NCBI RefSeq assembly: GCF_014852685.1 | Contig: NZ_JACZDF010000007.1 | Span: forward strand, 124,001-188,000 | Direction: 5' to 3' | Source of the DNA: Flavimobilis rhizosphaerae | GTDB lineage: Bacteria; Actinomycetota; Actinomycetes; Actinomycetales; Cellulomonadaceae | Length of the DNA stretch: 64,000 nt | Shown here: positions 1-64,000 of the stretch, in pieces | Layout of the letters: each line of letters starts with the position of its first letter | How positions within the stretch are numbered: the first letter of the stretch is position 1 | Program-made: the position numbers and the translations under genes | The notes under the pieces: model-generated | What the model was told of the DNA's origin: nothing | The model's input: the letters and a program-made list of their open reading frames with translations, nothing else | Database searches by the model: none

Positions 1-199
1 CGGTGGGTGCCGGGACGCGCACGACCTCGTCGAGCGCGCCGGAGACGCCGAGGGCCCGGGCGTGGGCGGCGAGGCCGCGCACGGAGTCGGGCACGTCGCC
101 GAGGACGACGACGGCGTCATCGACGACCGCCGTCGCGACGACGAGCGCGTCGGCGGCGAGGGAGAAGGGGTTCTTGCCGGTGAGAGTCAGGTCAGCCAC
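1..199 (-). CDS. pepA: Leucyl aminopeptidase (M17), N-terminal fragment
   Basis: Only the first 66 residues lie in the window; the gene runs off the left edge. The translation begins MADLTLTGKNPFSLAADALV and continues with a hydrophobic Val/Ala-rich strand, as in the N-terminal domain of actinobacterial M17 leucyl aminopeptidases. The metal-binding catalytic domain would lie outside the window. The GTG start at 199-197 has no separate ribosome site, but a TAGCAT box (206-211, minus strand) ends six bases upstream, so the message is probably leaderless. In Mycobacterium the corresponding gene, Rv2213, lies near this conserved cluster. The family call rests on a short N-terminus and is fairly but not fully secure. 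Confidence 0.7.
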   Translation of the reverse strand, partial: MADLTLTGKNPFSLAADALVVATAVVDDAVVVLGDVPDSVRGLAAHARALGVSGALDEVVRVPAPT

Positions 200-205
200 C
201 CCTCG

Positions 206-211
206 ATGCTA
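206..211 (-). promoter_or_regulatory. -10 box of pepA, leaderless start
   Basis: TAGCAT on the minus strand followed by exactly six bases and then the GTG start. No convincing -35 hexamer is seen 16-18 bases upstream. Confidence 0.5.
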
Positions 212-307
212 GCCCGAGTGTCCGACATCCGGACGGGACCCCGGGCACATCCGTGCGTCGGTGCAGGCGGGGACCGGAGGTCCGCCCCCTGCGCACGCCG
301 CGACCGG

Positions 308-313
308 TACTCT
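308..313 (+). promoter_or_regulatory. -10 box of the 321 gene and pyrD operon
   Basis: TACTCT followed by seven bases and the GTG at 321. The spacing places the transcription start on or next to the GTG, which supports that start over the upstream in-frame codon at 261. Confidence 0.5.
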
Positions 314-320
314 CGGAGCC

Positions 321-680
321 GTGCTCCTGCCCCTCATGATCGTCGTGCTCGTGCTGTGCGCGCTTCTCGGCGCGTGGGCCGCATGGTTCGCCGTCCGCGA
401 CCGCGCGGTCATCCTCAAGCAGCTATGGGGAGCGGCCGTCGTCGAGGGCATGCTCGTCGTCCAGCTCGTCGTCGCCGTCGTCCTGCTCGTGCAGGGGTGG
501 CACGGCGACCCCGTGATGATCTGGGGCTACCTCGTCGTCGTGCTCCTCGTTCTGCCGTTCGCCGCGTTCGTCGCGTTCGCGGAGCGGTCGCGGTGGAGCT
601 CGATCGTCCTGCTCGTCGCCACGGTGACGGTCGCGTTCCTCGAGCTCCGGCTCTGGCAGATCTGGCAGCTCGGCGTATGA
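321..680 (+). CDS. Small four-helix membrane protein
   Basis: A 119-residue protein that is almost entirely hydrophobic, with four predicted membrane helices at roughly residues 2-22, 36-58, 67-87 and 95-113 and a conserved-looking WAAWFAVRDR after helix 1. I recognise no named family. The stop overlaps the start of the next gene by four bases (ATGA at 677-680), so the two are translationally coupled. Both precede pyrD, which suggests a three-gene operon. A TANNNT box seven bases before the GTG at 321 decides the start. Function is unknown. Confidence 0.75.
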   Translation: MLLPLMIVVLVLCALLGAWAAWFAVRDRAVILKQLWGAAVVEGMLVVQLVVAVVLLVQGWHGDPVMIWGYLVVVLLVLPFAAFVAFAERSRWSSIVLLVATVTVAFLELRLWQIWQLGV

Positions 681-1138
681 GGGAGCTGCCCGCGGCCCAG
701 CGCGCCGACCGCCCTGCGACGAGGTCCGGCATGGGCATGCTCATGATCACCCTCTACGGGATCTTTGCCGTCGCCTCGACCGCGCGCGCCACCTATCAGG
801 TGGCGACGAAGCTCGACGAGGCGCCCGTCGCCTACCTCCTGTCCGCGCTTGCCGCGGTCCTCTACGTCGTCGCGACCGTCGCCCTGCTGCGCGCCACGCC
901 ACGGGCGCGGGCCGTCGCCTGGACGAGCGTGACGGTCGAGCTCGCCGGCGTCGTCGGCGTCGGGGTGCTCTCGTTCGTGCGACCTGAGCTCTTCCCCGAG
1001 GCGACGGTGTGGTCGCACCTCGGCGAGGGCTACGGGTACGTGCCTCTCGTCCTGCCGCTGCTCGGCCTGTGGTGGCTCGCCCGCACCAGGCCGGGCGCGG
1101 GCGCGCCGGCGCCCGTCACCCCGACACCGACCCCCTGA
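677..1138 (+). CDS. Small membrane protein upstream of pyrD
   Basis: A 153-residue protein starting at the ATG of an ATGA overlap with the preceding gene. The first 15 residues are polar, followed by four hydrophobic segments (about 18-38, 50-70, 78-98 and 118-138) and a Pro/Ala/Thr-rich tail. Together with the preceding protein it looks like a conserved two-protein membrane module; what it does is not visible from sequence. It ends 30 bases before pyrD and is likely on the same message. Confidence 0.75.
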   Translation: MRELPAAQRADRPATRSGMGMLMITLYGIFAVASTARATYQVATKLDEAPVAYLLSALAAVLYVVATVALLRATPRARAVAWTSVTVELAGVVGVGVLSFVRPELFPEATVWSHLGEGYGYVPLVLPLLGLWWLARTRPGAGAPAPVTPTPTP

Positions 1139-1168
1139 GCCGCACGACCCCGACCGAGGAGCCTCCGC

Positions 1169-2185
1169 GTGTACCACCTGCTGTTCGACCACGTCTTCAA
1201 GAAGATGGACCCCGAGCGCATCCACCATCTCGCGCACGGTGCGATCAGGCTCGCCGGACGCACGCCGGGCGTCCGCGACGTTCTCGGGGCACGGTTCCGT
1301 GCACGGCCGGGGGTGCGTGCGTTCGGGCGTACGCTCGCGGGGCCGCTCGGGCTCGCGGGCGGCTTCGACAAGGACGGCACCGCGGTCGAAGGGCTCACCG
1401 CGCTCGGCTTCTCGTTCATCGAGGTCGGCACGATCACGGCGCACGCGCAGCCGGGCAACGAGCAGCCACGGCTGTGGCGGCACACGGACCAGCGCGCGCT
1501 GCGCAACCGGATGGGTTTCAACAACCTCGGCGCCCAGGCTGCCGCCGCCGAGCTCCGCAGGCTGCGGTCGACGGCGAACGGCCGGCGGGCCGTCGTCGGG
1601 GTGAACATCGGCAAGACGAAGGTCACCCCTGCCGAGGAGGCTGCGGGCGACTATGCGACGAGCGCGCGAGCCCTCGCCCCGTATGCGGACTACCTCGTCG
1701 TCAACGTGTCCTCGCCGAACACTCCCGGTCTGCGCGACCTGCAGTCGGTCGACGCGCTGCGCCCGATCCTCGTCGCGGTCCGCGAGGCTGCGGACGTGGC
1801 GGTGCCGACCCGCAGCGTCCCGCTGCTCGTGAAGATCGCGCCGGATCTCGCCGACGAGGACGTCGACGCGGTCGCCGACCTCGTCACGGAGCTCGGTCTC
1901 GATGGCGTTGTCGCGGTCAACACGACGATCGCGCACGACCTCGGTCCGGGTGGGCTCTCCGGCCCGCCCGAGCTCGAACGGGGCGTCGAGGTCGTCGCGC
2001 GCCTGCGCGCCCGGCTCGGCGCGGGGCCGACGATCATCGGGGTCGGTGGGATCTCGAGCCCGCAGGACGCACGTCGGTACCTCGTCGCAGGGGCCGATCT
2101 CGTGCAGGCCTACACGGCGTTCATCTACGAGGGTCCGTTCTGGGCGTCGCGTGTCAACCGCGCTCTCGTGGCGGCGACGGCGTGA
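1169..2185 (+). CDS. pyrD: Dihydroorotate dehydrogenase (quinone), class 2
   Basis: A 338-residue enzyme that oxidises dihydroorotate to orotate with FMN and membrane quinone, the fourth step of pyrimidine synthesis. The N-terminus (MYHLLFDHVFKKMDPERIHH) is the amphipathic membrane and quinone-tunnel extension that marks class 2. The catalytic loop NVSSPNTPGLR carries the class 2 serine, and NRMGFNNLG, VKIAPDL and GVGGISS are FMN and substrate segments. The GTG start at 1169 follows GAGGAG at good spacing. It is downstream of two small membrane proteins and is coupled by a GTGA overlap to the next orphan gene. Confidence 0.95.
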   Translation: MYHLLFDHVFKKMDPERIHHLAHGAIRLAGRTPGVRDVLGARFRARPGVRAFGRTLAGPLGLAGGFDKDGTAVEGLTALGFSFIEVGTITAHAQPGNEQPRLWRHTDQRALRNRMGFNNLGAQAAAAELRRLRSTANGRRAVVGVNIGKTKVTPAEEAAGDYATSARALAPYADYLVVNVSSPNTPGLRDLQSVDALRPILVAVREAADVAVPTRSVPLLVKIAPDLADEDVDAVADLVTELGLDGVVAVNTTIAHDLGPGGLSGPPELERGVEVVARLRARLGAGPTIIGVGGISSPQDARRYLVAGADLVQAYTAFIYEGPFWASRVNRALVAATA

Positions 2186-2469
2186 CGTCGTCAGACGCGG
2201 ACCCGACTCAGGCGCCGGCGGCCGGCGGGGCTCCCGTCGCCGACAGGGCCTCGGCCTGGTCGTGGCGTCTCGGAGGGCGTGAGGGCGTCGACGCCGTCGC
2301 CGCGGGCATGGTCCAGGAGCCTCCGGCCTTCGCCCGTCGGTTCGACGCGGAGGTGTGGCTGGGCGCCCGGTGGCGCTCGCTCGCGACGTCGGGCGTCGAG
2401 CGGTGCGTCCTGCAACGCGGCGGGACCGACGTCGGCGCCCCGCTCCCGCTCCCCGTCGAGCGTGCCTGA
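2182..2469 (+). CDS. 95-residue protein coupled to pyrD, no recognised family
   Basis: Starts at a GTG overlapping the pyrD stop (GTGA at 2182-2185) and encodes a soluble 95-residue protein with a disordered Ala/Pro N-terminus and a compact segment from about residue 27 (SWRLGGREGVDAVAAGM). I recognise no domain. Overlap with pyrD, ordinary high-GC codon use and a strong terminator directly after its stop support it as a real gene. A possible alternative is an unused reading frame, because GC-rich DNA leaves many frames open. Confidence 0.55.
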   Translation: MTSSDADPTQAPAAGGAPVADRASAWSWRLGGREGVDAVAAGMVQEPPAFARRFDAEVWLGARWRSLATSGVERCVLQRGGTDVGAPLPLPVERA

Positions 2470-2518
2470 GCGGCCGTAGCGCCGAGGATCGCCCGCGTGG
2501 CGCGGGCGCGGTGAGACT

Positions 2519-2576
2519 CGCTGCAGACGCGTGGAGCCCCCGACCATGAGGTCGGGGGCTCCACGCGTCTGCAGCG
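2519..2576. terminator. 27-bp perfect hairpin, bidirectional terminator
   Basis: Arms 2519-2545 and 2550-2576 are perfectly complementary around the four-base loop ATGA. It sits between the convergent ends of the 2182 gene and the DUF3043 gene. There is no run of T on either side, so it is a long-stem type of terminator. Confidence 0.85.
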
Positions 2577-2584
2577 GTCTTCCG

Positions 2585-3199
2585 TCAGGACGGGTACTCG
2601 CCGTGCTTGACCTGCGGCTTGGGCAGTCGCGCGCGCCGGATCTGGTAGGCGCGTGTCAGGGCGTACCAGCGCTGGGCCTTGAGGTCGACATCGTCGCCGA
2701 ACTTCGCGACGAGCGCCTTGCGGAGCTTGCGCCACAGGAGGAAGCCGTCGGCGATCGTCACGAGGACGACGCCATAGAGGAAGAGCATGAGGATCACCGT
2801 GATGGCGTCGCTCGCGACGTAGGGGGTGATGAAGAGCACGACCATCATCGCGAGCGCGAAGAAGAGGAAGATCTCCCCGAGGTTCCGGCGGGCATCGACC
2901 CAGTCGCGGACGAAGCGCTTGACGGGTCCCTTGTCGCGGTACGGGAGGTGGCGCTCGTCGCCCGAGAGCATGGCCTGGTACTCGATGTCACGCTGCTTGC
3001 GCATCTCCGCGCGCTGCGCCTTGGCTGCGGCCCGGCGGTCGTTGGCGACGAGCGGGACCTTGTTGCTCGCGACGACCTCGCTGCGGCGCGGAGTGGGGCC
3101 GGACTTGCGGCGCGGGTCGGCAGTGTGGTCGAGCTCGGGCGCGACCTCGGGGACGGGCTGGGGCGTCACGTCCTCGGTGGGACGGTTCTTCTTGAACAC
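2585..3199 (-). CDS. DUF3043 family membrane protein
   Basis: A 204-residue protein with the layout of the actinobacterial DUF3043 family. It has a charged N-terminal half containing RRAAAKAQRAEMRKQRDIEY, the conserved HLPYRDKGPVKRFVRDWVD patch, two membrane helices (about residues 110-130 and 136-156) and a basic C-terminal tail. The function of the family is unknown to me. The GTG start is chosen because a TAGGCT box (3206-3211) ends six bases upstream, the leaderless arrangement seen elsewhere in this window. Confidence 0.85.
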   Translation of the reverse strand: MFKKNRPTEDVTPQPVPEVAPELDHTADPRRKSGPTPRRSEVVASNKVPLVANDRRAAAKAQRAEMRKQRDIEYQAMLSGDERHLPYRDKGPVKRFVRDWVDARRNLGEIFLFFALAMMVVLFITPYVASDAITVILMLFLYGVVLVTIADGFLLWRKLRKALVAKFGDDVDLKAQRWYALTRAYQIRRARLPKPQVKHGEYPS

Positions 3200-3205
3200 C
3201 GTGCC

Positions 3206-3211
3206 AGCCTA
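3206..3211 (-). promoter_or_regulatory. -10 box of the DUF3043 gene, leaderless start
   Basis: TAGGCT on the minus strand with six bases between it and the GTG at 3199. Confidence 0.5.
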
Positions 3212-3249
3212 GTCGACCGGGCGGGGTGCCCCTACCCGGGCGCGGGGCG

Positions 3250-3780
3250 TCAGCGCGGGCGGTGTCGGATGTCGAAGGCGTCGGCCCACGCGGCGATGTC
3301 GGCCGGGAGCGCGGGCGACGCCTCGGTGTGGCCCGCGGCAGCGGCGACGTCGGACCCGGCGACGCGGGTGTGGTCGCGCGAGAGGAAACGACCTGCGACG
3401 ACGCCGCGGACGATCTGCTCGCCGCCGCGGTGGAACGTCTGCTCGAGAAAGACGCAGCGGTCGTCCCAGCCGAGGGTGCGCGTGTGGATCTCGAAGCGTT
3501 GTCCGAGCGTGAGCGAGCGCCGGTAGTGCATCGTCGAGTTGGCGACGACGGGGTACCAGCCGCGGCGGTCGAGCTCGGGCATGAGTCCGAGGTCGGCGAT
3601 GTAGTTGATGCGCGCGACGTCCATCATCTGCAGGTACACGCCGTTGTTGACGTGCCGATAGAGGTCGAGGTCGCCGAGGTTGACGCGCATCCGGGTGACG
3701 GAGGAGTCGAGGAGGTCGAGCCCCGGGACGGGGCGACGTGGGCGCGAGGTGGCGAGCGCGAGCTGGATCGTCCGGAACAC
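3250..3780 (-). CDS. Acyl-CoA thioesterase, hot-dog fold (4HBT type)
   Basis: A 176-residue single hot-dog protein. The segment DLDLYRHVNNGVYL matches the conserved D-x-D-x-x-x-H-V-N-N pattern of the 4-hydroxybenzoyl-CoA thioesterase-like family, in which the Asp and Asn act in thioester hydrolysis. A later beta-strand region (MHYRRSLTLGQRFEIHTRTL) is also typical. The acyl substrate cannot be read from sequence. The GTG start follows a TACCCT box six bases upstream, so it is probably a leaderless, single-gene transcript, although the DUF3043 gene lies 50 bases downstream. Confidence 0.85.
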   Translation of the reverse strand: MFRTIQLALATSRPRRPVPGLDLLDSSVTRMRVNLGDLDLYRHVNNGVYLQMMDVARINYIADLGLMPELDRRGWYPVVANSTMHYRRSLTLGQRFEIHTRTLGWDDRCVFLEQTFHRGGEQIVRGVVAGRFLSRDHTRVAGSDVAAAAGHTEASPALPADIAAWADAFDIRHRPR

Positions 3781-3786
3781 CTCAGC

Positions 3787-3792
3787 AGGGTA
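3787..3792 (-). promoter_or_regulatory. -10 box of the thioesterase gene, leaderless start
   Basis: TACCCT on the minus strand with six bases to the GTG at 3780. Confidence 0.45.
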
Positions 3793-3803
3793 ACCCTCGA
3801 CCT

Positions 3804-3829
3804 CCGATACCCGCTACCGCCGGTATCGG
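3804..3829 (-). terminator. Possible nadA terminator, 8-bp hairpin
   Basis: Arms 3804-3811 and 3822-3829 (CCGATACC and GGTATCGG) flank a ten-base loop in the 70-bp gap after nadA. The stem is short and has no T run, so this is weak. Confidence 0.35.
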
Positions 3830-3850
3830 GTTCTCGACGCTCGTGGCGGC

Positions 3851-5044
3851 TCAGACCCCGGGCAGCGCGAGCATCTGGTCGAGCGCGACGCGCGCCCAGT
3901 GCGCGTCGTCCGCGTCGACGACGATGCGGTTCGGCACAGTGCCCGCGACGAGCTGCTCGAGCGACCACACGAGGTGCGGCAGGTCGATCCGGTTCATCGT
4001 CGAGCAGAAGCACACGGTCGAGTCGAGGTAGTGCACCTGCTTGTCCGGGTGCGCCTTCGCGAGGCGACGGACGAGGTTGAGCTCCGTGCCGATCGCCCAC
4101 GAGGACCCCGGCTCCGCTGCGTCGAGCGCCCTGATGATGAACTCCGTCGAGCCGACCTTGTCCGCGAGGGCGACGACCTCGTTGCGGCACTCAGGGTGAA
4201 CCATGACGGTGACGCCAGGCACGTTCGCGCGCATCTGCGCGACGTTCTCGGGGGAGAAGCGTCCGTGGACGGAGCAGTGCCCGCGCCACAGGATCATCCG
4301 CGCGTCACGCAGCTCCTGCGTCGTGAGGCCGCCGTCCGGCTTGCGCGGGTCGAAGACGACGCAGTCCTCCGCGCGCATCCCGAGGTCGCGCAGCGCCGTG
4401 TTCCGACCGAGGTGCTGGTCCGGCATGAAGAGAATCTTGCCGGTCCCGTCGACCCCGCCGACCTTGTCGAACGCCCAGCGGAGCGCGACGTGCGCGTTCG
4501 ACGACGTGCAGACGGTGCCGCCGTGTCGACCCGTGAACGCCTTGATGGCCGCGGTCGAGTTCATGTATGTGACGGGGACCGTGCTCTCGGCGATCCCCGC
4601 CTCGACGAGGACGTCCCACGCGTCCTCGACCTGATCGATCGTCGCCATGTCCGCCATCGAGCACCCTGCGGCGAGATCGGGGAGCACGACCTGCTGATCG
4701 GCCGTCGTGAGGATGTCCGCGGACTCTGCCATGAAGTGAACGCCGCAGAAGACGATGAACTCCGCCTCGGGCCGCGCCGCGGCCTCGCGCGCCAGCTTGA
4801 ACGAGTCTCCGGTGACGTCCGCGAACTCGATGACCTCGTCGCGCTGGTAGTGGTGACCGAGGACGAAGACGCGGTCCCCGAGCGCGGCCTTCGCCGCGCG
4901 GGCGCGCTCGACGAGGTCCGGGCTGCTCGCAGGCGGCAGCGCACCGGCGCACTCGACACCGCGCTCGGAGGCGAGGTCGGATCCCTGGCCGAGGAGCAGC
5001 AGCGCGGAGGGGGCGGGCTCGGAGAAGGTCGCGTTCGTCGTCAC
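3851..5044 (-). CDS. nadA: Quinolinate synthase A
   Basis: A 397-residue enzyme that condenses iminoaspartate with dihydroxyacetone phosphate to quinolinate in de novo NAD synthesis. VLGHHYQRDEVIEFAD is the substrate signature. The three [4Fe-4S] ligands are visible in FCGVHFMAES, HPECRNEV and VCFCSTMN. The GTG at 5044 gives an N-terminus (MTTNATFSEP) of family length; upstream in-frame codons would extend it into low-complexity Arg-rich sequence. nadB and nadC are not adjacent, which is unusual because the three often form an operon. It diverges from the glycerate-kinase-like gene across 86 bases. Confidence 0.93.
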   Translation of the reverse strand: MTTNATFSEPAPSALLLLGQGSDLASERGVECAGALPPASSPDLVERARAAKAALGDRVFVLGHHYQRDEVIEFADVTGDSFKLAREAAARPEAEFIVFCGVHFMAESADILTTADQQVVLPDLAAGCSMADMATIDQVEDAWDVLVEAGIAESTVPVTYMNSTAAIKAFTGRHGGTVCTSSNAHVALRWAFDKVGGVDGTGKILFMPDQHLGRNTALRDLGMRAEDCVVFDPRKPDGGLTTQELRDARMILWRGHCSVHGRFSPENVAQMRANVPGVTVMVHPECRNEVVALADKVGSTEFIIRALDAAEPGSSWAIGTELNLVRRLAKAHPDKQVHYLDSTVCFCSTMNRIDLPHLVWSLEQLVAGTVPNRIVVDADDAHWARVALDQMLALPGV

Positions 5045-5130
5045 GCCCGGTATCGTCCCACATCTGCGCGGGCTTCCCCAGGGCGTTCCCGGGGTGCGGA
5101 CGGCCCTCGCCGGGGTGCGACGATGAACCG

Positions 5131-6270
5131 GTGCGTGTCGTCGTCGTGAGCTCAGGTGGATGGGGCCCCCGTGGCCCCCAGGTGGCTGCTGGCGTGGCCG
5201 AGGCGTGGTGCAGGGCTGCCGGGGTGAGCGTCGACGTCCTGCCGCTCGCCGACGGGCGGTCCGGTACCGCCGAGGCGCTCGCCGGCGTGCGCGACGTCGT
5301 CGTCCTCTCGGACGCGACGCTCGTGGCACCCGGGACCGACCGCGCCGATGCCGTGAGGAACGGGTCGTCCCGGCCTCTCGGGACGCTGCTCGCGTCGGCG
5401 CTCACAACCGATGCCCGGACGGTGCTCGTCGCGCTCGGCGCGGACGCAGGAACGGGCACGGCGTGGGCCGACGGCGGCGCTGGGATGCTCGTCGGGCTCG
5501 CCGACGGCCTCGGCGTTCCCGTGCCTGACTCGTCACGGCTCGTCGCGGGCGGGGCCGCTCTGCGCGGTGTGACGGCCGACGACCTCCCGGACCTCGGCGC
5601 GCTGCGGCGTGCTCTCGCCGGCCGTGACGTCCGGGTCGCGCACCGTGCGCCCGACGCGCTCCTCGGGCTCGGCGGGCTCGCGGGAGGGCTCGTGCCCGAC
5701 GTTCTCGACGCAGTCGCCGCGCAGGACCTCGAGCGCGCGCTCGGCGATCTCGTCCACGCGATCGCCGGCGCGCGTGCGGGCACACTCGTCGGACGCGACC
5801 TCCTCGGTGCCGCGACGACGTCGACGACGAGCGCGCGCGCCATCTCCGACCACGCGCGCGAGCTCGGTGCGCTGCGCGGCGGCGCCGCCGGGGGAGGCGC
5901 GGCGCTCGCGCTCGCCGCGCTCGGCGTCCCGCTGGCCCCGGCCGCGCCCCTCGTCGCTGACCTCGTCGGTGTCACATCGGCCGTCGCGCAGGCGGATCTC
6001 GTCGTCGTCGTGGTGCCCGTGCTCGATGGCGACGAGTCGCACGACGGGGTGCTGCCCGCGGTCGCCGACGCTGCTCTCGACGCCGCGGTACCCGTCGTCG
6101 TTCTCGCGGGGACGTCGCTCTCGGGGCGTCGGGAGTGGTCAGCGCTCGGGGTCGCAGCTGTCCACGAGACGGGTTGGGCCGTCCCTGACGACGTGCTCGA
6201 CGCGGACGGAGCGGTGGCGGACGAAGCCGCGGAGCGGGTGGCCCGCATCGCCCGGACCTGGCGGCTCTGA
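5131..6270 (+). CDS. Glycerate-kinase-family protein
   Basis: A 379-residue protein with a Gly/Ala-rich glycerate kinase (PF02595-like) layout: an N-terminal Rossmann-like half beginning VVVVSSGGWGPRGPQVAAGV, a GLGGLAGGLVPDVLDAV core, and an ELGALRGGAAGGGAALALAALG loop matching the family's GAAGGLG-type phosphate-binding region. Mycobacterium has a homologous gene (Rv2205c) next to the HesB-type gene Rv2204c, the same order as here. Whether it phosphorylates glycerate is not certain, since the actinobacterial branch is divergent. The GTG start at 5131 is preceded six bases earlier by a weak GACGAT -10-like box. Confidence 0.75.
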   Translation: MRVVVVSSGGWGPRGPQVAAGVAEAWCRAAGVSVDVLPLADGRSGTAEALAGVRDVVVLSDATLVAPGTDRADAVRNGSSRPLGTLLASALTTDARTVLVALGADAGTGTAWADGGAGMLVGLADGLGVPVPDSSRLVAGGAALRGVTADDLPDLGALRRALAGRDVRVAHRAPDALLGLGGLAGGLVPDVLDAVAAQDLERALGDLVHAIAGARAGTLVGRDLLGAATTSTTSARAISDHARELGALRGGAAGGGAALALAALGVPLAPAAPLVADLVGVTSAVAQADLVVVVVPVLDGDESHDGVLPAVADAALDAAVPVVVLAGTSLSGRREWSALGVAAVHETGWAVPDDVLDADGAVADEAAERVARIARTWRL

Positions 6271-6409
6271 GCGGCCCACGGCGACCGTGTGGCGAACGTC
6301 TCCGTGCACCGTGCGTGACGCGGCGTACGCTGGCCGGGAACATCGCCGGGGTCGCGGGTGTTGCACCCGACGGACACCCGTCCCCACTGCCGAACGTCCG
6401 GAGATCCAC

Positions 6410-6757
6410 ATGAGCGAGACCACGGAGACCACGCACGGCGTGCTCCTCACCGACGTCGCCGCGGACAAGGTCCGCAGCCTTCTCGAGCAGGAGGGTCGTG
6501 ACGACCTCCGGCTCCGAGTCGCGGTGCAGCCCGGCGGCTGCTCCGGACTCATCTACCAGCTGTACTTCGACGAGCGCCTGCTCGACGGCGACGCGACGCG
6601 CGACTTCGGCGGCGTCGAGGTCGTCGTCGACAAGATGTCGGTCCCGTACCTCGAGGGCGCGTCGATCGACTTCGCCGACACGATCGAGAAGCAGGGCTTC
6701 ACGATCGACAACCCCAACGCGGGTGGGTCGTGCGCGTGCGGCGACTCCTTCAGCTGA
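6410..6757 (+). CDS. erpA: A-type iron-sulfur carrier (HesB/IscA family)
   Basis: A 115-residue A-type Fe-S carrier. The three cluster ligands are in VQPGGCSG and near the C-terminus in AGGSCACGDSF, and the NPNAGGSCACG ending is the usual actinobacterial form (CxC rather than the proteobacterial CGC). It supplies [4Fe-4S] or [2Fe-2S] clusters to client enzymes; NadA and the Rieske protein nearby are plausible clients by context only. GGAG six bases before the ATG sets the start. A TACGCT box near 6325 may be its promoter, giving a leader of about 75 bases. Confidence 0.92.
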   Translation: MSETTETTHGVLLTDVAADKVRSLLEQEGRDDLRLRVAVQPGGCSGLIYQLYFDERLLDGDATRDFGGVEVVVDKMSVPYLEGASIDFADTIEKQGFTIDNPNAGGSCACGDSFS

Positions 6758-6771
6758 GCGGCTGACGCTTC

Positions 6772-6811
6772 CGACGAGGCCCGGGTCCCCGCAGGGACCC
6801 GGGCCTCGTCG
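6772..6811. terminator. 18-bp perfect hairpin between erpA and the desulfurase-like gene
   Basis: Arms 6772-6789 and 6794-6811 with loop CGCA, between convergent genes, so it probably acts on both strands. Confidence 0.85.
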
Positions 6812-6823
6812 TGTGCGGGGCTC

Positions 6824-7984
6824 TCAGAGATCGGCGCCGAGCCGCGCGCGGACCCGGGCGACGGCGCCAGGCAGGACCACGCAGAACCGGTCGATGTCGT
6901 CCTCGGTGACGCCCGGGTGGAGCGTGAGCCGGACGTTGCCCTGCGTGAGGGCGCCCATCGCGGCAAGAACATGGCTGGGCTGGAGGGTGAGCGACGTGCA
7001 CGCGGAGCCCGAGCCAACCGCGAAGCCCGCCGCGTCGAGCTCGCCGAGGATCGCCTCGCCGTCGACGTAGAGGCACGAGAACGTGAGGACGTGGGGAAGC
7101 CGGTCCGTCGGGTCCCCGACGACGTCGACGTCCGGGACGAGCGCGGAGACACGGTCCCGGAGCCGCGCGACGTAGGCGCGCAGCCGGACGTCCTCGGCTT
7201 CCTGGCGCGACCGCGCCGCGGTGAGCGACACCGCAGCGGCAAACGCGACCGCGGTGCTCACCCCGCCGGGGAACCATGGGTCGGGGTCCTCGGGGCCCAC
7301 GGGGCGTGCGCGCACGCCCGCCCGCACGACGAGGATCCCGATGCCGTCCGGCCCGCCCCAGTCCGCCGGGTCGGCGGTCAGGACGTCCCAGGACGAACCG
7401 ACGTCGACGTGCCCGAGCGACGATCCCGCGTCGACGAGCAGCGGGACCCGGGCCGCACGCGCCGACGTGTGCACCTGGTCAAGAGGCTGAAGCGTGCCGA
7501 CCTCGCCGTTCGCGTGCTGGAGGCACGCGAGGCCGACGCCATCAGCCGAGACGGCCGTCTCGAAGGCGTCGCGCTCGACGCGCCCGCGGGCGTCCACCGG
7601 GACCAAGGTCACCTCTCCGGGCGCGGTGTGCTCGGCCGCCGCGAGGAGCGCCGAGCGCTCGACCGCGCTCGCGACGATGCGACGCCCGACGCGCCGACGG
7701 GCGGGCGCGACGCCGCCCACGGCGGCGTGGATCGCTGCCGTGTGGGACGGTGCGAAGCGGACCTCTTCGGTCCGTGCACCGACGGCGGCAGCCACAGTCT
7801 CGCGGGCTGCACCTAGAAGCAGCCCCGCGCGTCGACCCTCGGAATGGAGCCTTCGCGGGCCTGACCAGGCCTCGAGGCGTGCCGCTCGAAGTGCCTCGAG
7901 GGTCTCGGGCAGGAGCGGCGCGGCACTGCCCGCGTCGAAGAATGTGCGCGCCGAGGCTCGGGGAGAGGGGGTGGTCGGGGTCAC
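6824..7984 (-). CDS. Cysteine-desulfurase-like class V aminotransferase lacking the PLP lysine
   Basis: A 386-residue fold-type I protein aligned by eye with NifS/IscS. HANGEVGTLQPL matches the HANNEIGTIQPI segment, VDAGSSLGHVDV holds the cofactor aspartate, and GSGSACTSLTLQPSHVL contains the persulfide cysteine. The expected S-x-H-K-x-x-G-P-x-G-x-G cofactor loop reads ADPADWGGPDGIGIL here, with Asp at the Schiff-base lysine position. The first glycine-rich PLP site, usually TSGGTEADN, is APSHTAAIHAA. It may therefore be a catalytically dead or altered relative. It converges on erpA, another Fe-S assembly gene. A true desulfurase function should not be assumed. Confidence 0.75.
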   Translation of the reverse strand: MTPTTPSPRASARTFFDAGSAAPLLPETLEALRAARLEAWSGPRRLHSEGRRAGLLLGAARETVAAAVGARTEEVRFAPSHTAAIHAAVGGVAPARRRVGRRIVASAVERSALLAAAEHTAPGEVTLVPVDARGRVERDAFETAVSADGVGLACLQHANGEVGTLQPLDQVHTSARAARVPLLVDAGSSLGHVDVGSSWDVLTADPADWGGPDGIGILVVRAGVRARPVGPEDPDPWFPGGVSTAVAFAAAVSLTAARSRQEAEDVRLRAYVARLRDRVSALVPDVDVVGDPTDRLPHVLTFSCLYVDGEAILGELDAAGFAVGSGSACTSLTLQPSHVLAAMGALTQGNVRLTLHPGVTEDDIDRFCVVLPGAVARVRARLGADL

Positions 7985-8087
7985 AACCCCACGCTATCCG
8001 AGCCCTACCGAGGGTCTTGGTGACACAACCTTGGCAAGTGACGTGACCCGCGTGCGCAACCTGGGGAGAACAGGTGGTGGGAAGAGA

Positions 8088-8093
8088 TAGGCT
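8088..8093 (+). promoter_or_regulatory. -10 box of the ctaCDF operon
   Basis: TAGGCT with seven bases to an in-frame ATG at 8101. Transcription should therefore start at about 8100, either leaderless at 8101 or with a leader of about 45 bases to the GTG at 8146. Confidence 0.5.
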
Positions 8094-8145
8094 CGGACCG
8101 ATGAGGACCAAGGTCCCAGTGGCGTGCCCGCCACCAGGACGTGAC

Positions 8146-9072
8146 GTGAAAGGCCCACCCTTGCACTCGCAGACTCCCCCCAGTCGCCGCCGGCGCACGA
8201 GGCTCGGAGCGATCGCGCTCTCCGCCTTTGTCGTCCTCGCGGTGTCCGGATGCTCCGAGGAAGCCCAGCGTGGCTTTCTCCCCGGGTACTCCGACGGGCC
8301 GGTGACCGACCACACCGACCGCATCACCAACATGTGGGTCGGCTCGTGGACCGCTCTCCTCGCCGTGGGTCTCATCACGTGGGGCCTCATGCTCTGGAGC
8401 GTCATCGCCTACCGGAAGCGCAAGGACGACCACCAGCTGCCCGTCCAGACCCGCTATCACATCCCGCTCGAGATGATGTACACGGCGATCCCGATCATGA
8501 TGATCGGCGTCCTGTTCTTCTACACGCAGCGCGACATGGCCGAGATCCGCGACACGTCCGCCACGCCCGACGTCTCGATCCAGGTCGTCGGCAAGCAGTG
8601 GAGCTGGGACTTCAACTACCTCGACGACGACGTCTACGAGTCCGGCATCCACGCGGGCGACGTCTCCAAGCTCGGCGGCGAGACGAGCCTCGACGGCGCG
8701 GTGGGCACCGACGAGTCTCTCCCGACCCTCTACCTGCCCGTCGGCGAGAAGGTCGAGCTCATCCTCGACTCGCGCGACGTCATCCACTCGTTCTGGGTGC
8801 CGGCCTTCCTCGACAAGCTCGACATGATCCCGCACCGCACGAACAAGATGCACATCGTGCCCCAGCGCATCGGCTACTACGCCGGCAAGTGCGCCGAGCT
8901 CTGCGGCGAGCACCACTCGGGCATGCTCTTCAACGTCGCGATCGTCTCGCGCGCCGACTACGACGCAGCGATGGCCGACCTCCGCGCCAAGGGCCAGACC
9001 GGCGCCCTCGGCATGGACCTGGTCCGCCAGCAGGACGCCGCCGACCTCACGTCCACGGAAGGTGACAACTGA
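8146..9072 (+). CDS. ctaC: Cytochrome c oxidase subunit II (aa3 type), lipoprotein
   Basis: A 308-residue CuA subunit of the aa3 oxidase. An Arg-rich n-region and hydrophobic stretch end in a lipobox (LAVSGC), so the mature protein is probably lipid-anchored. Two membrane helices follow (about residues 65-90 and 108-128). The cupredoxin domain has CuA ligands in HSFWVPAF and in [13 protein letters not shown] (CxxxC, His, Met). AGGAC five bases before the GTG at 8146 favours this start. An ATG at 8101, seven bases after a -10 box, would add 15 residues and is the main alternative. First gene of a ctaC-ctaD-ctaF operon with one- and four-base overlaps. Confidence 0.93.
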
Positions 9073-10805
9073 TGGCTGCCGCTGCAGCGACCACGGTCCC
9101 GGGTCTCGCACCTGCTCGCAGGAACATGGGCCGGACGATCGTCAAGTGGGTCACGTCGACCGACCACAAGACGATCGGCTACATGTACCTCATCACGTCG
9201 TTCGTGTTCTTCTGCATCGCAGGAGTCATGGCGCTCGTCATCCGTGCCGAGCTCTTCGAGCCAGGCATCCAGATCGTGCAGAGCAAGGAGCAGTACAACC
9301 AGCTCTTCACGATGCACGGCACGATCATGCTGCTGCTCTTCGCGACGCCGCTCTTCGCCGGCTTCGCGAACGTCATCACTCCTCTGCAGATCGGTGCCCC
9401 CGACGTCGCATTCCCGCGGCTCAACATGTTCGCGTACTGGCTCTACCTCTTCGGTGGCCTCATCGCGTGCGCGGGCTTCTTCACGCGTCAGGGTGCTGCG
9501 TCGTTCGGCTGGTTCGGCTACGCGCCGCTGTCGAACGCGACGTTCAGCCCCGGGCTCGGCGGTGACCTCTGGGTCTTCGGCCTCGCCATGGGTGGCTTCG
9601 GCACGATCCTCGGCGCCGTCAACTTCATCACGACGATCATCACGATGCGCGTCCCCGGCATGACGATGTTCCGCATGCCCGTCTTCACGTGGGGCACGCT
9701 CGTCACGTCGATCCTCATCCTCATGGCGTTCCCCCCGCTCGCCTCGGCGCTCTTCGCGCTCGGCGCCGACCGTCGCCTCGGCGCGCAGGTCTTCAACCCG
9801 GAGAACGGCGGCGCCATCCTCTGGCAGCACCTCTTCTGGTTCTTCGGGCACCCTGAGGTGTACATCATCGCGCTGCCGTTCTTCGGCATCGTCACCGAGA
9901 TCGTCCCCGTCTTCAGCCGCAAGCCCCTCTTCGGCTACAAGGGCATGGTCTACGCGATCATCGCGATCGCCGCGCTGTCCGTCACTGTGTGGGCTCACCA
10001 CATGTACGTCACGGGCGCCGTCCTCCTGCCGTTCTTCGCGCTCATGACGATGGCGATCGCCGTCCCGACAGGCGTGAAGTTCTTCAACTGGATCGGCACG
10101 ATGTGGCGAGGGAAGCTCACCTTCGAGACACCGATGCTCTGGTCGCTCGGGTTCCTCGTCACCTTCCTCTTCGGTGGCCTCACAGGCGTCATCCTCTCGA
10201 CGCCGGTGCTCGACTTCCACCTCTCGGACTCCTACTTCGTCGTCGCCCACTTCCACTACGTCGTCTTCGGCACCGTGGTCTTCGCGATGTTCGCGGGCTT
10301 CTATTTCTGGTGGCCGAAGTTCACGGGCCGCATGCTCAACGAGAAGCTCGGCAAGATCCACTTCTGGATGCTCTTCATCGGCTTCCACGCGACCTTCCTC
10401 GTGCAGCACTGGCTCGGCGTCGCCGGCATGCCCCGCCGTTACCCGGACTACATGCCCGAGGAAGGCTTCACCTGGATGAACCAGGTCTCGACCTACGGTT
10501 CGTTCCTCCTCGCCGCATCGACGCTGCCGTTCCTCTGGAACGTCTACGTCACCTGGCGCCGCGCGCCCAAGGTCGAGGTCGACGACCCGTGGGGCTTCGG
10601 TGGCTCGCTCGAGTGGGCGACCTCGTGCCCGCCCCCGCGCCACAACTTCACCTCGGTGCCGCGTATCCGCTCCGAGCGGCCGGCCTTCGACCTCCACCAC
10701 CCGGAGGTCGCTGCGATGGACTACGTCCACGGCGAGCTGGCCGCTGCATCGGCCCGACCGACCGCGGTCGGGACTTCCGACGAGACGAAGGGTGACACCC
10801 TGTGA
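9072..10805 (+). CDS. ctaD: Cytochrome c oxidase subunit I (aa3 type)
   Basis: A 577-residue catalytic subunit holding heme a and the heme a3-CuB centre that reduces oxygen. The diagnostic segments are [18 protein letters not shown] (CuB His and the cross-linked Tyr), HHMYVTG (CuB histidines) and AHFHYVVFG (heme a3 and heme a histidines), with twelve membrane helices. The ATG overlaps the ctaC stop (TGATG) and the stop overlaps ctaF (GTGA), so the three subunits are translationally coupled. Confidence 0.97.
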
Positions 10806-11200
10806 AGATCGAGACCCGGCTCTTCGCCGCACTCGTGCCGTTCTTCCTCATCGTGGCTCTCGCCTACGGGCTCACGAGCAAGTTCGAGCCCGTCGGCACC
10901 GCCGCACTCTTCCTCCTCGCGGGGCTCGTCGGCATGATCGCCGGCTACCTCGCGCTCACGGCCCGTCACATCGACGCGCGTCCCGAGGACGACCCTGACG
11001 GCGAGATCTCGCAGGGTGCTGGTGAGCTCGGCACGTTCGCCCCGTGGAGCTGGTGGCCGCTCGTCCTCGCATTCGCGGCGGCGGTCTGCTTCCTCGGCCT
11101 CGCCGCCGGCTGGTGGATCTTCTACATCGGTATCGGCATCTCCGCGATCGCGGTGACGGGCTGGGTCATGGAGTACTCGCGCGGCCTGCACGCCCACTGA
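10802..11200 (+). CDS. ctaF: Cytochrome c oxidase subunit IV, actinobacterial type
   Basis: A 132-residue four-helix membrane subunit found in the actinobacterial aa3 oxidase. It starts [20 protein letters not shown], has a polar loop [20 protein letters not shown] between helices 2 and 3, and ends [10 protein letters not shown]. It starts at the GTG of a GTGA overlap with ctaD and is the last gene of the operon, followed within 35 bases by a strong hairpin. Confidence 0.95.
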
Positions 11201-11232
11201 GCGATGCCCCCGGCTGCGACTGACGCGGCCTG

Positions 11233-11281
11233 CACACACGAGGAGGGCCGCACCCACAGGGTGCGGCCCTCCTCGTGTGTG
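11233..11281. terminator. 23-bp perfect hairpin after ctaF
   Basis: Arms 11233-11255 and 11259-11281 with a three-base loop ACA, between ctaF and the convergent 70-residue gene. Confidence 0.85.
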
Positions 11282-11370
11282 TGGCGGATCCGTCGAATGC
11301 CTCCCGGTCGCGCGAACGCCCGCACCTGCGCCACTCGCGCCGGGGGTGCGGGCGTGCCTGCGTGTCGCGG

Positions 11371-11583
11371 TCAGTCCTCGCCAGGCCGTGTGTCGACGAG
11401 GTGGACCGTGCCGTCCGGAGCCACGACCCGGCGGAAGCGAGTGTGCAGCTCCTCCTCCCGCGCACGCTCCTCGGCATTGGCCGGTCGGATCGGTGCGGCG
11501 TAGTCGCCAACCTGCGGCGGCCCGAGAACATGAGCGAGCGTGTCCGTGATCGCGCGCCCAGTGGTGCGCTCCTGCGGTCTCAT
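11371..11583 (-). CDS. 70-residue hypothetical protein
   Basis: A short soluble protein (MRPQERTTGRAITDTLAHVL at its N-terminus) ending in a compact RFRRVVAPDGTVHLVDTRPG segment that reads like a small beta hairpin. The ATG has a strong AAGGAG ribosome site at ideal spacing, and a TACGAT box (11630-11635, minus strand) lies upstream, so the gene is probably real despite its size. It is downstream of sodA but separated from it by a terminator. I recognise no family. Confidence 0.65.
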   Translation of the reverse strand: MRPQERTTGRAITDTLAHVLGPPQVGDYAAPIRPANAEERAREEELHTRFRRVVAPDGTVHLVDTRPGED

Positions 11584-11722
11584 GTCGACTCCTTCGTCCA
11601 CTGCGGGACCCCTCGCCCCGCACACTTCAATCGTAGCCCGCAGCGGCGTCCGTGAAGTGTGCGAGCAGGTCAGCAGGGGTGTGAGACGCGTTGCAGGCGC
11701 TCCGTGCCGCTCCGGAGAGACG

Positions 11723-11762
11723 CCGCAGGGCGGCCACCCCCAATGGGGTGGCCGCCCTGCGG
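11723..11762 (-). terminator. 18-bp perfect hairpin after sodA
   Basis: Arms 11723-11740 and 11745-11762 with loop CAAT, directly after the sodA stop on the minus strand. Confidence 0.85.
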
Positions 11763-11773
11763 TCCGGTGCGGG

Positions 11774-12400
11774 TCAGAGGGCGACGATGAGGCCCTGGCC
11801 CTGCGAACGCGCGCGCTCGAGGCGTGCGGCGACGTCCGTCCAGTTGACGATGTTCCAGAACGCCTTGACGTAGTCAGCCTTGACGTTGACGTAGTCGAGG
11901 TAGAAGGCGTGCTCCCACATGTCGAGCATGAGCAGCGGCACGACACCGATCGGCAGGTTGCCCTGCTGGTCGTAGAGCTGCACGATGATGAGCTTCTGCC
12001 CGAGCGTGTCCCACGCGAGGATCGACCAGCCCGATCCCTGGATGCCGAGCGCGTTCGCCGTGAAGTGGGCGACGAACGCGTCGAACGAACCGAAGAACTC
12101 GTCGATTGCGGCAGCAAGTTCGCCCTCGGGACGGTCGCCGCCCTCGGGGGAGAGGTTCTGCCAGAACACCGAGTGGTTGACGTGCCCGCCGAGGTTGAAC
12201 GCGAGGTTCTTCTCGAGCATGTTGACGGCACCGAGGTTGCCCGTCGAACGAGCCTCTGCGAGGGCGTCGAGCGCGGCGTTGGCGCCGGCGACGTACGCAG
12301 CGTGGTGCTTGGAGTGGTGAAGCTCCATGATGCGGCCGGAGATGTGCGGGTCCAGCGCGCCGTAGTCGTAGGAGAGGTCGGGAAGGGTGTACTCGGCCAT
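11774..12400 (-). CDS. sodA: Superoxide dismutase (Fe/Mn family)
   Basis: A 208-residue SOD without a signal peptide, so cytosolic, converting superoxide to oxygen and hydrogen peroxide. The metal ligands are in [21 protein letters not shown] and [11 protein letters not shown], and [10 protein letters not shown] is also conserved. Fe and Mn forms are not safely told apart here. The ATG at 12400 has GGAGG nine bases upstream and gives the normal length; the longer open frame is an artefact. It lies just downstream of the bc1 complex genes but behind their terminator. Confidence 0.95.
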
Positions 12401-12480
12401 GCCGTGCTGCCTCCATCGTCGCGGGCGCCTGCGCGCCCTCGGGTTGTGACGCCGCCTCGCGACGGGGCGACGTCCTTGCA

Positions 12481-12518
12481 CGTGAGCCCCGCGGCCGAGG
12501 TCGGCCGCGGGGCTCACG
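12481..12518 (-). terminator. 17-bp perfect hairpin after qcrB
   Basis: Arms 12481-12497 and 12502-12518 with loop AGGT, in the gap after the ctaE-qcrCAB transcript. Confidence 0.8.
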
Positions 12519-12571
12519 TCCTGCTAGGTGAACACAGGTTCAGTCTCTGTCATTCCGGCTCGTGGCGTCGA

Positions 12572-14221
12572 TCAGTGACCGATCTGCGGCGCGTCGTCGG
12601 ACTGCTCGACGGCCGTGTGAGCGCCGTGCGTGTTGGCGATCTCCGCAGGGGTGACAGGCTCGATGCGGTCCTCGTAGAAGAACCGGGAGAGGGCCTGCCA
12701 ACGCTTGTCCGCCGCGTAGCCCCTGCGACGGACGCCACGCGCGTCCTCACCGGGCTCGATGACGAGCGGAGCGTGCGCCTGGTAGTTGACGCGCAGCCAG
12801 CGCTCCTGGTCCGAGAGCGGCTTGTGGACCTCGATGACCTCGCCGGACTCGAAGCGCACGAGACGAGCGGCCTCGTGGCCGTGGAGCACGAGCTCCCGGT
12901 CCTTGCGCTGCAGCGCGAGGCACAGTCGCTTCGTCACCATGAACGCGAACACGGGGGCGACGAAGAAGGCGACCCGGAAGATCCACGTGATGGTGTTGAT
13001 CGACATCTCGAAGTGCGTCGCGATGAGGTCGTTCGAACCGGCGAGCACGAGGATGACGAACGCGGTGAGGAACGCGACGCCGAGTGCGGTGCGGACCGGG
13101 ACGTTGCGCGGGCGGTCGAGCACGTGGTGCTCGGACTTGTCCTGCGTGACGCGGGCCTCGATGAACGGGTAGAGCGCGAGGAACGTGAACAGCAGACCCG
13201 GGATGACGACACCGGGGACGAGGATGTTGATGGGGATCGTGAACCCACCGATCACCCACTCCCAGCCCGGCATGAGCCGCAGGCCGCCCTCGAGGAACAG
13301 CATGTACCAGTCCGGCTGGGCGCCGGCGGAGACCGGCGACGGGTCGTACGGGCCGTAGTTCCACACGTTGTTGATCGAGAGCGTCGCCCCCATGAGTGCA
13401 AGCACACCGAAGACGATGAAGAAGAAGCCACCGGCCTTGGCGACGTACACGGGGAACAGCGGGAAGCCCACGACGTTCTTGCTCGAGCGGCCACCCCCGG
13501 GGTACTGCGTGTGCTTGTGGAGCACGACCATGAGGAGGTGGATCCCGACGAAGGCGAGGATGAGCGCCGGCACGAGAAGGATGTGCACCGTGAAGAGGCG
13601 CGGGATGATGTGCTCACCGGGGAACTCGCCGCCGAAGAGCATGTAGGAGGCAAACGCACCGATGACGGGGATCGACTTCGCAACGCCGTCTGCGATGCGC
13701 AGACCGTTGCCCGAGAGGACGTCGTCAGGCAGCGAATAGCCGGAGAACCCTGCGAGCAGGCCGAGGATCATGAGGGTGAACCCGACGAGCCAGTTGAGCT
13801 CACGTGGCTTGCGGAAGGCGCCCGTGAAGAACACGCGCATCATGTGCGTGACGATCGACGCCATGAAGAGCAGCGCGGCCCAGTGGTGGATCTGCCGCAT
13901 GAGGAGGCCACCACGGACCTCGAAGGACATGTGGAGCGTCGAGGCGAACGCCTCGGACATCTCGACGCCCTGCATCGTCACCGGCAGGGAGTCCTCCGGG
14001 TACGTCGTGAACCCCATGGACGGCACGAAGAACATCGTGAGGAACCCGCCCGAGATGAGCAGGACGACGAACGAGTAGAGCGCGATCTCACCGAGGAGGA
14101 ACGACCAGTGGTCGGGGAAGACCTTGCGTGCGAACTCCTTGACGGCGCCAGCGATGCCGGTGCGCTGGTCGAGGTAGTCGGCGGCTGCGCCGACGGCCGT
14201 CTCCGGCTGGGTCGTGGTCAC
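12572..14221 (-). CDS. qcrB: Cytochrome b subunit of the bc1 complex
   Basis: A 549-residue membrane subunit carrying the two b hemes and the Qo and Qi quinol sites. Heme ligands lie in MRQIHHWAALLFMASIVTHMM and FTVHILLVPALILAFVGIHL. AQPDWYMLFLEGGL is the Qo PDWY (PEWY-type) motif. The long soluble C-terminal extension (about residues 420-549) is characteristic of actinobacterial QcrB. The GTG start overlaps the qcrA stop by four bases; the much longer open frame upstream is out of frame with QcrA and is not coding. Confidence 0.95.
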   Translation of the reverse strand: MTTTQPETAVGAAADYLDQRTGIAGAVKEFARKVFPDHWSFLLGEIALYSFVVLLISGGFLTMFFVPSMGFTTYPEDSLPVTMQGVEMSEAFASTLHMSFEVRGGLLMRQIHHWAALLFMASIVTHMMRVFFTGAFRKPRELNWLVGFTLMILGLLAGFSGYSLPDDVLSGNGLRIADGVAKSIPVIGAFASYMLFGGEFPGEHIIPRLFTVHILLVPALILAFVGIHLLMVVLHKHTQYPGGGRSSKNVVGFPLFPVYVAKAGGFFFIVFGVLALMGATLSINNVWNYGPYDPSPVSAGAQPDWYMLFLEGGLRLMPGWEWVIGGFTIPINILVPGVVIPGLLFTFLALYPFIEARVTQDKSEHHVLDRPRNVPVRTALGVAFLTAFVILVLAGSNDLIATHFEMSINTITWIFRVAFFVAPVFAFMVTKRLCLALQRKDRELVLHGHEAARLVRFESGEVIEVHKPLSDQERWLRVNYQAHAPLVIEPGEDARGVRRRGYAADKRWQALSRFFYEDRIEPVTPAEIANTHGAHTAVEQSDDAPQIGH

Positions 14222-15240
14222 TTGAGACGCTCCCAGAAGCTCGGGCCGATGGGCTCGGCGAAGTCGTCCTGCGCGACGAGGTAGCCCTCGGCGTCGACGG
14301 TGATGGGCAGCTGCGGCAGCGGCCGGTTCGCGGGGCCGAAGACGACCTTGGCGCCGTCCGCGATGTCGAACGTCGACTGGTGGCAGGGGCACAGGAGGTG
14401 GTGGGTCTGCTGCTCGTAGAGCGCCACGGGGCAGCCGACGTGGGTGCAGATCTTCGAGTACGCGACGATGCCGTCGTAGGACCAGGTCTCGCCCGAGGGG
14501 GACTGGTCGCCCTTGAGGTCGCGCTCGTCGAGGCGCACGAGGAGGACGACGGCCTTGGCCTTCTCCTCCATCCAGTGCTCCTCGTCGCGCATCCCGTCCG
14601 GGATGACGTGGAAGACGGAACCGACCGTGACGTCCGAGGCCTTGATGGGACGGCCGCTCGGGTCGATCGCGAGGCGACGGCCCTTGCGCCACACGGTGTG
14701 GCGGAACTTCGAGATGTTCCAGTCGCCGCCGACCGAGCCGATGAGCGGCACGGCGATCGTCAGCGGGAAGATCGCGAGGGCGGAGAGGACGGCACCCTTG
14801 AGGACGCCGCGACGGGCGATCGCCGAGTCGCGGGCGCCGTCGACGAGAGCCTGGACCGCCGCGTCACGTGTCGCCTGGTCGGACGAGATCGGCTTGCGCT
14901 TCTCCGTGACCTCGTGGTCCGACATGAGGGTCTTGGCCCAGTGGACCGCGCCCGTGCCGATGCCGAGGAGGCTCAGCGCGAGGCCGAGGCCGAGGCCGAG
15001 CGTCGCCCAGCGGACGGACATCGGGTCGGAACCGAGGGGGAGCGCGAAGTACGCGACGAGCGCCCCGACGGCGCCGAGCACGGAGATCGCGAAGAGGACG
15101 ACGACCTGACGCTCGGATCGCTTGTTCGCGGCCGGGTCGGTGTCACCCATGCGGTAGCGGTGCTCCGGGAGGCCCGGGTCCTCGAACGCCGCGGGGACGT
15201 CCGAGCGCTCGAGCTCGGTGTTCTTGTCGTGCGTGCTCAC
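14218..15240 (-). CDS. qcrA: Rieske iron-sulfur subunit of the bc1 complex
   Basis: A 340-residue actinobacterial Rieske protein. It has a polar N-terminus, three membrane helices (about residues 45-68, 77-97 and 145-170) in place of the usual one, and a C-terminal cluster domain with CTHVGCPVALYE and CPCHQSTFD holding the two Cys and two His ligands of the [2Fe-2S] centre. It passes electrons from quinol to the QcrC hemes. It is coupled at both ends by GTGA overlaps with qcrC and qcrB. Confidence 0.96.
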   Translation of the reverse strand: MSTHDKNTELERSDVPAAFEDPGLPEHRYRMGDTDPAANKRSERQVVVLFAISVLGAVGALVAYFALPLGSDPMSVRWATLGLGLGLALSLLGIGTGAVHWAKTLMSDHEVTEKRKPISSDQATRDAAVQALVDGARDSAIARRGVLKGAVLSALAIFPLTIAVPLIGSVGGDWNISKFRHTVWRKGRRLAIDPSGRPIKASDVTVGSVFHVIPDGMRDEEHWMEEKAKAVVLLVRLDERDLKGDQSPSGETWSYDGIVAYSKICTHVGCPVALYEQQTHHLLCPCHQSTFDIADGAKVVFGPANRPLPQLPITVDAEGYLVAQDDFAEPIGPSFWERLK

Positions 15241-16019
15241 GAGGACTTCGCTCCGATCCAGACGGCGAATCCGATGAGGATGCCCATACCGATGACGAAG
15301 ACCCAGAGGCCCTCGGAGACAGGGCCGAGCGAGCCGAGGCTCAGGCCGCCGACCGACGGCTCACGCTGCTCGACGAGGTACGAGATGACGTCGCGCTTCT
15401 CCTCGGGCGTGAGGTTCGCGTCGTTGAACACCGGCATGGACTGCGGGCCGGTGAGCATCGCCTGGTAGAGGTTCGTGGGCGTCGTGTCCCAGAGGGCCGG
15501 GGCCCACTTGCCCTCGGAGAGCGCGCCGCCCGCGCCCACGGCGTTGTGGCACATCGCGCAGTTGGTGCGGAAGAGCGCGGCGCCGTTCGACGGGCTGCCG
15601 AGCGCCGGGTCGACCATCTCGGCGGTCGGGACCGAGGGACCCGCGCCGAGCGAGGCGACGTACGCGGCGAGCTGGTCGACCTGCTTGTCGGTGAACTGTG
15701 CGGGCTTGACCGGGGCCTGGGGGCCGCTGGCCTGCATCGGCATGCGGCCGGTGCTCACCTGGAAGTTCACGGAGGCTGCGCCGACGCCGATGAGCGAGGG
15801 CACCTCGTCCGCGCCGCCGGCACCGACGCCGTGGCAGGTTGCGCAGTTGGCCTGGAAGAGCTGCTTGCCGGCCTCGATGTCCTCCGCGCTCGCCGAAGTG
15901 TCGGCGGTCGCGGTGGTCGGGGTCATCACGGCGTACAGCGCGCCGGTGGCGAGCAGCGCCAGCAGCATGAGCACGACCGGTGCGAACCGGTGGTGCCTGC
16001 GGGCGGCGAGTGCCTTCAC
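15237..16019 (-). CDS. qcrC: Diheme cytochrome c subunit of the bc1 complex
   Basis: A 260-residue membrane-bound cytochrome with two CxxCH heme sites (CATCH and CAMCH), an N-terminal helix and a C-terminal helix (about residues 232-253). In actinobacteria this diheme subunit hands electrons straight to the aa3 oxidase, replacing a soluble cytochrome c. The GTG at 16019 is preferred because GAGGA lies about six bases upstream. An ATG at 16073 in the same frame would add 18 residues but has no ribosome site. Confidence 0.92.
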   Translation of the reverse strand: MKALAARRHHRFAPVVLMLLALLATGALYAVMTPTTATADTSASAEDIEAGKQLFQANCATCHGVGAGGADEVPSLIGVGAASVNFQVSTGRMPMQASGPQAPVKPAQFTDKQVDQLAAYVASLGAGPSVPTAEMVDPALGSPSNGAALFRTNCAMCHNAVGAGGALSEGKWAPALWDTTPTNLYQAMLTGPQSMPVFNDANLTPEEKRDVISYLVEQREPSVGGLSLGSLGPVSEGLWVFVIGMGILIGFAVWIGAKSS

Positions 16020-16089
16020 GGGAGTCCTCGTCTCGACGTGGGGGGTGGGTAGGGCAGGTGCACGGTGTGACATCCGCGCGGGGTGGGGC

Positions 16090-16728
16090 TCAGCGAAGGA
16101 CGTAGATCACGAAGAAGAGCGCGATCCACACGACGTCGACGAAGTGCCAGTAGTAGGAGGTGACGATCGCGGTCGTGGCCTCGTGGTGGCCGAAGCGCTT
16201 GGCCGCGTGCGAGCGGGCGAGCACGTAGAGGAAGGCGATGAGCCCGCCGACGACGTGCAGCCCGTGGAAGCCGGTCGTGAGGAAGAAGACGGAGCCGTAG
16301 GGGCTCGACGAGATCGTCACGCCGTGCTGCACGAGCTCGGCGTACTCGAAGACCTGACCGGCGACGAACACGGACCCCATGACGAAGGTGAGGACCATCC
16401 ACTCGTTCATGCCCCAGCGGTTGATCTGCACGAGCGAGCCCGTGCGGCGCGGCTGGAAGCGCTCAGCGGCCCACACAGCCATCTGGCACGTCACCGACGA
16501 GGCCACGAGGATGAGCGTGTTGCCGAGGGCGAACGGGAACGCGAGGTTCGAGGCGTGAGCCTCCCACTCCTGCGTCGGCATGACCGACCGGTGGGAGAAG
16601 TACATCGCGAAGAGGCCCGCGAAGAACATGAGCTCGCTCGCGAGCCACACGATGGTGCCGACCGAGACGGGGTTCGGCCGGTTGACGCCGACGTGGGCGC
16701 TCGGGGCATGGGTAGGTGCAGTCGTCAC
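16090..16728 (-). CDS. ctaE: Cytochrome c oxidase subunit III
   Basis: A 212-residue subunit III with five helices, as usual for actinobacteria. [20 protein letters not shown] and [16 protein letters not shown] are signature segments, and it ends [20 protein letters not shown]. First gene of a ctaE-qcrC-qcrA-qcrB transcript, so this oxidase subunit is made with the bc1 complex, while subunits I, II and IV are encoded at 8-11 kb. The GTG at 16728 lies seven bases after a CATAAT box. The ATG at 16737 (three residues more) overlaps that box and is the alternative. Confidence 0.95.
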
Positions 16729-16735
16729 GGGAGCC

Positions 16736-16741
16736 ATTATG
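16736..16741 (-). promoter_or_regulatory. -10 box of ctaE-qcrCAB
   Basis: CATAAT on the minus strand, seven bases before the GTG at 16728. It differs from the TANNNT pattern only at the first base. Confidence 0.45.
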
Positions 16742-16981
16742 GCCGAACAGGCGGCTGTCTGGGACCATTGGACCTCCCCTGGGCCCTCACGGATGGCTCA
16801 CAATGGGCGGGCGCGCGGGTCATGACCCGCGCAACGATGCGGAATCGGCGAGATTCCAACGCTTTTGATGACGACTCGACGACTTTTGTCATCGCGCGCG
16901 CCCGGCGTGTTTCGGCAGTCGGTGGACACCGTGACAAGATGCGTTGAGCACGACCACAGCCCTGACGACGAAGCGAAGGCG

Positions 16982-17413
16982 ATGACGATGTCGACCCAGC
17001 CGGCCACCACATCCACGGCCACCCGCGCGCCACGGATCCTCCTGCACAGCGACGACATCACGGTGCGCGACCAGGTCCGCACCGCCGTCGGGCCGCGGCT
17101 CGCGGCAGGCGCCCCCGAGATCGAGTGGCTCGAGGTCGCGACGGCTGACGCGCTCCTGGACAGGAAGGACCTCGCGTCCTTCGACCTGGTTATCCTCGAC
17201 GGCGAGGCTGACAAGGTCGGCGGTATGGGCCTGTGCCGTCAGCTGAAGAACGAGATCTACCTCTGCCCGCGGGTCCTCGTCCTCGTCGGACGCCCGCAGG
17301 ACGCGTGGCTCGCGTCGTGGTCCCTCGCGGACGCGACGGTGTCGCGTCCTCTCGACCCGTTCGAGGTGCAGCGGACGATCGCCGAGCAGGTGGGTGCCGC
17401 CCAGGCACGGTGA
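16982..17413 (+). CDS. Degenerate receiver-like protein upstream of trpD
   Basis: A 143-residue protein with a response-regulator receiver outline after a 17-residue flexible N-terminus. The acidic pair is in LLHSDDITVRDQV, the phosphoacceptor strand is FDLVILDGEADKVGGMGL (Asp after VIL), and the region that normally ends in a conserved Lys-Pro reads VSRPLDPFEV, with Arg in place of Lys. No output domain follows. It may act as a protein-protein switch without normal phosphotransfer. The ATG at 16982 follows GAAGG closely; an ATG two codons later is equally possible. It lies ten bases before trpD and diverges from ctaE. Confidence 0.7.
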   Translation: MTMSTQPATTSTATRAPRILLHSDDITVRDQVRTAVGPRLAAGAPEIEWLEVATADALLDRKDLASFDLVILDGEADKVGGMGLCRQLKNEIYLCPRVLVLVGRPQDAWLASWSLADATVSRPLDPFEVQRTIAEQVGAAQAR

Positions 17414-17423
17414 GGACGACTTC

Positions 17424-18473
17424 ATGAGCACGACGTGGCCCCAGCTCCTCCGTCGGCTCGTCGCCGGTGACGACCTCCCGCGCGATGACGTCGCCTGGGC
17501 CATGGACCAGGTCATGGCCGGTCAGGTCCCGCCGGCTCGCCTCGCGGGACTTCTCGTCGCGCTCCGCGCCAAGGGGGAGACCGTCGAGGAGCTCACGGCG
17601 CTCGCCGACGTCATGCTCGAGCACGCGGTGCCGTACGCGGCACGCGTCGAGCGTGCCGTCGACATCGTCGGGACCGGCGGCGACATGGCGAACACCGTGA
17701 ACATCTCGTCGATGGCAGCGATCGTCGTCGCGGGCACGGGCCTCACCGTCGTCAAGCACGGCAACAGGTCCGCGTCCTCGACGACCGGCTCCGCCGACGT
17801 TCTCGAGGCGCTCGGCATCGATCTCGACCACACGCCCGCGCGCGTCGCGCGGATCGGGGCGGAGGCAGGCATCACGTTCTGCTTCGCGAAGACGTTCCAC
17901 CCGGCGATGCGGCACGCGGGTGCCGTCCGTGGTGAGCTTGGCATCCCGACGGCCTTCAACTTCCTCGGGCCGCTGACGAACCCGGCCCAGCCCGGCGCGA
18001 TCGCGGTCGGGTGTGCGGACCTGCGGATGGCTCCGCTCATGGCCGGCGTGTTCGCGACGCGCGGCACGCACGCGCTCGTGTTCCGCGGCGCCGACGGCCT
18101 CGACGAGCTCGCGGCCAACGGCCGTGCCGACGTGTGGGAGGTCCGCGGCGGCGCCGTCGAGCGCACGACGCTCGACGCGACGGAAGAGCTCGGGCTCGAC
18201 CCGGTGACCGTGGCCGACCTGCGCGGCGGGGAGGCAGAGCACAACGCGGCCGTCGTGAGGCGGGTGCTCGACGGCGAGGACGGGCTCGTGCGTCAGACGG
18301 TACTGCTCAACGCCGCCGCCGCGATCGTCGCGGACGGATCGCTGCCAGGCACGGGCGAGGGCGCTCTCGTCGACCGCCTCCGGGCGGGTCTCGACCATGC
18401 CGCGCACGCGGTCGACTCGGGAGCCGCTCGCGGCAGGCTCGAGGCGTGGGCGCGTGCGAGCGCGTCCGACTGA
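17424..18473 (+). CDS. trpD: Anthranilate phosphoribosyltransferase
   Basis: A 349-residue enzyme that transfers the phosphoribosyl group of PRPP to anthranilate in tryptophan synthesis. DIVGTGGDMANTVNIS is the PRPP-binding loop, VKHGNRSASSTTGSADVLEALG the anthranilate and PRPP region, and GLDELA follows in the C-terminal part. The ATG at 17424 has GAGG upstream and follows the receiver-like gene by ten bases. No other trp gene is near. The trpD next to ctaE layout, divergent, is the same as Rv2192c-Rv2193 in Mycobacterium. Confidence 0.95.
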   Translation: MSTTWPQLLRRLVAGDDLPRDDVAWAMDQVMAGQVPPARLAGLLVALRAKGETVEELTALADVMLEHAVPYAARVERAVDIVGTGGDMANTVNISSMAAIVVAGTGLTVVKHGNRSASSTTGSADVLEALGIDLDHTPARVARIGAEAGITFCFAKTFHPAMRHAGAVRGELGIPTAFNFLGPLTNPAQPGAIAVGCADLRMAPLMAGVFATRGTHALVFRGADGLDELAANGRADVWEVRGGAVERTTLDATEELGLDPVTVADLRGGEAEHNAAVVRRVLDGEDGLVRQTVLLNAAAAIVADGSLPGTGEGALVDRLRAGLDHAAHAVDSGAARGRLEAWARASASD

Positions 18474-18526
18474 GCCCGTCGGGCTGAGCGTGTCCTGCGG
18501 AACCGCTCGCGCCCCGGACTTCGGCG

Positions 18527-18808
18527 TCAGTCGCCGAGGCCGAGGTCGAACGCGCGGTCGAGCTCGGTCGACGAGTACGTGCGGAACGCCAGGTGGGTCT
18601 GCGTGCGCTGCACGCCGTCGACCTTGTTGATGCCGTCAGCGATGACGCCGGCGAGATCGTCATGGTTCCGCACGCGCACGATCGCGATGAGGTCGTTGTC
18701 GCCCGTGACCGAGTAGACCTCGTCGACGCCGCGGATCGCCGTGATCGTCTCCGCGACCTCGGGGATGCGGGCGGGGATCGCGTCGATCATGACGATGGCG
18801 GTGAGCAT
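18527..18808 (-). CDS. Stand-alone Lrp/AsnC ligand-binding (RAM) domain protein
   Basis: A 93-residue protein consisting only of the regulator-of-amino-acid-metabolism domain of Lrp/AsnC regulators. It begins MLTAIVMIDAIPARIPEVAE, includes GVDEVYSVTGDNDLIAIVRV and ends after TQTHLAFRTYSS. There is no helix-turn-helix. Such stand-alone domains form ring-shaped multimers that bind amino acids. The link to trpD next door is only positional. AAGGAG seven bases before the ATG makes the start secure. Confidence 0.88.
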   Translation of the reverse strand: MLTAIVMIDAIPARIPEVAETITAIRGVDEVYSVTGDNDLIAIVRVRNHDDLAGVIADGINKVDGVQRTQTHLAFRTYSSTELDRAFDLGLGD

Positions 18809-18882
18809 GGGGACTCCTTCGTGGCGCTCCGGCTGTGCTCGTCCCATCCTGCCACCGCTGTGCCGAGGCTGGCTGGAACGAC

Positions 18883-20778
18883 TCAGTCCGCAGGTGCCCC
18901 GTCGCCGGCTCCACGGGCGTCCCGGGCCTGGGCTGCGAGCGCGCCGTACGCGCCCGGTCCGTGGACGGCGCACGAGAACGGGTGCGTCGTGCGGACGAGT
19001 CTGACACCGGGGGAGTCAAGCCAGTCGAGCAGCAGAAGGGTCTCCTCGGGGTGGGCCGCGGTCGCGGGCACGACGGGCGGCAGGACCACCTCGGCCGTCG
19101 CGGTCGCAGCGTCGATCGTCAAGTAGGGGTCGGTCCCGACGGGGGCGATCGCGGTCGCAGCGAGCCGACCGTGCCGGACGACGACGACCTCCCACGCGCC
19201 GTCGTCCCGCGCCCGAGCCGCGACGAGCTCGTCGCAGGCCGACATCTGCGCAAACCGTTCCCGGCGTGCGGCACCATCGACGACCGCGGCGATGCGGTCG
19301 CGCTCGACGGCGGCCTGCTCGAAGCGCTCCTCGGCCGAGTAGCGCATGATGCGGGCGAGCATCCGCTCGACGACCGACCCGGGGTCATCGCTCATCGCGG
19401 ACCGGGCGGCCGCGACCTCGGCGTCGTGCGCGGCGCGCGATGCACGTCCGTCGGCGTCGTCCCCGGCAACGCACGGTCCCGCGCACCGACCGAGGTCGAG
19501 CAGCGGGCACGCGGCGGCCCCCGGCCGTGCGACGAGCGGGAGCCTCCGGGTGCAGCGCCGGACGTCGAGCGCGGACTGGAGTCCCTCGAGCGCGGCCTGC
19601 GCCGTGCGCCGGGAGAGGAAAGGCCCGATGTGCCACGCCCCCTCACGACGGGGCGCCGTCGGGGCGGCCGTCCCGACGTCCTCGGCCCGCACACCGGCGA
19701 CGGCAGCATCTGCTGCACCCTCGGTCTCTGCGACGACCTGCGTGACGATGCTGAGGCGCGGGTGCGGCTCGTCGGTGAGCCGGACCCACGGCATGCGCTC
19801 GGGGAACCGGGACCGACGGTTGTAGCGCGGCGAGTGCTCCGCGATGAGCCGGAGCTCGCGCACCTGCGCCTCGAGGCGGGTCGCGCACGGCACGGCCGAG
19901 ACGCGCTCGGCGATCGTCACCATCTCGGTCATGCGGCGCCGGGTCTCGGCGCGCGTGAAGTAGCTGCGCACACGGGTGCGAACGTCGACCGACGTCCCGA
20001 CGTAGAGGACCTCGCCGTCGGGGGCGTGGAACATGTACACGCCGGGTCCGCGCGGCATCTCGTCCGCGAGGTGCCGCTTGGCTCGCACGGCAGGGGCCAC
20101 CGGATCGACCGCAGACGCGAGGTCCTCGAGATGCGTGATGCCCCACGGGGCGAGCCTGCCGAGGAGTGCGTGGAGGACATCGACCGTGGCACGCGCATCC
20201 GAGAGTGCTCGGTGGTCCGGAACCGTCGTCGCGCCGAAGAGCTGCGCGAGCGTGCCGAGCCTGTGGTTGCGGACCTCGTCCTTGGGGACGACGCGGCGGG
20301 CGAGAGCGACCGTGTCGACGACCTCGAACCGGGGCCACGGGGTGTCCGTGGCTCGTGCCGCCGCCTTGAGGAAACCGACGTCGAAGCGCGCGTTGTGCGC
20401 GACGAGCACGGCGCCGTGCGCGAACTCGAGAAACGCCGGGAGGACCGCCTCGATCCGTGGGGCGTCGATGACCATGGCTGTCGTGATGCCGGTGAGGACC
20501 GTGATCTGTGGAGGGACGGGGCCGCCAGGGTTGACGAGGGTCTGGAACTCCCCGAGGATCTCGCCGCCGCGCACCTTGACCGCGCCGATCTCCGTGATGG
20601 CGTCGGTCGCTGGTGCCGTCCCCGTCGTCTCGAGGTCGACGACGACGAAGGTCACGTCACGCAGGTCGGTGCCGAGGTCGTCGAGCGCGCCCTGGACACC
20701 GACGGCGTCAGGCGCGACGACCGGACGCCGCAGCCCGGTTCCCGGGTGGTGCGTCCCGGATGTTGTCGAGGCCTTCAT
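18883..20778 (-). CDS. DEDDh 3'-5' exonuclease fused to a UvrC-like GIY-YIG region
   Basis: A 631-residue two-part nuclease. Residues about 38-210 are a DnaQ-type exonuclease with DLETTG, HNARFD and HRALSDA supplying the DEDDh residues. Residues about 235-330 are a GIY-YIG domain (GPGVYMFHAPDGEVLYVGTS), followed by a UvrC-like Cys-rich stretch (CPLLDLGRCAGPC) and a UvrB/C-like helical region (RFEQAAVERDRI). It lacks the UvrC endonuclease and HhH parts. Mycobacterium Rv2191, beside trpD, has the same fusion. The ATG at 20778 lies seven bases after a TACGGT box; a start ten codons upstream is the alternative. A repair or proofreading role is inferred. Confidence 0.88.
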   Translation of the reverse strand: MKASTTSGTHHPGTGLRRPVVAPDAVGVQGALDDLGTDLRDVTFVVVDLETTGTAPATDAITEIGAVKVRGGEILGEFQTLVNPGGPVPPQITVLTGITTAMVIDAPRIEAVLPAFLEFAHGAVLVAHNARFDVGFLKAAARATDTPWPRFEVVDTVALARRVVPKDEVRNHRLGTLAQLFGATTVPDHRALSDARATVDVLHALLGRLAPWGITHLEDLASAVDPVAPAVRAKRHLADEMPRGPGVYMFHAPDGEVLYVGTSVDVRTRVRSYFTRAETRRRMTEMVTIAERVSAVPCATRLEAQVRELRLIAEHSPRYNRRSRFPERMPWVRLTDEPHPRLSIVTQVVAETEGAADAAVAGVRAEDVGTAAPTAPRREGAWHIGPFLSRRTAQAALEGLQSALDVRRCTRRLPLVARPGAAACPLLDLGRCAGPCVAGDDADGRASRAAHDAEVAAARSAMSDDPGSVVERMLARIMRYSAEERFEQAAVERDRIAAVVDGAARRERFAQMSACDELVAARARDDGAWEVVVVRHGRLAATAIAPVGTDPYLTIDAATATAEVVLPPVVPATAAHPEETLLLLDWLDSPGVRLVRTTHPFSCAVHGPGAYGALAAQARDARGAGDGAPAD

Positions 20779-20785
20779 GGACGCG

Positions 20786-20791
20786 ACCGTA
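20786..20791 (-). promoter_or_regulatory. -10 box of the exonuclease gene, leaderless start
   Basis: TACGGT on the minus strand with seven bases to the ATG at 20778. Confidence 0.5.
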
Positions 20792-20850
20792 CGCTGCGGC
20801 ACCGACATCCGGCGTCGACCTCGTGCGAAGGGGCGTGCGACCTGGGCAGA

Positions 20851-20890
20851 CGCCGATGGCGGCGTCCCGGAGGGGACGCCGCCATCGGCG
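20851..20890 (-). terminator. 18-bp perfect hairpin after fadD
   Basis: Arms 20851-20868 and 20873-20890 with loop GGAG, 15 bases after the acyl-CoA ligase stop. Confidence 0.8.
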
Positions 20891-20904
20891 GGACTCGGGA
20901 GTCG

Positions 20905-22722
20905 TCAGACCGTTCCGGGCGACGCGACGCCGTCGTAGAGCGCCTCGACGTCGTCGCCGAAGTCCTCGAGGACGAGCGACCGCTTGACCTTGAGCGACGG
21001 CGTGAGATAGCCGTTGGCGATCGTGAAGTCGGTCGGCAGGATGCGGAACTTGCGGATCGACTCTGCACGAGACACGGCCTTGTTGGCACGGGTCACGGCC
21101 TTGTCGATCGCTGCGAGGACGTCAGGGTCCTCCATCGCCTGCTCGAGCGTGAGCTCGGGCTTGCCGCGCGCCGTGAGCCACGTGGGCAGCGACTCCGCGT
21201 CGAGGGTGATCATCGCGGCGATGAACGGCTTGGCGTCGCCGACGACGACGCACTGCGAGACGAGCGCGTGCGCGCGGACGCGGTCCTCGAGGATCGCGGG
21301 GGCGACGTTCTTGCCGCCTGCGGTGACGATGAGCTCCTTCTTGCGCCCCGTGATCCGGATGTAGCCGTCGGCGTCGACAGAACCGAGGTCGCCCGTGCGG
21401 AACCAGCCGTCCTCGAACGCCTCCGCGGTCGCCTCGGGGTTGTTGTGGTAGCCCCGGAAAACCTGGGGGCCGCGGACGAGGAGCTCGCCGTCGTCGGCGA
21501 CGCGGACCGCGGCGCCCGGCAGCGGTGGGCCCACCGTCCCGATCTTCGTGAGTGCCGGGAGGTTGACGGAGACCGGCGCGGTCGTCTCCGTGAGGCCGTA
21601 GCCCTCGAGCACCGAGAGCCCGACGCCGCGGTAGAAGTGGCCGAGTCGCTCGCCGAGGGCTGCGCCGCCCGAGATCGCGTAGCGCGCGTCGCCGCCGAGC
21701 GCCGCCCGGATCTTCGTGAGCACGAGCGCGTCGGCGATCTTGTGGCGCAGACCGAGCATGGGCGGGACCTTGCCGTCGTCCTGCGCGCGCGACCACGCGA
21801 TCGCGGTCGCGGCGGCCCAGTAGAAGATCTTGCCCTTGCCGCCGGCGATGGCCTTCTGCTCCGAGGAGTTGTAGACCTTCTCGAAGACGCGGGGGACCGA
21901 GAGGATGAACGTGGGCTTGAACGCTGCGAGGTCGGGCAGAAGCGTCCCGACGTCGGGCGTGTGGCCGAGGACGACGTTGGCGGGCACCGTGAGGACGCCG
22001 ATGAACCGCGCGAAGACGTGAGCGAGCGGCATGAACAGGAGCGTCCGACGCCCAGGGACGCCGACGACCTCCGGGAGCTTCTCGATCGCGTTGAGGCAGA
22101 GCGTCACGAAGTTCTCGTGAGTGAGCTCGGCACCCTTGGGTCGCCCCGTCGTGCCCGACGTGTAGATGATCGTCGAGAGCGAGTCGAGCGTCGCGAGGGA
22201 GCGACGGCGCGCGATCTCCTCGTCGGCGACGTCGGCTCCGCGTGCGACGATCGCGTCGATGCCGCCCTCGTCGAGGACGAGGACCTCCCCGAGCGATGGG
22301 CACTTGCGTCGTACCTGCTCGATCGTCGCGGCGTGGGCAGAGGTCTCGACGACGACGTGCTTGACGTCCGCATCGGTGAGGATCCACTGGACCTGCTTCG
22401 CGCTCGACGTCTCGTAGAGGGGGACGGGCACCGCACCGGCAGCCCAGATCGACCAGTCGAGGAGCGACCACTCGTAACGGGTGCGGGACATGATCCCGAC
22501 CCGGTCGCCGGGCTCGACGCCCATGCCGACGAGGCCCTTGGCGACCGCGACGACCTGCGCCTCGAACTCGCGGGCCGAGATCGACCGCCAGGGCGCGCCC
22601 TCGGCAGTCTTCACCTCGATGATCGCCATGTCGGGGAAGCGCTCGAGGCGACCCGCGAGAAGGCTGTTGATGTTCTCGGACCGGGGTGGGTCGACGAGGA
22701 TTGGCGTGCGGTGCTCGCTCAT
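20905..22722 (-). CDS. Long-chain fatty acid-CoA ligase (FadD15-like)
   Basis: A 605-residue AMP-forming ligase that activates fatty acids with ATP and CoA. IIYTSGTTGRPKGAELTH is the P-loop motif, LEGYGLTETTAPVS the adenine and acyl motif, and YIRITGRKKELIVTAGGKNV the hinge with the catalytic C-terminal region. It has the class layout of bacterial FadD15-type enzymes, without a signal peptide. GGAG six bases before the ATG sets the start, and a TAACCT box (22755-22760, minus strand) could be the promoter. The neighbour in Mycobacterium synteny is Rv2187 (fadD15). Confidence 0.93.
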   Translation of the reverse strand: MSEHRTPILVDPPRSENINSLLAGRLERFPDMAIIEVKTAEGAPWRSISAREFEAQVVAVAKGLVGMGVEPGDRVGIMSRTRYEWSLLDWSIWAAGAVPVPLYETSSAKQVQWILTDADVKHVVVETSAHAATIEQVRRKCPSLGEVLVLDEGGIDAIVARGADVADEEIARRRSLATLDSLSTIIYTSGTTGRPKGAELTHENFVTLCLNAIEKLPEVVGVPGRRTLLFMPLAHVFARFIGVLTVPANVVLGHTPDVGTLLPDLAAFKPTFILSVPRVFEKVYNSSEQKAIAGGKGKIFYWAAATAIAWSRAQDDGKVPPMLGLRHKIADALVLTKIRAALGGDARYAISGGAALGERLGHFYRGVGLSVLEGYGLTETTAPVSVNLPALTKIGTVGPPLPGAAVRVADDGELLVRGPQVFRGYHNNPEATAEAFEDGWFRTGDLGSVDADGYIRITGRKKELIVTAGGKNVAPAILEDRVRAHALVSQCVVVGDAKPFIAAMITLDAESLPTWLTARGKPELTLEQAMEDPDVLAAIDKAVTRANKAVSRAESIRKFRILPTDFTIANGYLTPSLKVKRSLVLEDFGDDVEALYDGVASPGTV

Positions 22723-22982
22723 TCTGACTCCAGTGGCAGTGGGCGTGTGCCCACAGGTTAGCGGGCCGCGAGGGGCCCTGTGAGCACCGTCGCATTATCA
22801 CGGCCGACCGTCACCGATCCGTGACCTAGGTCCCGGGCGGGGAGGTGAGGGGCGTGCCCGCTGCTCGGGCCGTGTTTCCGTGACCCGGGACGTCCGGTGC
22901 TGGAAGCGATCTCGTGCTGTGGCACGCTTGGTGCTCGGAGTAGCGCCGACGGGCGTTGCCGGACGACAGGAGCAGGATTCGG

Positions 22983-23927
22983 ATGCACGCGCTCGGTGTG
23001 GACATCGGCGGTACGAAGATCGCGGCCGGCGTGGTCGACGAGAACGGGACGATCCTCGCCCAGGTGAGGCGCCCGACCGACCCCACCGATGCACCGAGCA
23101 TCGACCGCGCGATCGCGGCCGCGTACCACGAGCTCGCAGCAGAGCACGAGATCGGCGCGATCGGTCTCGCCGCCGCCGGCTTCTGCAGCCCCGACCGGCG
23201 CAGCGTCGCCTTCGGGCCGAACATCGGCGCGTGGCGCGACTACCCGCTCGCCGAGAGGGTCGCCGAGCTCACCGACACGTCGATCCCCGTCGTGGTCGAG
23301 AACGACGCGAATGCGGCCGGATGGGCCGAGTTCCGCTACGGCGTCGGTGCGGGCACGGACGACTTCCTCATGCTCACGGTCGGCACCGGCCTCGGGGGGG
23401 CCGCGGTCGTCGGCGGTGCGCTCGTTCGCGGCGCCTACGGCGTCGCGACCGAGGTCGGTCACATGCGTGTCGTCCCGGACGGACGGCTCTGCGGCTGCGG
23501 GCACTTCGGCTGCTGGGAGCAGTACGCGTCCGGCTCAGCGCTCGTGCGGACCGCGCGCGCCGCGCTCGTCGCGCACCCCGACCGCGCGGCACGGCTGCGC
23601 GAGCTCGCCGAGGGCGGCGAGCTCGTCGGCCCCCACGTGACGACCGCAGCCCAAGAAGGCGACCCGCTCGCGATCGAGCTCTTCGCTGCGCTCGGCCGCT
23701 GGCTCGGCGAGGGCGCCGCGACCGTCGCGGCCTTCATGGACCCGTCCGTCATCGCGATCGGCGGTGGCGTCGGAGACGCGGGCGACCTCCTCCTGCGCCC
23801 GACGCAGGAGGCCTTCGAGCGCGTCCTGCCCGCCCGCACCCATCGTTCGCGCCTCGCGACGATCGCGATCGCGACGCTCGGCAACGACGCGGGGATGGTC
23901 GGCGCGGCCGACCTCGCGCGACACTGA
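22983..23927 (+). CDS. ROK-family sugar kinase, probably glucokinase
   Basis: A 314-residue ROK kinase without a DNA-binding N-terminus, so an enzyme rather than a repressor. GVDIGGTKIAAGVVD is the ATP-binding loop, VVVENDANAAGWAEF contains the catalytic Asp, GTGLGGAAVV and GHMRVVPDGRLCGCGHFGCWEQYASG follow, the last being the CxCGxxGCxE zinc site. Glucose is the likely substrate but other hexoses are possible. The ATG has an AGGAGCAGGA region upstream. It diverges from fadD over 260 bases, which hold no other gene that I can support. Confidence 0.88.
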   Translation: MHALGVDIGGTKIAAGVVDENGTILAQVRRPTDPTDAPSIDRAIAAAYHELAAEHEIGAIGLAAAGFCSPDRRSVAFGPNIGAWRDYPLAERVAELTDTSIPVVVENDANAAGWAEFRYGVGAGTDDFLMLTVGTGLGGAAVVGGALVRGAYGVATEVGHMRVVPDGRLCGCGHFGCWEQYASGSALVRTARAALVAHPDRAARLRELAEGGELVGPHVTTAAQEGDPLAIELFAALGRWLGEGAATVAAFMDPSVIAIGGGVGDAGDLLLRPTQEAFERVLPARTHRSRLATIAIATLGNDAGMVGAADLARH

Positions 23928-23964
23928 CGACGCCGGACGCCGGACGCCGCAGACGCAGGGTCCG

Positions 23965-24007
23965 ACGACGAGGGGCGCGGACCGCAACGGTCCGCGCCCC
24001 TCGTCGT
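23965..24007. terminator. 19-bp perfect hairpin after the ROK kinase
   Basis: Arms 23965-23983 and 23989-24007 with loop GCAAC, between convergent genes. Confidence 0.85.
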
Positions 24008-24018
24008 GCACGGGGTGC

Positions 24019-24630
24019 CTACACCCAGGGCTCGTCGTCGCCGTGCGCGTCGCCCCGCTCGTGGGGGAGACGCCAGAGGAGGACCCCGGCGCCCGCGGCG
24101 AGCAGCCCGGCACCGCCCCAGGCGACGACCGACGGCATGACGCGGACGAGAAGCGCCGAGAGGACGAGCGCGAGGATGCCGCCCGCGACCGCGAACCACG
24201 CCATCGTCAGCACGGGGTCGCCGCCGAGGATCGGGCCGGGTTCCGGCGGCACGAAGTGGCTCTGCTCGTCCTCGAGGTCGATCTCCTCCTGGGAAGCCAC
24301 GTGGTCACGCGGGCCGATGGGCTTGACGCCCGGGAGCGTCGGGACGTCGGTGAGCCACGGCCGGGGCCGCACATCGACGTCGTCCGTCGCCGCGCGGACG
24401 TCGTCGAGGCCGGCGACGATCCGGGCGAACTCCGAGTCCGTGTCGAGGCCGGGTGCCCCGGCGGCGGGGGCGCCTGACGCGTGAGGAGCGTCGGGTGCGG
24501 TAGGTTTCTCCGCAGGATCAGGGGTGCTCGCGTCGTCGTGCATCGTCCGACCGCCGTCCGTGGCCTCGTCCGGGAGTTCGCCCGGGGACTCGTCACGGCC
24601 CTGCGTGGGATCGACGTTGGGTTCCACCAT
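24019..24630 (-). CDS. Two-helix membrane protein with long acidic N-terminus
   Basis: A 203-residue protein: about 115 residues of charged, Pro/Asp-rich and probably disordered sequence, then SHFVPPEPGPILGGDPVL before two membrane helices (about residues 143-163 and 168-188) and a short acidic tail. The FVPPEP segment ahead of two helices recurs in a conserved actinobacterial membrane family whose function I do not know. The ATG at 24630 follows a -10 box by seven bases and is taken as a leaderless start. It diverges from the acyltransferase through a shared palindromic box. Confidence 0.7.
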   Translation of the reverse strand: MVEPNVDPTQGRDESPGELPDEATDGGRTMHDDASTPDPAEKPTAPDAPHASGAPAAGAPGLDTDSEFARIVAGLDDVRAATDDVDVRPRPWLTDVPTLPGVKPIGPRDHVASQEEIDLEDEQSHFVPPEPGPILGGDPVLTMAWFAVAGGILALVLSALLVRVMPSVVAWGGAGLLAAGAGVLLWRLPHERGDAHGDDEPWV

Positions 24631-24637
24631 GCAGATC

Positions 24638-24647
24638 ACTCTAGAGT
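24638..24647. promoter_or_regulatory. Palindromic ACTCTAGAGT giving a -10 box on both strands
   Basis: The perfect ten-base palindrome reads TAGAGT on each strand. On the minus strand it lies seven bases before the ATG at 24630; on the plus strand it lies about 40 bases before the acyltransferase TTG. The two divergent promoters would share four central base pairs. Confidence 0.5.
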
Positions 24648-24688
24648 CGGAAGGTGCGCCCTGTCGGAGGCGCGAGGAGGAAGCTGCG

Positions 24689-25483
24689 TTGTTCTACTGG
24701 CTCATGAAGAAGATCGTCGCCGGTCCTTGGCTGAAGCTGTACTTCCGCCCGTGGACCCGCGGGCTCGAGAACGTGCCCGCGACCGGCGGGGCGATCCTCG
24801 CGAGCAACCACCTCGCCGTCATCGACTCGTTCGTACTGCCGATCGTCCTCGACCGCGAGATCGTCTTCATCGGCAAGTCCGAGTACTTCACGGGTACGGG
24901 CCTCAAGGGCCGGCTCCAGGCGAAGTTCTTCCGCGGTGTCGGGACGATCCCCGTCGACCGCTCGGGGGGCAAAGCGTCGGAGGCGGCGCTCAACACGGGG
25001 CTCGCGCGGTTGCGCGAGGGCGGGTTGTTCGGCATCTACCCCGAGGGGACGCGCAGCCCCGACGGTCGCCTCTACCGCGGCAAGACGGGCGTTGCGCGTC
25101 TCGCTCTCGAGTCGGGCTGCCCGGTCGTGCCCGTCGCGATGATCGCGACGGAGAAGGCCCAGCCGCTCGGCAAGGTCATGCCGCGTCCCGTGCGCGTCGG
25201 CGTGGTCGTGGGGGAGCCTCTCGACTTCTCCCGCTACCACGGCATGCAGGACGACCGCTTCATCCTGCGCTCCGTCACGGACGAGATCATGTACGCGCTC
25301 ATGAGTCTCTCGGGCCAGGAGTACGTCGACATCTACGCGGCGACCGCCAAGGCGCGCCTCGCCTCGGGACAGAAGTCCGGTGCCGACGCCCCCGCGGCAC
25401 GCAAGGCTCCTGGTGGACGTACCGCCCCGGACGTCCATGTGCCGGTCCCGCCCGAGGAGGGCGCGGCACCGCCAGTAGACTGA
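24689..25483 (+). CDS. 1-acylglycerol-3-phosphate O-acyltransferase (PlsC family)
   Basis: A 264-residue acyltransferase that adds the second acyl chain to lysophosphatidate or a related acceptor at the membrane. SNHLAVIDSFVLP is the NHx4D catalytic motif and FGIYPEGTRSPDGRLYRGKT the EGTRS glycerol-phosphate motif. The TTG at 24689 is chosen because AGGAGG lies about nine bases upstream and the product begins MFYWLMKKIVAGPW, as related proteins do. The C-terminal 40 residues are Pro/Ala-rich and probably disordered. Mycobacterial Rv2182c is the positional equivalent. Confidence 0.9.
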   Translation: MFYWLMKKIVAGPWLKLYFRPWTRGLENVPATGGAILASNHLAVIDSFVLPIVLDREIVFIGKSEYFTGTGLKGRLQAKFFRGVGTIPVDRSGGKASEAALNTGLARLREGGLFGIYPEGTRSPDGRLYRGKTGVARLALESGCPVVPVAMIATEKAQPLGKVMPRPVRVGVVVGEPLDFSRYHGMQDDRFILRSVTDEIMYALMSLSGQEYVDIYAATAKARLASGQKSGADAPAARKAPGGRTAPDVHVPVPPEEGAAPPVD

Positions 25484-25600
25484 CGGTGGCGCGGGCGGCC
25501 CTGCCGCACTGCGCTCCGCGGTCCGGAAATCCACGGCCCGTCGAGCTCGGCGCACACCCGCGTCGCAGGCCCGCGGGCGACGATGAGAGGTAGTTCTTCG

Positions 25601-26818
25601 ATGTCTGTACGTCGTGTTGCCCTTCTGACGGCCGGCGGCTTCGCCCCGTGCCTCTCCTCCGCGGTCGGAGGGCTGATCGAGCGCTACAACGAGCTCGACC
25701 CGTCGATCGAGATCATCGCGTACCAGCACGGCTACCACGGCCTGCTCCGCGGCGACAAGATCGTCGTCGACGCCGAGGGCCGCGCCAAGGCCGGAGTTCT
25801 GCACCGCTTCGGCGGCTCGCCGATCGGCAACTCGCGCGTCAAGCTCACGAACGCGAAGGACTGCGTCAAGCGCGGTCTCGTCCAGGAGGGTGAGGACCCG
25901 CTCAAGGTTGCCGCCGAGCAGCTCAAGTCCGACGGTGTCGACGTCCTCCACACGATCGGTGGCGACGACACCAACACGACCGCCGCCGACCTCGCTGCGT
26001 ACCTCCACGAGAACGACTACGAGCTCACCGTCGTCGGCCTGCCCAAGACGATCGACAACGACGTCATCCCGATCAAGCAGTCGCTCGGGGCGTGGACCGC
26101 TGCCGAGGAGGCCGCGCAGTTCGCGTTCAACGTCATCGGCGAGCACCGCTCGGGCCCGCGCATGCTCATCGTCCACGAGGTCATGGGTCGCCACTGCGGC
26201 TGGCTCACCGCCGCCGCTGCAGCCGAGTACCGCAAGCACCTCGACACGCTCGAGTGGGTGCCGAGCCTCGGCCTCACCCGTGAGCGCTGGGACATCGACG
26301 CTGTCTTCGTCCCGGAGATGAAGATCGACATCGCCGCCGAGGCCGAGCGCCTCAAGGCCGTCATGGACGCCAAGGGCAACGTCAACATCTTCCTCTCGGA
26401 GGGCGCGGGCATGCACGAGATCGTCGAGCAGCTCGAGGCCGCCGGTGAGACCGTCGAGCGCGACCCCTTCGGTCACGTCAAGCTCGACACGATCAACCCG
26501 GGCGCCTGGTTCGCCAAGCAGTTCGCCGAGCGTCTCGGCGCCGAGAAGGTCATGGTCCAGAAGTCGGGCTACTACTCGCGTGCCGCCGCGGCCAACGCCG
26601 AGGACCTGCGCCTCATCAAGTCGATGACGGACTACGCCGTCGACGCCGCCCTCCGCGGCGAGTCGGGTGTCGTCGGCCACGACGAGGAGAACGGCGACGT
26701 CCTCACGGCCATCGCCTTCCCGCGCATCGCCGGCGGCAAGGCCTTCGACGTCTCCCAGCCGTGGTTCGGCGAGCTCCTCGCCGGTATCGGCCAGGACCTG
26801 GTGCCTGCCCAGGCATGA
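25601..26818 (+). CDS. pfp: Pyrophosphate-type 6-phosphofructokinase
   Basis: A 405-residue phosphofructokinase of the long PPi-dependent type, close in length to the Propionibacterium freudenreichii enzyme. GGDDTNTTAADLA has Asp where ATP-dependent enzymes have Gly in the GGDGS loop, and PKTIDNDVIP has the Lys found in PPi users. MGRHCGWLTAAAA is the fructose-6-phosphate loop. Use of PPi is inferred from these residues. The ATG at 25601 has GAGAGG upstream. A TAGACT box at the end of plsC (25475-25480) could be its promoter. The stop overlaps the next start by four bases (ATGA). Confidence 0.9.
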   Translation: MSVRRVALLTAGGFAPCLSSAVGGLIERYNELDPSIEIIAYQHGYHGLLRGDKIVVDAEGRAKAGVLHRFGGSPIGNSRVKLTNAKDCVKRGLVQEGEDPLKVAAEQLKSDGVDVLHTIGGDDTNTTAADLAAYLHENDYELTVVGLPKTIDNDVIPIKQSLGAWTAAEEAAQFAFNVIGEHRSGPRMLIVHEVMGRHCGWLTAAAAAEYRKHLDTLEWVPSLGLTRERWDIDAVFVPEMKIDIAAEAERLKAVMDAKGNVNIFLSEGAGMHEIVEQLEAAGETVERDPFGHVKLDTINPGAWFAKQFAERLGAEKVMVQKSGYYSRAAAANAEDLRLIKSMTDYAVDAALRGESGVVGHDEENGDVLTAIAFPRIAGGKAFDVSQPWFGELLAGIGQDLVPAQA

Positions 26819-28161
26819 CGACGACGGCGCACGACGAGGTGGTGGAGGGGCTCGACCACTTTCGCTCGCTGACTGCCAAGCAGCAGCCCACCTGGCCCGA
26901 CGCGGACGCGTTGGGCCAGGTGGCTGCGCGCCTGGCCGAGGCCGCCCCCCTCGTCGTGCCCGCCGAGGCCGACCTGCTCACGGAGCGTCTCGCGGCGGCC
27001 GGCCGCGGCGACGCGTTCCTCCTCCAGGGAGGTGACTGCGCCGAGACGTTCGCCGAGGCGCAGGCCGACCGCATCCGCAACAAGATCCGCACCATCCTCC
27101 AGATGGCTGTCATCCTCACGCACGGCGCGAGCATGCCCGTCGTGAAGATGGGGCGGATGGCCGGGCAGTACGCGAAGCCGCGCTCGTCGAACGACGAGAC
27201 TCGGGACGGTGTGACGCTCCCTGCGTACCGCGGCGACATGGTCAACGGGCACGACTTCACCGAGGCCGCCCGGATCCCCGACCCGCAGCGGCTCCTCGAC
27301 GGCTACCAGATCTCGGCCGCGACGATCAACGTCGTCCGCGCCTACACGCGCGGGGGTTCAGCCGACCTGCGGCGCGTGCACGAGTGGAACCGCGGTTTCA
27401 TGCGGAACCCCGCGTACGCGCGCTACGAGTCGACGGCCGCGGAGATCGACCGCGCGCTACGCTTCATGGAGGCGTGCGGCGCCGACTTCGACGCCCTGCG
27501 CACGGTCGAGTTCTTCGTCTCGCACGAGGGGCTGCTCCTCGACTACGAGCGCGCGCTCACGCGCGTCGACGCCCGGACGGGCGAGGCCTACGACACCTCG
27601 GGCCACTTCCTGTGGATCGGCGAGCGCACCCGCGACCTCGACGGCGCGCACGTCGAGTTCCTCTCGCGCGTCGCCAACCCCATCGGCGTCAAGCTCGGCC
27701 CGACGACCTCGCCCGCGGACGCGATCGCGCTCGTCGAGAAGCTCAACCCGACCGGTCGTCCGGGACGGCTCACGTTCATCACGCGCATGGGCGCAGGACG
27801 TATCCGCGAGGCACTGCCCTCGATCGTCGCGGCGGTCCGTGACCACGGCAGCCCCGTCACCTGGGTGACGGACCCCATGCACGGCAACACCATCACGTCG
27901 GGCACGGGGTACAAGACCCGTCGTTTCGAGGACGTGCTCGACGAGGTGAGCGGCTTCTTCGAGGTGCACCGAGCGCTCGGCACCGTCCCTGGCGGCCTCC
28001 ACGTGGAGCTCACCGGTGACGACGTCACGGAGGTCCTCGGCGGCTCTGAGGAGATCGACGACGAGGGCCTCGCGGCCCGCTACGAGACGCTCGTCGACCC
28101 GCGGCTCAACCACCAGCAGTCGCTCGAGATGGCCTTCCAGGTCGCCGAGATGCTGCGCTGA
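26815..28161 (+). CDS. aroG: DAHP synthase, class II (plant type)
   Basis: A 448-residue enzyme joining phosphoenolpyruvate and erythrose 4-phosphate, the first step of aromatic amino acid synthesis. It has the class II marks LLQGGDCAETFAEA, VVKMGRMAGQYAKPRS, FVSHEGLLLDYERAL and WVTDPMHGNT. The family is related to Rv2178c. Translation is coupled to the phosphofructokinase by an ATGA overlap, so an enzyme that controls glycolytic flux and the enzyme that draws PEP into the shikimate pathway are made together. A strong hairpin follows. Confidence 0.96.
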   Translation: MTTTAHDEVVEGLDHFRSLTAKQQPTWPDADALGQVAARLAEAAPLVVPAEADLLTERLAAAGRGDAFLLQGGDCAETFAEAQADRIRNKIRTILQMAVILTHGASMPVVKMGRMAGQYAKPRSSNDETRDGVTLPAYRGDMVNGHDFTEAARIPDPQRLLDGYQISAATINVVRAYTRGGSADLRRVHEWNRGFMRNPAYARYESTAAEIDRALRFMEACGADFDALRTVEFFVSHEGLLLDYERALTRVDARTGEAYDTSGHFLWIGERTRDLDGAHVEFLSRVANPIGVKLGPTTSPADAIALVEKLNPTGRPGRLTFITRMGAGRIREALPSIVAAVRDHGSPVTWVTDPMHGNTITSGTGYKTRRFEDVLDEVSGFFEVHRALGTVPGGLHVELTGDDVTEVLGGSEEIDDEGLAARYETLVDPRLNHQQSLEMAFQVAEMLR

Positions 28162-28170
28162 CACGCAACC

Positions 28171-28214
28171 GACACGGAAGGGCTCCGACCACACGGTCGG
28201 AGCCCTTCCGTGTC
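28171..28214. terminator. 20-bp perfect hairpin between aroG and the kinase
   Basis: Arms 28171-28190 and 28195-28214 with loop ACAC, between convergent genes. Confidence 0.87.
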
Positions 28215-28225
28215 TGACGGGGGCG

Positions 28226-30280
28226 TCAGACGACGGTGATCGAGACCGTCGACCCCTTGGGGATCTTGTCGCCGGGGTCCACGCTCTGGAAGCGCACGAT
28301 GTTGAGGAGACCGCCCCACTGCTTCTTGACGTCGGGGACGAAGCCCGCCTTACGCAAGATCTCCTCAGCGTCCGCCGCCGACTTCCCGACGACGCCCGGC
28401 ACCTCGACGAGCGGCGGGCCCTTGGAGACGACGATCGTCACCGTGTCGGTGCGGTGCGCTGCGCTCGAGGCCTCGGGCGTCTGGGAGATGACGGCGCCCT
28501 CGGGGACCGTCTCGGAGAACTCCTTGGTGACCTTGACCTTGAGGCCGACGCTCTTGAGCGTCGCGGACGCGTTCTTGCTCTGCGACCCGACGACCTGGGG
28601 GACAGTCACCGGCGCAGGGCCGTCGGAGACCGTGAGGGTGACAGGCGTCGAATGCGGAACCTCCGTGCCTTCCTCCTGGTCGACGGACATGACCTCGCCC
28701 GCGGGGACCTTGTCGTCGTGGACGAGGACGTCCGGCGCGGCCTCGAGTCTCGCCTCCGCGAGGCGCGCGTGCGCCTGCTCGGCCGTCGCCCCCACGAGGT
28801 CGTCCGGGACCGTGAGCATGAGGATGCCGAGCGACACGACGAGCCGGACCGTGCCTTCCTTGTGGATCTCCTCGCCCTCCCGCGGTTCGACGCTCACGAC
28901 CGAGCCCGCGGGTACGTCGTCGTCGTGGACCGCCTGCGAGGTGTCGGCGTGGAGCCCGAGCGTCGCGAGCGCGTTCGTCGCGGCCTCGGCCTCCGCCCCG
29001 ACGAGACCCGAGGGGACAGTCGTGTAGGCACCAGGCCCCCACGTCGCCCACCAGAGGGTCGCCCCACCCGCCAGCGCGGCGACGAGGACGACGACGAGCG
29101 TTGCGACGAGCGCGCGGCGTCGCCGCCGGGCACGCAGTGCAGGACCGACGGTGTCGACGGGGGCGACGGCCCCCGTGCCGATCGGCAGGGCGATCGTCGT
29201 CCCGGAACCCACGAGACCGAGCGCCTCCGTGCGGTCGTCGTCCTCCTCAGGGCTTGGCGCCGAGACGGGAGAGCTGGCGGAACCCGCGGACCCAGGAGTC
29301 TCGGCCGAGCCCTCCGCACCCGGGGGTGGAGGCACCGGGGGGAGCTGCGGCTCGTCGTCGTCCGTGGCCTCGGGCTCTGGGGTCTCCGCGAGGGGAACCT
29401 CGTGGCGGAGCGCGAGGTCCTCGGGGGTGAGGGCGCCACGCGTGCGCCGCAGCAGGTCGAGGGCCGCCGCCGCGTCGGGCGGACGGTTCTCGGCGTCGCG
29501 CGCCGCGAACGCCGCGACGAGCTCGTCGATCTCGGTGGGCATGTCCGTCGCGACGTCGGAGACGTCAGGGACGTCGACGTTGACGTGCCGGTAGGCGACC
29601 TGGATGGGCGTCGCGCCCGTGTGCGGCTGCGCGCCCGTGAGCATCTCGTGGAGGAGGATGCCCACCGCGTAGACGTCGGTCCGGGCGTCGCACGCGCCCG
29701 TGAGGATGATCTCGGGCGCAAGGTACGCGACGGTGCCGAACACCGTGCCGGTCGCCGTCGACGTCACCTCGGTGACCGCGCGTGCGAGCCCGAAGTCGGC
29801 AACCTTGACGCGTCCCTCCTCCGAGATGAGGACGTTCTCCGGCTTGATGTCGCGGTGCACGAGACCGGTGCGGTGCGCGGCTGTCAGCGCGTCGAGGACG
29901 GCCTCGGCGATGTCGAGCGCCTCGCCGACCGGGAGCGTCCCCTGCTCCCGCAGGCGTCGGCGCAGCGTCGAGCCGTCGATGAGTTCCATCGTGAGGTAGC
30001 TCGTGTCACCGTCGACGCCCTGGTCGAAGACGGCGACGAGCCCCGGGTGCGCGAGCCGGGCTGCGGCACGCGCCTCGCGGCGGAAGCGCGAGACGAAGTC
30101 CGCACCCTCGGCGCCGTCGGCGAGATGCGGGTGCATGACCTTGAGCGCGACCTCCCGGTCGAGCCTGCGGTCGACCGCCCGGTAGACCGTCGCCATACCG
30201 CCCCGGGCGATCCGCGACACGACGAGGTAGCGGCCGTCGACGAGACGGCCGACGAGCGGATCGGTCAGGGTGGCTCCCAC
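28226..30280 (-). CDS. PASTA-domain Ser/Thr protein kinase (PknL-like)
   Basis: A 684-residue receptor kinase. The N-terminal kinase domain (about residues 17-275) has the Gly-rich loop IARGGMATVYRA, catalytic loop VHRDIKPENVL, DFG in VADFGLARAV and APE in YLAPEII, with a Thr/Ser-rich activation loop. A disordered Pro/Glu linker leads to one membrane helix (about 390-412). Four extracellular PASTA repeats follow, starting near YTTVPSGLVG, LTVPDDLVG, VTVPQVVG and VEVPGVVG, which in this family sense muropeptides or lipid II. It faces an Rv2175c-like gene, the known PknL substrate, in the Rv2175c-Rv2176 arrangement. The GTG start follows a TAGACT box. Confidence 0.93.
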   Translation of the reverse strand: MGATLTDPLVGRLVDGRYLVVSRIARGGMATVYRAVDRRLDREVALKVMHPHLADGAEGADFVSRFRREARAAARLAHPGLVAVFDQGVDGDTSYLTMELIDGSTLRRRLREQGTLPVGEALDIAEAVLDALTAAHRTGLVHRDIKPENVLISEEGRVKVADFGLARAVTEVTSTATGTVFGTVAYLAPEIILTGACDARTDVYAVGILLHEMLTGAQPHTGATPIQVAYRHVNVDVPDVSDVATDMPTEIDELVAAFAARDAENRPPDAAAALDLLRRTRGALTPEDLALRHEVPLAETPEPEATDDDEPQLPPVPPPPGAEGSAETPGSAGSASSPVSAPSPEEDDDRTEALGLVGSGTTIALPIGTGAVAPVDTVGPALRARRRRRALVATLVVVLVAALAGGATLWWATWGPGAYTTVPSGLVGAEAEAATNALATLGLHADTSQAVHDDDVPAGSVVSVEPREGEEIHKEGTVRLVVSLGILMLTVPDDLVGATAEQAHARLAEARLEAAPDVLVHDDKVPAGEVMSVDQEEGTEVPHSTPVTLTVSDGPAPVTVPQVVGSQSKNASATLKSVGLKVKVTKEFSETVPEGAVISQTPEASSAAHRTDTVTIVVSKGPPLVEVPGVVGKSAADAEEILRKAGFVPDVKKQWGGLLNIVRFQSVDPGDKIPKGSTVSITVV

Positions 30281-30287
30281 GGTGGCG

Positions 30288-30293
30288 AGTCTA
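30288..30293 (-). promoter_or_regulatory. -10 box of the kinase gene, leaderless start
   Basis: TAGACT on the minus strand with seven bases to the GTG at 30280. Confidence 0.55.
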
Positions 30294-30367
30294 CGGTGGG
30301 CGGCACGTCCGGGACGTGTGGGCGCGCCCGATGTCTACCGGGTGATCGTCGAGGCTTCACACAGGAC

Positions 30368-30373
30368 TACCGT
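30368..30373 (+). promoter_or_regulatory. -10 box of the Rv2175c-like gene, leaderless start
   Basis: TACCGT with six bases to the ATG at 30380. It lies 75 bases from the divergent kinase -10 box. Confidence 0.5.
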
Positions 30374-30379
30374 GGACCC

Positions 30380-30778
30380 ATGACTGACACCACCAGCCCG
30401 GGGGAGTGGCTCACGCTCCCGGACGTCGCCGAGCTCCTCGGGACCGACGTCTCCAAGGTTCGCGGCATGCTGCACGACCGGGTCATCATCGCGGTGCGCC
30501 GCGGCGAGAACCCCGTCAAGCGCGTCCCCGCCGACTTCTTCGTCCCGCGACACCTCCAGAACCCCGCGGACCGGCGTCAGCCCGTCGAGGGGGAGCGGCC
30601 CGTGCCGCTGCCGTCGCTCCAGGGGACGATCGCGCTGCTCGCTGACCTGCGCTTCGACGACGAGGCGATCGTCGACTGGCTCCTCGCCGACAACGACGAG
30701 ATCGGCACCTCGCCGCTCGCAGCCCTCCGCGAGGGGCGCAAGTCCGAGGTCCGGAGGGTCGCTCAGGCGCTCCTCTGA
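30380..30778 (+). CDS. Rv2175c-family DNA-binding protein
   Basis: A 132-residue protein with an N-terminal winged HTH (EWLTLPDVAELLGTDVSKVR) followed by the segment ADFFVPRHLQNP and a C-terminal LRFDDEAIVDWLLADNDEIG region, the layout of Mycobacterium Rv2175c, a DNA-binding protein phosphorylated by PknL on an N-terminal Thr. The Thr/Ser-rich N-terminus (MTDTTSPGEW) could hold that site here. Being divergent from the PASTA kinase supports a kinase-regulator pair. Confidence 0.88.
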   Translation: MTDTTSPGEWLTLPDVAELLGTDVSKVRGMLHDRVIIAVRRGENPVKRVPADFFVPRHLQNPADRRQPVEGERPVPLPSLQGTIALLADLRFDDEAIVDWLLADNDEIGTSPLAALREGRKSEVRRVAQALL

Positions 30779-30809
30779 GAAGGAGCGTCACGCTGACCGA
30801 CAGCTTCCT

Positions 30810-30845
30810 GAGGGGTGGGACCACGACCGTGTGGCTCCACCCCTC
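30810..30845. terminator. Interrupted hairpin between convergent genes
   Basis: Outer arms GAGGGGTGG (30810-30818) and CCACCCCTC (30837-30845) with an inner CCAC/GTGG stem, between the Rv2175c-like gene and the polyprenyl synthetase. Confidence 0.7.
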
Positions 30846-30852
30846 GGGCGTG

Positions 30853-31953
30853 TCAGGCCGAGCGCTCGATCGCGGCGTAGCCGAGGGCACGGAGCATCGT
30901 GGCACCCTCGCCCTCGAGGTCGAGCGCGTCGAGCGCGGCGAACGCCTCGTCCGCGAGCTCGTCGACGAGCTTCTCGACGCCGTCGAGCGCGCCCGTGCGG
31001 ACGAAGATCTCGCGCAGGTCGTTGATCTCCTCGTCCGTGAGCTCGGGCGAGCCGACGAGGCCGCGCACGAGCGCGGCCTCCGCCGGCGTCGCCCCGCCGA
31101 GCGCGCGCGCGAGCAGCACGGTGCGCTTGCCCTCACGCAGGTCGTCGCCCGCGGGCTTACCCGTCGTCGCGGGGTCGCCGAACACGCCGAGGATGTCGTC
31201 ACGCAGCTGGAAGGCCTCGCCGAGCGGGAGCCCGAAGCGGCGGACCCCGGCGAGCGTCTCCTCGTCGGCGCCCGCGGACGCGGCGCCGAGGCTCAGCGGG
31301 TGCTCGACCGAGTACCGCGCTGACTTCGCGCGGATGACGGCGCGCGCGCGTCGCTCGTCCTCGGCGGCGTCGTCGCTCCACGGCCGCACCTGCGAGAGCA
31401 CGTCGAGGTACTGCCCGAGCGTCACCTCGGCACGCATCGTGTCGAAGATCTCGCGCGTCGGGGACCCGACGCGCTCAGGAAGGTGCTCGAGCGCGGTGCT
31501 GAGCATGCGCTCGCAGCCTGCGAGCGCGAGGTCGCCGAGGAGGACCGCGGCCGAGAGCCCGAACTGGGCGGAGTCGCCGGGCCACCCACCGGCACGGTGG
31601 ACACGCGCGAAGTGCACGTGCGCGGTCGCATGCCCGCGCCGGGTGTCGGACTTGTCCATGAGGTCGTCGTGGAAGAGCGCGGCAGCCTGGAAGAGCTCGA
31701 GCGCGGCGCCGAGACGCAGCGCGCCCTCGGCCTCGCCGACGTCGGTCGTCAACGCGCGCCACGCCCAGTACGTGAAGGCCGCGCGGAGGCGCTTGCCGCC
31801 GCCGAGCAGGCGTCCCATCGCGTCGAAGAGGGGGACGACGTCGTCGCCGTGCTCGGCGACTGCGTCGTGGCGCGCGCCGGTGAGGTAGAGGTCGACGAGG
31901 TGGTCGACCCGGGAACGCACGTCATCACGGTCGACGAGGGCAGGGGTGCTCAT
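30853..31953 (-). CDS. Polyprenyl diphosphate synthase (IdsA type)
   Basis: A 366-residue trans-prenyltransferase that extends allylic diphosphates with isopentenyl diphosphate. LFHDDLMDKSDTRRGH is the first Asp-rich motif and QLRDDILGVFGD the second. Both are of the short DDxxD type, so chain length cannot be set with certainty; geranylgeranyl or longer products for quinone or carotenoid synthesis are possible. Mycobacterial idsA2 (Rv2173) is the positional match. The ATG lies six bases after a TAGGCT box. Confidence 0.92.
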   Translation of the reverse strand: MSTPALVDRDDVRSRVDHLVDLYLTGARHDAVAEHGDDVVPLFDAMGRLLGGGKRLRAAFTYWAWRALTTDVGEAEGALRLGAALELFQAAALFHDDLMDKSDTRRGHATAHVHFARVHRAGGWPGDSAQFGLSAAVLLGDLALAGCERMLSTALEHLPERVGSPTREIFDTMRAEVTLGQYLDVLSQVRPWSDDAAEDERRARAVIRAKSARYSVEHPLSLGAASAGADEETLAGVRRFGLPLGEAFQLRDDILGVFGDPATTGKPAGDDLREGKRTVLLARALGGATPAEAALVRGLVGSPELTDEEINDLREIFVRTGALDGVEKLVDELADEAFAALDALDLEGEGATMLRALGYAAIERSA

Positions 31954-31959
31954 GCGGGC

Positions 31960-31965
31960 AGCCTA
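31960..31965 (-). promoter_or_regulatory. -10 box of the polyprenyl synthase gene, leaderless start
   Basis: TAGGCT on the minus strand with six bases to the ATG at 31953. Confidence 0.5.
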
Positions 31966-32059
31966 TCGAGGTTGTCCCCAGGAGGGGGCCGCCCGCTGTC
32001 CGTCCACAGATGTGGGGGGATCGCGAGCGCGGGTCCGGCGGAGAGTGTGACCTGTCCCC

Positions 32060-33190
32060 ATGACCAACACGATCCGGGCTTCCGAGCCCTGCGAGCTCCT
32101 CGCCCTCGTCCCGTACCAGCTGGGCTTCGTGCCGCGCGACTCCGTCGTGCTCGTCGGCCTCCGAGGGCCCCGGCGACGCGTCGGCATGATGATCCGGACC
32201 GACGTCGCCGACGTCGCCCACCCCTTCGACGGACCCCAGCTCGCGCGCAACCTCGTCGCGGCAGCGGCGCGCGACGGGGCGTCGAGCGTCGTCGTCGTCC
32301 TCTACCGGGAGCAGGATCTCCGCGGCGGCGAGCACCTCGACGCCGAGGCGACCGAGGCGTTCGACGCGCTGCTCGAGGCGCTCGGCGACGCGCTCGAGAT
32401 CCGCGGGGTCGTCGCAGTCGGTACGCGGACTTATCACGAGGTCGAGCCGGACGGCACGCTCAGCACCGCGCGGCCCCTCGCGGACCTCGAGTCGACCGCC
32501 GTGGGAGCCCGCATGGTGTTCGACGGCGTCGCGGTGCTCGCCGACCGTGACGACCTCGGCCGGGTGCCCGTCGTCACGGCGGCCCACCGCCGGGCCGCCG
32601 CCCGTGCTGCCCGGGAGCACGCCCTGCCGTTGCCCGACGCCGAGGGCGGGAGCGGCGGCTGGCGTGCCCGCTCGCTCGCGGAGTGGCGCGGCGCGGTCCG
32701 GGCCGCTCAGCGGGACGCGTCGGCCCCGGGCACGGTGCGGGGGCGCCCCACGCGGTACGGCCGGATCGGCGAGGCGCTCGAGGACAAGAGGGTGAGGGAC
32801 GCGGTGCTCGTCACGCTCGTCCCCGGCACGGGCGACGTCGCCGAGATCTTCTGTGGGAGCGACGGGCGCGAGCGCACCGAGGACGTCGGGTTCGTCGTCC
32901 GCGTCATCGTGGACCCCGAGGTCGCGATCGCCCCGGACACCGCGCTCCTCGAGCCGGCCCGAGTCGTCCTCCGGCAGGTCGTCGCCCACCGTGACAACGG
33001 CTCGGCGCCCGCGCTCACGCTGCTCGGGCTCACGGCGTGGTGGACCGGGCACGGTGCCGAGGCAGCCGTGTGGGTCGACCGCGCGCTCGAGGTCGACCCG
33101 TTCCACTCGCTCGCGAGGCTCGTCCGCGAGGCGCTCGATGCCGGGCTCCCTCCGGGCTGGGTGCGGCGGGCGCGCGACGCAGGCCGCTGA
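32060..33190 (+). CDS. DUF4192 family protein
   Basis: A 376-residue cytosolic protein with the DUF4192 opening (ELLALVPYQLGFVPRDSVVL), a central LSTARPLADLESTAVGARMV segment and a C-terminal region ALTLLGLTAWWTGHGAEAAV with a TPR-like helix pair (VDRALEVDPFHSLARLVREA). The family is common in actinobacteria, often near rpoD, and has no established function. The ATG at 32060 is used; no clear ribosome site or TANNNT box precedes it, so the start is less certain than most. Confidence 0.85.
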   Translation: MTNTIRASEPCELLALVPYQLGFVPRDSVVLVGLRGPRRRVGMMIRTDVADVAHPFDGPQLARNLVAAAARDGASSVVVVLYREQDLRGGEHLDAEATEAFDALLEALGDALEIRGVVAVGTRTYHEVEPDGTLSTARPLADLESTAVGARMVFDGVAVLADRDDLGRVPVVTAAHRRAAARAAREHALPLPDAEGGSGGWRARSLAEWRGAVRAAQRDASAPGTVRGRPTRYGRIGEALEDKRVRDAVLVTLVPGTGDVAEIFCGSDGRERTEDVGFVVRVIVDPEVAIAPDTALLEPARVVLRQVVAHRDNGSAPALTLLGLTAWWTGHGAEAAVWVDRALEVDPFHSLARLVREALDAGLPPGWVRRARDAGR

Positions 33191-33352
33191 GGCGCGCGAC
33201 GAGCGGCTCGGGACCGGGGCGGCGTCCTCACGGGTGACGGGCGGGCCGTCGGGTGTCGCGGTGGGCGCGACGTCGTCGCGGTGTGGCCGACACCACGGCG
33301 CCGGTGCGTATCTCCGGGACCGACGGCACGAGTCACGGCGGTCACCGTCAGA

Positions 33353-33358
33353 TATCGT
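33353..33358 (+). promoter_or_regulatory. Candidate -10 box of the universal stress gene
   Basis: TATCGT about 48 bases before the ATG at 33406, giving a leader of about 40 bases that contains the AAAGGAG ribosome site. Confidence 0.35.
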
Positions 33359-33405
33359 CGGAACCCAACGGCGCGACACAGGGCGCCCGGCGCAAAGGAG
33401 CAACG

Positions 33406-33813
33406 ATGTCGGTCGTCGTCGGATACCAGTCCACCCCCGAAGGGGCGGCGGCGCTCAGCACGGCGAGGGACACCGCACGTTCCCGGGGGACGCGTCTCGT
33501 CGTCGTCGTGAGCGAGCGGGCAGACCGGGTCGACGCCGAGCGTGCCAGGGCGCGCGACGAGGACCTCGCGCGCGTCGCCGCCGACCTTGCCGGGGCAGGT
33601 GTCGACCATGAGGTACGGGTGCTCGAGGGGGCCGGCGACGTCGCGGACGACCTCGTCCATGTCGCCGAGGACACCGCCGCGACGCTCGTCGTCATCGGCC
33701 TCCGCCGGCGCAGCCCCACGGGCAAGCTCGTGCTCGGAGCGAACGCGCAGCGGGTCCTCCTCGACGCGCCGTGCCCCGTCCTCGCCGTCAAGCCGGACCC
33801 GACCCTTTCCTGA
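33406..33813 (+). CDS. Universal stress protein, single domain
   Basis: A 135-residue UspA-fold protein. It starts MSVVVGYQSTPEGAAAL, has a strand TAATLVVIGLRRRSPTGKLV followed by LGANAQRVLLDAPCPVLAVK. The ATP-binding G-x2-G-x9-G-S/T pattern is altered: the first Gly positions read GLRRRS and the last reads GANAQ, so nucleotide binding is doubtful. AAAGGAG lies six bases before the ATG. It is a single-gene unit between DUF4192 and rpoD. Confidence 0.85.
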   Translation: MSVVVGYQSTPEGAAALSTARDTARSRGTRLVVVVSERADRVDAERARARDEDLARVAADLAGAGVDHEVRVLEGAGDVADDLVHVAEDTAATLVVIGLRRRSPTGKLVLGANAQRVLLDAPCPVLAVKPDPTLS

Positions 33814-33939
33814 TCGCTCCCGAGAACGGGAACAAAGCAGGGTTCCCCGGGCGTTTAACGAGGCGTGCACAGCCCCTGGCGGCGTGACGGGCGACCGCGT
33901 CCGGGGCGTCGCCGGGGTCATCCGTGCGCGCGGTCCGAG

Positions 33940-33945
33940 TACAAT
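33940..33945 (+). promoter_or_regulatory. -10 box of rpoD
   Basis: TACAAT, the closest match to the consensus in the window, about 85 bases before the GTG at 34030, giving a leader of nearly 80 bases. Confidence 0.5.
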
Positions 33946-34029
33946 AGGGGGACCGTGCTCGTCCCGCGCCGCGAAGCTCATCCCGCGGTCGGCATCAAGC
34001 ACTCCTCGAGTTCTGCCGAAAGGTCATCT

Positions 34030-35652
34030 GTGGCGCCCAACATCCCGAACCCCGCTCTTCCGCGCGAGTTCGAGCACCCTGTGCTCCAGGAGCTCGTCCG
34101 GCGCGGGACGACCGACGGCCGGATCGACGCCGAGAGCCTGCGCACTGCCTGCGAGGCCGCCGCGGTGGCGGACGCCAAGCGTCTCAAGGCCGTCTACCGA
34201 GCGATCGCGATGCTCGGCATCGAGGTGACGCTCCCCGCCTCCGGCAAGGTTGCGGCCGCCGCGACGAAGCGTGCGACGTCGACGACCGCGAAGGCTGACG
34301 CCGACGCCGCCCCCGCGAAGAAGACCGCGGTCCGCAAGACAGCCGCCAAGGCTGCTGTGACCGAGGGCGAGGCGGAGGACGAGACGGCTGCGAAGGCGGC
34401 CGCCACGAAGCCTGCTGCGAAGAAGGCCCCCGCGAAGAAGGCCGCCAGGACCACGACGAAGGCCGCTGCGGCGAAGAAGAAGTCTGCCGGAGCCGCGAAG
34501 GACTCGGACGCGGGCGAGGCGGTCGTCGAGGAGACCGACGACGTGGCCCCCGGTGACGACGACCTCGAAGACGTCGAGATCGAGCTCGACGAGCCGGACA
34601 CCGAGGCTGCCGAGGACGCGCCCGCGAAGCCTGCGACCGCCGTGAAGTCGGCGGAGGAGGCCGAGGAGTCGACGAGCGGTTTCGTCTACTCCGACGCCGA
34701 CGACGACGACGCCCCCGCGCAGCAGGTCGTCACCGCCGGAGCGACCGCCGACCCGGTCAAGGACTACCTCAAGCAGATCGGTAAGGTCGCGCTCCTCAAC
34801 GCGGAGCAGGAGGTTGACCTCGCCAAGCGGATCGAGGCCGGTCTGTTCGCCGAGGAGCGCCTCACGCACGCAGCGGGCGAGCTCGCACCCAAGCTGCGCC
34901 GTGAGCTCGAGTGGATCGCGTCCGACGGCCGTCGTGCGAAGAACCACCTGCTCGAGGCCAACCTGCGCCTCGTCGTCTCGCTCGCGAAGCGCTACACGGG
35001 CCGCGGCATGCTCTTCCTCGACCTCATTCAGGAGGGGAACCTCGGCCTCATCCGTGCGGTCGAGAAGTTCGACTACACCAAGGGCTACAAGTTCTCGACG
35101 TACGCCACGTGGTGGATCCGTCAGGCGATCACGCGCGCCATGGCCGACCAGGCGCGCACGATCCGCATCCCCGTCCACATGGTCGAGGTCATCAACAAGC
35201 TCGCCCGCGTCCAGCGGCAGATGCTTCAGGACCTGGGTCGCGAGCCCACGCCCGAGGAGCTCGCCAAGGAGCTCGACATGACGCCCGAGAAGGTCGTCGA
35301 GGTCCAGAAGTACGGCCGCGAGCCCATCTCGCTCCACACACCGCTCGGCGAAGACGGCGACAGCGAGTTCGGTGACCTCATCGAGGACTCCGAGGCTGTC
35401 GTCCCGGCGGACGCCGTGAGCTTCACCCTCCTCCAGGAGCAGCTCCACCAGGTGCTCGACACCCTCTCCGAGCGCGAGGCGGGCGTCGTCTCCATGCGCT
35501 TCGGCCTCACCGACGGGCAGCCCAAGACGCTCGACGAGATCGGCAAGGTCTACGGCGTGACGCGTGAGCGCATCCGTCAGATCGAGTCGAAGACCATGTC
35601 GAAGCTGCGTCACCCGAGCCGGTCGCAGGTCCTGCGCGACTACCTCGACTGA
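34030..35652 (+). CDS. rpoD: Principal RNA polymerase sigma factor (RpoD/SigA/HrdB)
   Basis: A 540-residue primary sigma factor. A Lys/Ala/Thr-rich block (about residues 78-157) and an acidic block (about 158-233) form the long actinobacterial N-terminal extension. Region 1.2 starts near residue 242 ([20 protein letters not shown]). Region 2 holds [20 protein letters not shown] and [14 protein letters not shown] (-10 recognition and melting). Region 4.2 ends with [20 protein letters not shown] (-35 recognition). The GTG at 34030 is six bases after AAAGG. An in-frame GTG at 33955 would add 25 poorly conserved residues. Confidence 0.96.
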
Positions 35653-35670
35653 GCGCTTCCGGCCCCAGCC

Positions 35671-35706
35671 ACGACGACCCCCGAACGGATGTGCGGGGGT
35701 CGTCGT
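35671..35706 (+). terminator. 12-bp hairpin directly after rpoD
   Basis: Arms 35671-35682 and 35695-35706 (ACGACGACCCCC and its complement) with a 12-base loop, 19 bases after the rpoD stop. Confidence 0.7.
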
Positions 35707-35778
35707 CGTTCCTGGAGAGGTGGCCTCGTCCGGCCTCGGGGAGCGACGCTTGCCGCCGCGGGGGAGCCGCGGGGACGA

Positions 35779-35814
35779 CGAAGGGGCCCGCACCGGCAGG
35801 TGCGGGCCCCTTCG
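35779..35814. terminator. 16-bp perfect hairpin between rpoD and DUF7455
   Basis: Arms 35779-35794 and 35799-35814 with loop GGCA, followed by GGGTTCTT on the plus strand. It is the second hairpin in this convergent gap and probably ends the DUF7455 message. Confidence 0.8.
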
Positions 35815-35836
35815 GGGTTCTTGGCCGGAGCGCGTC

Positions 35837-36043
35837 TCAGCGCGCGCCGTGCTCCTCGTGGAGGCGGTCGGTCTCGTCCTGGATCTCGACGGCGACCGAG
35901 GCGTAGGCGTCGGCGTGCTCGCGTGAGTGGTGCGCGCAGAAGAGAAGCTCACCCACCGGGAGGGTGACGCGGACGTAGGCCTGGGCGCCGCAACGGTCGC
36001 AGCGGTCGGCCACGGTCAGGGGGGTAGCGGTAGCGGTGCTCAT
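35837..36043 (-). CDS. DUF7455 small zinc-ribbon-like protein
   Basis: A 68-residue protein with LTVADRCDRCGAQAYVRVTL and LLFCAHHSREHADAY, giving a CxxC...CxxH set that probably binds zinc, and an acidic C-terminal helix. This is the conserved actinobacterial DUF7455 pattern, often found between the principal sigma factor and a type II topoisomerase gene as here. Its role is unknown. The ATG at 36043 is chosen by match to the family length; no strong ribosome site is seen. Confidence 0.82.
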   Translation of the reverse strand: MSTATATPLTVADRCDRCGAQAYVRVTLPVGELLFCAHHSREHADAYASVAVEIQDETDRLHEEHGAR

Positions 36044-36229
36044 GTCAGCATCCAACCATCCGTGGCGGCCGGGGATTCCGTCATCGCAGGAACGTTCGCC
36101 ACCGGCGTACGGATCCGGGCGTTCCGGATCGCGGAACAGCGGAGTCCGCGGGGTGACGGGCACGAGGCCCGCAGGACCGCCGTCCGGTGTCGCGCAGCGT
36201 GCCTCGACGGCAGTGTCGGGGGCAGCGCC

Positions 36230-36235
36230 TAGAGT
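36230..36235 (+). promoter_or_regulatory. -10 box of the topoisomerase gene
   Basis: TAGAGT with eight bases to the GTG at 36244, so the transcript begins at or within two bases of the start codon. Confidence 0.45.
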
Positions 36236-36243
36236 GTGTTCTC

Positions 36244-38370
36244 GTGCCGACCGCAACGACCGAGTCCTACTCCGCCCGCCATCTCTCCGTCCTCGAGGGG
36301 CTCGAGGCGGTGCGCAAGCGTCCCGGCATGTACATCGGGACCACCGACTCGCGCGGTCTCATGCACTGCCTCTGGGAGATCATCGACAACGCGGTCGACG
36401 AGGCTCTCGGTGGGCACTGCCAGAACATCACGGTGACGCTCCACGCCGACTCCTCCGTGACGGTTGCGGACGACGGGCGCGGCATCCCCGTCGACGTCGA
36501 GCCGAAGACGGGCCTCTCCGGCGTCGAGGTGGTCTTCACGAAGCTCCACGCGGGCGGCAAGTTCGGCGGCGGGTCCTACGCGGCCTCGGGCGGTCTCCAC
36601 GGCGTCGGCGCAAGCGTCGTCAACGCGCTCTCGGCCCGTCTCGACGTCGAGGTCGACCGTGGCGGCAAGACGTGGGCCATGTCCTTCCACCGGGGCGAGC
36701 CCGGGACGTTCGACGACCCGCGGACGGGGCCGAGCCCCGACGCCGCCTTCACACCGTTCACCGAGGGCTCCGAGCTCCGGCAGGTCGGCAAGGTCGCCCG
36801 CGGCCGGAGCGGAACGCGCGTGCGCTACTGGGCGGACACGCAGATCTTCCTGCGGACCGCCGCGTTCCAGTACGACGAGCTTGTCGCGCGCATCCGGCAG
36901 ACGACGTTCCTCGTGCCCGGCCTGCGCATCGTGCTGCGCGACGAGCGCGGCCTGCCCGGCACGCCCGGCGCCGACGGACCCTGGGAAGAGGAGTTCCACC
37001 ACACGGGCGGCACGGTCGACTTCGTCGAGTTCCTCGCCCCCGACGCTCCTGTGACGGGCGCCTGGCGTCTCACGGGTGCCGGAAGGTTCACCGAGACCGT
37101 GCCGGTGCTCGACGATCGCGGCCACATGACGCCGCGGGAGGTCGAGCGCGAGTGCGAGGTCGACATCGCGCTGCGCTGGGGCACTGGCTACGAGACGACC
37201 GTGCGGTCATTCGTCAACATCATCGCGACGCCCAAGGGCGGCACGCACCTCGCTGGGTTCGAGGCGGGCCTGCTCAAGCTCGTGCGCAAGCAGGTCGAGG
37301 CGAACGCGCGTCGCCTGAAGATCAGCGCGAAGGACTCCTCCGAGCGCATCGAGAAGGACGACGTCCTCGCGGGGCTCACCGCGGTCGTCACCGTGCGCCT
37401 CGCCGAGCCGCAGTTCGAGGGCCAGACGAAGGAGGTTCTTGGCACCGCCCCGGTCCGCGGGATCGTCTCGAAGGTCCTCGAGAAGGAGCTCGGCGCCATC
37501 CTCACGTCGTCGAAGCGTGACGACAAGGCGCAGTCCGCACTCCTGCTCGACAAGGTCGTCGCCGAGATGCGCGCACGGATCTCCGCGCGCAAGCAGAAGG
37601 AGATCTCACGCCGCAAGAACGCCCTCGAGACGTCGTCGTTGCCCGCGAAGCTCGCGGACTGCCGCTCCGACGACGTCGAGCGCTCCGAGCTCTTCATCGT
37701 CGAGGGCGACTCGGCGCTCGGCACCGCGAAGCTCGCGCGGTCCTCGGACTTCCAGGCGCTCCTGCCGATCCGCGGCAAGATCCTCAACGTCCAGAAGGCC
37801 TCCGTCTCCGACATGCTCCGCAATGCCGAGTGCGCCGCGATCATCCAGGTGATCGGCGCGGGCTCCGGCCGGACCTTCGACCTCGAGCAGGCGCGCTACG
37901 GCAAGATCGTCCTCATGACGGACGCTGACGTCGACGGCGCCCACATCCGGACGCTCCTCCTCACGCTGTTCTTCCGCTACATGCGACCCCTCGTCGAGGA
38001 CGGACGGGTCTACGCTGCCGTGCCACCGCTCCACCGGGTCGAGGTCCTCGGCGCGGGGAGCCGCAAGAACGAGTACATCTACACGTACTCCGAGGCCGAG
38101 CTCGCCGCGACCCTCAAGAAGCTCGACAAGGCCGGCAAGCGCTACAAGGACGACATCCAGCGATACAAGGGCCTCGGCGAGATGGACGCCGACCAGCTCG
38201 CGGAGACGACCATGGACCCGCGCCTGCGCACGCTGCGCCGTGTGACGCTCGCGGACGCGGAAGCCGCCGAGCACGTCTTCGACCTGCTCATGGGGTCCGA
38301 CGTCGCACCGCGCAAGGAGTTCATCGTCGCCGGCGCCCAGAGCATCGACCGCTCCCGAATCGACGCGTGA
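36244..38370 (+). CDS. parE: Type IIA DNA topoisomerase subunit B (ParE-like)
   Basis: A 708-residue ATPase/TOPRIM subunit. The GHKL site has EIIDNAVDEALGG, VADDGRGIPVD and GGLHGVGASVVNALS. The TOPRIM part has FIVEGDSALGTAKLARS and LMTDADVDGAHIRTLLLTLF, and PIRGKILNVQKASVSDML lies between. EGDSALG in place of the GyrB-type EGDSAGG, together with position next to rpoD as in Streptomyces hrdB-parY, favours topoisomerase IV over gyrase. The A subunit is not in the window. A gyrB identity is the alternative. Confidence 0.9.
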   Translation: MPTATTESYSARHLSVLEGLEAVRKRPGMYIGTTDSRGLMHCLWEIIDNAVDEALGGHCQNITVTLHADSSVTVADDGRGIPVDVEPKTGLSGVEVVFTKLHAGGKFGGGSYAASGGLHGVGASVVNALSARLDVEVDRGGKTWAMSFHRGEPGTFDDPRTGPSPDAAFTPFTEGSELRQVGKVARGRSGTRVRYWADTQIFLRTAAFQYDELVARIRQTTFLVPGLRIVLRDERGLPGTPGADGPWEEEFHHTGGTVDFVEFLAPDAPVTGAWRLTGAGRFTETVPVLDDRGHMTPREVERECEVDIALRWGTGYETTVRSFVNIIATPKGGTHLAGFEAGLLKLVRKQVEANARRLKISAKDSSERIEKDDVLAGLTAVVTVRLAEPQFEGQTKEVLGTAPVRGIVSKVLEKELGAILTSSKRDDKAQSALLLDKVVAEMRARISARKQKEISRRKNALETSSLPAKLADCRSDDVERSELFIVEGDSALGTAKLARSSDFQALLPIRGKILNVQKASVSDMLRNAECAAIIQVIGAGSGRTFDLEQARYGKIVLMTDADVDGAHIRTLLLTLFFRYMRPLVEDGRVYAAVPPLHRVEVLGAGSRKNEYIYTYSEAELAATLKKLDKAGKRYKDDIQRYKGLGEMDADQLAETTMDPRLRTLRRVTLADAEAAEHVFDLLMGSDVAPRKEFIVAGAQSIDRSRIDA

Positions 38371-38422
38371 CCGGGCTGTAAATCCGTCGACGCCGTGTGC
38401 GACGGTCGCGCACGATGGGCGC

Positions 38423-39433
38423 ATGCAGCTCCATCCCGACCTCACGTGGCGAGCGGTCACCCCGGCCGACGCTCCCGCCCTCCTGCGCCTCTTCAACGCC
38501 GTCGAGGAGGCCGACGCCCAGCCGTACCGCATGGCCCTGCCCGAGGTCGAGGACATGCTCGCCGAGCCGTGGCGCGACCTTGCGCGCGACACCGTCCTCG
38601 GCGTCGACGCGACGGGCACGCCACGTGCCTACATGACGCTCGTCGCTCCGCCCGGGGACACGAGCGAGAAGCGTGTCTTCCTCGACGGCGGCGTCGAGCA
38701 GGAGTGGCGCGGCCGTGGCGTCGGACGCACGCTCGTCGCGTGGGCGCTCGCACGCTCAGCGGAGATGCTCGCAGGCACCTCGGCCGACGTCCCGTGGCGC
38801 GTCGGCGTCATCTGCGGCACCGAGGACGAGCGCTCCCAGCGCCTCTTCACGCGCGCGGGCCTTGCGCCGCTGCGCTGGTACGCGTCGCTCAAGCGCGACC
38901 TTGCCGACCCGCTGCCTGACGTCCGTGTCCCGGACGGCATCCGACTCGCGGAATGGACGCCGGGTGACGACGAGGAGGTGCGCCAGGCGCACAACGCCGC
39001 GTTCGCCGACCACTGGGGCTCGCAGCCGATATCCGCCGAGGACTGGGCGTCGGGCCGCACGATGTTCGCACCCGCGTGGAGCCTCGTCGCACGTGACACG
39101 ACGCAGCCGGGGGAGCCCGTCGTCGGGTACCTGCTCTCCGACAGGTTCGAGGAGGACTGGCCCGCGCAGGGTTTCACGAGCGGGTACCTCTCGCGGCTCG
39201 GCGTGCTGCGCTCGCAGCGTGGGCGCGGGCTGGCGACGGCCCTTCTCGCCGAGGCGCTCCACCGGATCGCGGCGGACGGCCTGGAGGCGGCGACTCTCGG
39301 GGTCGACACGGCCAACCCCACGGGTGCGTTCCGGCTGTACGAGTCGCTCGGGTTCGTCGAGTACCACGGCGAGGTGCTCTACGCGGTGACGTCGACGGGA
39401 GGCGCACGCCTGGACGACCTCGCGACGCTCTGA
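38423..39433 (+). CDS. Tandem GNAT N-acetyltransferase
   Basis: A 336-residue protein with two GNAT folds, the arrangement of mycothiol synthase (MshD). The first domain has acetyl-CoA loop QEWRGRGVGRTLVAWAL and the second RSQRGRGLATALLAEALHRI, followed by VDTANPTGAFRLYESLGFVE. Both loops keep the Q/R-x-x-G-x-G/A pattern, so both could bind acetyl-CoA. The acceptor is unknown; many actinobacteria carry several such MshD-like paralogues. A weak CACGAT box lies six bases before the ATG. Confidence 0.85.
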   Translation: MQLHPDLTWRAVTPADAPALLRLFNAVEEADAQPYRMALPEVEDMLAEPWRDLARDTVLGVDATGTPRAYMTLVAPPGDTSEKRVFLDGGVEQEWRGRGVGRTLVAWALARSAEMLAGTSADVPWRVGVICGTEDERSQRLFTRAGLAPLRWYASLKRDLADPLPDVRVPDGIRLAEWTPGDDEEVRQAHNAAFADHWGSQPISAEDWASGRTMFAPAWSLVARDTTQPGEPVVGYLLSDRFEEDWPAQGFTSGYLSRLGVLRSQRGRGLATALLAEALHRIAADGLEAATLGVDTANPTGAFRLYESLGFVEYHGEVLYAVTSTGGARLDDLATL

Positions 39434-39553
39434 CGGCGCCGTCCCGAACGCCTGGGCCGCCCCTCCTTCCCGCCGGTCCCCGAGCCCTGGAGGCAGGGGA
39501 GGCGCGGCCGGACCTGGGGTAGCGTGTGGGCAGCCGTCGTCAAGGAGGATGCC

Positions 39554-40297
39554 GTGAGGCTTCGCGCGCCCGTCACCGTCGTCACCGTCGCGGGCGGCAC
39601 CGTCACCGCCGTCCACCTCGGAGCGCTCCTCGTCGGCGCCGAGATCCTCGGGAACCTCACGCAGGTGCTGCTCATGGTGTTCGTCGCACTGTGGCTGTGG
39701 CTGCGGACGACGCCCGACCGCGACGCGAGCGGGAGGCGCGGCAGACGCCCGCGCCTCGTCGAGCTCACACTCGTCGCGCTGGTGTTCTCGTGGCTGGGCG
39801 ACTCGGTGCCGCGGCTGCTCGACGGTGACGCTGCCTTCCTCACGATGGTGGGCTTCTTCCTCGTCGCCCAGGTCGTCTACGTCGCCGCGTTCTGGCCGAC
39901 ACGTCGGCGGAGCGCCGCGGTTCGCGCGCGGTGGAGCCTGCCCGTCTACGCGGCGGCCCTCGTCGCCATCGTCGCGGCCTGCGCAGGGGAGGCGGGCGTC
40001 CTGCTGCCCGCGGTCGTCGTTTACGCGAGCATGCTCGCGACCATGTCGATCCTCGCGTGGGGCGTCGGGCCCGTCGCGGGCGTCGGCGGAGTGATCTTCC
40101 TCATCTCGGACGCAATGATTGCGCTCGGCGCTTTCGCGCCGACGTTCGCGCCGCCGCAGAAGGACTTCCTCGTCATGGTCACGTACGTCGCCGCGCAGGT
40201 GCTCATCGCGTTCGCTGTCGACCGCCATGCCCAGGGCGGGGCCGCAGTGCGAGACGCTGCGCGGACTGCCACGCCTGACGTCGTCGGGCGCGGCTAG
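39554..40297 (+). CDS. YhhN/TMEM86 family membrane protein, putative lysoplasmalogenase
   Basis: A 247-residue protein with about eight membrane helices. The family's polar residues inside helices are seen in LVFSWLGDSVPRLL (Gly-Asp) and GGVIFLISDAMIALGAF (Ser-Asp). Members of the YhhN/TMEM86 family hydrolyse the vinyl ether of lysoplasmalogens, but activity in actinobacteria is only inferred. The GTG at 39554 has AAGGAGG eight bases upstream, the best ribosome site in the window. Confidence 0.85.
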   Translation: MRLRAPVTVVTVAGGTVTAVHLGALLVGAEILGNLTQVLLMVFVALWLWLRTTPDRDASGRRGRRPRLVELTLVALVFSWLGDSVPRLLDGDAAFLTMVGFFLVAQVVYVAAFWPTRRRSAAVRARWSLPVYAAALVAIVAACAGEAGVLLPAVVVYASMLATMSILAWGVGPVAGVGGVIFLISDAMIALGAFAPTFAPPQKDFLVMVTYVAAQVLIAFAVDRHAQGGAAVRDAARTATPDVVGRG

Positions 40298-40300
40298 ACT
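40295..40300 (+). promoter_or_regulatory. -10 box of the ECF operon
   Basis: TAGACT overlapping the stop codon of the YhhN gene. It would start a leader of about 87 bases before the ATG at 40394. Confidence 0.45.
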
Positions 40301-40306
40301 CCCCGC

Positions 40307-40377
40307 AGACGCAGGATGATGGCCCCAGAGGGGGACTGCGTCGGTCCTCCCGCCCACGTGCGGGACCTTCCGCGTCC
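40307..40377 (+). promoter_or_regulatory. Structured 5' leader of the ECF operon
   Basis: Two successive hairpins can be drawn. The first pairs GACGCAG with CTGCGTC around an inner GGCCCC/GGGG stem. The second pairs the GGTC...CCCGC arm with GCGGGACC. They precede the ribosome site AAAGG. I could not fit the conserved B12 box or any other riboswitch class I know, so regulation by the leader is only suggested. Confidence 0.35.
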
Positions 40378-40393
40378 CCTCCGAAAGGCCACC

Positions 40394-41476
40394 ATGCGCA
40401 CCTCCCGCACCCTCACGCCGCGTCCCGCGGCGCTCCTGCTCGCCTCCGCGCTCGTCCTGCCGCTCGCCGCGTGCACGGGTGACGCGCCAGCGCCCACGAT
40501 CGCGCCGACGACGGCAGCGACGTCGGGCCCGACAACTGCCGCACCCGCGGACCCCGCCGCGACAGCAGCTGCCGCGCTCGAGTGGCTCGGCACCGTCGAG
40601 CGCACCGACGGCCTCTTCACGACCGAGTTCGACGGCACGTCGTACCCCGACCAGGGCCTCACGCTCGACGTCCTCGTCGCGGCGCTCGCCGCGAAGGACG
40701 ACGCGTTCGCGAAGGACCTCGCCGGCACGTTCACGGCAGATGTCGTCGACGCGTACGCGGGCGACGGCACCACGACGGGGTATGCGGGTGCGACGGCCAA
40801 GGCGGCCGTCGTCCTCGGCGCCGCCGGCCAGGAGATCGCGAGCACGCTCGACGCACGCCTCGCAACCTTCCTCGGCGAGGACGGTCGGATCTCGGACGTC
40901 GGCGGCGACGACTACTCCTCGACGGTGAGCCAGGCCTGGGGCGTGCTCGCGCTCGTTCGAAGCGACGCTCTCGCGGGTGACGGCGCCGCGGCGCGCGCTG
41001 GCAAGGCCGCGGCCTACCTCGCCGAGCAGCAGTGCGACGACGGCTCCTATCCGGCGGCGCTCGAGGCGACGGAGTGCGTCGGCGACGTCGACTCGACGGC
41101 CTTCGCTCTTTCCGCTCTGAGCGCGTACGTCCGTTCTGGCGCGACGGATGTCGCCGCCGAGAACACCGACGGCGCACGGGACTGGCTGCTCGGCGCGGCG
41201 GTCGACGTCGACGGCGGCCGCGCGTGGCAGTCGGGCGAGCCGGCCGCGGCCAACGTCAACTCGACGGCTGTCGCGCTCGCGGCGCTGACCGACGCGGGCG
41301 TCGGCGCGACGGACGTCGAGGGTCCGCGCACGTGGCTCGCGGCGCAGACCGTCGAGGCCGACGGCGGCACGGCCCTCACCTTCGACGGCACGGCGCCGGA
41401 CGCGCGGGCGTCGGCCCAGGCCATCCCGGCGCTCCTCGGATCGGGCCTCGTCGCCCTCGGGGCGAGCGGCAGCTGA
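40394..41476 (+). CDS. Alpha/alpha-toroid (prenyltransferase-repeat) lipoprotein
   Basis: A 360-residue secreted protein with a lipoprotein signal ending ALVLPLAAC, then a Thr/Ala/Pro linker (about residues 26-55). The body is built of repeated helices with Gly-Ser/Thr turns of the prenyltransferase/squalene-oxidase repeat type (for example YLAEQQCDDGSYPAALEA, TWLAAQTVEADGGTAL). It has none of the acidic catalytic motifs of terpene cyclases. This fold is the alpha domain of intrinsic factor and transcobalamin. Four genes for a DUF4430 protein and an ECF importer follow with overlapping ends, so it is probably the outer binding half of an uptake receptor. AAAGG precedes the ATG. Confidence 0.82.
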   Translation: MRTSRTLTPRPAALLLASALVLPLAACTGDAPAPTIAPTTAATSGPTTAAPADPAATAAAALEWLGTVERTDGLFTTEFDGTSYPDQGLTLDVLVAALAAKDDAFAKDLAGTFTADVVDAYAGDGTTTGYAGATAKAAVVLGAAGQEIASTLDARLATFLGEDGRISDVGGDDYSSTVSQAWGVLALVRSDALAGDGAAARAGKAAAYLAEQQCDDGSYPAALEATECVGDVDSTAFALSALSAYVRSGATDVAAENTDGARDWLLGAAVDVDGGRAWQSGEPAAANVNSTAVALAALTDAGVGATDVEGPRTWLAAQTVEADGGTALTFDGTAPDARASAQAIPALLGSGLVALGASGS

Positions 41477-42186
41477 TGCGTCGCCTCGCCGGCGCGGCGA
41501 CCTCCGTCGTCCTCGCGGTGCTCGGGCTCACGGGCCCCGGCGCTACGGGGGCGACGGCGGCACCCGTCAGCGAACCATGCGCTGGGGTGACGCTCGTCGT
41601 CGACCTCGGCGACCTTCCCGTCGGCACGGACGGCCGCGGCAGTTCCGTGCGCTGCGGGACGACGACCGGCCGCGCGCTCGACGTCCTGCGGTCCGCGGGC
41701 GTCGCCCTCGAGGGCACCGCGCAGCTGGGGCTCGCGTTCGTGTGCCGTGTCGACGGCCGTCCTGCGGCCGACGAAGCCGTGACGATGCCCGACGGCTCGA
41801 GGCGCACCGAGTCGTGCGCGCGGACGCCCCCCGCGAACGCGTACTGGTCGCTGTGGACCGTCGGGGACGACGGCACCTGGCGCTATGCGACCACGGGCGT
41901 CGGCGACACTGAGCTCGTCGATGGACAGGCGTTTGCGCTTGTCTACTCCGTCGGACGTTCCGAGGGACGTCCGCCCGCCGTGACCCCTGCACAGGCACGC
42001 GCGGGCGAGCTGCCGGCCGGCTGGTCGATCCCGTCGGCGGCTCCCGTCGCGGAGCCCGGCACCGGACCCGACGGCACGGGGACCGACGTGGACGGGCCAG
42101 GCCCCGCCGTCGTCGCCGGGCTCGGCCTGCTCGCCGCACTCGTCGTCGCGGTCGTCGTCCTTCGCGTGAGGCGGGCGCGCGCATGA
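41476..42186 (+). CDS. DUF4430 (transcobalamin-like beta domain) membrane-anchored protein
   Basis: A 236-residue exported protein: a signal peptide (about residues 1-28), a DUF4430-type beta domain (about 32-155) with GVTLVVDLGDLPVG, TTGRALDVLRSAGV and ANAYWSLWTVGDDGTW, a Pro/Gly-rich linker, and a C-terminal membrane helix followed by RVRRARA. DUF4430 is the family that includes the C-terminal beta domain of transcobalamins. Four cysteines (in EPCAG, VRCGT, VCRVD and SCART) could form two disulfides. The ATG overlaps the stop of the toroid gene (TGATG). Confidence 0.82.
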   Translation: MRRLAGAATSVVLAVLGLTGPGATGATAAPVSEPCAGVTLVVDLGDLPVGTDGRGSSVRCGTTTGRALDVLRSAGVALEGTAQLGLAFVCRVDGRPAADEAVTMPDGSRRTESCARTPPANAYWSLWTVGDDGTWRYATTGVGDTELVDGQAFALVYSVGRSEGRPPAVTPAQARAGELPAGWSIPSAAPVAEPGTGPDGTGTDVDGPGPAVVAGLGLLAALVVAVVVLRVRRARA

Positions 42187-43289
42187 GACCGGGCGCCGTC
42201 CACCCGGCCGCGTGGTGGTTGTGGGCCGGGGGCGTCGCGGCCGCCGCGACCCTCACGACGAACGTCCTCCTCCTCGCGCTGCTCGGTGCGGTCGTGCTCC
42301 TCACCGTCACCGTCCACCGGTCCGAGGGCGCGCGTGGCTTCGGCGTGTATGCGGCGGTCGCGGGCGTCATCCTCGCCGTGCGCGTCCTCGCGCACGTGCT
42401 GCTCGCGACGCCCGGCACGCACGTGCTGCTCGACCTGCCGGCGTTCGACGTCGGCCCCCTGACGTTCCTCGGACCCGTGACGCGCGAGTCGCTGCTCGCC
42501 GGGTTCTCGGGAGGCCTGCAGCTCGCGGTGCTGGTGCTCGCCGTCGGTGCGGCACACACGATCGCGGACGCCGGGCTGCTGCTGCGGCATGTGCCGGCGG
42601 CGCTGGGGCCGCTCGCGACCGCCGCCGTCATCGCAGTCTCCGCGTTCCCCGCGCTCGTGCGTTCCGTGCTCGAGACGCGCGAGGCGCTGCGTCTGCGCGG
42701 CGCGACGCTCACGGGGCGTGGCGCACGCGACCGGCGCACGCTCGAGCGGGTCGTCGTGCCCGTGCTCGAGGGCGCGCTCGAGCGCGCGTTTGCGACCGCG
42801 ACGGGGATGGAGGCGCGCGGCTTCGGCTCGCAGGCGCAGGTCCGGCGCGGGACGGTGCCGCTCATGCTCGTCTCGCTCACTGCGACAGGGCTCGCGATGC
42901 TCGCCTTGCTCGACGACGGGTGGCCCAGCTGGGCGGCGCCCGTGCTGGCCTTGGGAGCCGCGCTGCTCACGTGGCTCGCGCTCGGCGGTGCGCACGGCCG
43001 ACGGACGACGCTGTACCGGCCGCCACGCTGGACGTGGGTCGGAGCGGGCGTCGTCGCGTGCGGCGTCGGCGCGGCCGTGATCGTCGGCGTGCTGTCCGCC
43101 GCCGTGCGGGTGCCGTCGGGGGAGTCGTGGCTCGCGCTGTCGGGCGGGGCACTTGGTGCCGTCGTCCTGGCGGCGCTGCCCGCCGTCGTCGGGGCTGTTG
43201 TCGCCGAGGTGCGTGAGACCCGTCGGGCGGCGACCGCGACCATGACGTCGGAGCCTGTGCCGGCACCGCAGGCCGGAGGGGCGCGATGA
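42183..43289 (+). CDS. ecfT: ECF transporter transmembrane subunit (EcfT/CbiQ)
   Basis: A 368-residue membrane protein with four to five N-terminal helices, a cytosolic coupling region and additional C-terminal helices (about residues 230-330). The coupling helices carry the Ala/Leu-Arg-Gly motifs in ALRLRGATLTGRG and GMEARGFGSQAQ that grip the two ATPases. It is longer than typical EcfT (about 260) because of the C-terminal extension. ATGA overlaps join it to both neighbours. Confidence 0.85.
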   Translation: MRPGAVHPAAWWLWAGGVAAAATLTTNVLLLALLGAVVLLTVTVHRSEGARGFGVYAAVAGVILAVRVLAHVLLATPGTHVLLDLPAFDVGPLTFLGPVTRESLLAGFSGGLQLAVLVLAVGAAHTIADAGLLLRHVPAALGPLATAAVIAVSAFPALVRSVLETREALRLRGATLTGRGARDRRTLERVVVPVLEGALERAFATATGMEARGFGSQAQVRRGTVPLMLVSLTATGLAMLALLDDGWPSWAAPVLALGAALLTWLALGGAHGRRTTLYRPPRWTWVGAGVVACGVGAAVIVGVLSAAVRVPSGESWLALSGGALGAVVLAALPAVVGAVVAEVRETRRAATATMTSEPVPAPQAGGAR

Positions 43290-45025
43290 TCCGGCTCGAC
43301 GGCCTCACCGTCACCGTCGGCGCGCGTACCCTCCTCCACGACGGGTCCGCTGACGTCGCCGAGGGCGACGTCGTCCTCCTTGCCGGGCCGACGGGCGTCG
43401 GCAAGACGACGCTGCTCCGCACTCTCGCCGGGCTGCTCGACGGCACCGGCGGGCGCGCGTCCGGACGCGTCCTGCTCGACGGGACCGACCTGCTCGGCGT
43501 GCCGGCGCGCGACCGCGCGCATCTCACCGGGTACGTCGGCCAGGACCCCACGCGCGGCTTCGTCACGGCGCACGTCGAGACCGAGCTCGCGTTCGGCCTC
43601 GAGCAGCAGGGCGTCGCGCCCGCCGCGATGCGTCGGCGCGTCGAGGACACGCTCGACCTGCTCGGCATCGACGACCTGCGCGACCGGCGCCTTGACACGC
43701 TCTCGCTCGGACAGGCGCAGCGTGTCGCTCTCGGCGCTGTCCTCGTCTCGGAGCCGTCGGTGCTGTTGCTCGACGAACCGACGTCCGCGCTCGATCCGGT
43801 CGCGGCCGACGACGTCGTCGGCGCGCTGCGTCGGCTCGCGCACGACGTCGGCCTCACCGTCGTCGTCGCCGAGCACCGGCTCGAACGCCTCACGGGCGTC
43901 GTCGACCGCGTGTGGCACCTACCCGGCGACGGCACGCTGCACGACGGGGGGCTCGACGTCCTGCGCGGCACCCCGCAGGCGCCGCCGCTCGCACGCCTCG
44001 CCGACCTCGCCGGGTGGCAGGGCGTACCGCGGGACGTGCGGGAGGCGCGACGCACGTACGTCGCGGCGCCCGACGTCGTCGCGGTGCGGGGCGTCCACAC
44101 GTCGCGCGCCGACACGTCGCCTGTGAGCACGCCCGCGAACCATGCTCGCGACGAGGTGCGGCTCCGCGCGCGCGGCCTCGAGGTGCGCCGGGGTACGCGC
44201 ACCGTCGTCCACCGGCTCAACCTCGAGCTGCGCGCGGGGGAGGTCACCGTCCTCATGGGGCGCAACGGCGCGGGCAAGTCGTCGCTGCTGCGCGCGCTCG
44301 CCGGCGCGCTGCCGCATCGCGGCCGCCTCGACGTCGGAGGTGTCGACCCCGCGAGGATCGCGGCGCCCGACGCGCGACGCGCCGTCGCGCTCGTGCCCCA
44401 GGAGGTCGGCGCGCTGCTGTTCGCAACCACCGTCGACGAGGAGTGCGCGGGCGGGGACACCGACGCTGGGGCTGCACCCGGCACGACGCGCAGCCTGCTC
44501 GACATGCTCGTGCCGGGCGTCGACGGCGGTGCCCACCCGCGCGACCTGTCCGAGGGGGAGCGGCTCGCGCTCGTCCTCGCGATCCAGCTTGCCGCCGGCG
44601 CGGACGTCGTCCTCCTGGACGAGCCCACCCGCGGTCTCGACGCGCCCGCGCGCCGCGCGCTCGTCGCCGCGCTCCGCGAGCGCGCCGCCGCAGGTGCGGC
44701 CGTCGTCGTCGCGACGCACGACGTCGAGACGGCTGCTGAGGCCGCTGACCGTGTCGTCGTCTTGGCCGAGGGCGAGGTCGTCACGGACGGTCCGGCGCGC
44801 TCGGTGCTCACCGGATCGGTGGGGGCCGCGCCGCAGGTCGCGCGCGTCGTGCGGCCGCTCGCCGCGCTCACGGTCGACGACCTCGTCCGTGGGCCGGCCG
44901 GGACGCCGGGTTCTGTGCCTGGCTGGCCGGGCGGTCCCGGGGCCGACGCGCCGGGGGCTGGCCCTGCTGACGCGACGCCGCGGGCTCACCCGTCGCAGGA
45001 TGCGCACGACGGGGCGCAGCGATGA
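43286..45025 (+). CDS. ECF transporter ATPase, two ABC domains in one chain
   Basis: A 579-residue protein with two ABC cassettes, equivalent to EcfA and EcfA' fused. Domain 1 has Walker A AGPTGVGKTTLLRT, signature TLSLGQAQRVALG and Walker B VLLLDEPTSALD. Domain 2 (from about residue 290) has GRNGAGKSSLLRAL, LSEGERLALVLA and VVLLDEPTRGLD. Both catalytic Glu are kept; the signatures are slightly altered (LSLGQ, LSEGE). A Pro/Gly-rich tail of about 45 residues follows. It powers the EcfT/S-component importer encoded on either side. Confidence 0.92.
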   Translation: MIRLDGLTVTVGARTLLHDGSADVAEGDVVLLAGPTGVGKTTLLRTLAGLLDGTGGRASGRVLLDGTDLLGVPARDRAHLTGYVGQDPTRGFVTAHVETELAFGLEQQGVAPAAMRRRVEDTLDLLGIDDLRDRRLDTLSLGQAQRVALGAVLVSEPSVLLLDEPTSALDPVAADDVVGALRRLAHDVGLTVVVAEHRLERLTGVVDRVWHLPGDGTLHDGGLDVLRGTPQAPPLARLADLAGWQGVPRDVREARRTYVAAPDVVAVRGVHTSRADTSPVSTPANHARDEVRLRARGLEVRRGTRTVVHRLNLELRAGEVTVLMGRNGAGKSSLLRALAGALPHRGRLDVGGVDPARIAAPDARRAVALVPQEVGALLFATTVDEECAGGDTDAGAAPGTTRSLLDMLVPGVDGGAHPRDLSEGERLALVLAIQLAAGADVVLLDEPTRGLDAPARRALVAALRERAAAGAAVVVATHDVETAAEAADRVVVLAEGEVVTDGPARSVLTGSVGAAPQVARVVRPLAALTVDDLVRGPAGTPGSVPGWPGGPGADAPGAGPADATPRAHPSQDAHDGAQR

Positions 45026-45819
45026 GCACCGTCGCGTCACGCGTGCTCGTCGTCGTCACGAGCCTGCTCGGGGCCGTGATGTTCGGGTGGCCCCTCGTCG
45101 CGTCCGTCGCCCCGCGGGCCGAGGGGCAGTCCGCTCCGTGGCTGCTCGTCGTCCTCGTGCCGCTCGTCCTCGCGACGGCGCTCGCCGCCGTGACCCGTGA
45201 GAGGCCAGACCCGCGCGCGCTCGCGCTCGTCGGTGTGCTCGCCGCGCTCGTCGCGGCGCTGCGGCTGCTGGGAACGGGAGTCGGCGGCCTCGAGCCGATG
45301 TTCTTCCTCCTCGTCCTTGCGGGGGCGTCGCTCGGACCGAGCCTCGGCTTCACGCTCGGGGCGCTCGCCATGCTCGTCTCCGCCCTGCTCACCGCGGGCG
45401 TCGGGCCATGGCTGCCGTTCCAGGCGTTTGCCGCAGCCTGGGTCGGGGCGGGCGCGGGGCTCGTCGGCCGCGTCGTGCTGCCCCGTGACGGCGCACGACT
45501 CGGCCGGCGTCCCGTCGTCCTCCTCGCCGTCTACGGCGTCGTCGCCGCGTATCTCTACGGGCTCGTCACCAACCTCTGGTTCTGGCCCTTCGCGCTCGGC
45601 GACGGCACCCAGCTCTCGTACGTGCCCGGCGGCGGGCTCAGCGAGAACCTGCCACGGTTCCTCGCCTACACGCTCGCGACGTCGACGCTCACCGTCGACA
45701 CCGTCCGGGCCGTCGTCACCGCGGCAGGCGTGCTCGCGCTCGGGAAGGCCGTGCTCGGGGTGCTGGGGCGGGCGCGGGTCGGGTCCTGGGGCGTTGCCAC
45801 GGTGCCCAGCGCGCGGTGA
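45022..45819 (+). CDS. ECF transporter S component
   Basis: A 265-residue membrane protein with six or more helices and the S-component pattern GLEPMFFLLVLAGASLGPSL, then a helix, then GPWLPFQAFAAAWVGAGAGL. This version of S component is usually found beside DUF4430 and toroid proteins in actinobacteria and is thought to be a CbrT-like cobalamin or corrinoid carrier; that is inference. The ATG overlaps the ATPase stop by four bases. Its stop is 44 bases from the convergent jetD end. Confidence 0.82.
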   Translation: MSTVASRVLVVVTSLLGAVMFGWPLVASVAPRAEGQSAPWLLVVLVPLVLATALAAVTRERPDPRALALVGVLAALVAALRLLGTGVGGLEPMFFLLVLAGASLGPSLGFTLGALAMLVSALLTAGVGPWLPFQAFAAAWVGAGAGLVGRVVLPRDGARLGRRPVVLLAVYGVVAAYLYGLVTNLWFWPFALGDGTQLSYVPGGGLSENLPRFLAYTLATSTLTVDTVRAVVTAAGVLALGKAVLGVLGRARVGSWGVATVPSAR

Positions 45820-45863
45820 TCCTCATTCCATGGGCCGGGCGCCGTGAGCAACGCGGCGTGCCC

Positions 45864-46373
45864 TCAGAAGCTGCCGAAGTCGAGCCCTAACGTCCCGAGG
45901 TTCCCGCCCTGCTGCGGGATGAGCTCGACCTCCCAGCCGGAGCCCTCGGTGAAGTCGAAGTCGTCCTGGGCCTGGGAGTACGAGCCTGACGGACCGAACG
46001 CATACTCACGCCCGTGCCAGGTGGAGCCCATGCCGTACGACAGCCGGTAGGTCGTCCGGCTGTTGCCGTTGAGCGGGACCTTGACGGTGACCGACCTGCC
46101 AGGGCGCACGATGGTGCCGAAGACGTCGCCGCTGCCGGGGTCGATCTCACGCAGCTTGACGAAGTAGGCGTCGGTTCCCGACGGGACGTTGATCCTCAGC
46201 GTCCCGTAGGCGCCGTTCCGGATGTTCCCCTTGAGGATCTCGGTGTTCGACTTCGACGTCAGCCAGAGGACCGTGCCGTCCTTGGGCAACGGCTTCTCGG
46301 GCTTCGTGAACGCCAGCCGTGTCGGAGTGTCCGCGACAGCGGTCCGGTCGGTGTCCGAGCGGTTCCCCGAGGT
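45864..46373 (-). other. Coding segment for the appended C-terminal domain of JetD
   Basis: Encodes residues 389-557. It is in frame with JetD without a stop or an internal ATG, so it is a fusion, not a separate gene. The junction follows TELEQSALGRR, the usual JetD end. Confidence 0.6.
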
Positions 46374-47537
46374 CCTTCGGCCCAGCGCGCTCTGTTCGAG
46401 CTCCGTCAGTGCGTACGCCCAGGGGATGCGCTCCTGTTCGAGCCGGACGTCGCCTGCGGCACGGAGCGCGCGGAGGGTGGCTGCCTCGTGCTCCGTCAGA
46501 GTGGAGAACGTGCCGCGCGTGGGCTTGGGTTCGGGAACCCAGAGGTCGCGGTGCGCGTCGAGAGTGGCGATGTCCATCAGGGCCGTGGTCACGTCCGGGT
46601 GCGCGGTGCGCAGCCGGTGCAGGATCGCGAAGCCGTGCGAGTCCAGGTCGCCCCAGTAGACGATCGAAGTCCGCAGCAACCACGGCAGCCCACCGAGGAC
46701 GTCGACGGCGTAGCCCGAGCCGTGGATCGCGACGACGCCCGGCCACGACGGCAGCGCGAGCAGCGTCTCGAGGTTCTCGACGACGAGAGCGATCCGGGGC
46801 TCGAAGGAGAGGGATGCGAGCTGTCGCGCCGGGGCGGAGAAGTCCTCGACACCGCCGGGGGCGATCCGCGAGTCGAGGATGCGGACGCGGACGAGGGGGT
46901 CGCTGTCGACGACACCGAGGGAGGGAGTGCCGGTGATGGCCGCGTGGAGAGCCGAGAGCACGGTGCGGTGGCTGGCGAACCACTTCGAGTCGACGCCACG
47001 AATAGGCAGCTGACGTGGGCGCAGCCCGGCGATGTCGGTCGCGAGGAGCCAGTCGAGCACGTCGACGACGGTGGTGCGCTCAGCATCCGTGTACGCGAGC
47101 ACCGTCGACGCGTGCCGGCGGAGCGCCGACGCGAGCGCGTCGGTCGGGCCGAAGCGTCCGTAGACGCCGGCGGCACTGGCTTTCAGGCGGCCGTAGTCCG
47201 TCGCGAGGCTCCCGCCGACGAATGCCGCGACAGCGTCGGCGTCGTGCAGGTGGAGCCGAACCGGGACGTCTTGGCGCCCGATGCTCCGCCACGTGCGCGT
47301 CTCCCATTCGACGACGGCGTGGCGGTCGAGGGGGAGCGCCCGCCACGCCCTGGCCCACGCCTCGGCGCCGCGTTCGTCGGTCAACATCTCCTTTTCGGTA
47401 GGCGGCTTGAGCGCGATCGTGACCAGTGGTGAGCCGTCGCGTCCGGCATCGTCGACGGGAAGCTGGGTGGCCCACGTCGCGAGGTGGCGCCGTAGCTTGC
47501 CTCGCGCGCTGTCCTGGGCCTCGCGCACAGTGATCAT
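45864..47537 (-). CDS. jetD: Wadjet nuclease JetD with an extra C-terminal beta-rich domain
   Basis: A 557-residue protein. Residues 1-388 are JetD: an N-terminal DUF3322-type region and a C-terminal DUF2220/TOPRIM part with VVENLETLL (Glu254) and YWGDLDSHGF (Asp297, Asp299), the metal-binding set by which JetD cleaves DNA. JetD normally ends about here. Residues 389-557 are an added segment: a linker with KPEKPLPKDG, then a domain with AYFVKLREID, PGRSVTVKVPLN, HGREYAFGPSGSYSQAQDDF and QQGGNLGTLGLDF. This matches a beta-rich domain that I know from secreted or membrane-anchored proteins, not from Wadjet. The ATG overlaps the jetC stop. Confidence 0.88.
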   Translation of the reverse strand: MITVREAQDSARGKLRRHLATWATQLPVDDAGRDGSPLVTIALKPPTEKEMLTDERGAEAWARAWRALPLDRHAVVEWETRTWRSIGRQDVPVRLHLHDADAVAAFVGGSLATDYGRLKASAAGVYGRFGPTDALASALRRHASTVLAYTDAERTTVVDVLDWLLATDIAGLRPRQLPIRGVDSKWFASHRTVLSALHAAITGTPSLGVVDSDPLVRVRILDSRIAPGGVEDFSAPARQLASLSFEPRIALVVENLETLLALPSWPGVVAIHGSGYAVDVLGGLPWLLRTSIVYWGDLDSHGFAILHRLRTAHPDVTTALMDIATLDAHRDLWVPEPKPTRGTFSTLTEHEAATLRALRAAGDVRLEQERIPWAYALTELEQSALGRRTSGNRSDTDRTAVADTPTRLAFTKPEKPLPKDGTVLWLTSKSNTEILKGNIRNGAYGTLRINVPSGTDAYFVKLREIDPGSGDVFGTIVRPGRSVTVKVPLNGNSRTTYRLSYGMGSTWHGREYAFGPSGSYSQAQDDFDFTEGSGWEVELIPQQGGNLGTLGLDFGSF

Positions 47538-50500
47538 GCCGGTGGCTCCTCCGTGCGCCACGGCACGAGGGAGATCGTGGACCGCCGGCGCGTCGGGTTC
47601 TCCACGGACGTGGCGGCGCCGACGTACGGCTCGATCGTCTGCAGGAGCTTCTGCGGGGTGGCCAGCACGAGCTGGAAGCCGAACTCGACGAAGACGTCGA
47701 GCGCCATGCGCGTGTAGCGCGAGTCGGCCTTGTCGAACGCCTCGTCGAAGATCACGGTGCCGTACCGGGGGAGCGGTTGGTCGACGTCGGCGAGCTGGTA
47801 GCGCAGCGCGGCGGCGAGGCAGAAGACGACGAGCTTCTGCTGCTGCCCGCCGGACATGGCGGCGCCGGAGTCGTAGGTCGCGTGGACGTGGCCGTGCTCG
47901 TCGACCTCGTTGGCGAGGAAGGTGACGTGCTGCCGGGTGTCGAGGCACTGCGCGCGCCATACCCGGTCGATGTGGTCGCTCGAGCCCAGCTTGCGCATGA
48001 TCTCGGCGAGCGTGGCGAACCGGCGTTCGGCTGTCTCGAGGTCGTCGTCTCCCCAGCTGCCCTCGGTCACGGAGCGCAGGTCGGCGAGGAACTGCTGGAC
48101 GGCTGGGGTTCTGCGGACTTTGGGCTTGAGTCGGAGGAACCGCCCGACGTCGAACGGGGAGCGTCGCAAGGAGTCGTTGACGGCGTCGAGCTTCTCCTCG
48201 ATCTCGCGTGGCGCGCTCATGATGTCGCTGACGAGCTGGCCCACGAGGTCACGCGACCGGTTGCGCAGCAGGCGCAGGAAGTCGGCCTCGTGGTCGGGGA
48301 GACCATGGGCGACGATGTCGTCGAGGATCGCGAGGTAGCCGGCCCTGTCGGCGAGGTCCGCCACGAGGTCGGCCGCCCGCGCTTCCCACCGTCCCTTGAA
48401 CTGGGTGGCGAGCTGGGTGACCTTGCGTCCGGCCGCGTCGGCGTCGCGGAGGGCGTTGTCCCGCTCCGTGCCCAGCTGCGCCTGGACCTTCTGACCGACC
48501 TCGGCGAGCGCGAACCGGTCGATGCGACGCTGCACGCGTCCGAAGCGGCGGTCGAGCTCGGCCGTGGTTGCCTCGTCCAGCTCCGGGACGGCGCCGGAGT
48601 CGATCTCCGTGCGCAACGCCGCGATGTCGCGCTCGAGGTCGCGCCGCTCGCGCTCAGCGACGCTCAGCGCGGAGCGCGCGGTCACCTCGGCGGCCTTGGC
48701 GGCGTCGCGCTCGCGGCTTGCCTGCTCGACGGCGGCGCCAGCGTCGCGCAGCACGGCGTCGTCTCGGGTGAGGTCGTCGAGCTGGCGGCGCAGCGCGGCT
48801 GCAGATCTGGTCGCGGCCGCCTGGTCCACGTCCGCCCATCGGGTCTCGCGGATGGTGCGCAGGGCGCCGAGCCTCTGGTCGGCTTCCGTCCTGCGCTTCT
48901 CCGCCCGTTCGACGACGTCGGTCGCCTCAGCGAGCTCGTCCGCGGCGGCGTGAAGCTGGGCGATGAGCGCCTCGAGCTTGGCTTCGCGGTCGCCCAGGAC
49001 CCATCGGCTGCGGTCGTTGATCCGGACGCGGTCGTCCTTCTCGTACCGGGTGCGGGAGGTCTTGATCTGGCCGTTGATCGTGACGGCGCGGTCGTGGGCG
49101 TCGAGCTCATCGGCGCTCTCGACGCAGGCGTAGTCGTAGCGGTCGGAGAGCTGGCCGGCGGTCCAGTCGCTGATGTGCCCGGTGCCGAGCCTGACGCGGT
49201 TGACCAGAGAGATGTCGCTGCGGGCGGGGCGCGGGGGAGTGAGCTCGTGCGGCACGACCTCGTAGACGAGGCGCGCTCCGATCGTGTGGGTGTCGACCCA
49301 TCGGCGGACCTGGGGCACGTGCTCGGCGCGCACGAGCATGGAGAGGGCCAGGGGCCGCAGCACGCGTTCGATCGCACCGGTCCAGCGTGCGTGCTCGGGA
49401 TCGATCTCGATGAGCTCTGCGGCGAACGGCAGCGCGGTGAGTGGCAGGCCGGTGGCTGCGGCGATGGCGTCGCGGACGGCGAGCAGCGCGGACGGCACGG
49501 TGGTCCGGCTGCGCTGCAGCGCAGCGATCTCGGCCTCGACCGCCCCGTGGGCGTCCTTGGCGCGGGTTCGACGCTCGAGCTCGGCGTGGGTGGGGCTGAC
49601 GGCGGACGGCTGGCTCATCTGCCGGTTGATCTCGGCGACGAGCTCGGTGAACTCGGCCTCGGTCGTCGGCGCGGCGGTCACACCGGCTGAGTGCAGCTGG
49701 CGTTGCAGGCCCTGCCAGCGGCTGGTGGTGTCGGCGAGGTGACGCTCCGCGGTGGCGAGGCTGGCGGTCAGGCTGGCGGCGAGGTCGCCGCCGAGCTCGG
49801 ACTGGCGGCGGCGCGCGTGGGCGAGCGCGTCGTCGGCGAGCTGGTGGTCAGCGGTCGCGCGTTCGACGTCCGCGTGGAGGCGTGCGGCGCGCTCGCTGAC
49901 CTCCTCGAGGGCGGACTCCGCGAGTCCGAGGCCGCGGCGCTTCTGGTAGGCGGGCACGCCGGCGGCCAGCGCCCGGGCGGTCTGCGCCGCGTACTCCGCA
50001 GCGTCGTACCTGTCTGACTCGGTGCGGAGCTCGAGCAGATGGTCGCGCTGCTCGCGGAGCTGGACGACGTGCTTGTGGGCGTCGTCGAGCTCACCGAACT
50101 GCGTGACGGCCTCGGCTGCGAGGGCGAACGTGGTCGGCTCGTCGAGCATGTAGTCGCGGAAGAGCTGGTCGAGGCTGTCCAGGCTCTTGGCCGCCTGGGT
50201 CCGGTGCAGGAGGCGCAGGGTGGCCTCGCCCGCGATTCCGAGGGTGTTGCACAGACGGGTGTAGAAGGCCTTGTGCTTGCCGTTCGCGGTGACGGCGGCC
50301 GAGGGGAACTCCTGCTGCAGTCGCCGGGTCTCGAGCCCGGTGCGCACATACGGCTCGAGGTCGCGCAGGTCGATCGGTGCGCGGTCGAGCAGGCACAGGT
50401 CTTGGAGGTCGGCTGCGGCCGTCGAGGTGCCGCGCAGGAAGAACAGGCGCGCCAGCGAGACTGTGCGTCCGGTTCCGTCCTCGTACTGGAGCACGATGCC

Positions 50501-50890
50501 GCTCCACGTGGCGGTGGGGCGCAGGTACGCAGTGACGACGCGGTCCTCGTTCTCGTCCGACGTGCGCGACCAGGCGCCGCGCACGTAACTGATGATGCTG
50601 CGCTGGTCGCCGCGGCTGGAGGTTCCTTGCGCTGCTTGGTTGAAACGGAGCCACTTGTCGGGTGTGAGGACCGCGGCGATCGCGTCGAGGAGCGAGGACT
50701 TGCCGGACCCTGAGGGGCCGGTGAGGAGGTGCCCTTGACGGGCGACCGGGATGCGGTAGATCGAGCCGTCGAACGTGCCCCAGTTCGCGACCTGGATCTC
50801 GCAGAGGCGCCACTGGCCCGGGGCGAGCTCCTGCAGGTCCGGCGCGGGAGCGACGTCGTCATCGGGGAGCGCGAAGAGGGTGTCGGTCAT
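47534..50890 (-). CDS. jetC: Wadjet SMC-like ATPase JetC (MukB/MksB type)
   Basis: An 1118-residue condensin-like motor. Walker A is GPSGSGKSS at residues 58-66. The ABC signature is SGGQQQKLV from residue 1013, and Walker B is VIFDEAFDKAD near 1046-1056. Between them lie long coiled-coil arms rich in Glu/Arg/Ala heptads (about 290-480 and 640-860) around a hinge region near 480-640. In Wadjet, JetC dimerises, extrudes DNA loops with JetA and JetB and hands small circular DNA to JetD for cleavage. ATGA-type overlaps couple it to jetB and jetD. Confidence 0.95.
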   Translation of the reverse strand: MTDTLFALPDDDVAPAPDLQELAPGQWRLCEIQVANWGTFDGSIYRIPVARQGHLLTGPSGSGKSSLLDAIAAVLTPDKWLRFNQAAQGTSSRGDQRSIISYVRGAWSRTSDENEDRVVTAYLRPTATWSGIVLQYEDGTGRTVSLARLFFLRGTSTAAADLQDLCLLDRAPIDLRDLEPYVRTGLETRRLQQEFPSAAVTANGKHKAFYTRLCNTLGIAGEATLRLLHRTQAAKSLDSLDQLFRDYMLDEPTTFALAAEAVTQFGELDDAHKHVVQLREQRDHLLELRTESDRYDAAEYAAQTARALAAGVPAYQKRRGLGLAESALEEVSERAARLHADVERATADHQLADDALAHARRRQSELGGDLAASLTASLATAERHLADTTSRWQGLQRQLHSAGVTAAPTTEAEFTELVAEINRQMSQPSAVSPTHAELERRTRAKDAHGAVEAEIAALQRSRTTVPSALLAVRDAIAAATGLPLTALPFAAELIEIDPEHARWTGAIERVLRPLALSMLVRAEHVPQVRRWVDTHTIGARLVYEVVPHELTPPRPARSDISLVNRVRLGTGHISDWTAGQLSDRYDYACVESADELDAHDRAVTINGQIKTSRTRYEKDDRVRINDRSRWVLGDREAKLEALIAQLHAAADELAEATDVVERAEKRRTEADQRLGALRTIRETRWADVDQAAATRSAAALRRQLDDLTRDDAVLRDAGAAVEQASRERDAAKAAEVTARSALSVAERERRDLERDIAALRTEIDSGAVPELDEATTAELDRRFGRVQRRIDRFALAEVGQKVQAQLGTERDNALRDADAAGRKVTQLATQFKGRWEARAADLVADLADRAGYLAILDDIVAHGLPDHEADFLRLLRNRSRDLVGQLVSDIMSAPREIEEKLDAVNDSLRRSPFDVGRFLRLKPKVRRTPAVQQFLADLRSVTEGSWGDDDLETAERRFATLAEIMRKLGSSDHIDRVWRAQCLDTRQHVTFLANEVDEHGHVHATYDSGAAMSGGQQQKLVVFCLAAALRYQLADVDQPLPRYGTVIFDEAFDKADSRYTRMALDVFVEFGFQLVLATPQKLLQTIEPYVGAATSVENPTRRRSTISLVPWRTEEPPA

Positions 50891-51540
50891 CGCTCGGTCT
50901 CCTCCGGGTCGGGTTCGGGGCTGTCTGGGGCGACGGTCCCGCCGCGAGCAGCGAGGTCGCGGTAGGACGCGGTCAGCGCGGCGACGCGGTCCTCGTCGAC
51001 GATGAAGCGCACCACGGGGGAGATCTCCGCGCGGTCCTCGCCGACGGCGTGGATGACGCGGAGGCGATCGCGCATGCGACCCCAGGCGCTGTTGAGGTTG
51101 CGCCGGAACGTGGTCTCGTCACCGTCGCGGTACACCATGAGGCGCTCGTAGACGTCGTCCTGGCCGACGATGACGCGTTGCTCGCCGGGGGCGGCGAGGA
51201 GCAGCTGGCGTAGGACGAGCAGCATGGCGGTGTCGATGAAGGTCAGGCGTTCGCTGCGCAGCGCCTGGGGCACGTCGACCTCCTGGGTGCGCACCTTGCG
51301 CGTGAAGGCGACCTCGTCGGTGCGGTCGAGGACGAGGTCGAGGAAGAGGTCGTGCAGCCGGGAGCGGACCGCGGCCTCGTCGGCGAGCAGCGCGGCCCAG
51401 AGCTGGGGCTTCTTCCGGCCCGAGAGGTAGGGGCCTTTGAGGATCTCGAGGAGCACGCGCCGTGAGGGCTCGGTGAGCGTCCCGGTGTCGGTGTTCCACA
51501 GTCGACGGTGCGAGCCGTCGAGACCGGCGTCGGTGCTCAT
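50887..51540 (-). CDS. jetB: Wadjet subunit JetB (MksE type, DUF4194)
   Basis: A 217-residue winged-helix protein of the DUF4194 family: RRVLLEILKGPYLSGRKKPQ, RLHDLFLDLVLDRTDEVAFT and AWGRMRDRLRVIHAV are typical segments. It is the KITE-like partner of the JetA kleisin. An acidic tail (PDSPEPDPEETER) ends the protein. The start and stop overlap jetA and jetC by four bases each. Confidence 0.92.
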   Translation of the reverse strand: MSTDAGLDGSHRRLWNTDTGTLTEPSRRVLLEILKGPYLSGRKKPQLWAALLADEAAVRSRLHDLFLDLVLDRTDEVAFTRKVRTQEVDVPQALRSERLTFIDTAMLLVLRQLLLAAPGEQRVIVGQDDVYERLMVYRDGDETTFRRNLNSAWGRMRDRLRVIHAVGEDRAEISPVVRFIVDEDRVAALTASYRDLAARGGTVAPDSPEPDPEETER

Positions 51541-52991
51541 GCGTCGATCCTCCTGAGGAAGGCGTGCGTGGCGAGGGTAGCGCGCCGGGTGCGGCCGTCG
51601 GTTCCAGTCCAGGTCACTTCTTCGTCCGCGTCGGTGGCGACCGTGCCGTAGCGCGCGGCGAGCGAGAGCAGCCCGACGACGCTGGCAAGCCCTTGGGTGG
51701 CGGGGTGAACGGCGAGGACCTCGGCCACGGTCGCGGTCGGCTGGGCGTCGAGGGTGGCGTTGACGTTGGTGGTGAGCTCGTCGAAGTCGATCTCGGTCTC
51801 ACGCGCGATCGCGGCGAGGACCGCGAAGTCGATGGTGCCGTGCTCTGCGTCGTCGAGTGGTGCGCCGGTCTCGAGCTCGGAGGGGTCCTCGAGGGTCAGC
51901 TCGCCGACGGACGAGAAGCGCATGGCGGACAGCTCGAGCTCGACGCCGATGTCGGCGTACGGCTTGGTGTGATGGCTGGCCGGAGCTGCGGCGGCGAGCG
52001 CCTCTTGGAGCAGGCCGCGTAGGGCCCGGTCGCGTTGGAACTCTTGGGAGTGGACGTAGCGCCGGAGTCCGCGGGCGAAGTCGGTGAGTGCACTGTGGAC
52101 CTCGCGGCTGCCGGTCTTGAGGTCGCGGACGAGCGTGCGCAGCGTGCGCCGGGACTCGAGCGGGAGCGCGTGCACGAAGTCGCGCGACAGGACGGCAGCG
52201 ACGTCGGCGTCGAGTGCGGAGGAGCGTTCGGGGTCGCGAAGAAGTGCGGAGAAAGCGGTGAAGGTGCGGCCCTCGTCGGACGACTCGATGAGGTCGACCC
52301 CACGGAAGATGTCGTCCAGGACCGTGCTCTGCGAGATGTCCGTGTCGAGAATGCTCGTGCGCAGGTCATGGTTGAGGGACTCGAAGCGCGCGCGGACGCC
52401 GGCGAAGTCGGCGGGGAGATCCTGCGCCTGGAGCAGGATGTCGACGATGCGCTCGACCGCCCTCCTGGCGTCAAGGACCGCGACCTCGCCCGCCTCGAGG
52501 CGAGCGACCTCCGCGTCGATGCGCTCGCGCTCCGCGGCCAGGGCCTCGAGCCGCCGCGTGACGTCGGGGTCGGTGTCGATGGCGAGCTGGCGGACCGCAG
52601 AGGCGAGGCTCACGAGCCGCGACTCGGTGACCGTTGTCCTGGGCGACTCGAGCTGCTGGAACAGCCGGATGCCCACCAGGGCGTCGGCCGAGAGCTCGTA
52701 CGTCTCGCCGCGGGCGTCGACGGCGGGGCGCCGCACCAGGAAGCCAGCGTTGCGCCAGTCGTCGCAGTACTTCTTGCCCGTCTGGGGGAGGCCAAGGTGG
52801 TCGCGGAGCGCTTCGAGGTCGATGTCGACGAGCTCGTGCAGCTCGTCGCAGGGGATCCGAGCGCCGGGGGCTGCCAGGTGTTCGGAGAGCAGTGCGACCG
52901 TGACGGCGGCGTTCCCCGAGCGCAGCAGGCGCAGGACGGCGCTCTCTTCGAGGAGGCGCGCGTAGGCGAGCGCGGTGGCGAGAGAGGACAT
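51537..52991 (-). CDS. jetA: Wadjet kleisin JetA (MksF type, DUF3375)
   Basis: A 484-residue DUF3375 kleisin: an N-terminal winged helix (AYARLLEESAVLRLLRSGNA), a helical bundle with RLEALAAERERIDAEVARLE and RGVDLIESSDEGRTFTAF, and a C-terminal winged domain (EVLAVHPATQGLASVVGLLS). It bridges the JetC heads. The ATG at 52991 has AGGA at good spacing. The open frame continues upstream through an unconserved stretch and is not used. It is the first gene of the jetABCD operon, 100 bases after the gene with the zinc motif. Confidence 0.93.
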   Translation of the reverse strand: MSSLATALAYARLLEESAVLRLLRSGNAAVTVALLSEHLAAPGARIPCDELHELVDIDLEALRDHLGLPQTGKKYCDDWRNAGFLVRRPAVDARGETYELSADALVGIRLFQQLESPRTTVTESRLVSLASAVRQLAIDTDPDVTRRLEALAAERERIDAEVARLEAGEVAVLDARRAVERIVDILLQAQDLPADFAGVRARFESLNHDLRTSILDTDISQSTVLDDIFRGVDLIESSDEGRTFTAFSALLRDPERSSALDADVAAVLSRDFVHALPLESRRTLRTLVRDLKTGSREVHSALTDFARGLRRYVHSQEFQRDRALRGLLQEALAAAAPASHHTKPYADIGVELELSAMRFSSVGELTLEDPSELETGAPLDDAEHGTIDFAVLAAIARETEIDFDELTTNVNATLDAQPTATVAEVLAVHPATQGLASVVGLLSLAARYGTVATDADEEVTWTGTDGRTRRATLATHAFLRRIDA

Positions 52992-53091
52992 GGGAGCATC
53001 CTGCCGGATGGGTGCGACATTGCTGTGAGGCTGGATGCAGGGCCGGAGTCCTTGGTAGGTAGGTGAGGGTTCGAACACGGCGAGATCGTGT

Positions 53092-54282
53092 TTACACACG
53101 CGGGTCGAACATCAGCGAGTGCCAGCTGTCGACGGACAAGGGGTCTGTCCATGCAGGCGTCTCCGGCAACAAGTCCTGTGTCGACGGAGACAGTGCGTCA
53201 AGGAGTCGCTCAACAAGCTGCCGGTCGCCGAGCGCGGCTAGCATCTTGGTCTCGCAGACGGGACCGATCCCGCGACGTGCGCTTTCGCCTGTGCGCAGCG
53301 GCCTGTTGCACATCGCACAGAATCCCTGCACTGGTTGGAGAAGCCGTGAGGCGCCGGGATAGTTGCGGAGCGCCGCCGGCAGCGGTGGAATCGGCGGCAC
53401 CGGATGGCGCTCGACGACTATCTCGAACTCCGCGGCCCGGCGATGCACTGCGGCGGCGAACGACTTGGTGAGGAAGTGGGCGAGCTCATGAGGGGTCGCC
53501 GCTGACACGATTCCGCGGTAGGGCTCATCTCGGAGAGTTCTCTTGTCCACGATGTGCGAAAGATCTATCAGTGCTTCCCTGTCACCGGCGCGCCACATCC
53601 ACCACCCGATCTCCCGTAGTGAGTTCGCTCGCTCTCGGTCGATGGTCGGCGTCCAGGCGACCAGACGGGTCTCGTTGCCCAGGCTGACCGGCGCGCTGTC
53701 GAAGACGACGGGACCGTCGTTGGTCTCTCGGACGTGCATGCGTCGTATGTACTTGTTGGCAAACTCGGCGCTGAGTGCCGCAGCCACCGCCTCGTGCGTG
53801 TCTTTGAAGACGCCCCGGCGATGGAGCAGGCGGATCGTCGCCCATCGTGACGTGGGCGCATCGACTCTCAACTCTGGTAGATGCTCGCGGAGCACAAACA
53901 CCGTTCTGTCGTCGTGCCGCGCGACAAGGCCGGACTCCTCGAGCAGCATTTGGGTTGCCTCGATCGTTCTCGGCCCGACCTCCCGGACAAGCTCCTGCGC
54001 ACGTTCGATCGCCTCGTCGGGTGTGAGCGCCAGGTGCGACCGCTTGACGGCCTGGAGGGCCGTGGGCAAGAACCTCGTCGGCTTCACGAGGGAGAACCAT
54101 TGGCCGCCCCTGCGCGTGAGCGCAGGGGAGCCGCCGAGTGCGTTCTCAACGTCGCGGGGGTCGAGGACTTCGTCCGCGTTGAACCTCTCGATGATCGACT
54201 CAGTCGTGAACGGTTGCGTCTGGTCTCGGGCGAGCACACACAGTTGGTCGAGTTGGACCGCGAGGGGGCGCGCTGATGCCAT
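53092..54282 (-). CDS. HTH-like protein with C-terminal DUF6011-type zinc motif
   Basis: A 396-residue protein directly upstream of jetA on the same strand. The N-terminal half looks like repeated winged-helix units (FTTESIIERFNADEVLDPRD, TIEATQMLLEESGLVARHDD, WATIRLLHRRGVFKDTHEAV). The C-terminal part has GFCAMCNRPLRTGESARRGI followed by GPVC, the CxxC...RGIGPxC pattern of DUF6011. GC content and codon choice are visibly less extreme than in the flanking core genes, as expected of transferred DNA. It may be a regulator or an accessory protein of the Wadjet operon; neither is known. The ATG at 54282 lacks a clear ribosome site. Confidence 0.7.
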   Translation of the reverse strand: MASARPLAVQLDQLCVLARDQTQPFTTESIIERFNADEVLDPRDVENALGGSPALTRRGGQWFSLVKPTRFLPTALQAVKRSHLALTPDEAIERAQELVREVGPRTIEATQMLLEESGLVARHDDRTVFVLREHLPELRVDAPTSRWATIRLLHRRGVFKDTHEAVAAALSAEFANKYIRRMHVRETNDGPVVFDSAPVSLGNETRLVAWTPTIDRERANSLREIGWWMWRAGDREALIDLSHIVDKRTLRDEPYRGIVSAATPHELAHFLTKSFAAAVHRRAAEFEIVVERHPVPPIPPLPAALRNYPGASRLLQPVQGFCAMCNRPLRTGESARRGIGPVCETKMLAALGDRQLVERLLDALSPSTQDLLPETPAWTDPLSVDSWHSLMFDPRV

Positions 54283-54473
54283 ACGTGTTAGTCGGCACGA
54301 GGGCTTCCCGGCTGTAGGAGCCTCGAACTTCTGGGCGGGGCGTCCAGCGATCTGGCCGCGTGGCTGCTCCGCCGGAGTCGAGGGCGGAGGAAGGAGTCGG
54401 TACGCGGAGATCCCGGACAAGCTTCACCTGGGAGAACACTGACAGCCCGCGGCACGATGACTAGGGTCATGAC
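54283..54473. promoter_or_regulatory. Divergent control region of the defence island
   Basis: 191 bases between the leftward arm (zinc-motif gene and jetABCD) and the rightward arm. It contains a TAGGGT box for the rightward genes near its right end. I see no clear -10 for the leftward gene and no long inverted repeat. Confidence 0.5.
54462..54467 (+). promoter_or_regulatory. -10 box of the DUF6308 gene, leaderless start
   Basis: TAGGGT with six bases to the ATG at 54474. Confidence 0.5.
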
Positions 54474-55154
54474 ATGTCGATCAAGCCAGCGTCGCTCTCG
54501 ATCCCGTCCATCCTGCACCCCGAGAACGTCGATCGGGCAGCGGAGCTGCTGCGGTCGTACATGGGCTTGGGCGCCAACCCTCCTTACACGGGGGCGTCGT
54601 TCGAGACGATCGGCGCGGAGTGGTCCCATCCGGGGGACGTGCACGATGTGACGCCTGCAGACGTCGTCGCGCTCGCGACACTCTCGGTCGAGGTTCGAGG
54701 GCCCGCCGCGATCGATCTGCTCGGCGCGCGTGGGCGCGAGGCGACTGGTCTCTTGCGCCAGATCCCGACGGACCTCGATCTGGTCGACGCGGAAGATGAG
54801 CACATCGACGACGCGTCACCGCTCGGCGAGCTGTGGCGCCTCGTCCGACGGGTGCCTGGGATGGGCCCTACGCGCACCAGCAAGCTCTTGGCGCGCAAGC
54901 GTCCGCGACTCGTTCCCGTCTATGACTCGGTGATCCAGGCTCAGCTTGGTTTGCGGGATTCGGGTGGATTCTGGGCTGGCCTTCGCAACGCGTTGCAGGC
55001 GGATGGTGCCTACCTGGATCGCCACCTGCAAGAGATCCGGGAACGAGCAGGCTTGGCCGAGCAGTTGTCGACGCTGCGGGTCTTCGACATCGTCGTCTGG
55101 ATGGATGGGCAGGGCACCAACGGCGCTGGTGAAGGACGGAGCGACGAGGAGTAG
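54474..55154 (+). CDS. DUF6308 family protein
   Basis: A 226-residue soluble protein. The opening LLRSYMGLGANPPYTGASFE and the later LGELWRLVRRVPGMGPTRTSKLLARKRP and VPVYDSVIQAQLG are the DUF6308 pattern. The GMGPTRTSKLLA segment resembles a helix-hairpin-helix, as found in DNA glycosylases and other DNA-binding proteins, and DUF6308 proteins are frequent in actinobacterial defence islands. Biochemistry is unknown. A leaderless ATG follows a TAGGGT box. It ends about 108 bases before the chosen helicase start and may be co-transcribed. Confidence 0.78.
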   Translation: MSIKPASLSIPSILHPENVDRAAELLRSYMGLGANPPYTGASFETIGAEWSHPGDVHDVTPADVVALATLSVEVRGPAAIDLLGARGREATGLLRQIPTDLDLVDAEDEHIDDASPLGELWRLVRRVPGMGPTRTSKLLARKRPRLVPVYDSVIQAQLGLRDSGGFWAGLRNALQADGAYLDRHLQEIRERAGLAEQLSTLRVFDIVVWMDGQGTNGAGEGRSDEE

Positions 55155-55216
55155 GTGTCGCTGCCAGGCGCGGTCGCGGCCCCCGGTCGATGCTCGGCGG
55201 CGCGCGCAAACCGGAC

Positions 55217-55222
55217 TAGGGT
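55217..55222 (+). promoter_or_regulatory. -10 box of the helicase gene
   Basis: TAGGGT, the same hexamer as before the DUF6308 gene, about 40 bases before the GTG at 55263. It would allow the helicase and methyltransferase to be made separately from DUF6308. Confidence 0.4.
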
Positions 55223-55262
55223 CAAGGTTCAGTCCGCAGTGACCGATGATTCTGGAGTGACA

Positions 55263-58172
55263 GTGACAGGTTTGGTAAGCGCCGCTGCGACATCGGAGTC
55301 GAGTGAGCGAGCGATCGCGCCTGGCTCTGTGGTCGTCGTCCGGGACGAGGAGTGGCTCGTCCGAGCCACCGAGGAGACGGCGGACGGCCTGCTGATCCGC
55401 GTCCAAGGGCTCGGCGAGCTCGTCCGCGACACCGAGGCGACCTTCTACACGAGCCTCGACGACGTCCACCCGCTCGACCCCGCACAAGCCAGGGTCGTCC
55501 CGGACGTCAGCTCGAACTACCGCACGTCGCGCCTCTGGCTCGAGTCGACGATCCGCAAGACCGCGGTCCCGCTCGCGGACCCTTCGCTCACCGTCTCGAC
55601 GCGCGCGCTCGCGGACGCGCTCTCCTACCAGCAGTCCGCGGTCCGCAAGGCGCTCGACCCGGCGAACCTCCGCCCGCGCATCCTGCTCGCGGACGCGGTT
55701 GGTTTGGGCAAGACCCTCGAGATCGGGATGATCCTCTCCGAGCTGGTTCGCCGCGGCCGTGGCGACCGCATCCTCATCGTGACGCCGCGCCACGTGCTGG
55801 AGCAGATGCAGCACGAGATGTGGTCCCGTTTCGCCCTGCCGTTCGTCCGCCTCGACTCGGCCGGCATCCAGCGCGTCCGCCAGAAGCTTCCCGCCACGCG
55901 CAACCCGTTCACGTACTACCGGCGCGTGATCATCTCGATCGACACCCTGAAGTCCGACCGGTACGTGGCGCACCTGTCCAAGCAGCGGTGGGATGCCGTC
56001 GTCATCGACGAGTCCCACAACCTCTCGAACTCCGCGACCCTCAACAACCGCCTCGCGCGCGTCCTTGCCCGCCAGTCGGACGCGCTGATCCTCGCCTCGG
56101 CCACCCCGCACAACGGCAAGAAGGAGTCCTTCGCCGAGCTCATCCGCCTGCTCGACCCCTCTGCCGTCCGGCCGGACGGGGAACTCGTCCCGCGGGAGGT
56201 GGAGCGCCTCGTCATCCGCCGGCACCGGCACAGCCCGGAGGTCGCGCAGGTCGTCGGGGCGGACTGGGCCGAGCGGCAGAAGCCGCAGAACATCCTCGTA
56301 CCGGCCACACCGGAGGAGAACGCGATCGCCCACGAGCTGGACGACGTCTGGCTCCACCCGGCCTCCGGTCGCACGCCCTACTCCGGCCAGAACGCCACGC
56401 TCTTCCCGTGGACGCTCGCGAAGGCGTTCCTCTCCTCCCCGGCGGCGCTGCAGGAGACGGTCCGCGCACGACGACGTCGTCTCACCACAGGCCCCGCGGC
56501 CGACACCGAGCGGGCCGCCCTGGACCGCCTCGAGCACCTGGCCACCGCCGCCCTCGCGAAGCCGTCAGCCAAGTACCAGCGCCTGCTCGAGCACCTCAAG
56601 CAGATCGGCATCAGCAAGGCTTCCCCCCACCGAGCGGTGATCTTCGCCGAGCGCATCTCCACGCTCCACTGGCTCCAGAAGCAGCTCATCAAGGACCTCG
56701 GCCTCCCAGTTGCAGGCGTCGAGATCATGCACGGCGGTCTGCCTGACGACGAGCAGCAGCGCATCGTCGAGGCCTTCAAGCAGTCCCACACCCCGGTGCG
56801 CGTGCTGGTGACCGGCGACGTCGCGTCCGAGGGCGTCAACCTGCACGCTCAGTGCCACGAGCTGATCCACTTCGACATCCCGTGGAGCCTCATCCGCATC
56901 GAGCAGCGCAACGGGCGCATCGACCGGTACGGCCAGAAGCACCCGCCGCGCATCACGACCCTCCTCCTCGACCCGACGAGCCAGGGCTTCTCGGGAGACG
57001 TCCGCGTCCTCGCCCGACTCATGGAGCGCGAGCACGAGGCGCACACCGCCCTCGGCGACGTCGCCTCTCTCATGGGCGAGTACGACGTGGGCAAGGAGGA
57101 GGAGGAGATCCGCAAGGTCCTCGCCGGCCAGAAGGACTTCGACCAGGTCGTGAAGTCGGTCGAGGACGCGACGGCCGCCGACGACCTCGCCGCGCTCTTC
57201 GCGCGTCTGGCAGGAACAGCCCCCGCCGACGACGGCGCCTCGCACCAGTCCGCATCCGTCGCCCCGGTGATCGCGCCGGCCGCGCAGTACGGCACGGGCC
57301 TCTACCCCGACGAGGTCACCTACCTGGACGAGGCCCTGCGCGCCGCGTACATCGACCCCACCGGCAAGGTGACGAACAATGGCGTCGAGTGGCGCCACCA
57401 CACCGGCCACGGCATCGCCGAGCTGACACCGCCGCGGGATCTCGTCCAGCGCCTCGAGGTGCTCCCGCAGTCCTACCTCGCCGACCGCAAGGTGACCCAG
57501 AGCCTGAAGCTCGCGACAACCCCGGCCAAGGGCGCCGAGCGTCTGCGCGCCGCGCTGACGGACGAGAACGAGTCCTCCTGGCCGGACGCGCACTACCTCG
57601 CACCGCTCCACCCCGTGCTGGAGTGGGCGTCGGACCGTGCGCTGGCGTCTCTGGGGCGCAACGAGGTCTTCGCGGTCCGCGGTGACGTCGAGGCTGCGAC
57701 GGTCCTCCTGCTGGGCACCCTGACGAACCGCCGCGGGCAGGTCGTCGCGGCGTCCTGGCTCACGGTCCAGTTCCCGGACCTCGACAGCCCGGACTTCGCC
57801 TTGGTCAACCCGCACGAGTCCGCGTCCGCTGCGCTGTCTGCGCTCGGTTGGACGGCGGCTCGCACCAACCCAGGCGCGCTCGCTGGGACCGAGCGTCTCA
57901 CCGCTCTCATCGCCCCCGCCGTCAGCAAGGCCCGCGCGCAGATGGGCCAGGTGTTCGCCGCGGCGGAGGCCGACGTCGCCGCCCGCGTCGCCGAGTGGTC
58001 GACGCGCCTGGACGAGTGGGACGAGGAGGCTGGGACCCTCCTGCAGTACAAGGACCTCAAGCTGCGGCGGATCAGCGTGGAGCAGGAGCGTGAGCTGGTG
58101 ACGGCGATGAACCCGGACCGTCAACTGGTCCGTCCGTTGCTGGTCGTCGTCCCCGAAGGAGGTGTGGCGTGA
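55263..58172 (+). CDS. drmD: SNF2-family helicase, DrmD-like
   Basis: A 969-residue superfamily 2 ATPase. After a short leader it begins IAPGSVVVVRDEEWLVRATE, the usual DrmD opening. Motif I is ADAVGLGKTLEIGMIL (about residue 142), motif II VVIDESHNLSN (about 248), motif III ASATPHNGKK, and motif VI QRNGRIDRYGQKH. The C-terminal 300 residues are helical and family-specific. In class 1 DISARM, DrmD precedes the adenine methylase, as here. GGAG five bases before the GTG at 55263 sets the start; GTGs at 55239 or 55155 are alternatives. The stop overlaps the methyltransferase start. Confidence 0.88.
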   Translation: MTGLVSAAATSESSERAIAPGSVVVVRDEEWLVRATEETADGLLIRVQGLGELVRDTEATFYTSLDDVHPLDPAQARVVPDVSSNYRTSRLWLESTIRKTAVPLADPSLTVSTRALADALSYQQSAVRKALDPANLRPRILLADAVGLGKTLEIGMILSELVRRGRGDRILIVTPRHVLEQMQHEMWSRFALPFVRLDSAGIQRVRQKLPATRNPFTYYRRVIISIDTLKSDRYVAHLSKQRWDAVVIDESHNLSNSATLNNRLARVLARQSDALILASATPHNGKKESFAELIRLLDPSAVRPDGELVPREVERLVIRRHRHSPEVAQVVGADWAERQKPQNILVPATPEENAIAHELDDVWLHPASGRTPYSGQNATLFPWTLAKAFLSSPAALQETVRARRRRLTTGPAADTERAALDRLEHLATAALAKPSAKYQRLLEHLKQIGISKASPHRAVIFAERISTLHWLQKQLIKDLGLPVAGVEIMHGGLPDDEQQRIVEAFKQSHTPVRVLVTGDVASEGVNLHAQCHELIHFDIPWSLIRIEQRNGRIDRYGQKHPPRITTLLLDPTSQGFSGDVRVLARLMEREHEAHTALGDVASLMGEYDVGKEEEEIRKVLAGQKDFDQVVKSVEDATAADDLAALFARLAGTAPADDGASHQSASVAPVIAPAAQYGTGLYPDEVTYLDEALRAAYIDPTGKVTNNGVEWRHHTGHGIAELTPPRDLVQRLEVLPQSYLADRKVTQSLKLATTPAKGAERLRAALTDENESSWPDAHYLAPLHPVLEWASDRALASLGRNEVFAVRGDVEAATVLLLGTLTNRRGQVVAASWLTVQFPDLDSPDFALVNPHESASAALSALGWTAARTNPGALAGTERLTALIAPAVSKARAQMGQVFAAAEADVAARVAEWSTRLDEWDEEAGTLLQYKDLKLRRISVEQERELVTAMNPDRQLVRPLLVVVPEGGVA

Positions 58173-61100
58173 GCGCGTCGGACGCGATCGTCATCGGTGA
58201 AGCGTGGATCTCTGAGCACTTCTTCACCACCGAGGCCAAGTCCCAGTCGTTCCAGGCGCGCGTGCTGGAGCGCCGCAAGGAGTGGGACGCCGAAGACGCC
58301 GAGGACCGCGCCACCGTGCGGTCGCGGTTCACCCACGCACGCCAGGGCCTGGAGGTCGACCTCGCGGCCCTCGCGGAAAAGTCCGGCAGCTCGCTCGCCG
58401 CAGCCGCCGAGGACGTCCACACACGTCTGCTCGACGTGCTCGGCTTCACCGGCCACGGCCTGCACCACGAGCGCACCGGACCGCTCATCCGCGTCTCGGC
58501 GCCCGGCATCACCGACGGCGCCCCACTCGCTATCGTCCTCGCCCGGCCCGTGGCCGCGATCGAGGACCTTCTGTCCAAGGACGAGCCGTCCCTCCTGGAG
58601 TCGTTCGCTCTGGAGGAGGGCGGGGAGTCCTACACCTCCGTCGCGCGCCTGCTCTCGGCCCTCTTCGTCGACGACGACGCCCCCGCGCTCGCCCTGGTTC
58701 TCGCGGGTCGCTGGGCGCTGCTCGCCGAGCGGGAGCGGTGGGCCGAGGGCCGGTATCTCGCGGTCGACGTCCAGCTCGTGTGCGAGCGCAACGACGCGCG
58801 CCGCGGCAAGGAGATCGACCGCGCCCTGACCTGCCTGTCGGCGGAGTCCGTCGCACCCGACGCCGACGGCGGCCTGTGGTGGCACGGCATCCTCGAGGAG
58901 TCCGTCAAACACACCGTCGGTGTCTCGCAGGACCTGCGGGACGGCGTGCGGCTGTCCATCGAGATCATCGCGAACGAGGTCGTCCGCCGGCGCGCGGCTC
59001 AGGGCCTTGGACCGCTGCCGGGTGACCAAGCGCAGCCCCTCGCCAAGCAGTCCCTGCGGTTCCTGTACCGGATCCTCTTCCTCCTCTACGCGGAGGCGTC
59101 GCCCGAGCTGGGTGTGCTCCCGGTCGGTGCCCCGGAGTACGCGCAGGGCTACAGCCTCGACCGCCTGCGGGAGCTCGTGCAGGTCGAGCTCGCCACCCCC
59201 CCAGGCCCGCTCGGGCACGCACCTGTACGACTCCCTTGGGCTCCTCTTCCGGCTCGTCGACCGTGGGCACAAGACCACCGACGACGGCGAGACGATGGCT
59301 CCGGGCCTGGCGTTCAACCCGCTCCGCGCTGACCTGTTCAAGCCCGAGGCCACCGTGCTCATCGACGACGTCGGTCTCGGGAACGAGGCGCTTCAGAAGG
59401 TCCTCGGCCACCTGCTCCTGAGCAAGGAGGCCCGCGGCCGCGACCGAGGGTTCATCTCCTACGCCGAACTCGGAATCAACCAACTCGGCGCGGTGTACGA
59501 GGGGCTCATGTCCTATACCGGCTTCTTCGCCGAGACGGACCTGTACGAGGTCGCCAAGAACGGTGACCCGAGCAAGGGGTCCTGGGTGGTCCCCGTCGAC
59601 CGCGCCGAGGGGATCGAGGCCAAGGACTTCGTCACCGCGGAGGACCCGCACACCGGCGAACGCAAGCCGGTCATCCACTACCAGGGTGAGTTCGTCTACC
59701 GCCTCGCGGGCCGGGAGCGCCAGCAGTCGGCGTCGTACTACACCCCCGAGGTCCTGACCCGCTTCACGGTCGGGCAGGCCCTCGAGGAGCTCCTCGACCA
59801 GGACGGCGAACGCACGCCGGCGTCGGACATCCTCAATCTCACGGTGTGCGAGCCGGCCCTGGGCTCGGGCGCGTTCGCAATCGAAGCGGTCCGCGAGCTT
59901 GCCGAGCAGTACCTCCAGCGACGCCAGCACGAGCTCGGCCAGCGCATCGACCCCGACGAGTACCCGCGCGAGCTGCAGCGGGTCAAGGCGTACCTCGCCC
60001 TGCACAACGTCTACGGAGTGGACCTCAACGCGACCGCGGTCGAGCTCGCGGAGATCTCCCTGTGGCTCGACACGATGGTCCAGGGGCTCGACGCCCCGTG
60101 GTTCGGCTTGCATCTCCGGCGTGGGAATTCGCTCATCGGTGTGCGACGCGCGGTGTTCCGGCGGGACCAGGTGACGAGCAAGGCGTTCCTCAAGGACGTC
60201 CCCAGGGACGTTCCGATGACGTCGCTCGCCGACGACGTCGCCCACGGCCGCCTGGCCACTGACGTCGGCGGCGGAGTGCATCACTTCCTCCTGCCCGCAG
60301 CAGGGTGGGGCTCGGCCGTCGACGCCAAGGAGGCGAAGCACCTCGCGCCCGAGGCGATCGCCCGGCTCAAGGCGTGGCGGTCGAGCGTGCTGGCCAAGCC
60401 GAGCAAGTCGCAGGTCGACGCGCTCGTGGATCTTGCGTACCGCGTCGAGTCCCTGTGGCAGATCGCGTGGCAGCGGTTGGAGATCGCCGAACAGGAGATC
60501 CGACGTGCGATCCCGGTCTGGGGCAGCGAGGGCCTGTCCTCCGGGGGGGCGGTCCAGCGCGAGCAGATCGAGGAGGCGCTCCGCGACGCGAGTGGCGCGT
60601 ATCAGCGCCTGCGTCGCGTCATGGATGCCTGGTGCGCGTTGTGGTTCTGGCCGCTCACCGACTCGCTGACATCACGCGAGGTTGACGGGCGCTTCGAACG
60701 CATTCAACCGCCGAGCCTCGACCAATGGATCGCTGCCCTGCAGATGCTGCTCGGGCGGCACGCAGGGAAGGCGCGCACGCAGGCCGGAGGTAATCAAACA
60801 CTCGGAGCCGGAACCTCCTGGGAAGAGCTCGCTGACTACGAGGATGTCGACCGAGGCTTCGCGAGCGCGATGCCGGTCGAGAAGGTCCTCGACGCCCACC
60901 CGTGGCTCGAGGTCTGCGAGACGATCGCTCATCAGCAGGGGTTCTTCCACTGGGAGCTCGACTTCGCCTCGGTGTTCGCGCGGGGCGGGTTCGACCTGCA
61001 AGTCGGTAACCCACCATGGGTGCGGCCCGACTGGGATGAGCGAGCGGTCCTTGGCGAACTGGATGTGCGTTGGGTGCTCGACGGGAAGATCTCCGAGACT

Positions 61101-62855
61101 GTCGCGGCCTCCCGTCGAGCGAAGCACCTGCAGAGCCCGGGCGCCGCCGACTACCTGGCTGATGCGGCGGCAGCGGTTCACTCTGTGCGTTCGACACTGA
61201 CTAGCCCGAGCCTCTACCCCCATCTGACGGGTCTGCGGCCCGACCTCTATCGCTGCTTCATGGAACAGGTGTGGCGACACGGTTCCATGCGCGGGTCGAG
61301 CGGTCTCATCCACCCTGAGACCCACTTCACGGACGAGAAGGCGGGGCTTCTTCGGGCTGCTACGTACCGTCGCCTTCGGCGGCACTGGCAGTTCCTCAAC
61401 GAGCTCGTCCTCTTCGAGATCGACCACCACGTCTCGTTCGGCGTACACATCTACGGCGCTAAGCGGGTGAGCCCGTCATTCCTTCAGGGCACCTCCCTCT
61501 ACCACCCGGACACCGTGACGCGCTCGCTCATACATGACGGGTCTGGTGCTGAGCCGGGCCTCAAGGACCCAGACGGCAGATGGGATCTCCGGCCCCACCG
61601 CGGCCGTGTCGTCGAGGTCACCAGCGAGACGCTGGCGACTTGGCACGCGATCTTGGAAACCTCTGACGTCCCCGTTGGTCGAAGCCGAATGGTCTACGCG
61701 GTGAACCGATCGACTGCATCAGTTCTGGACAAATTGTCGCGATCGCCTCGCCTCGGTTCGCTCGATATACAGTTCTCCCAGGGCTGGAACGAGACCACGG
61801 ACTTCAGGCGCGGCTTCTTCGCCAAGCAGTGGGGGGCTCCAGATACGTGGGATGACGTCATCCTGCAGGGCCCACACCTGCACGTCGCGACGCCGCTGTA
61901 CAAGACGCCGAACAAGACGATGCTCCACAATCTCGACTGGTCGGCCACGGACTTCGAGGCGTTGGCGCCCGACGCCATCCCGGTGACCGCCTACAAGCCA
62001 GCCGGTGACCGCTACGAGTACGACTGCGCCTACACCGACTGGGGAACCGAAGACGACCCCAAGCCGGCTCGTGACTACTACAGAGTCGCTTGGCGAAACA
62101 TGGCAAACAACGTGAGTGAGCGGACGTTCACACCGGTCTTGATCCCACCAGGGGCTGCGCACATCCACGGTGTGACGTCGATGGGTTCCACCAACCTGCC
62201 GCTGCCGGAACTCGTGGACGTCGCAGCAACGGCCAGCTCTTTGCTGGCAGATTTCTCAGTCCGTGCGGTGCCAAAATCAACGATCAGTGCAGGAACCGTC
62301 GCCCGACTGCCAGCTCCTGCCGGCGAGTATGTCAGGGCGCTCCTGCGATTGCGCATTTTGCGGCTCAACTGCGTCACGTTCGCATATTCGGAACTGTGGG
62401 AAAGCGCGTTCGAGGATGCCTTTAACGACGACAGATGGTGCAGTTCTATGCCGTCGAAACTGGGAGACGTCGCTGCGAGGTGGACCGAGCGTACGCCTCT
62501 TCGGGTAGCGCTTGAGCGCCGCCAGGCCCTGGTTGAGGTCGACGCGCTCGTGGCTCTGACGCTCGGGATCAGCGCGGAGGAGCTCTGCGCGACCTACCGC
62601 ACCCAGTTCCCAGTCCTCTATGGCTACGACCGCAACGCCTATTACTACGACGCCAGCGGTCGTCTCGCTCCGAATTCGGTCCTGACCATCTGGCGGAAGA
62701 AGGGTGACCGCATCACGGAGGAGGAGCGGACCGCCGTCCACCCCGGTTCGGGCATCGCCTACACCTACGAGTTGCCGTTCGTGACGCTCGACCGTGAGGC
62801 GGACATGCGGCAGGCCTACGCCGAGTTCGAGCGGCGGCTGGCGGAGCGGTCGTGA
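58169..62855 (+). pseudogene. Large Eco57I/PglX-type adenine methyltransferase, frameshifted in a C7 tract
   Basis: Read through one frameshift, this is a 1561-residue type IIG/PglX-like N6-adenine methyltransferase of the kind that accompanies DrmD. The first frame (from the GTG overlapping the helicase stop) is good to about residue 343 (RLRELVQVELAT). Removing one C from the run at 59196-59202 joins it to THLYDSLGLLFRLVDRGHKT and the rest. SASYYTPEVLTRF and VCEPALGSGAFAIEAV are the AdoMet motifs, and GNPPWVRPDW is the NPPW catalytic motif. The last 500 residues are target recognition. As read, the product stops at 59332. Sequencing error, phase variation or true loss all remain possible. 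Confidence 0.85.
59196..59202 (+). repeat. C7 homopolymer at the methyltransferase frameshift
   Basis: Seven C between GCCA and AGGCCC. Six C would keep the methyltransferase open from 58169 to 62855; seven shift the frame and lead to a stop at 59330-59332. Confidence 0.9.
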
Positions 62856-64000
62856 GCGAACTTCTGCCCACGGTCCATGCGGCGCGCATCCAGGACTCGC
62901 TCACGCACTACCTGACCACGACGTTCGCGCTCACGGATGCTGAGGTTCAGGACGCGCTCGACCGGTTCCTCTCGGACCCGGACGACGGCATGTTCAAGGG
63001 CCCGTACGTCCGCCTCCGCCTGCCGTTCCGCCCGGCTGAGCCCGGCTGGCGGGACAGCCTGGAGTGGTACGGCGGGTTCGACCCGCCCTACGGACACCAG
63101 GCCGCAGCGTTTGCGCGGCTGTCGTCGATGGCAGCCGGCCAACCACGGCGGCCGCAGCCGACACTCGTCACCACGGGTACCGGGTCCGGCAAGACCGAGG
63201 CGTTCCTCTATCCGATCCTCGATCACGTGCTGCGCGCACGGCGCGCAGGGGTCCGGGGGACGAAGGCGCTGATCCTCTACCCGATGAACGCCCTGGCGAA
63301 TGACCAGGCGCTGCGCCTCACCCAGATCCTCACCGGCAGCCCCGAACTCTCGACCATCACCGCCGCCGTCTACACAGGGCAGAAGGGTCCGCAGCGCACG
63401 AAGGTTAGCGCCGACGGCCTCATCACCGACCGCCACGTCATTCGTGACGAGGCACCGGACATCCTGCTGACCAACTACAAGATGCTCGATCAGCTGCTCC
63501 TCCGGGCCGAGGACCAGGACATCTGGCGCCAATCCGCGACGAGCCTGCAGTACCTCGTTCTTGACGAGTTCCACACGTACGACGGCGCCCAGGGCACGGA
63601 CGTCGCCATGCTCCTGCGTCGTCTCGGGCTAACCCTCAAGGCTCACTGGCCGCAGGACGACCCCCACCTCACTCCAGAGGACCGCGGGCGCCCGCTCGGC
63701 CGCATCACGCCAGTCGCGACGTCCGCCACCCTCGGCGACAAGGGTGACCCGAGCACCATGCTCGACTTCGCCCGGACCGTCTTCGGCGAGGACTTCCCCG
63801 TCGACGCCGTCGTTACCGAGTCCCGACTGAGCTTGGACGAATGGGTCGGGGATGCTCCCGCCCGGATGTCCGCTCGCGGCCTGACACCGGTGGACGTCGC
63901 CGGCACCGACGTCGCCAGCGCCCTGGCGATCCTCACAGACCTCGGTGATGCACCCGACGGCGCCGTCCTGGCCCGCACGGTGTTCGGCCACCTCTACGAC
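62852..64000 (+). CDS. Large DEAD/DEAH-box helicase, N-terminal part (runs off the window)
   Basis: The first 383 residues of an open frame that reaches the right edge without a stop. The GTG overlaps the methyltransferase stop (GTGA). A helical lead (MSELLPTVHAARIQDSLTHY) precedes YGHQAAAF (Q motif, residues 80-87), TLVTTGTGSGKTEAFLYPIL (motif I, 108-115), LVLDEFHTYDGAQGTD (motif II DEFH, 238-241) and VATSATLG (motif III, 289-295). Spacing and sequence fit the very large defence helicases that end in DUF1998, such as the DruE/DrmA group; the C-terminus that would decide this is not in the window. It is probably the third subunit of the system. Confidence 0.85.
   Translation, partial: MSELLPTVHAARIQDSLTHYLTTTFALTDAEVQDALDRFLSDPDDGMFKGPYVRLRLPFRPAEPGWRDSLEWYGGFDPPYGHQAAAFARLSSMAAGQPRRPQPTLVTTGTGSGKTEAFLYPILDHVLRARRAGVRGTKALILYPMNALANDQALRLTQILTGSPELSTITAAVYTGQKGPQRTKVSADGLITDRHVIRDEAPDILLTNYKMLDQLLLRAEDQDIWRQSATSLQYLVLDEFHTYDGAQGTDVAMLLRRLGLTLKAHWPQDDPHLTPEDRGRPLGRITPVATSATLGDKGDPSTMLDFARTVFGEDFPVDAVVTESRLSLDEWVGDAPARMSARGLTPVDVAGTDVASALAILTDLGDAPDGAVLARTVFGHLYD

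Follow-up and report, generated by a model that had tools for sequence, protein, structure and literature searches.

The right-hand end of the window, the 64,000-nucleotide stretch of Flavimobilis rhizosphaerae DNA that was analysed (positions 124,001 to 188,000 of contig NZ_JACZDF010000007.1), carries a DUF6308 gene, a DrmD-related helicase, an adenine methylase and a large DEAD/DEAH helicase on one strand. The first-pass annotation had seen in this overlapping operon a hybrid or an undescribed restriction-like system, and the question is which defence system it encodes. The genes were found as it described them, except that the methylase is not one open frame, with 4 bp overlaps between those named armA and armB below and between armB and armC. 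With a probability of about 95%, the operon is ARMADA type II (armA-armB-armC-armD), preceded by the DUF6308 gene and adjoined on the opposite strand by a complete Wadjet type I operon. ARMADA type II was described in 2025 as an anti-phage defence in the part of PMC12458937 available to us. Hence, the system itself is already known and the present locus is a distant copy of it, neither DISARM nor a new hybrid.

This assignment is based on the four-gene order, on one-to-one homology with the operon of E. coli ATCC 8739 and on the conservation of catalytic residues. The contig continues for 7.7 kb beyond the window, and the next genes read there were the rest of armC and then armD. The order armA-armB-armC-armD on one strand is the same as in ATCC 8739, and all four products matched the ARMADA II proteins of that strain by BLAST over most of their length, with 30-36% identity. 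armA (55155..58172, + strand) encodes a BrxHII/RapA-like SNF2 helicase (34.5% identity with E. coli ArmA over 947 aa, 464 bits) whose Walker A and Walker B residues are conserved in the alignment. ArmB, whose two pieces were searched separately, is a PglX/YeeA-like adenine methylase in which SAM-binding and NPPW motifs are present; its BLAST matches omit the first ~150 residues. armC (+ strand, from 62852 to the window end at 64000 and on to 69268, i.e. 9852-16268 of the fetched stretch L002) encodes a YprA/DruE-like helicase of 2138 aa (30.1% over 1928 aa, 642 bits) with MZB/DUF1998 fused into the helicase according to Pfam. The ArmC match omits the last ~300 residues. At the C-terminus, ArmC and its E. 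coli counterpart have in common a PD(F/Y)VL ... F(V/L)DG..FH segment; it is Vsr-like by motif alignment only, and no Pfam match was obtained there. armD (L002:16268-18424, + strand, outside the window) encodes a helicase of 718 aa (32.2% over 707 aa, 290 bits) that is GajB-like and matches UvrD in Pfam. From residue 18 onwards, its N-terminal part can be aligned with E. coli ArmD, and it is on this alignment that the RelE-like label of the front rests, Pfam giving no RelE match. The contig ends 269 bp past armD. The positions mutated in PMC12458937 (NCTC 12900 copy) were mapped onto ATCC 8739, where the stated residue was found at 8/8 positions, and 8/8 are kept in the alignment of the present copy. 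Gene identity, order, overlaps and catalytic residues are thus directly observed in this copy. An Rfam search of 44000-64000 at gathering scores gave no match.

Class 1 DISARM (drmD, drmMI, then drmA, drmB and drmC) shares with the operon a DrmD/BrxHII-like SNF2 helicase followed by a PglX/DrmMI-like adenine methylase, as well as a YprA-family helicase; the best PADLOC match of the SNF2 helicase is indeed DrmD (315 bits). However, the helicases missed the curated NCBIfam cut-offs (347.2 bits versus 610 for DrmD, 108.6 versus 950 for a second DrmD model and 24.7 versus 999 for DrmA), and the methylase pieces scored 1256 and 220 bits on a model labelled type IIG versus 140 and 36 on the best DrmMI model. 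The third gene carries the fused MZB/DUF1998, the fourth encodes an extra UvrD/GajB-like helicase, and no gene but armD lies between armC and the contig end, a stretch without drmA, drmB or drmC. These downstream genes and cut-offs refute class 1 DISARM, which we regard as practically excluded. The view that the locus is DISARM-like without being a standard DISARM was borne out; rightward extension, proposed as a search for drmA, drmB and drmC, gave instead the end of armC, armD and the end of the contig. Druantia (type III-like), or an undescribed DISARM-Druantia hybrid, is very improbable. PADLOC calls the third gene DruE3 (255 bits), in line with the remark that this gene opens like DruE, and Druantia type III has a YprA-family helicase of like length, for which the best PADLOC labels are DruE. 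Nevertheless, the alignment of ArmC with its E. coli counterpart spans 1928 aa (642 bits), whereas that with E. coli DruE3 breaks up into segments, the best of 120 bits, and Druantia was rejected on these pairwise scores. In addition, the operon lacks druH and has armA, armB and armD, and its four-gene set is that described for ARMADA II. PADLOC 2.0.0 (2023) predates ARMADA, a name that is absent among the PADLOC matches listed. Its profile library labels parts of the operon DrmD, type IIG and DruE, and such loci can therefore be misfiled as DISARM or Druantia.

Related loci were retrieved via armB and the best 80 of 393 were kept. armA lies upstream of armB in 79/80, the 80th being cut by the contig start. 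armC lies at most 500 bp from armB in 43/80, with armD next in 42 of these 43 (the remaining one runs off its contig); it is farther off in 24/80, not within 10 kb in 8/80, and the contig ends in 5/80. armD was seen in 50/80; elsewhere, armC is remote or went undetected, or the retrieved sequence stops too early. The armA tree comprised 69 rows (the window, E. coli and 67 of the 80 loci), after removal of 8 loci with a stop in the translated BLAST segment and 5 with a short armA match or none. In one of the 8, which was inspected (L005), the stops fall in an overextended stretch ahead of the conserved part. The nearest armA relatives of the present copy in this tree are actinobacterial.

A single intact armB frame was not found in the present assembly. 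A first frame (58169..59332, + strand) encodes the N-terminal part (36% identity with E. coli ArmB over 193 aa, 105 bits) and a second one (58920..62855, + strand) the methylase part with GSG and NPPW motifs (34.8% over 1203 aa, 645 bits). Homology stops near residue 338-343 of the first frame and begins near residue 95 of the second, and frame comparison places the change at a C7 tract (59196..59202, + strand). The two pieces match positions 2-326 and 333-1531 of the PADLOC model PDLC03611. Since this model is 1532 long, the summed size is ordinary for the family, and the methylase of about 1560 residues that had been annotated as larger than usual is a broken frame of common length. In the relatives, armB is a single open frame in 79/80 (3 of the 79 being cut by the contig end). 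The split lowers the claim of function for the present copy but not its family assignment: as sequenced, the copy is predicted not to function in defence, a prediction that would lapse if the split came from an error in the assembly or from reversible slippage.

Whether the shift is a sequencing or assembly indel, the operon being intact in the cell, is in our judgement evenly balanced. The shift coincides with a homopolymer, and the 64 kb contain only three runs of at least seven; armA, armC and armD have open frames, all eight tested residues are kept, and the unbroken frame in 79/80 relatives argues for function. On the other side, a G7 run (60543-60549), also within armB, shows no shift. 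A reversible slip that would switch the methylase on and off is decidedly less probable. Slippage is known in Streptomyces pglX, and the present shift falls at a C7 tract within a methylase gene. Restriction-modification genes are known more generally to undergo phase variation, according to the part of PMC12707154 available to us. However, the tract is not conserved: runs of at least seven occur anywhere in armB in only 5 of the 79 intact relatives (6 runs), all 6 lying in the methylase part beyond the C7 site. A conserved phase switch in armB is thus disfavoured by this survey. Seven is, moreover, short for a phase switch.

The start of armA is perhaps at about 55236-55260, as judged from comparison with seven relatives. 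In 3/7, the match begins at residues 36, 38 and 54, counted in the called frame; the remaining four match as far back as residues 4-15, with low identity, and 2 of these matches cross stop codons. The tight junction between DUF6308 and armA depends on this start, itself unproven. An 11-mer, GACTAGGGTCA, occurs twice in the window, both times on the + strand: a promoter-like copy just 5' of the DUF6308 ATG (54459..54469) and a second copy ahead of the conserved part of armA (55214..55224). Its TAGGGT could be read as a -10 box; a strict sigma-70 scan of 54300-55400 gave no promoter. In a search for a promoter common to the armA upstream regions, TAGGGT was found within 220 bp ahead of armA in 4/76 loci versus 7/1520 random stretches, and it is therefore a minority feature at most.

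The DUF6308 gene (54474..55154, + strand, 226 aa; Pfam PF19827, 207 bits) does lead the operon here, as annotated, but leads none of the 80 related loci (0/80). By tblastn (E up to 1e-4), no DUF6308 was detected in the 80 fetched armB loci, which extend 3 kb or more ahead of armA in 71/79 and 3 kb beyond armD in none of the 48 measured. Because of these short stretches past armD, the search for PF19827 was extended to the whole genomes of all 80, of which 11 contain it (5/38 + 6/42): three carry the gene 1-3 kb past armD, one carries it at a distance of 6.7 kb, and the other seven have no ARMADA gene in the stretch around the match. In a Cellulomonas genome (L038), a 163-bit UvrD match near PF19827 is a distant helicase, the real armD being on another contig. 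Among 99 relatives, the window's genome included, PF19827 occurs in 23, armC in 8 and both in 2, for a chance expectation of 1.9. The proposed co-occurrence thus came to 3/80 relatives within 3 kb of ARMADA and to about chance overall, and DUF6308 was rejected as a core gene; it is an accessory neighbour. It stands beside ARMADA in the present locus, in Isoptericola, in Cellulosimicrobium and in a record labelled Sphaerisporangium, and also beside HsdM/HsdS and NOV_C proteins. A NOV_C-type protein is its sole recurrent upstream neighbour (2 loci, L104 and L090). Of 26 matching plasmid records, six had their surroundings read, and the contents varied. One carries CBASS genes, another an EcoRI-family methylase together with a DUF262 protein, a third a DEAD/DEAH helicase and a fourth helicase and integrase genes; the remaining two have a MobF relaxase and no annotated defence gene. 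Of 12 pattern matches on viral contigs, none was a true relative.

The HhH-like segment that had been annotated in DUF6308 was recovered as a profile match to MutY over 40 ungapped columns, with the PGxG hairpin and an Asp aligned with the catalytic Asp of MutY (score 37.4 versus a shuffle maximum of 19.7, 0/200 shuffles). The HhH plus Gly/Pro-Asp motif is present, with D151 in 11 of 12 aligned sequences. The match to Nth scored 22.3 (1/200 shuffles higher) and that to an AlkA-like set, run without shuffle control, had a probability of 4%. No Pfam HhH-GPD match was found among the 12 members; seven other weak Pfam families appeared, four of them HhH or OGG-like, each in one or two members. Among PDB sequences, the best relative had E 0.76, and a single-sequence structure (pLDDT 38.7) was too poor for searching. 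The MutY-type match suggests that DUF6308 may be a defence glycosylase, i.e. an HhH-GPD-like protein, possibly a DNA glycosylase, recruited beside systems that recognise or install DNA modification as a portable accessory that would excise modified phage bases. We consider this reading unlikely, if worth stating: DUF6308 would be a glycosylase defence with a fold unlike that of Brig3, a member of the uracil-DNA-glycosylase superfamily. Its likeness to HhH-GPD glycosylases such as MutY is limited to the hairpin region.

According to the part of PMC12458937 available to us, ARMADA II of E. coli protects against phage by a non-abortive route that requires all four genes. By analogy, the present copy may confer phage protection if its armB is intact in the cell. 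On transfer from E. coli, ArmB would be the adenine methylase, possibly marking self DNA, and ArmA and ArmC could be the helicases that engage unmarked invading DNA. The putative Vsr-type nuclease segment at the ArmC C-terminus might cut a DNA target, and ArmD, with its putatively RelE-like front, would contribute a UvrD/GajB-like helicase. Jointly, the Arm proteins would block phage replication directly, without cell killing.

What appeared to be an unknown hybrid is now identified as a distant ARMADA II member retaining the eight tested catalytic residues; the private armB frameshift and the recurrent DUF6308 neighbour are worth checking. Its likeness to ARMADA type II of E. coli (ATCC 8739 and NCTC 12900) extends to the four genes, their order and orientation, homology over most of each protein and the 8/8 mutated residues. 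The present copy differs in its identity of ~30-36%, its GC-rich genome, the split armB frame and the DUF6308 gene in front, and its neighbour is Wadjet, whereas E. coli ARMADA II adjoins Druantia III and Zorya II. ARMADA type I has three core families in common with the present operon. In the available part of PMC12458937, a YprA gene generally comes first in type I, whereas armA does so here, and ArmD, present in this operon, is named for type II.

On the + strand, a DUF6308 gene (226 aa, from 54474; PF19827, 207 bits) stands in front of the operon. It is followed on the same strand by armA, an SNF2 helicase gene labelled DrmD by PADLOC, then by armB, an adenine methylase gene spread over two frames (N-terminal part in 58169–59332, methylase part in 58920–62855; PADLOC label type IIG restriction-methylase) and by armC, a DEAD/DEAH helicase gene encoding 2138 aa (PADLOC label DruE3). 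The latter runs past the window's edge and ends at L002:16268, L002 being the same contig read on to the right. The UvrD helicase gene armD (718 residues; PADLOC labels NERD+UvrD and GajB) comes directly after it, at L002:16268–18424, and the contig (G000:C19, with the window at 124001–188000), which reaches 195693, ends 269 bp past armD. Since armA and armB overlap by 4 bp, armB and armC by 4 bp and armC and armD by 1 bp, armA to armD are probably translated as one unit.

As described by Bell et al. 2025, ARMADA type II consists of ArmA, ArmB, ArmC and ArmD in strict order, ArmA being a BrxHII-like helicase, ArmB a PglX-like methylase, ArmC a YprA helicase and ArmD a GajB-like helicase with a RelE-like front (PMC12458937). 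The window's proteins were compared with the E. coli ATCC 8739 copy, taken from the annotated record. Matches were found for ArmA (34.5% over 947 aa, 464 bits), ArmB (36% over 193 aa, 105 bits, and 34.8% over 1203 aa, 645 bits), ArmC (30.1% over 1928 aa, 642 bits) and ArmD (32.2% over 707 aa, 290 bits). Of eight residues mutated in the NCTC 12900 copy, six abolished protection in E. coli and two reduced it (PMC12458937). In ATCC 8739 the same numbered positions carry the expected K, D, N or G, and all eight are kept in the window's operon.

The first-pass annotation had taken drmD followed by an adenine methylase as DISARM-like, but not as a standard DISARM. DrmD and DrmA stay below their curated NCBIfam cut-offs (347 of the 610 needed and 24.7 of 999, respectively). 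The third gene, which it described as opening like the very large DruE/DUF1998 helicases, does take a DruE label; its product is closer to E. coli ArmC (642 bits) than to E. coli DruE3 of Druantia (best segment, 120 bits). Judged from these comparisons, the operon is ARMADA type II, a real and well-defined operon of known kind. For a specialist this is a small surprise.

Protection by E. coli ARMADA is direct and non-abortive (PMC12458937), and by transfer the window's system would act likewise: ArmB would mark self DNA, ArmA and ArmC would engage foreign DNA, which ArmC may cut with its C-terminal segment, and ArmD would supply a helicase with a RelE-like front.

Scanning the armB methylase part against one genome each of 84,980 species gave 393 relatives, the best 80 of which were used. 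Among these 80, armA lies upstream of armB in 79 (the 80th contig begins within armB) and armD is present in 50. The start of armC is at most 500 bp from armB in 43, with armD next in 42 of them; elsewhere armC is more distant (24), not found within 10 kb (8) or preceded by the contig end (5). Insertions are frequent between armB and armC (L014, L015, L039, L040, L043, L044, L046 and others): 0.7–9.8 kb separates the two genes in 24 of the 80 loci. Seven of ten gap proteins scanned had a Pfam match (AIPR, GmrSD twice, MTES_1575 helicase-nuclease, ABC-3C CTD7, DUF4365 and DUF2510), and several of these are defence families. Such insertion is not mentioned in the Results, Discussion, abstract or figure legends of the ARMADA preprint (PMC12458937). 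On plasmids, YprA relatives of ArmC occur in 325 records, 30 of which cover at least 80% of the query; among the plasmids listed, several from E. coli and Klebsiella have a class I methyltransferase annotated beneath the match, and these loci are perhaps ARMADA type I.

Homology to armB switches frame at seven C (59196–59202). The giant methylase of about 1560 residues in the first-pass annotation is a sum over two frames and not one open frame, and its size, taken there as larger than usual, is normal for the family (PADLOC model, 1532; E. coli ArmB, 1642 aa). Both parts share a single open frame in 79 of the best 80 of 393 relatives, although in 3 of the 79 the contig ends within the gene; the sole locus with armB split over two frames, L050, is a MAG contig. 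The relatives do not have this C tract, which makes a conserved switch unlikely. The split may be an assembly indel or a true mutation. Since deletion of armB abolishes protection in E. coli (PMC12458937), the window's copy, taken as the sequence stands, is not expected to defend.

A complete Wadjet type I operon lies on the opposite strand from ARMADA (45864–53099, - strand), with JetA at 51537–53099 (617 bits), JetB at 50887–51540 (259 bits), JetC at 47534–50890 (1297 bits) and JetD within frame 45864–47960 (377 bits). The ARMADA operon thus adjoins another defence system, as it does in E. coli; here the neighbour is Wadjet type I. A 442-aa gene with a DUF6011 match (53092–54420) lies upstream of jetA, and a 579-aa ATPase-like protein (43286–45025, + strand) matches PADLOC mad3 (167 bits), mad8 and AriA. 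An identical 11-mer, GACTAGGGTCA, stands at 54459, before the DUF6308 gene, and at 55214, ahead of the stretch of armA that is conserved. Counting both strands, these are the window's only two TAGGGT sites, and the pair could possibly be a shared promoter or operator.

Co-occurrence of DUF6308 with the operon, raised by the first-pass annotation, proved sparse: tblastn found none in the 80 fetched ARMADA loci (best 80 of 393), and in whole-genome searches 11 of the 80 genomes contained the family. In three of the 11 (locus/genome L014/G107, L015/G139 and L077/G176) it follows armD on the same strand at a distance of 1–3 kb, and in one (L005/G100) it is 6.7 kb from ARMADA on the opposite strand; in the other seven, the stretch fetched around the match holds no ARMADA gene. 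With no tblastn match and only 3 of 80 past armD, DUF6308 was rejected as a core ARMADA part. In the armA tree, from which L077 and L005 are absent, L014 and L015 cluster with L039, away from the window's branch. DUF6308 and ARMADA were thus probably brought together on more than one occasion, at differing positions.

Ten proteins were Pfam-scanned, eight of them products of hand-picked genes that precede DUF6308 in other genomes. The eight comprise HsdM and HsdS (L086), NOV_C proteins (L104 and L090), an SbcC-like ATPase (L096), an alpha/beta hydrolase and a P450 (L106) and one without a Pfam match (L095). Six plasmid neighbourhoods of DUF6308 were mixed, two lacking an annotated defence gene. 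Together these neighbourhoods, which are not a controlled count, suggest a defence-island habit. At L104:17876–19470 of Isoptericola halotolerans, the NOV_C protein (307 aa, its front EVE-like by eye) overlaps the DUF6308 gene by 4 bp; the distance from armD is 125 bp. The window's own genome holds a second, partial DUF6308 in a 117-aa frame (G000:C20:1424–1678).

In an alignment of 12 DUF6308 members, K137, A140, R141, K142, R143 and P148 are invariant and D151 is present in 11. A profile built from 19 DUF6308 sequences, fragments among them, was compared with one of eight MutY proteins; a further five proteins found, three of them MutY-like, were left out. Over 40 ungapped columns the PGxG hairpin was aligned and D151 fell opposite the catalytic Asp of MutY. 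The score was 37.4 (probability 59–65%), while the highest of 200 column shuffles reached 19.7. The comparison with Nth (22.3) adds little support because one of 200 shuffles scored higher, and for the AlkA-like set the probability was 4%. Four of seven weak Pfam families among DUF6308 members were HhH or OGG-like; a single-sequence structure model had a pLDDT of 38.7, too low for a fold call. A full-text search of the open PMC literature returned no paper on DUF6308, and the word is absent from the main text of the ARMADA preprint (PMC12458937). Phage defence by base excision is described for the Brig family, of which Brig3 belongs to the uracil-DNA-glycosylase superfamily (PMC13160076), a family other than HhH-GPD.
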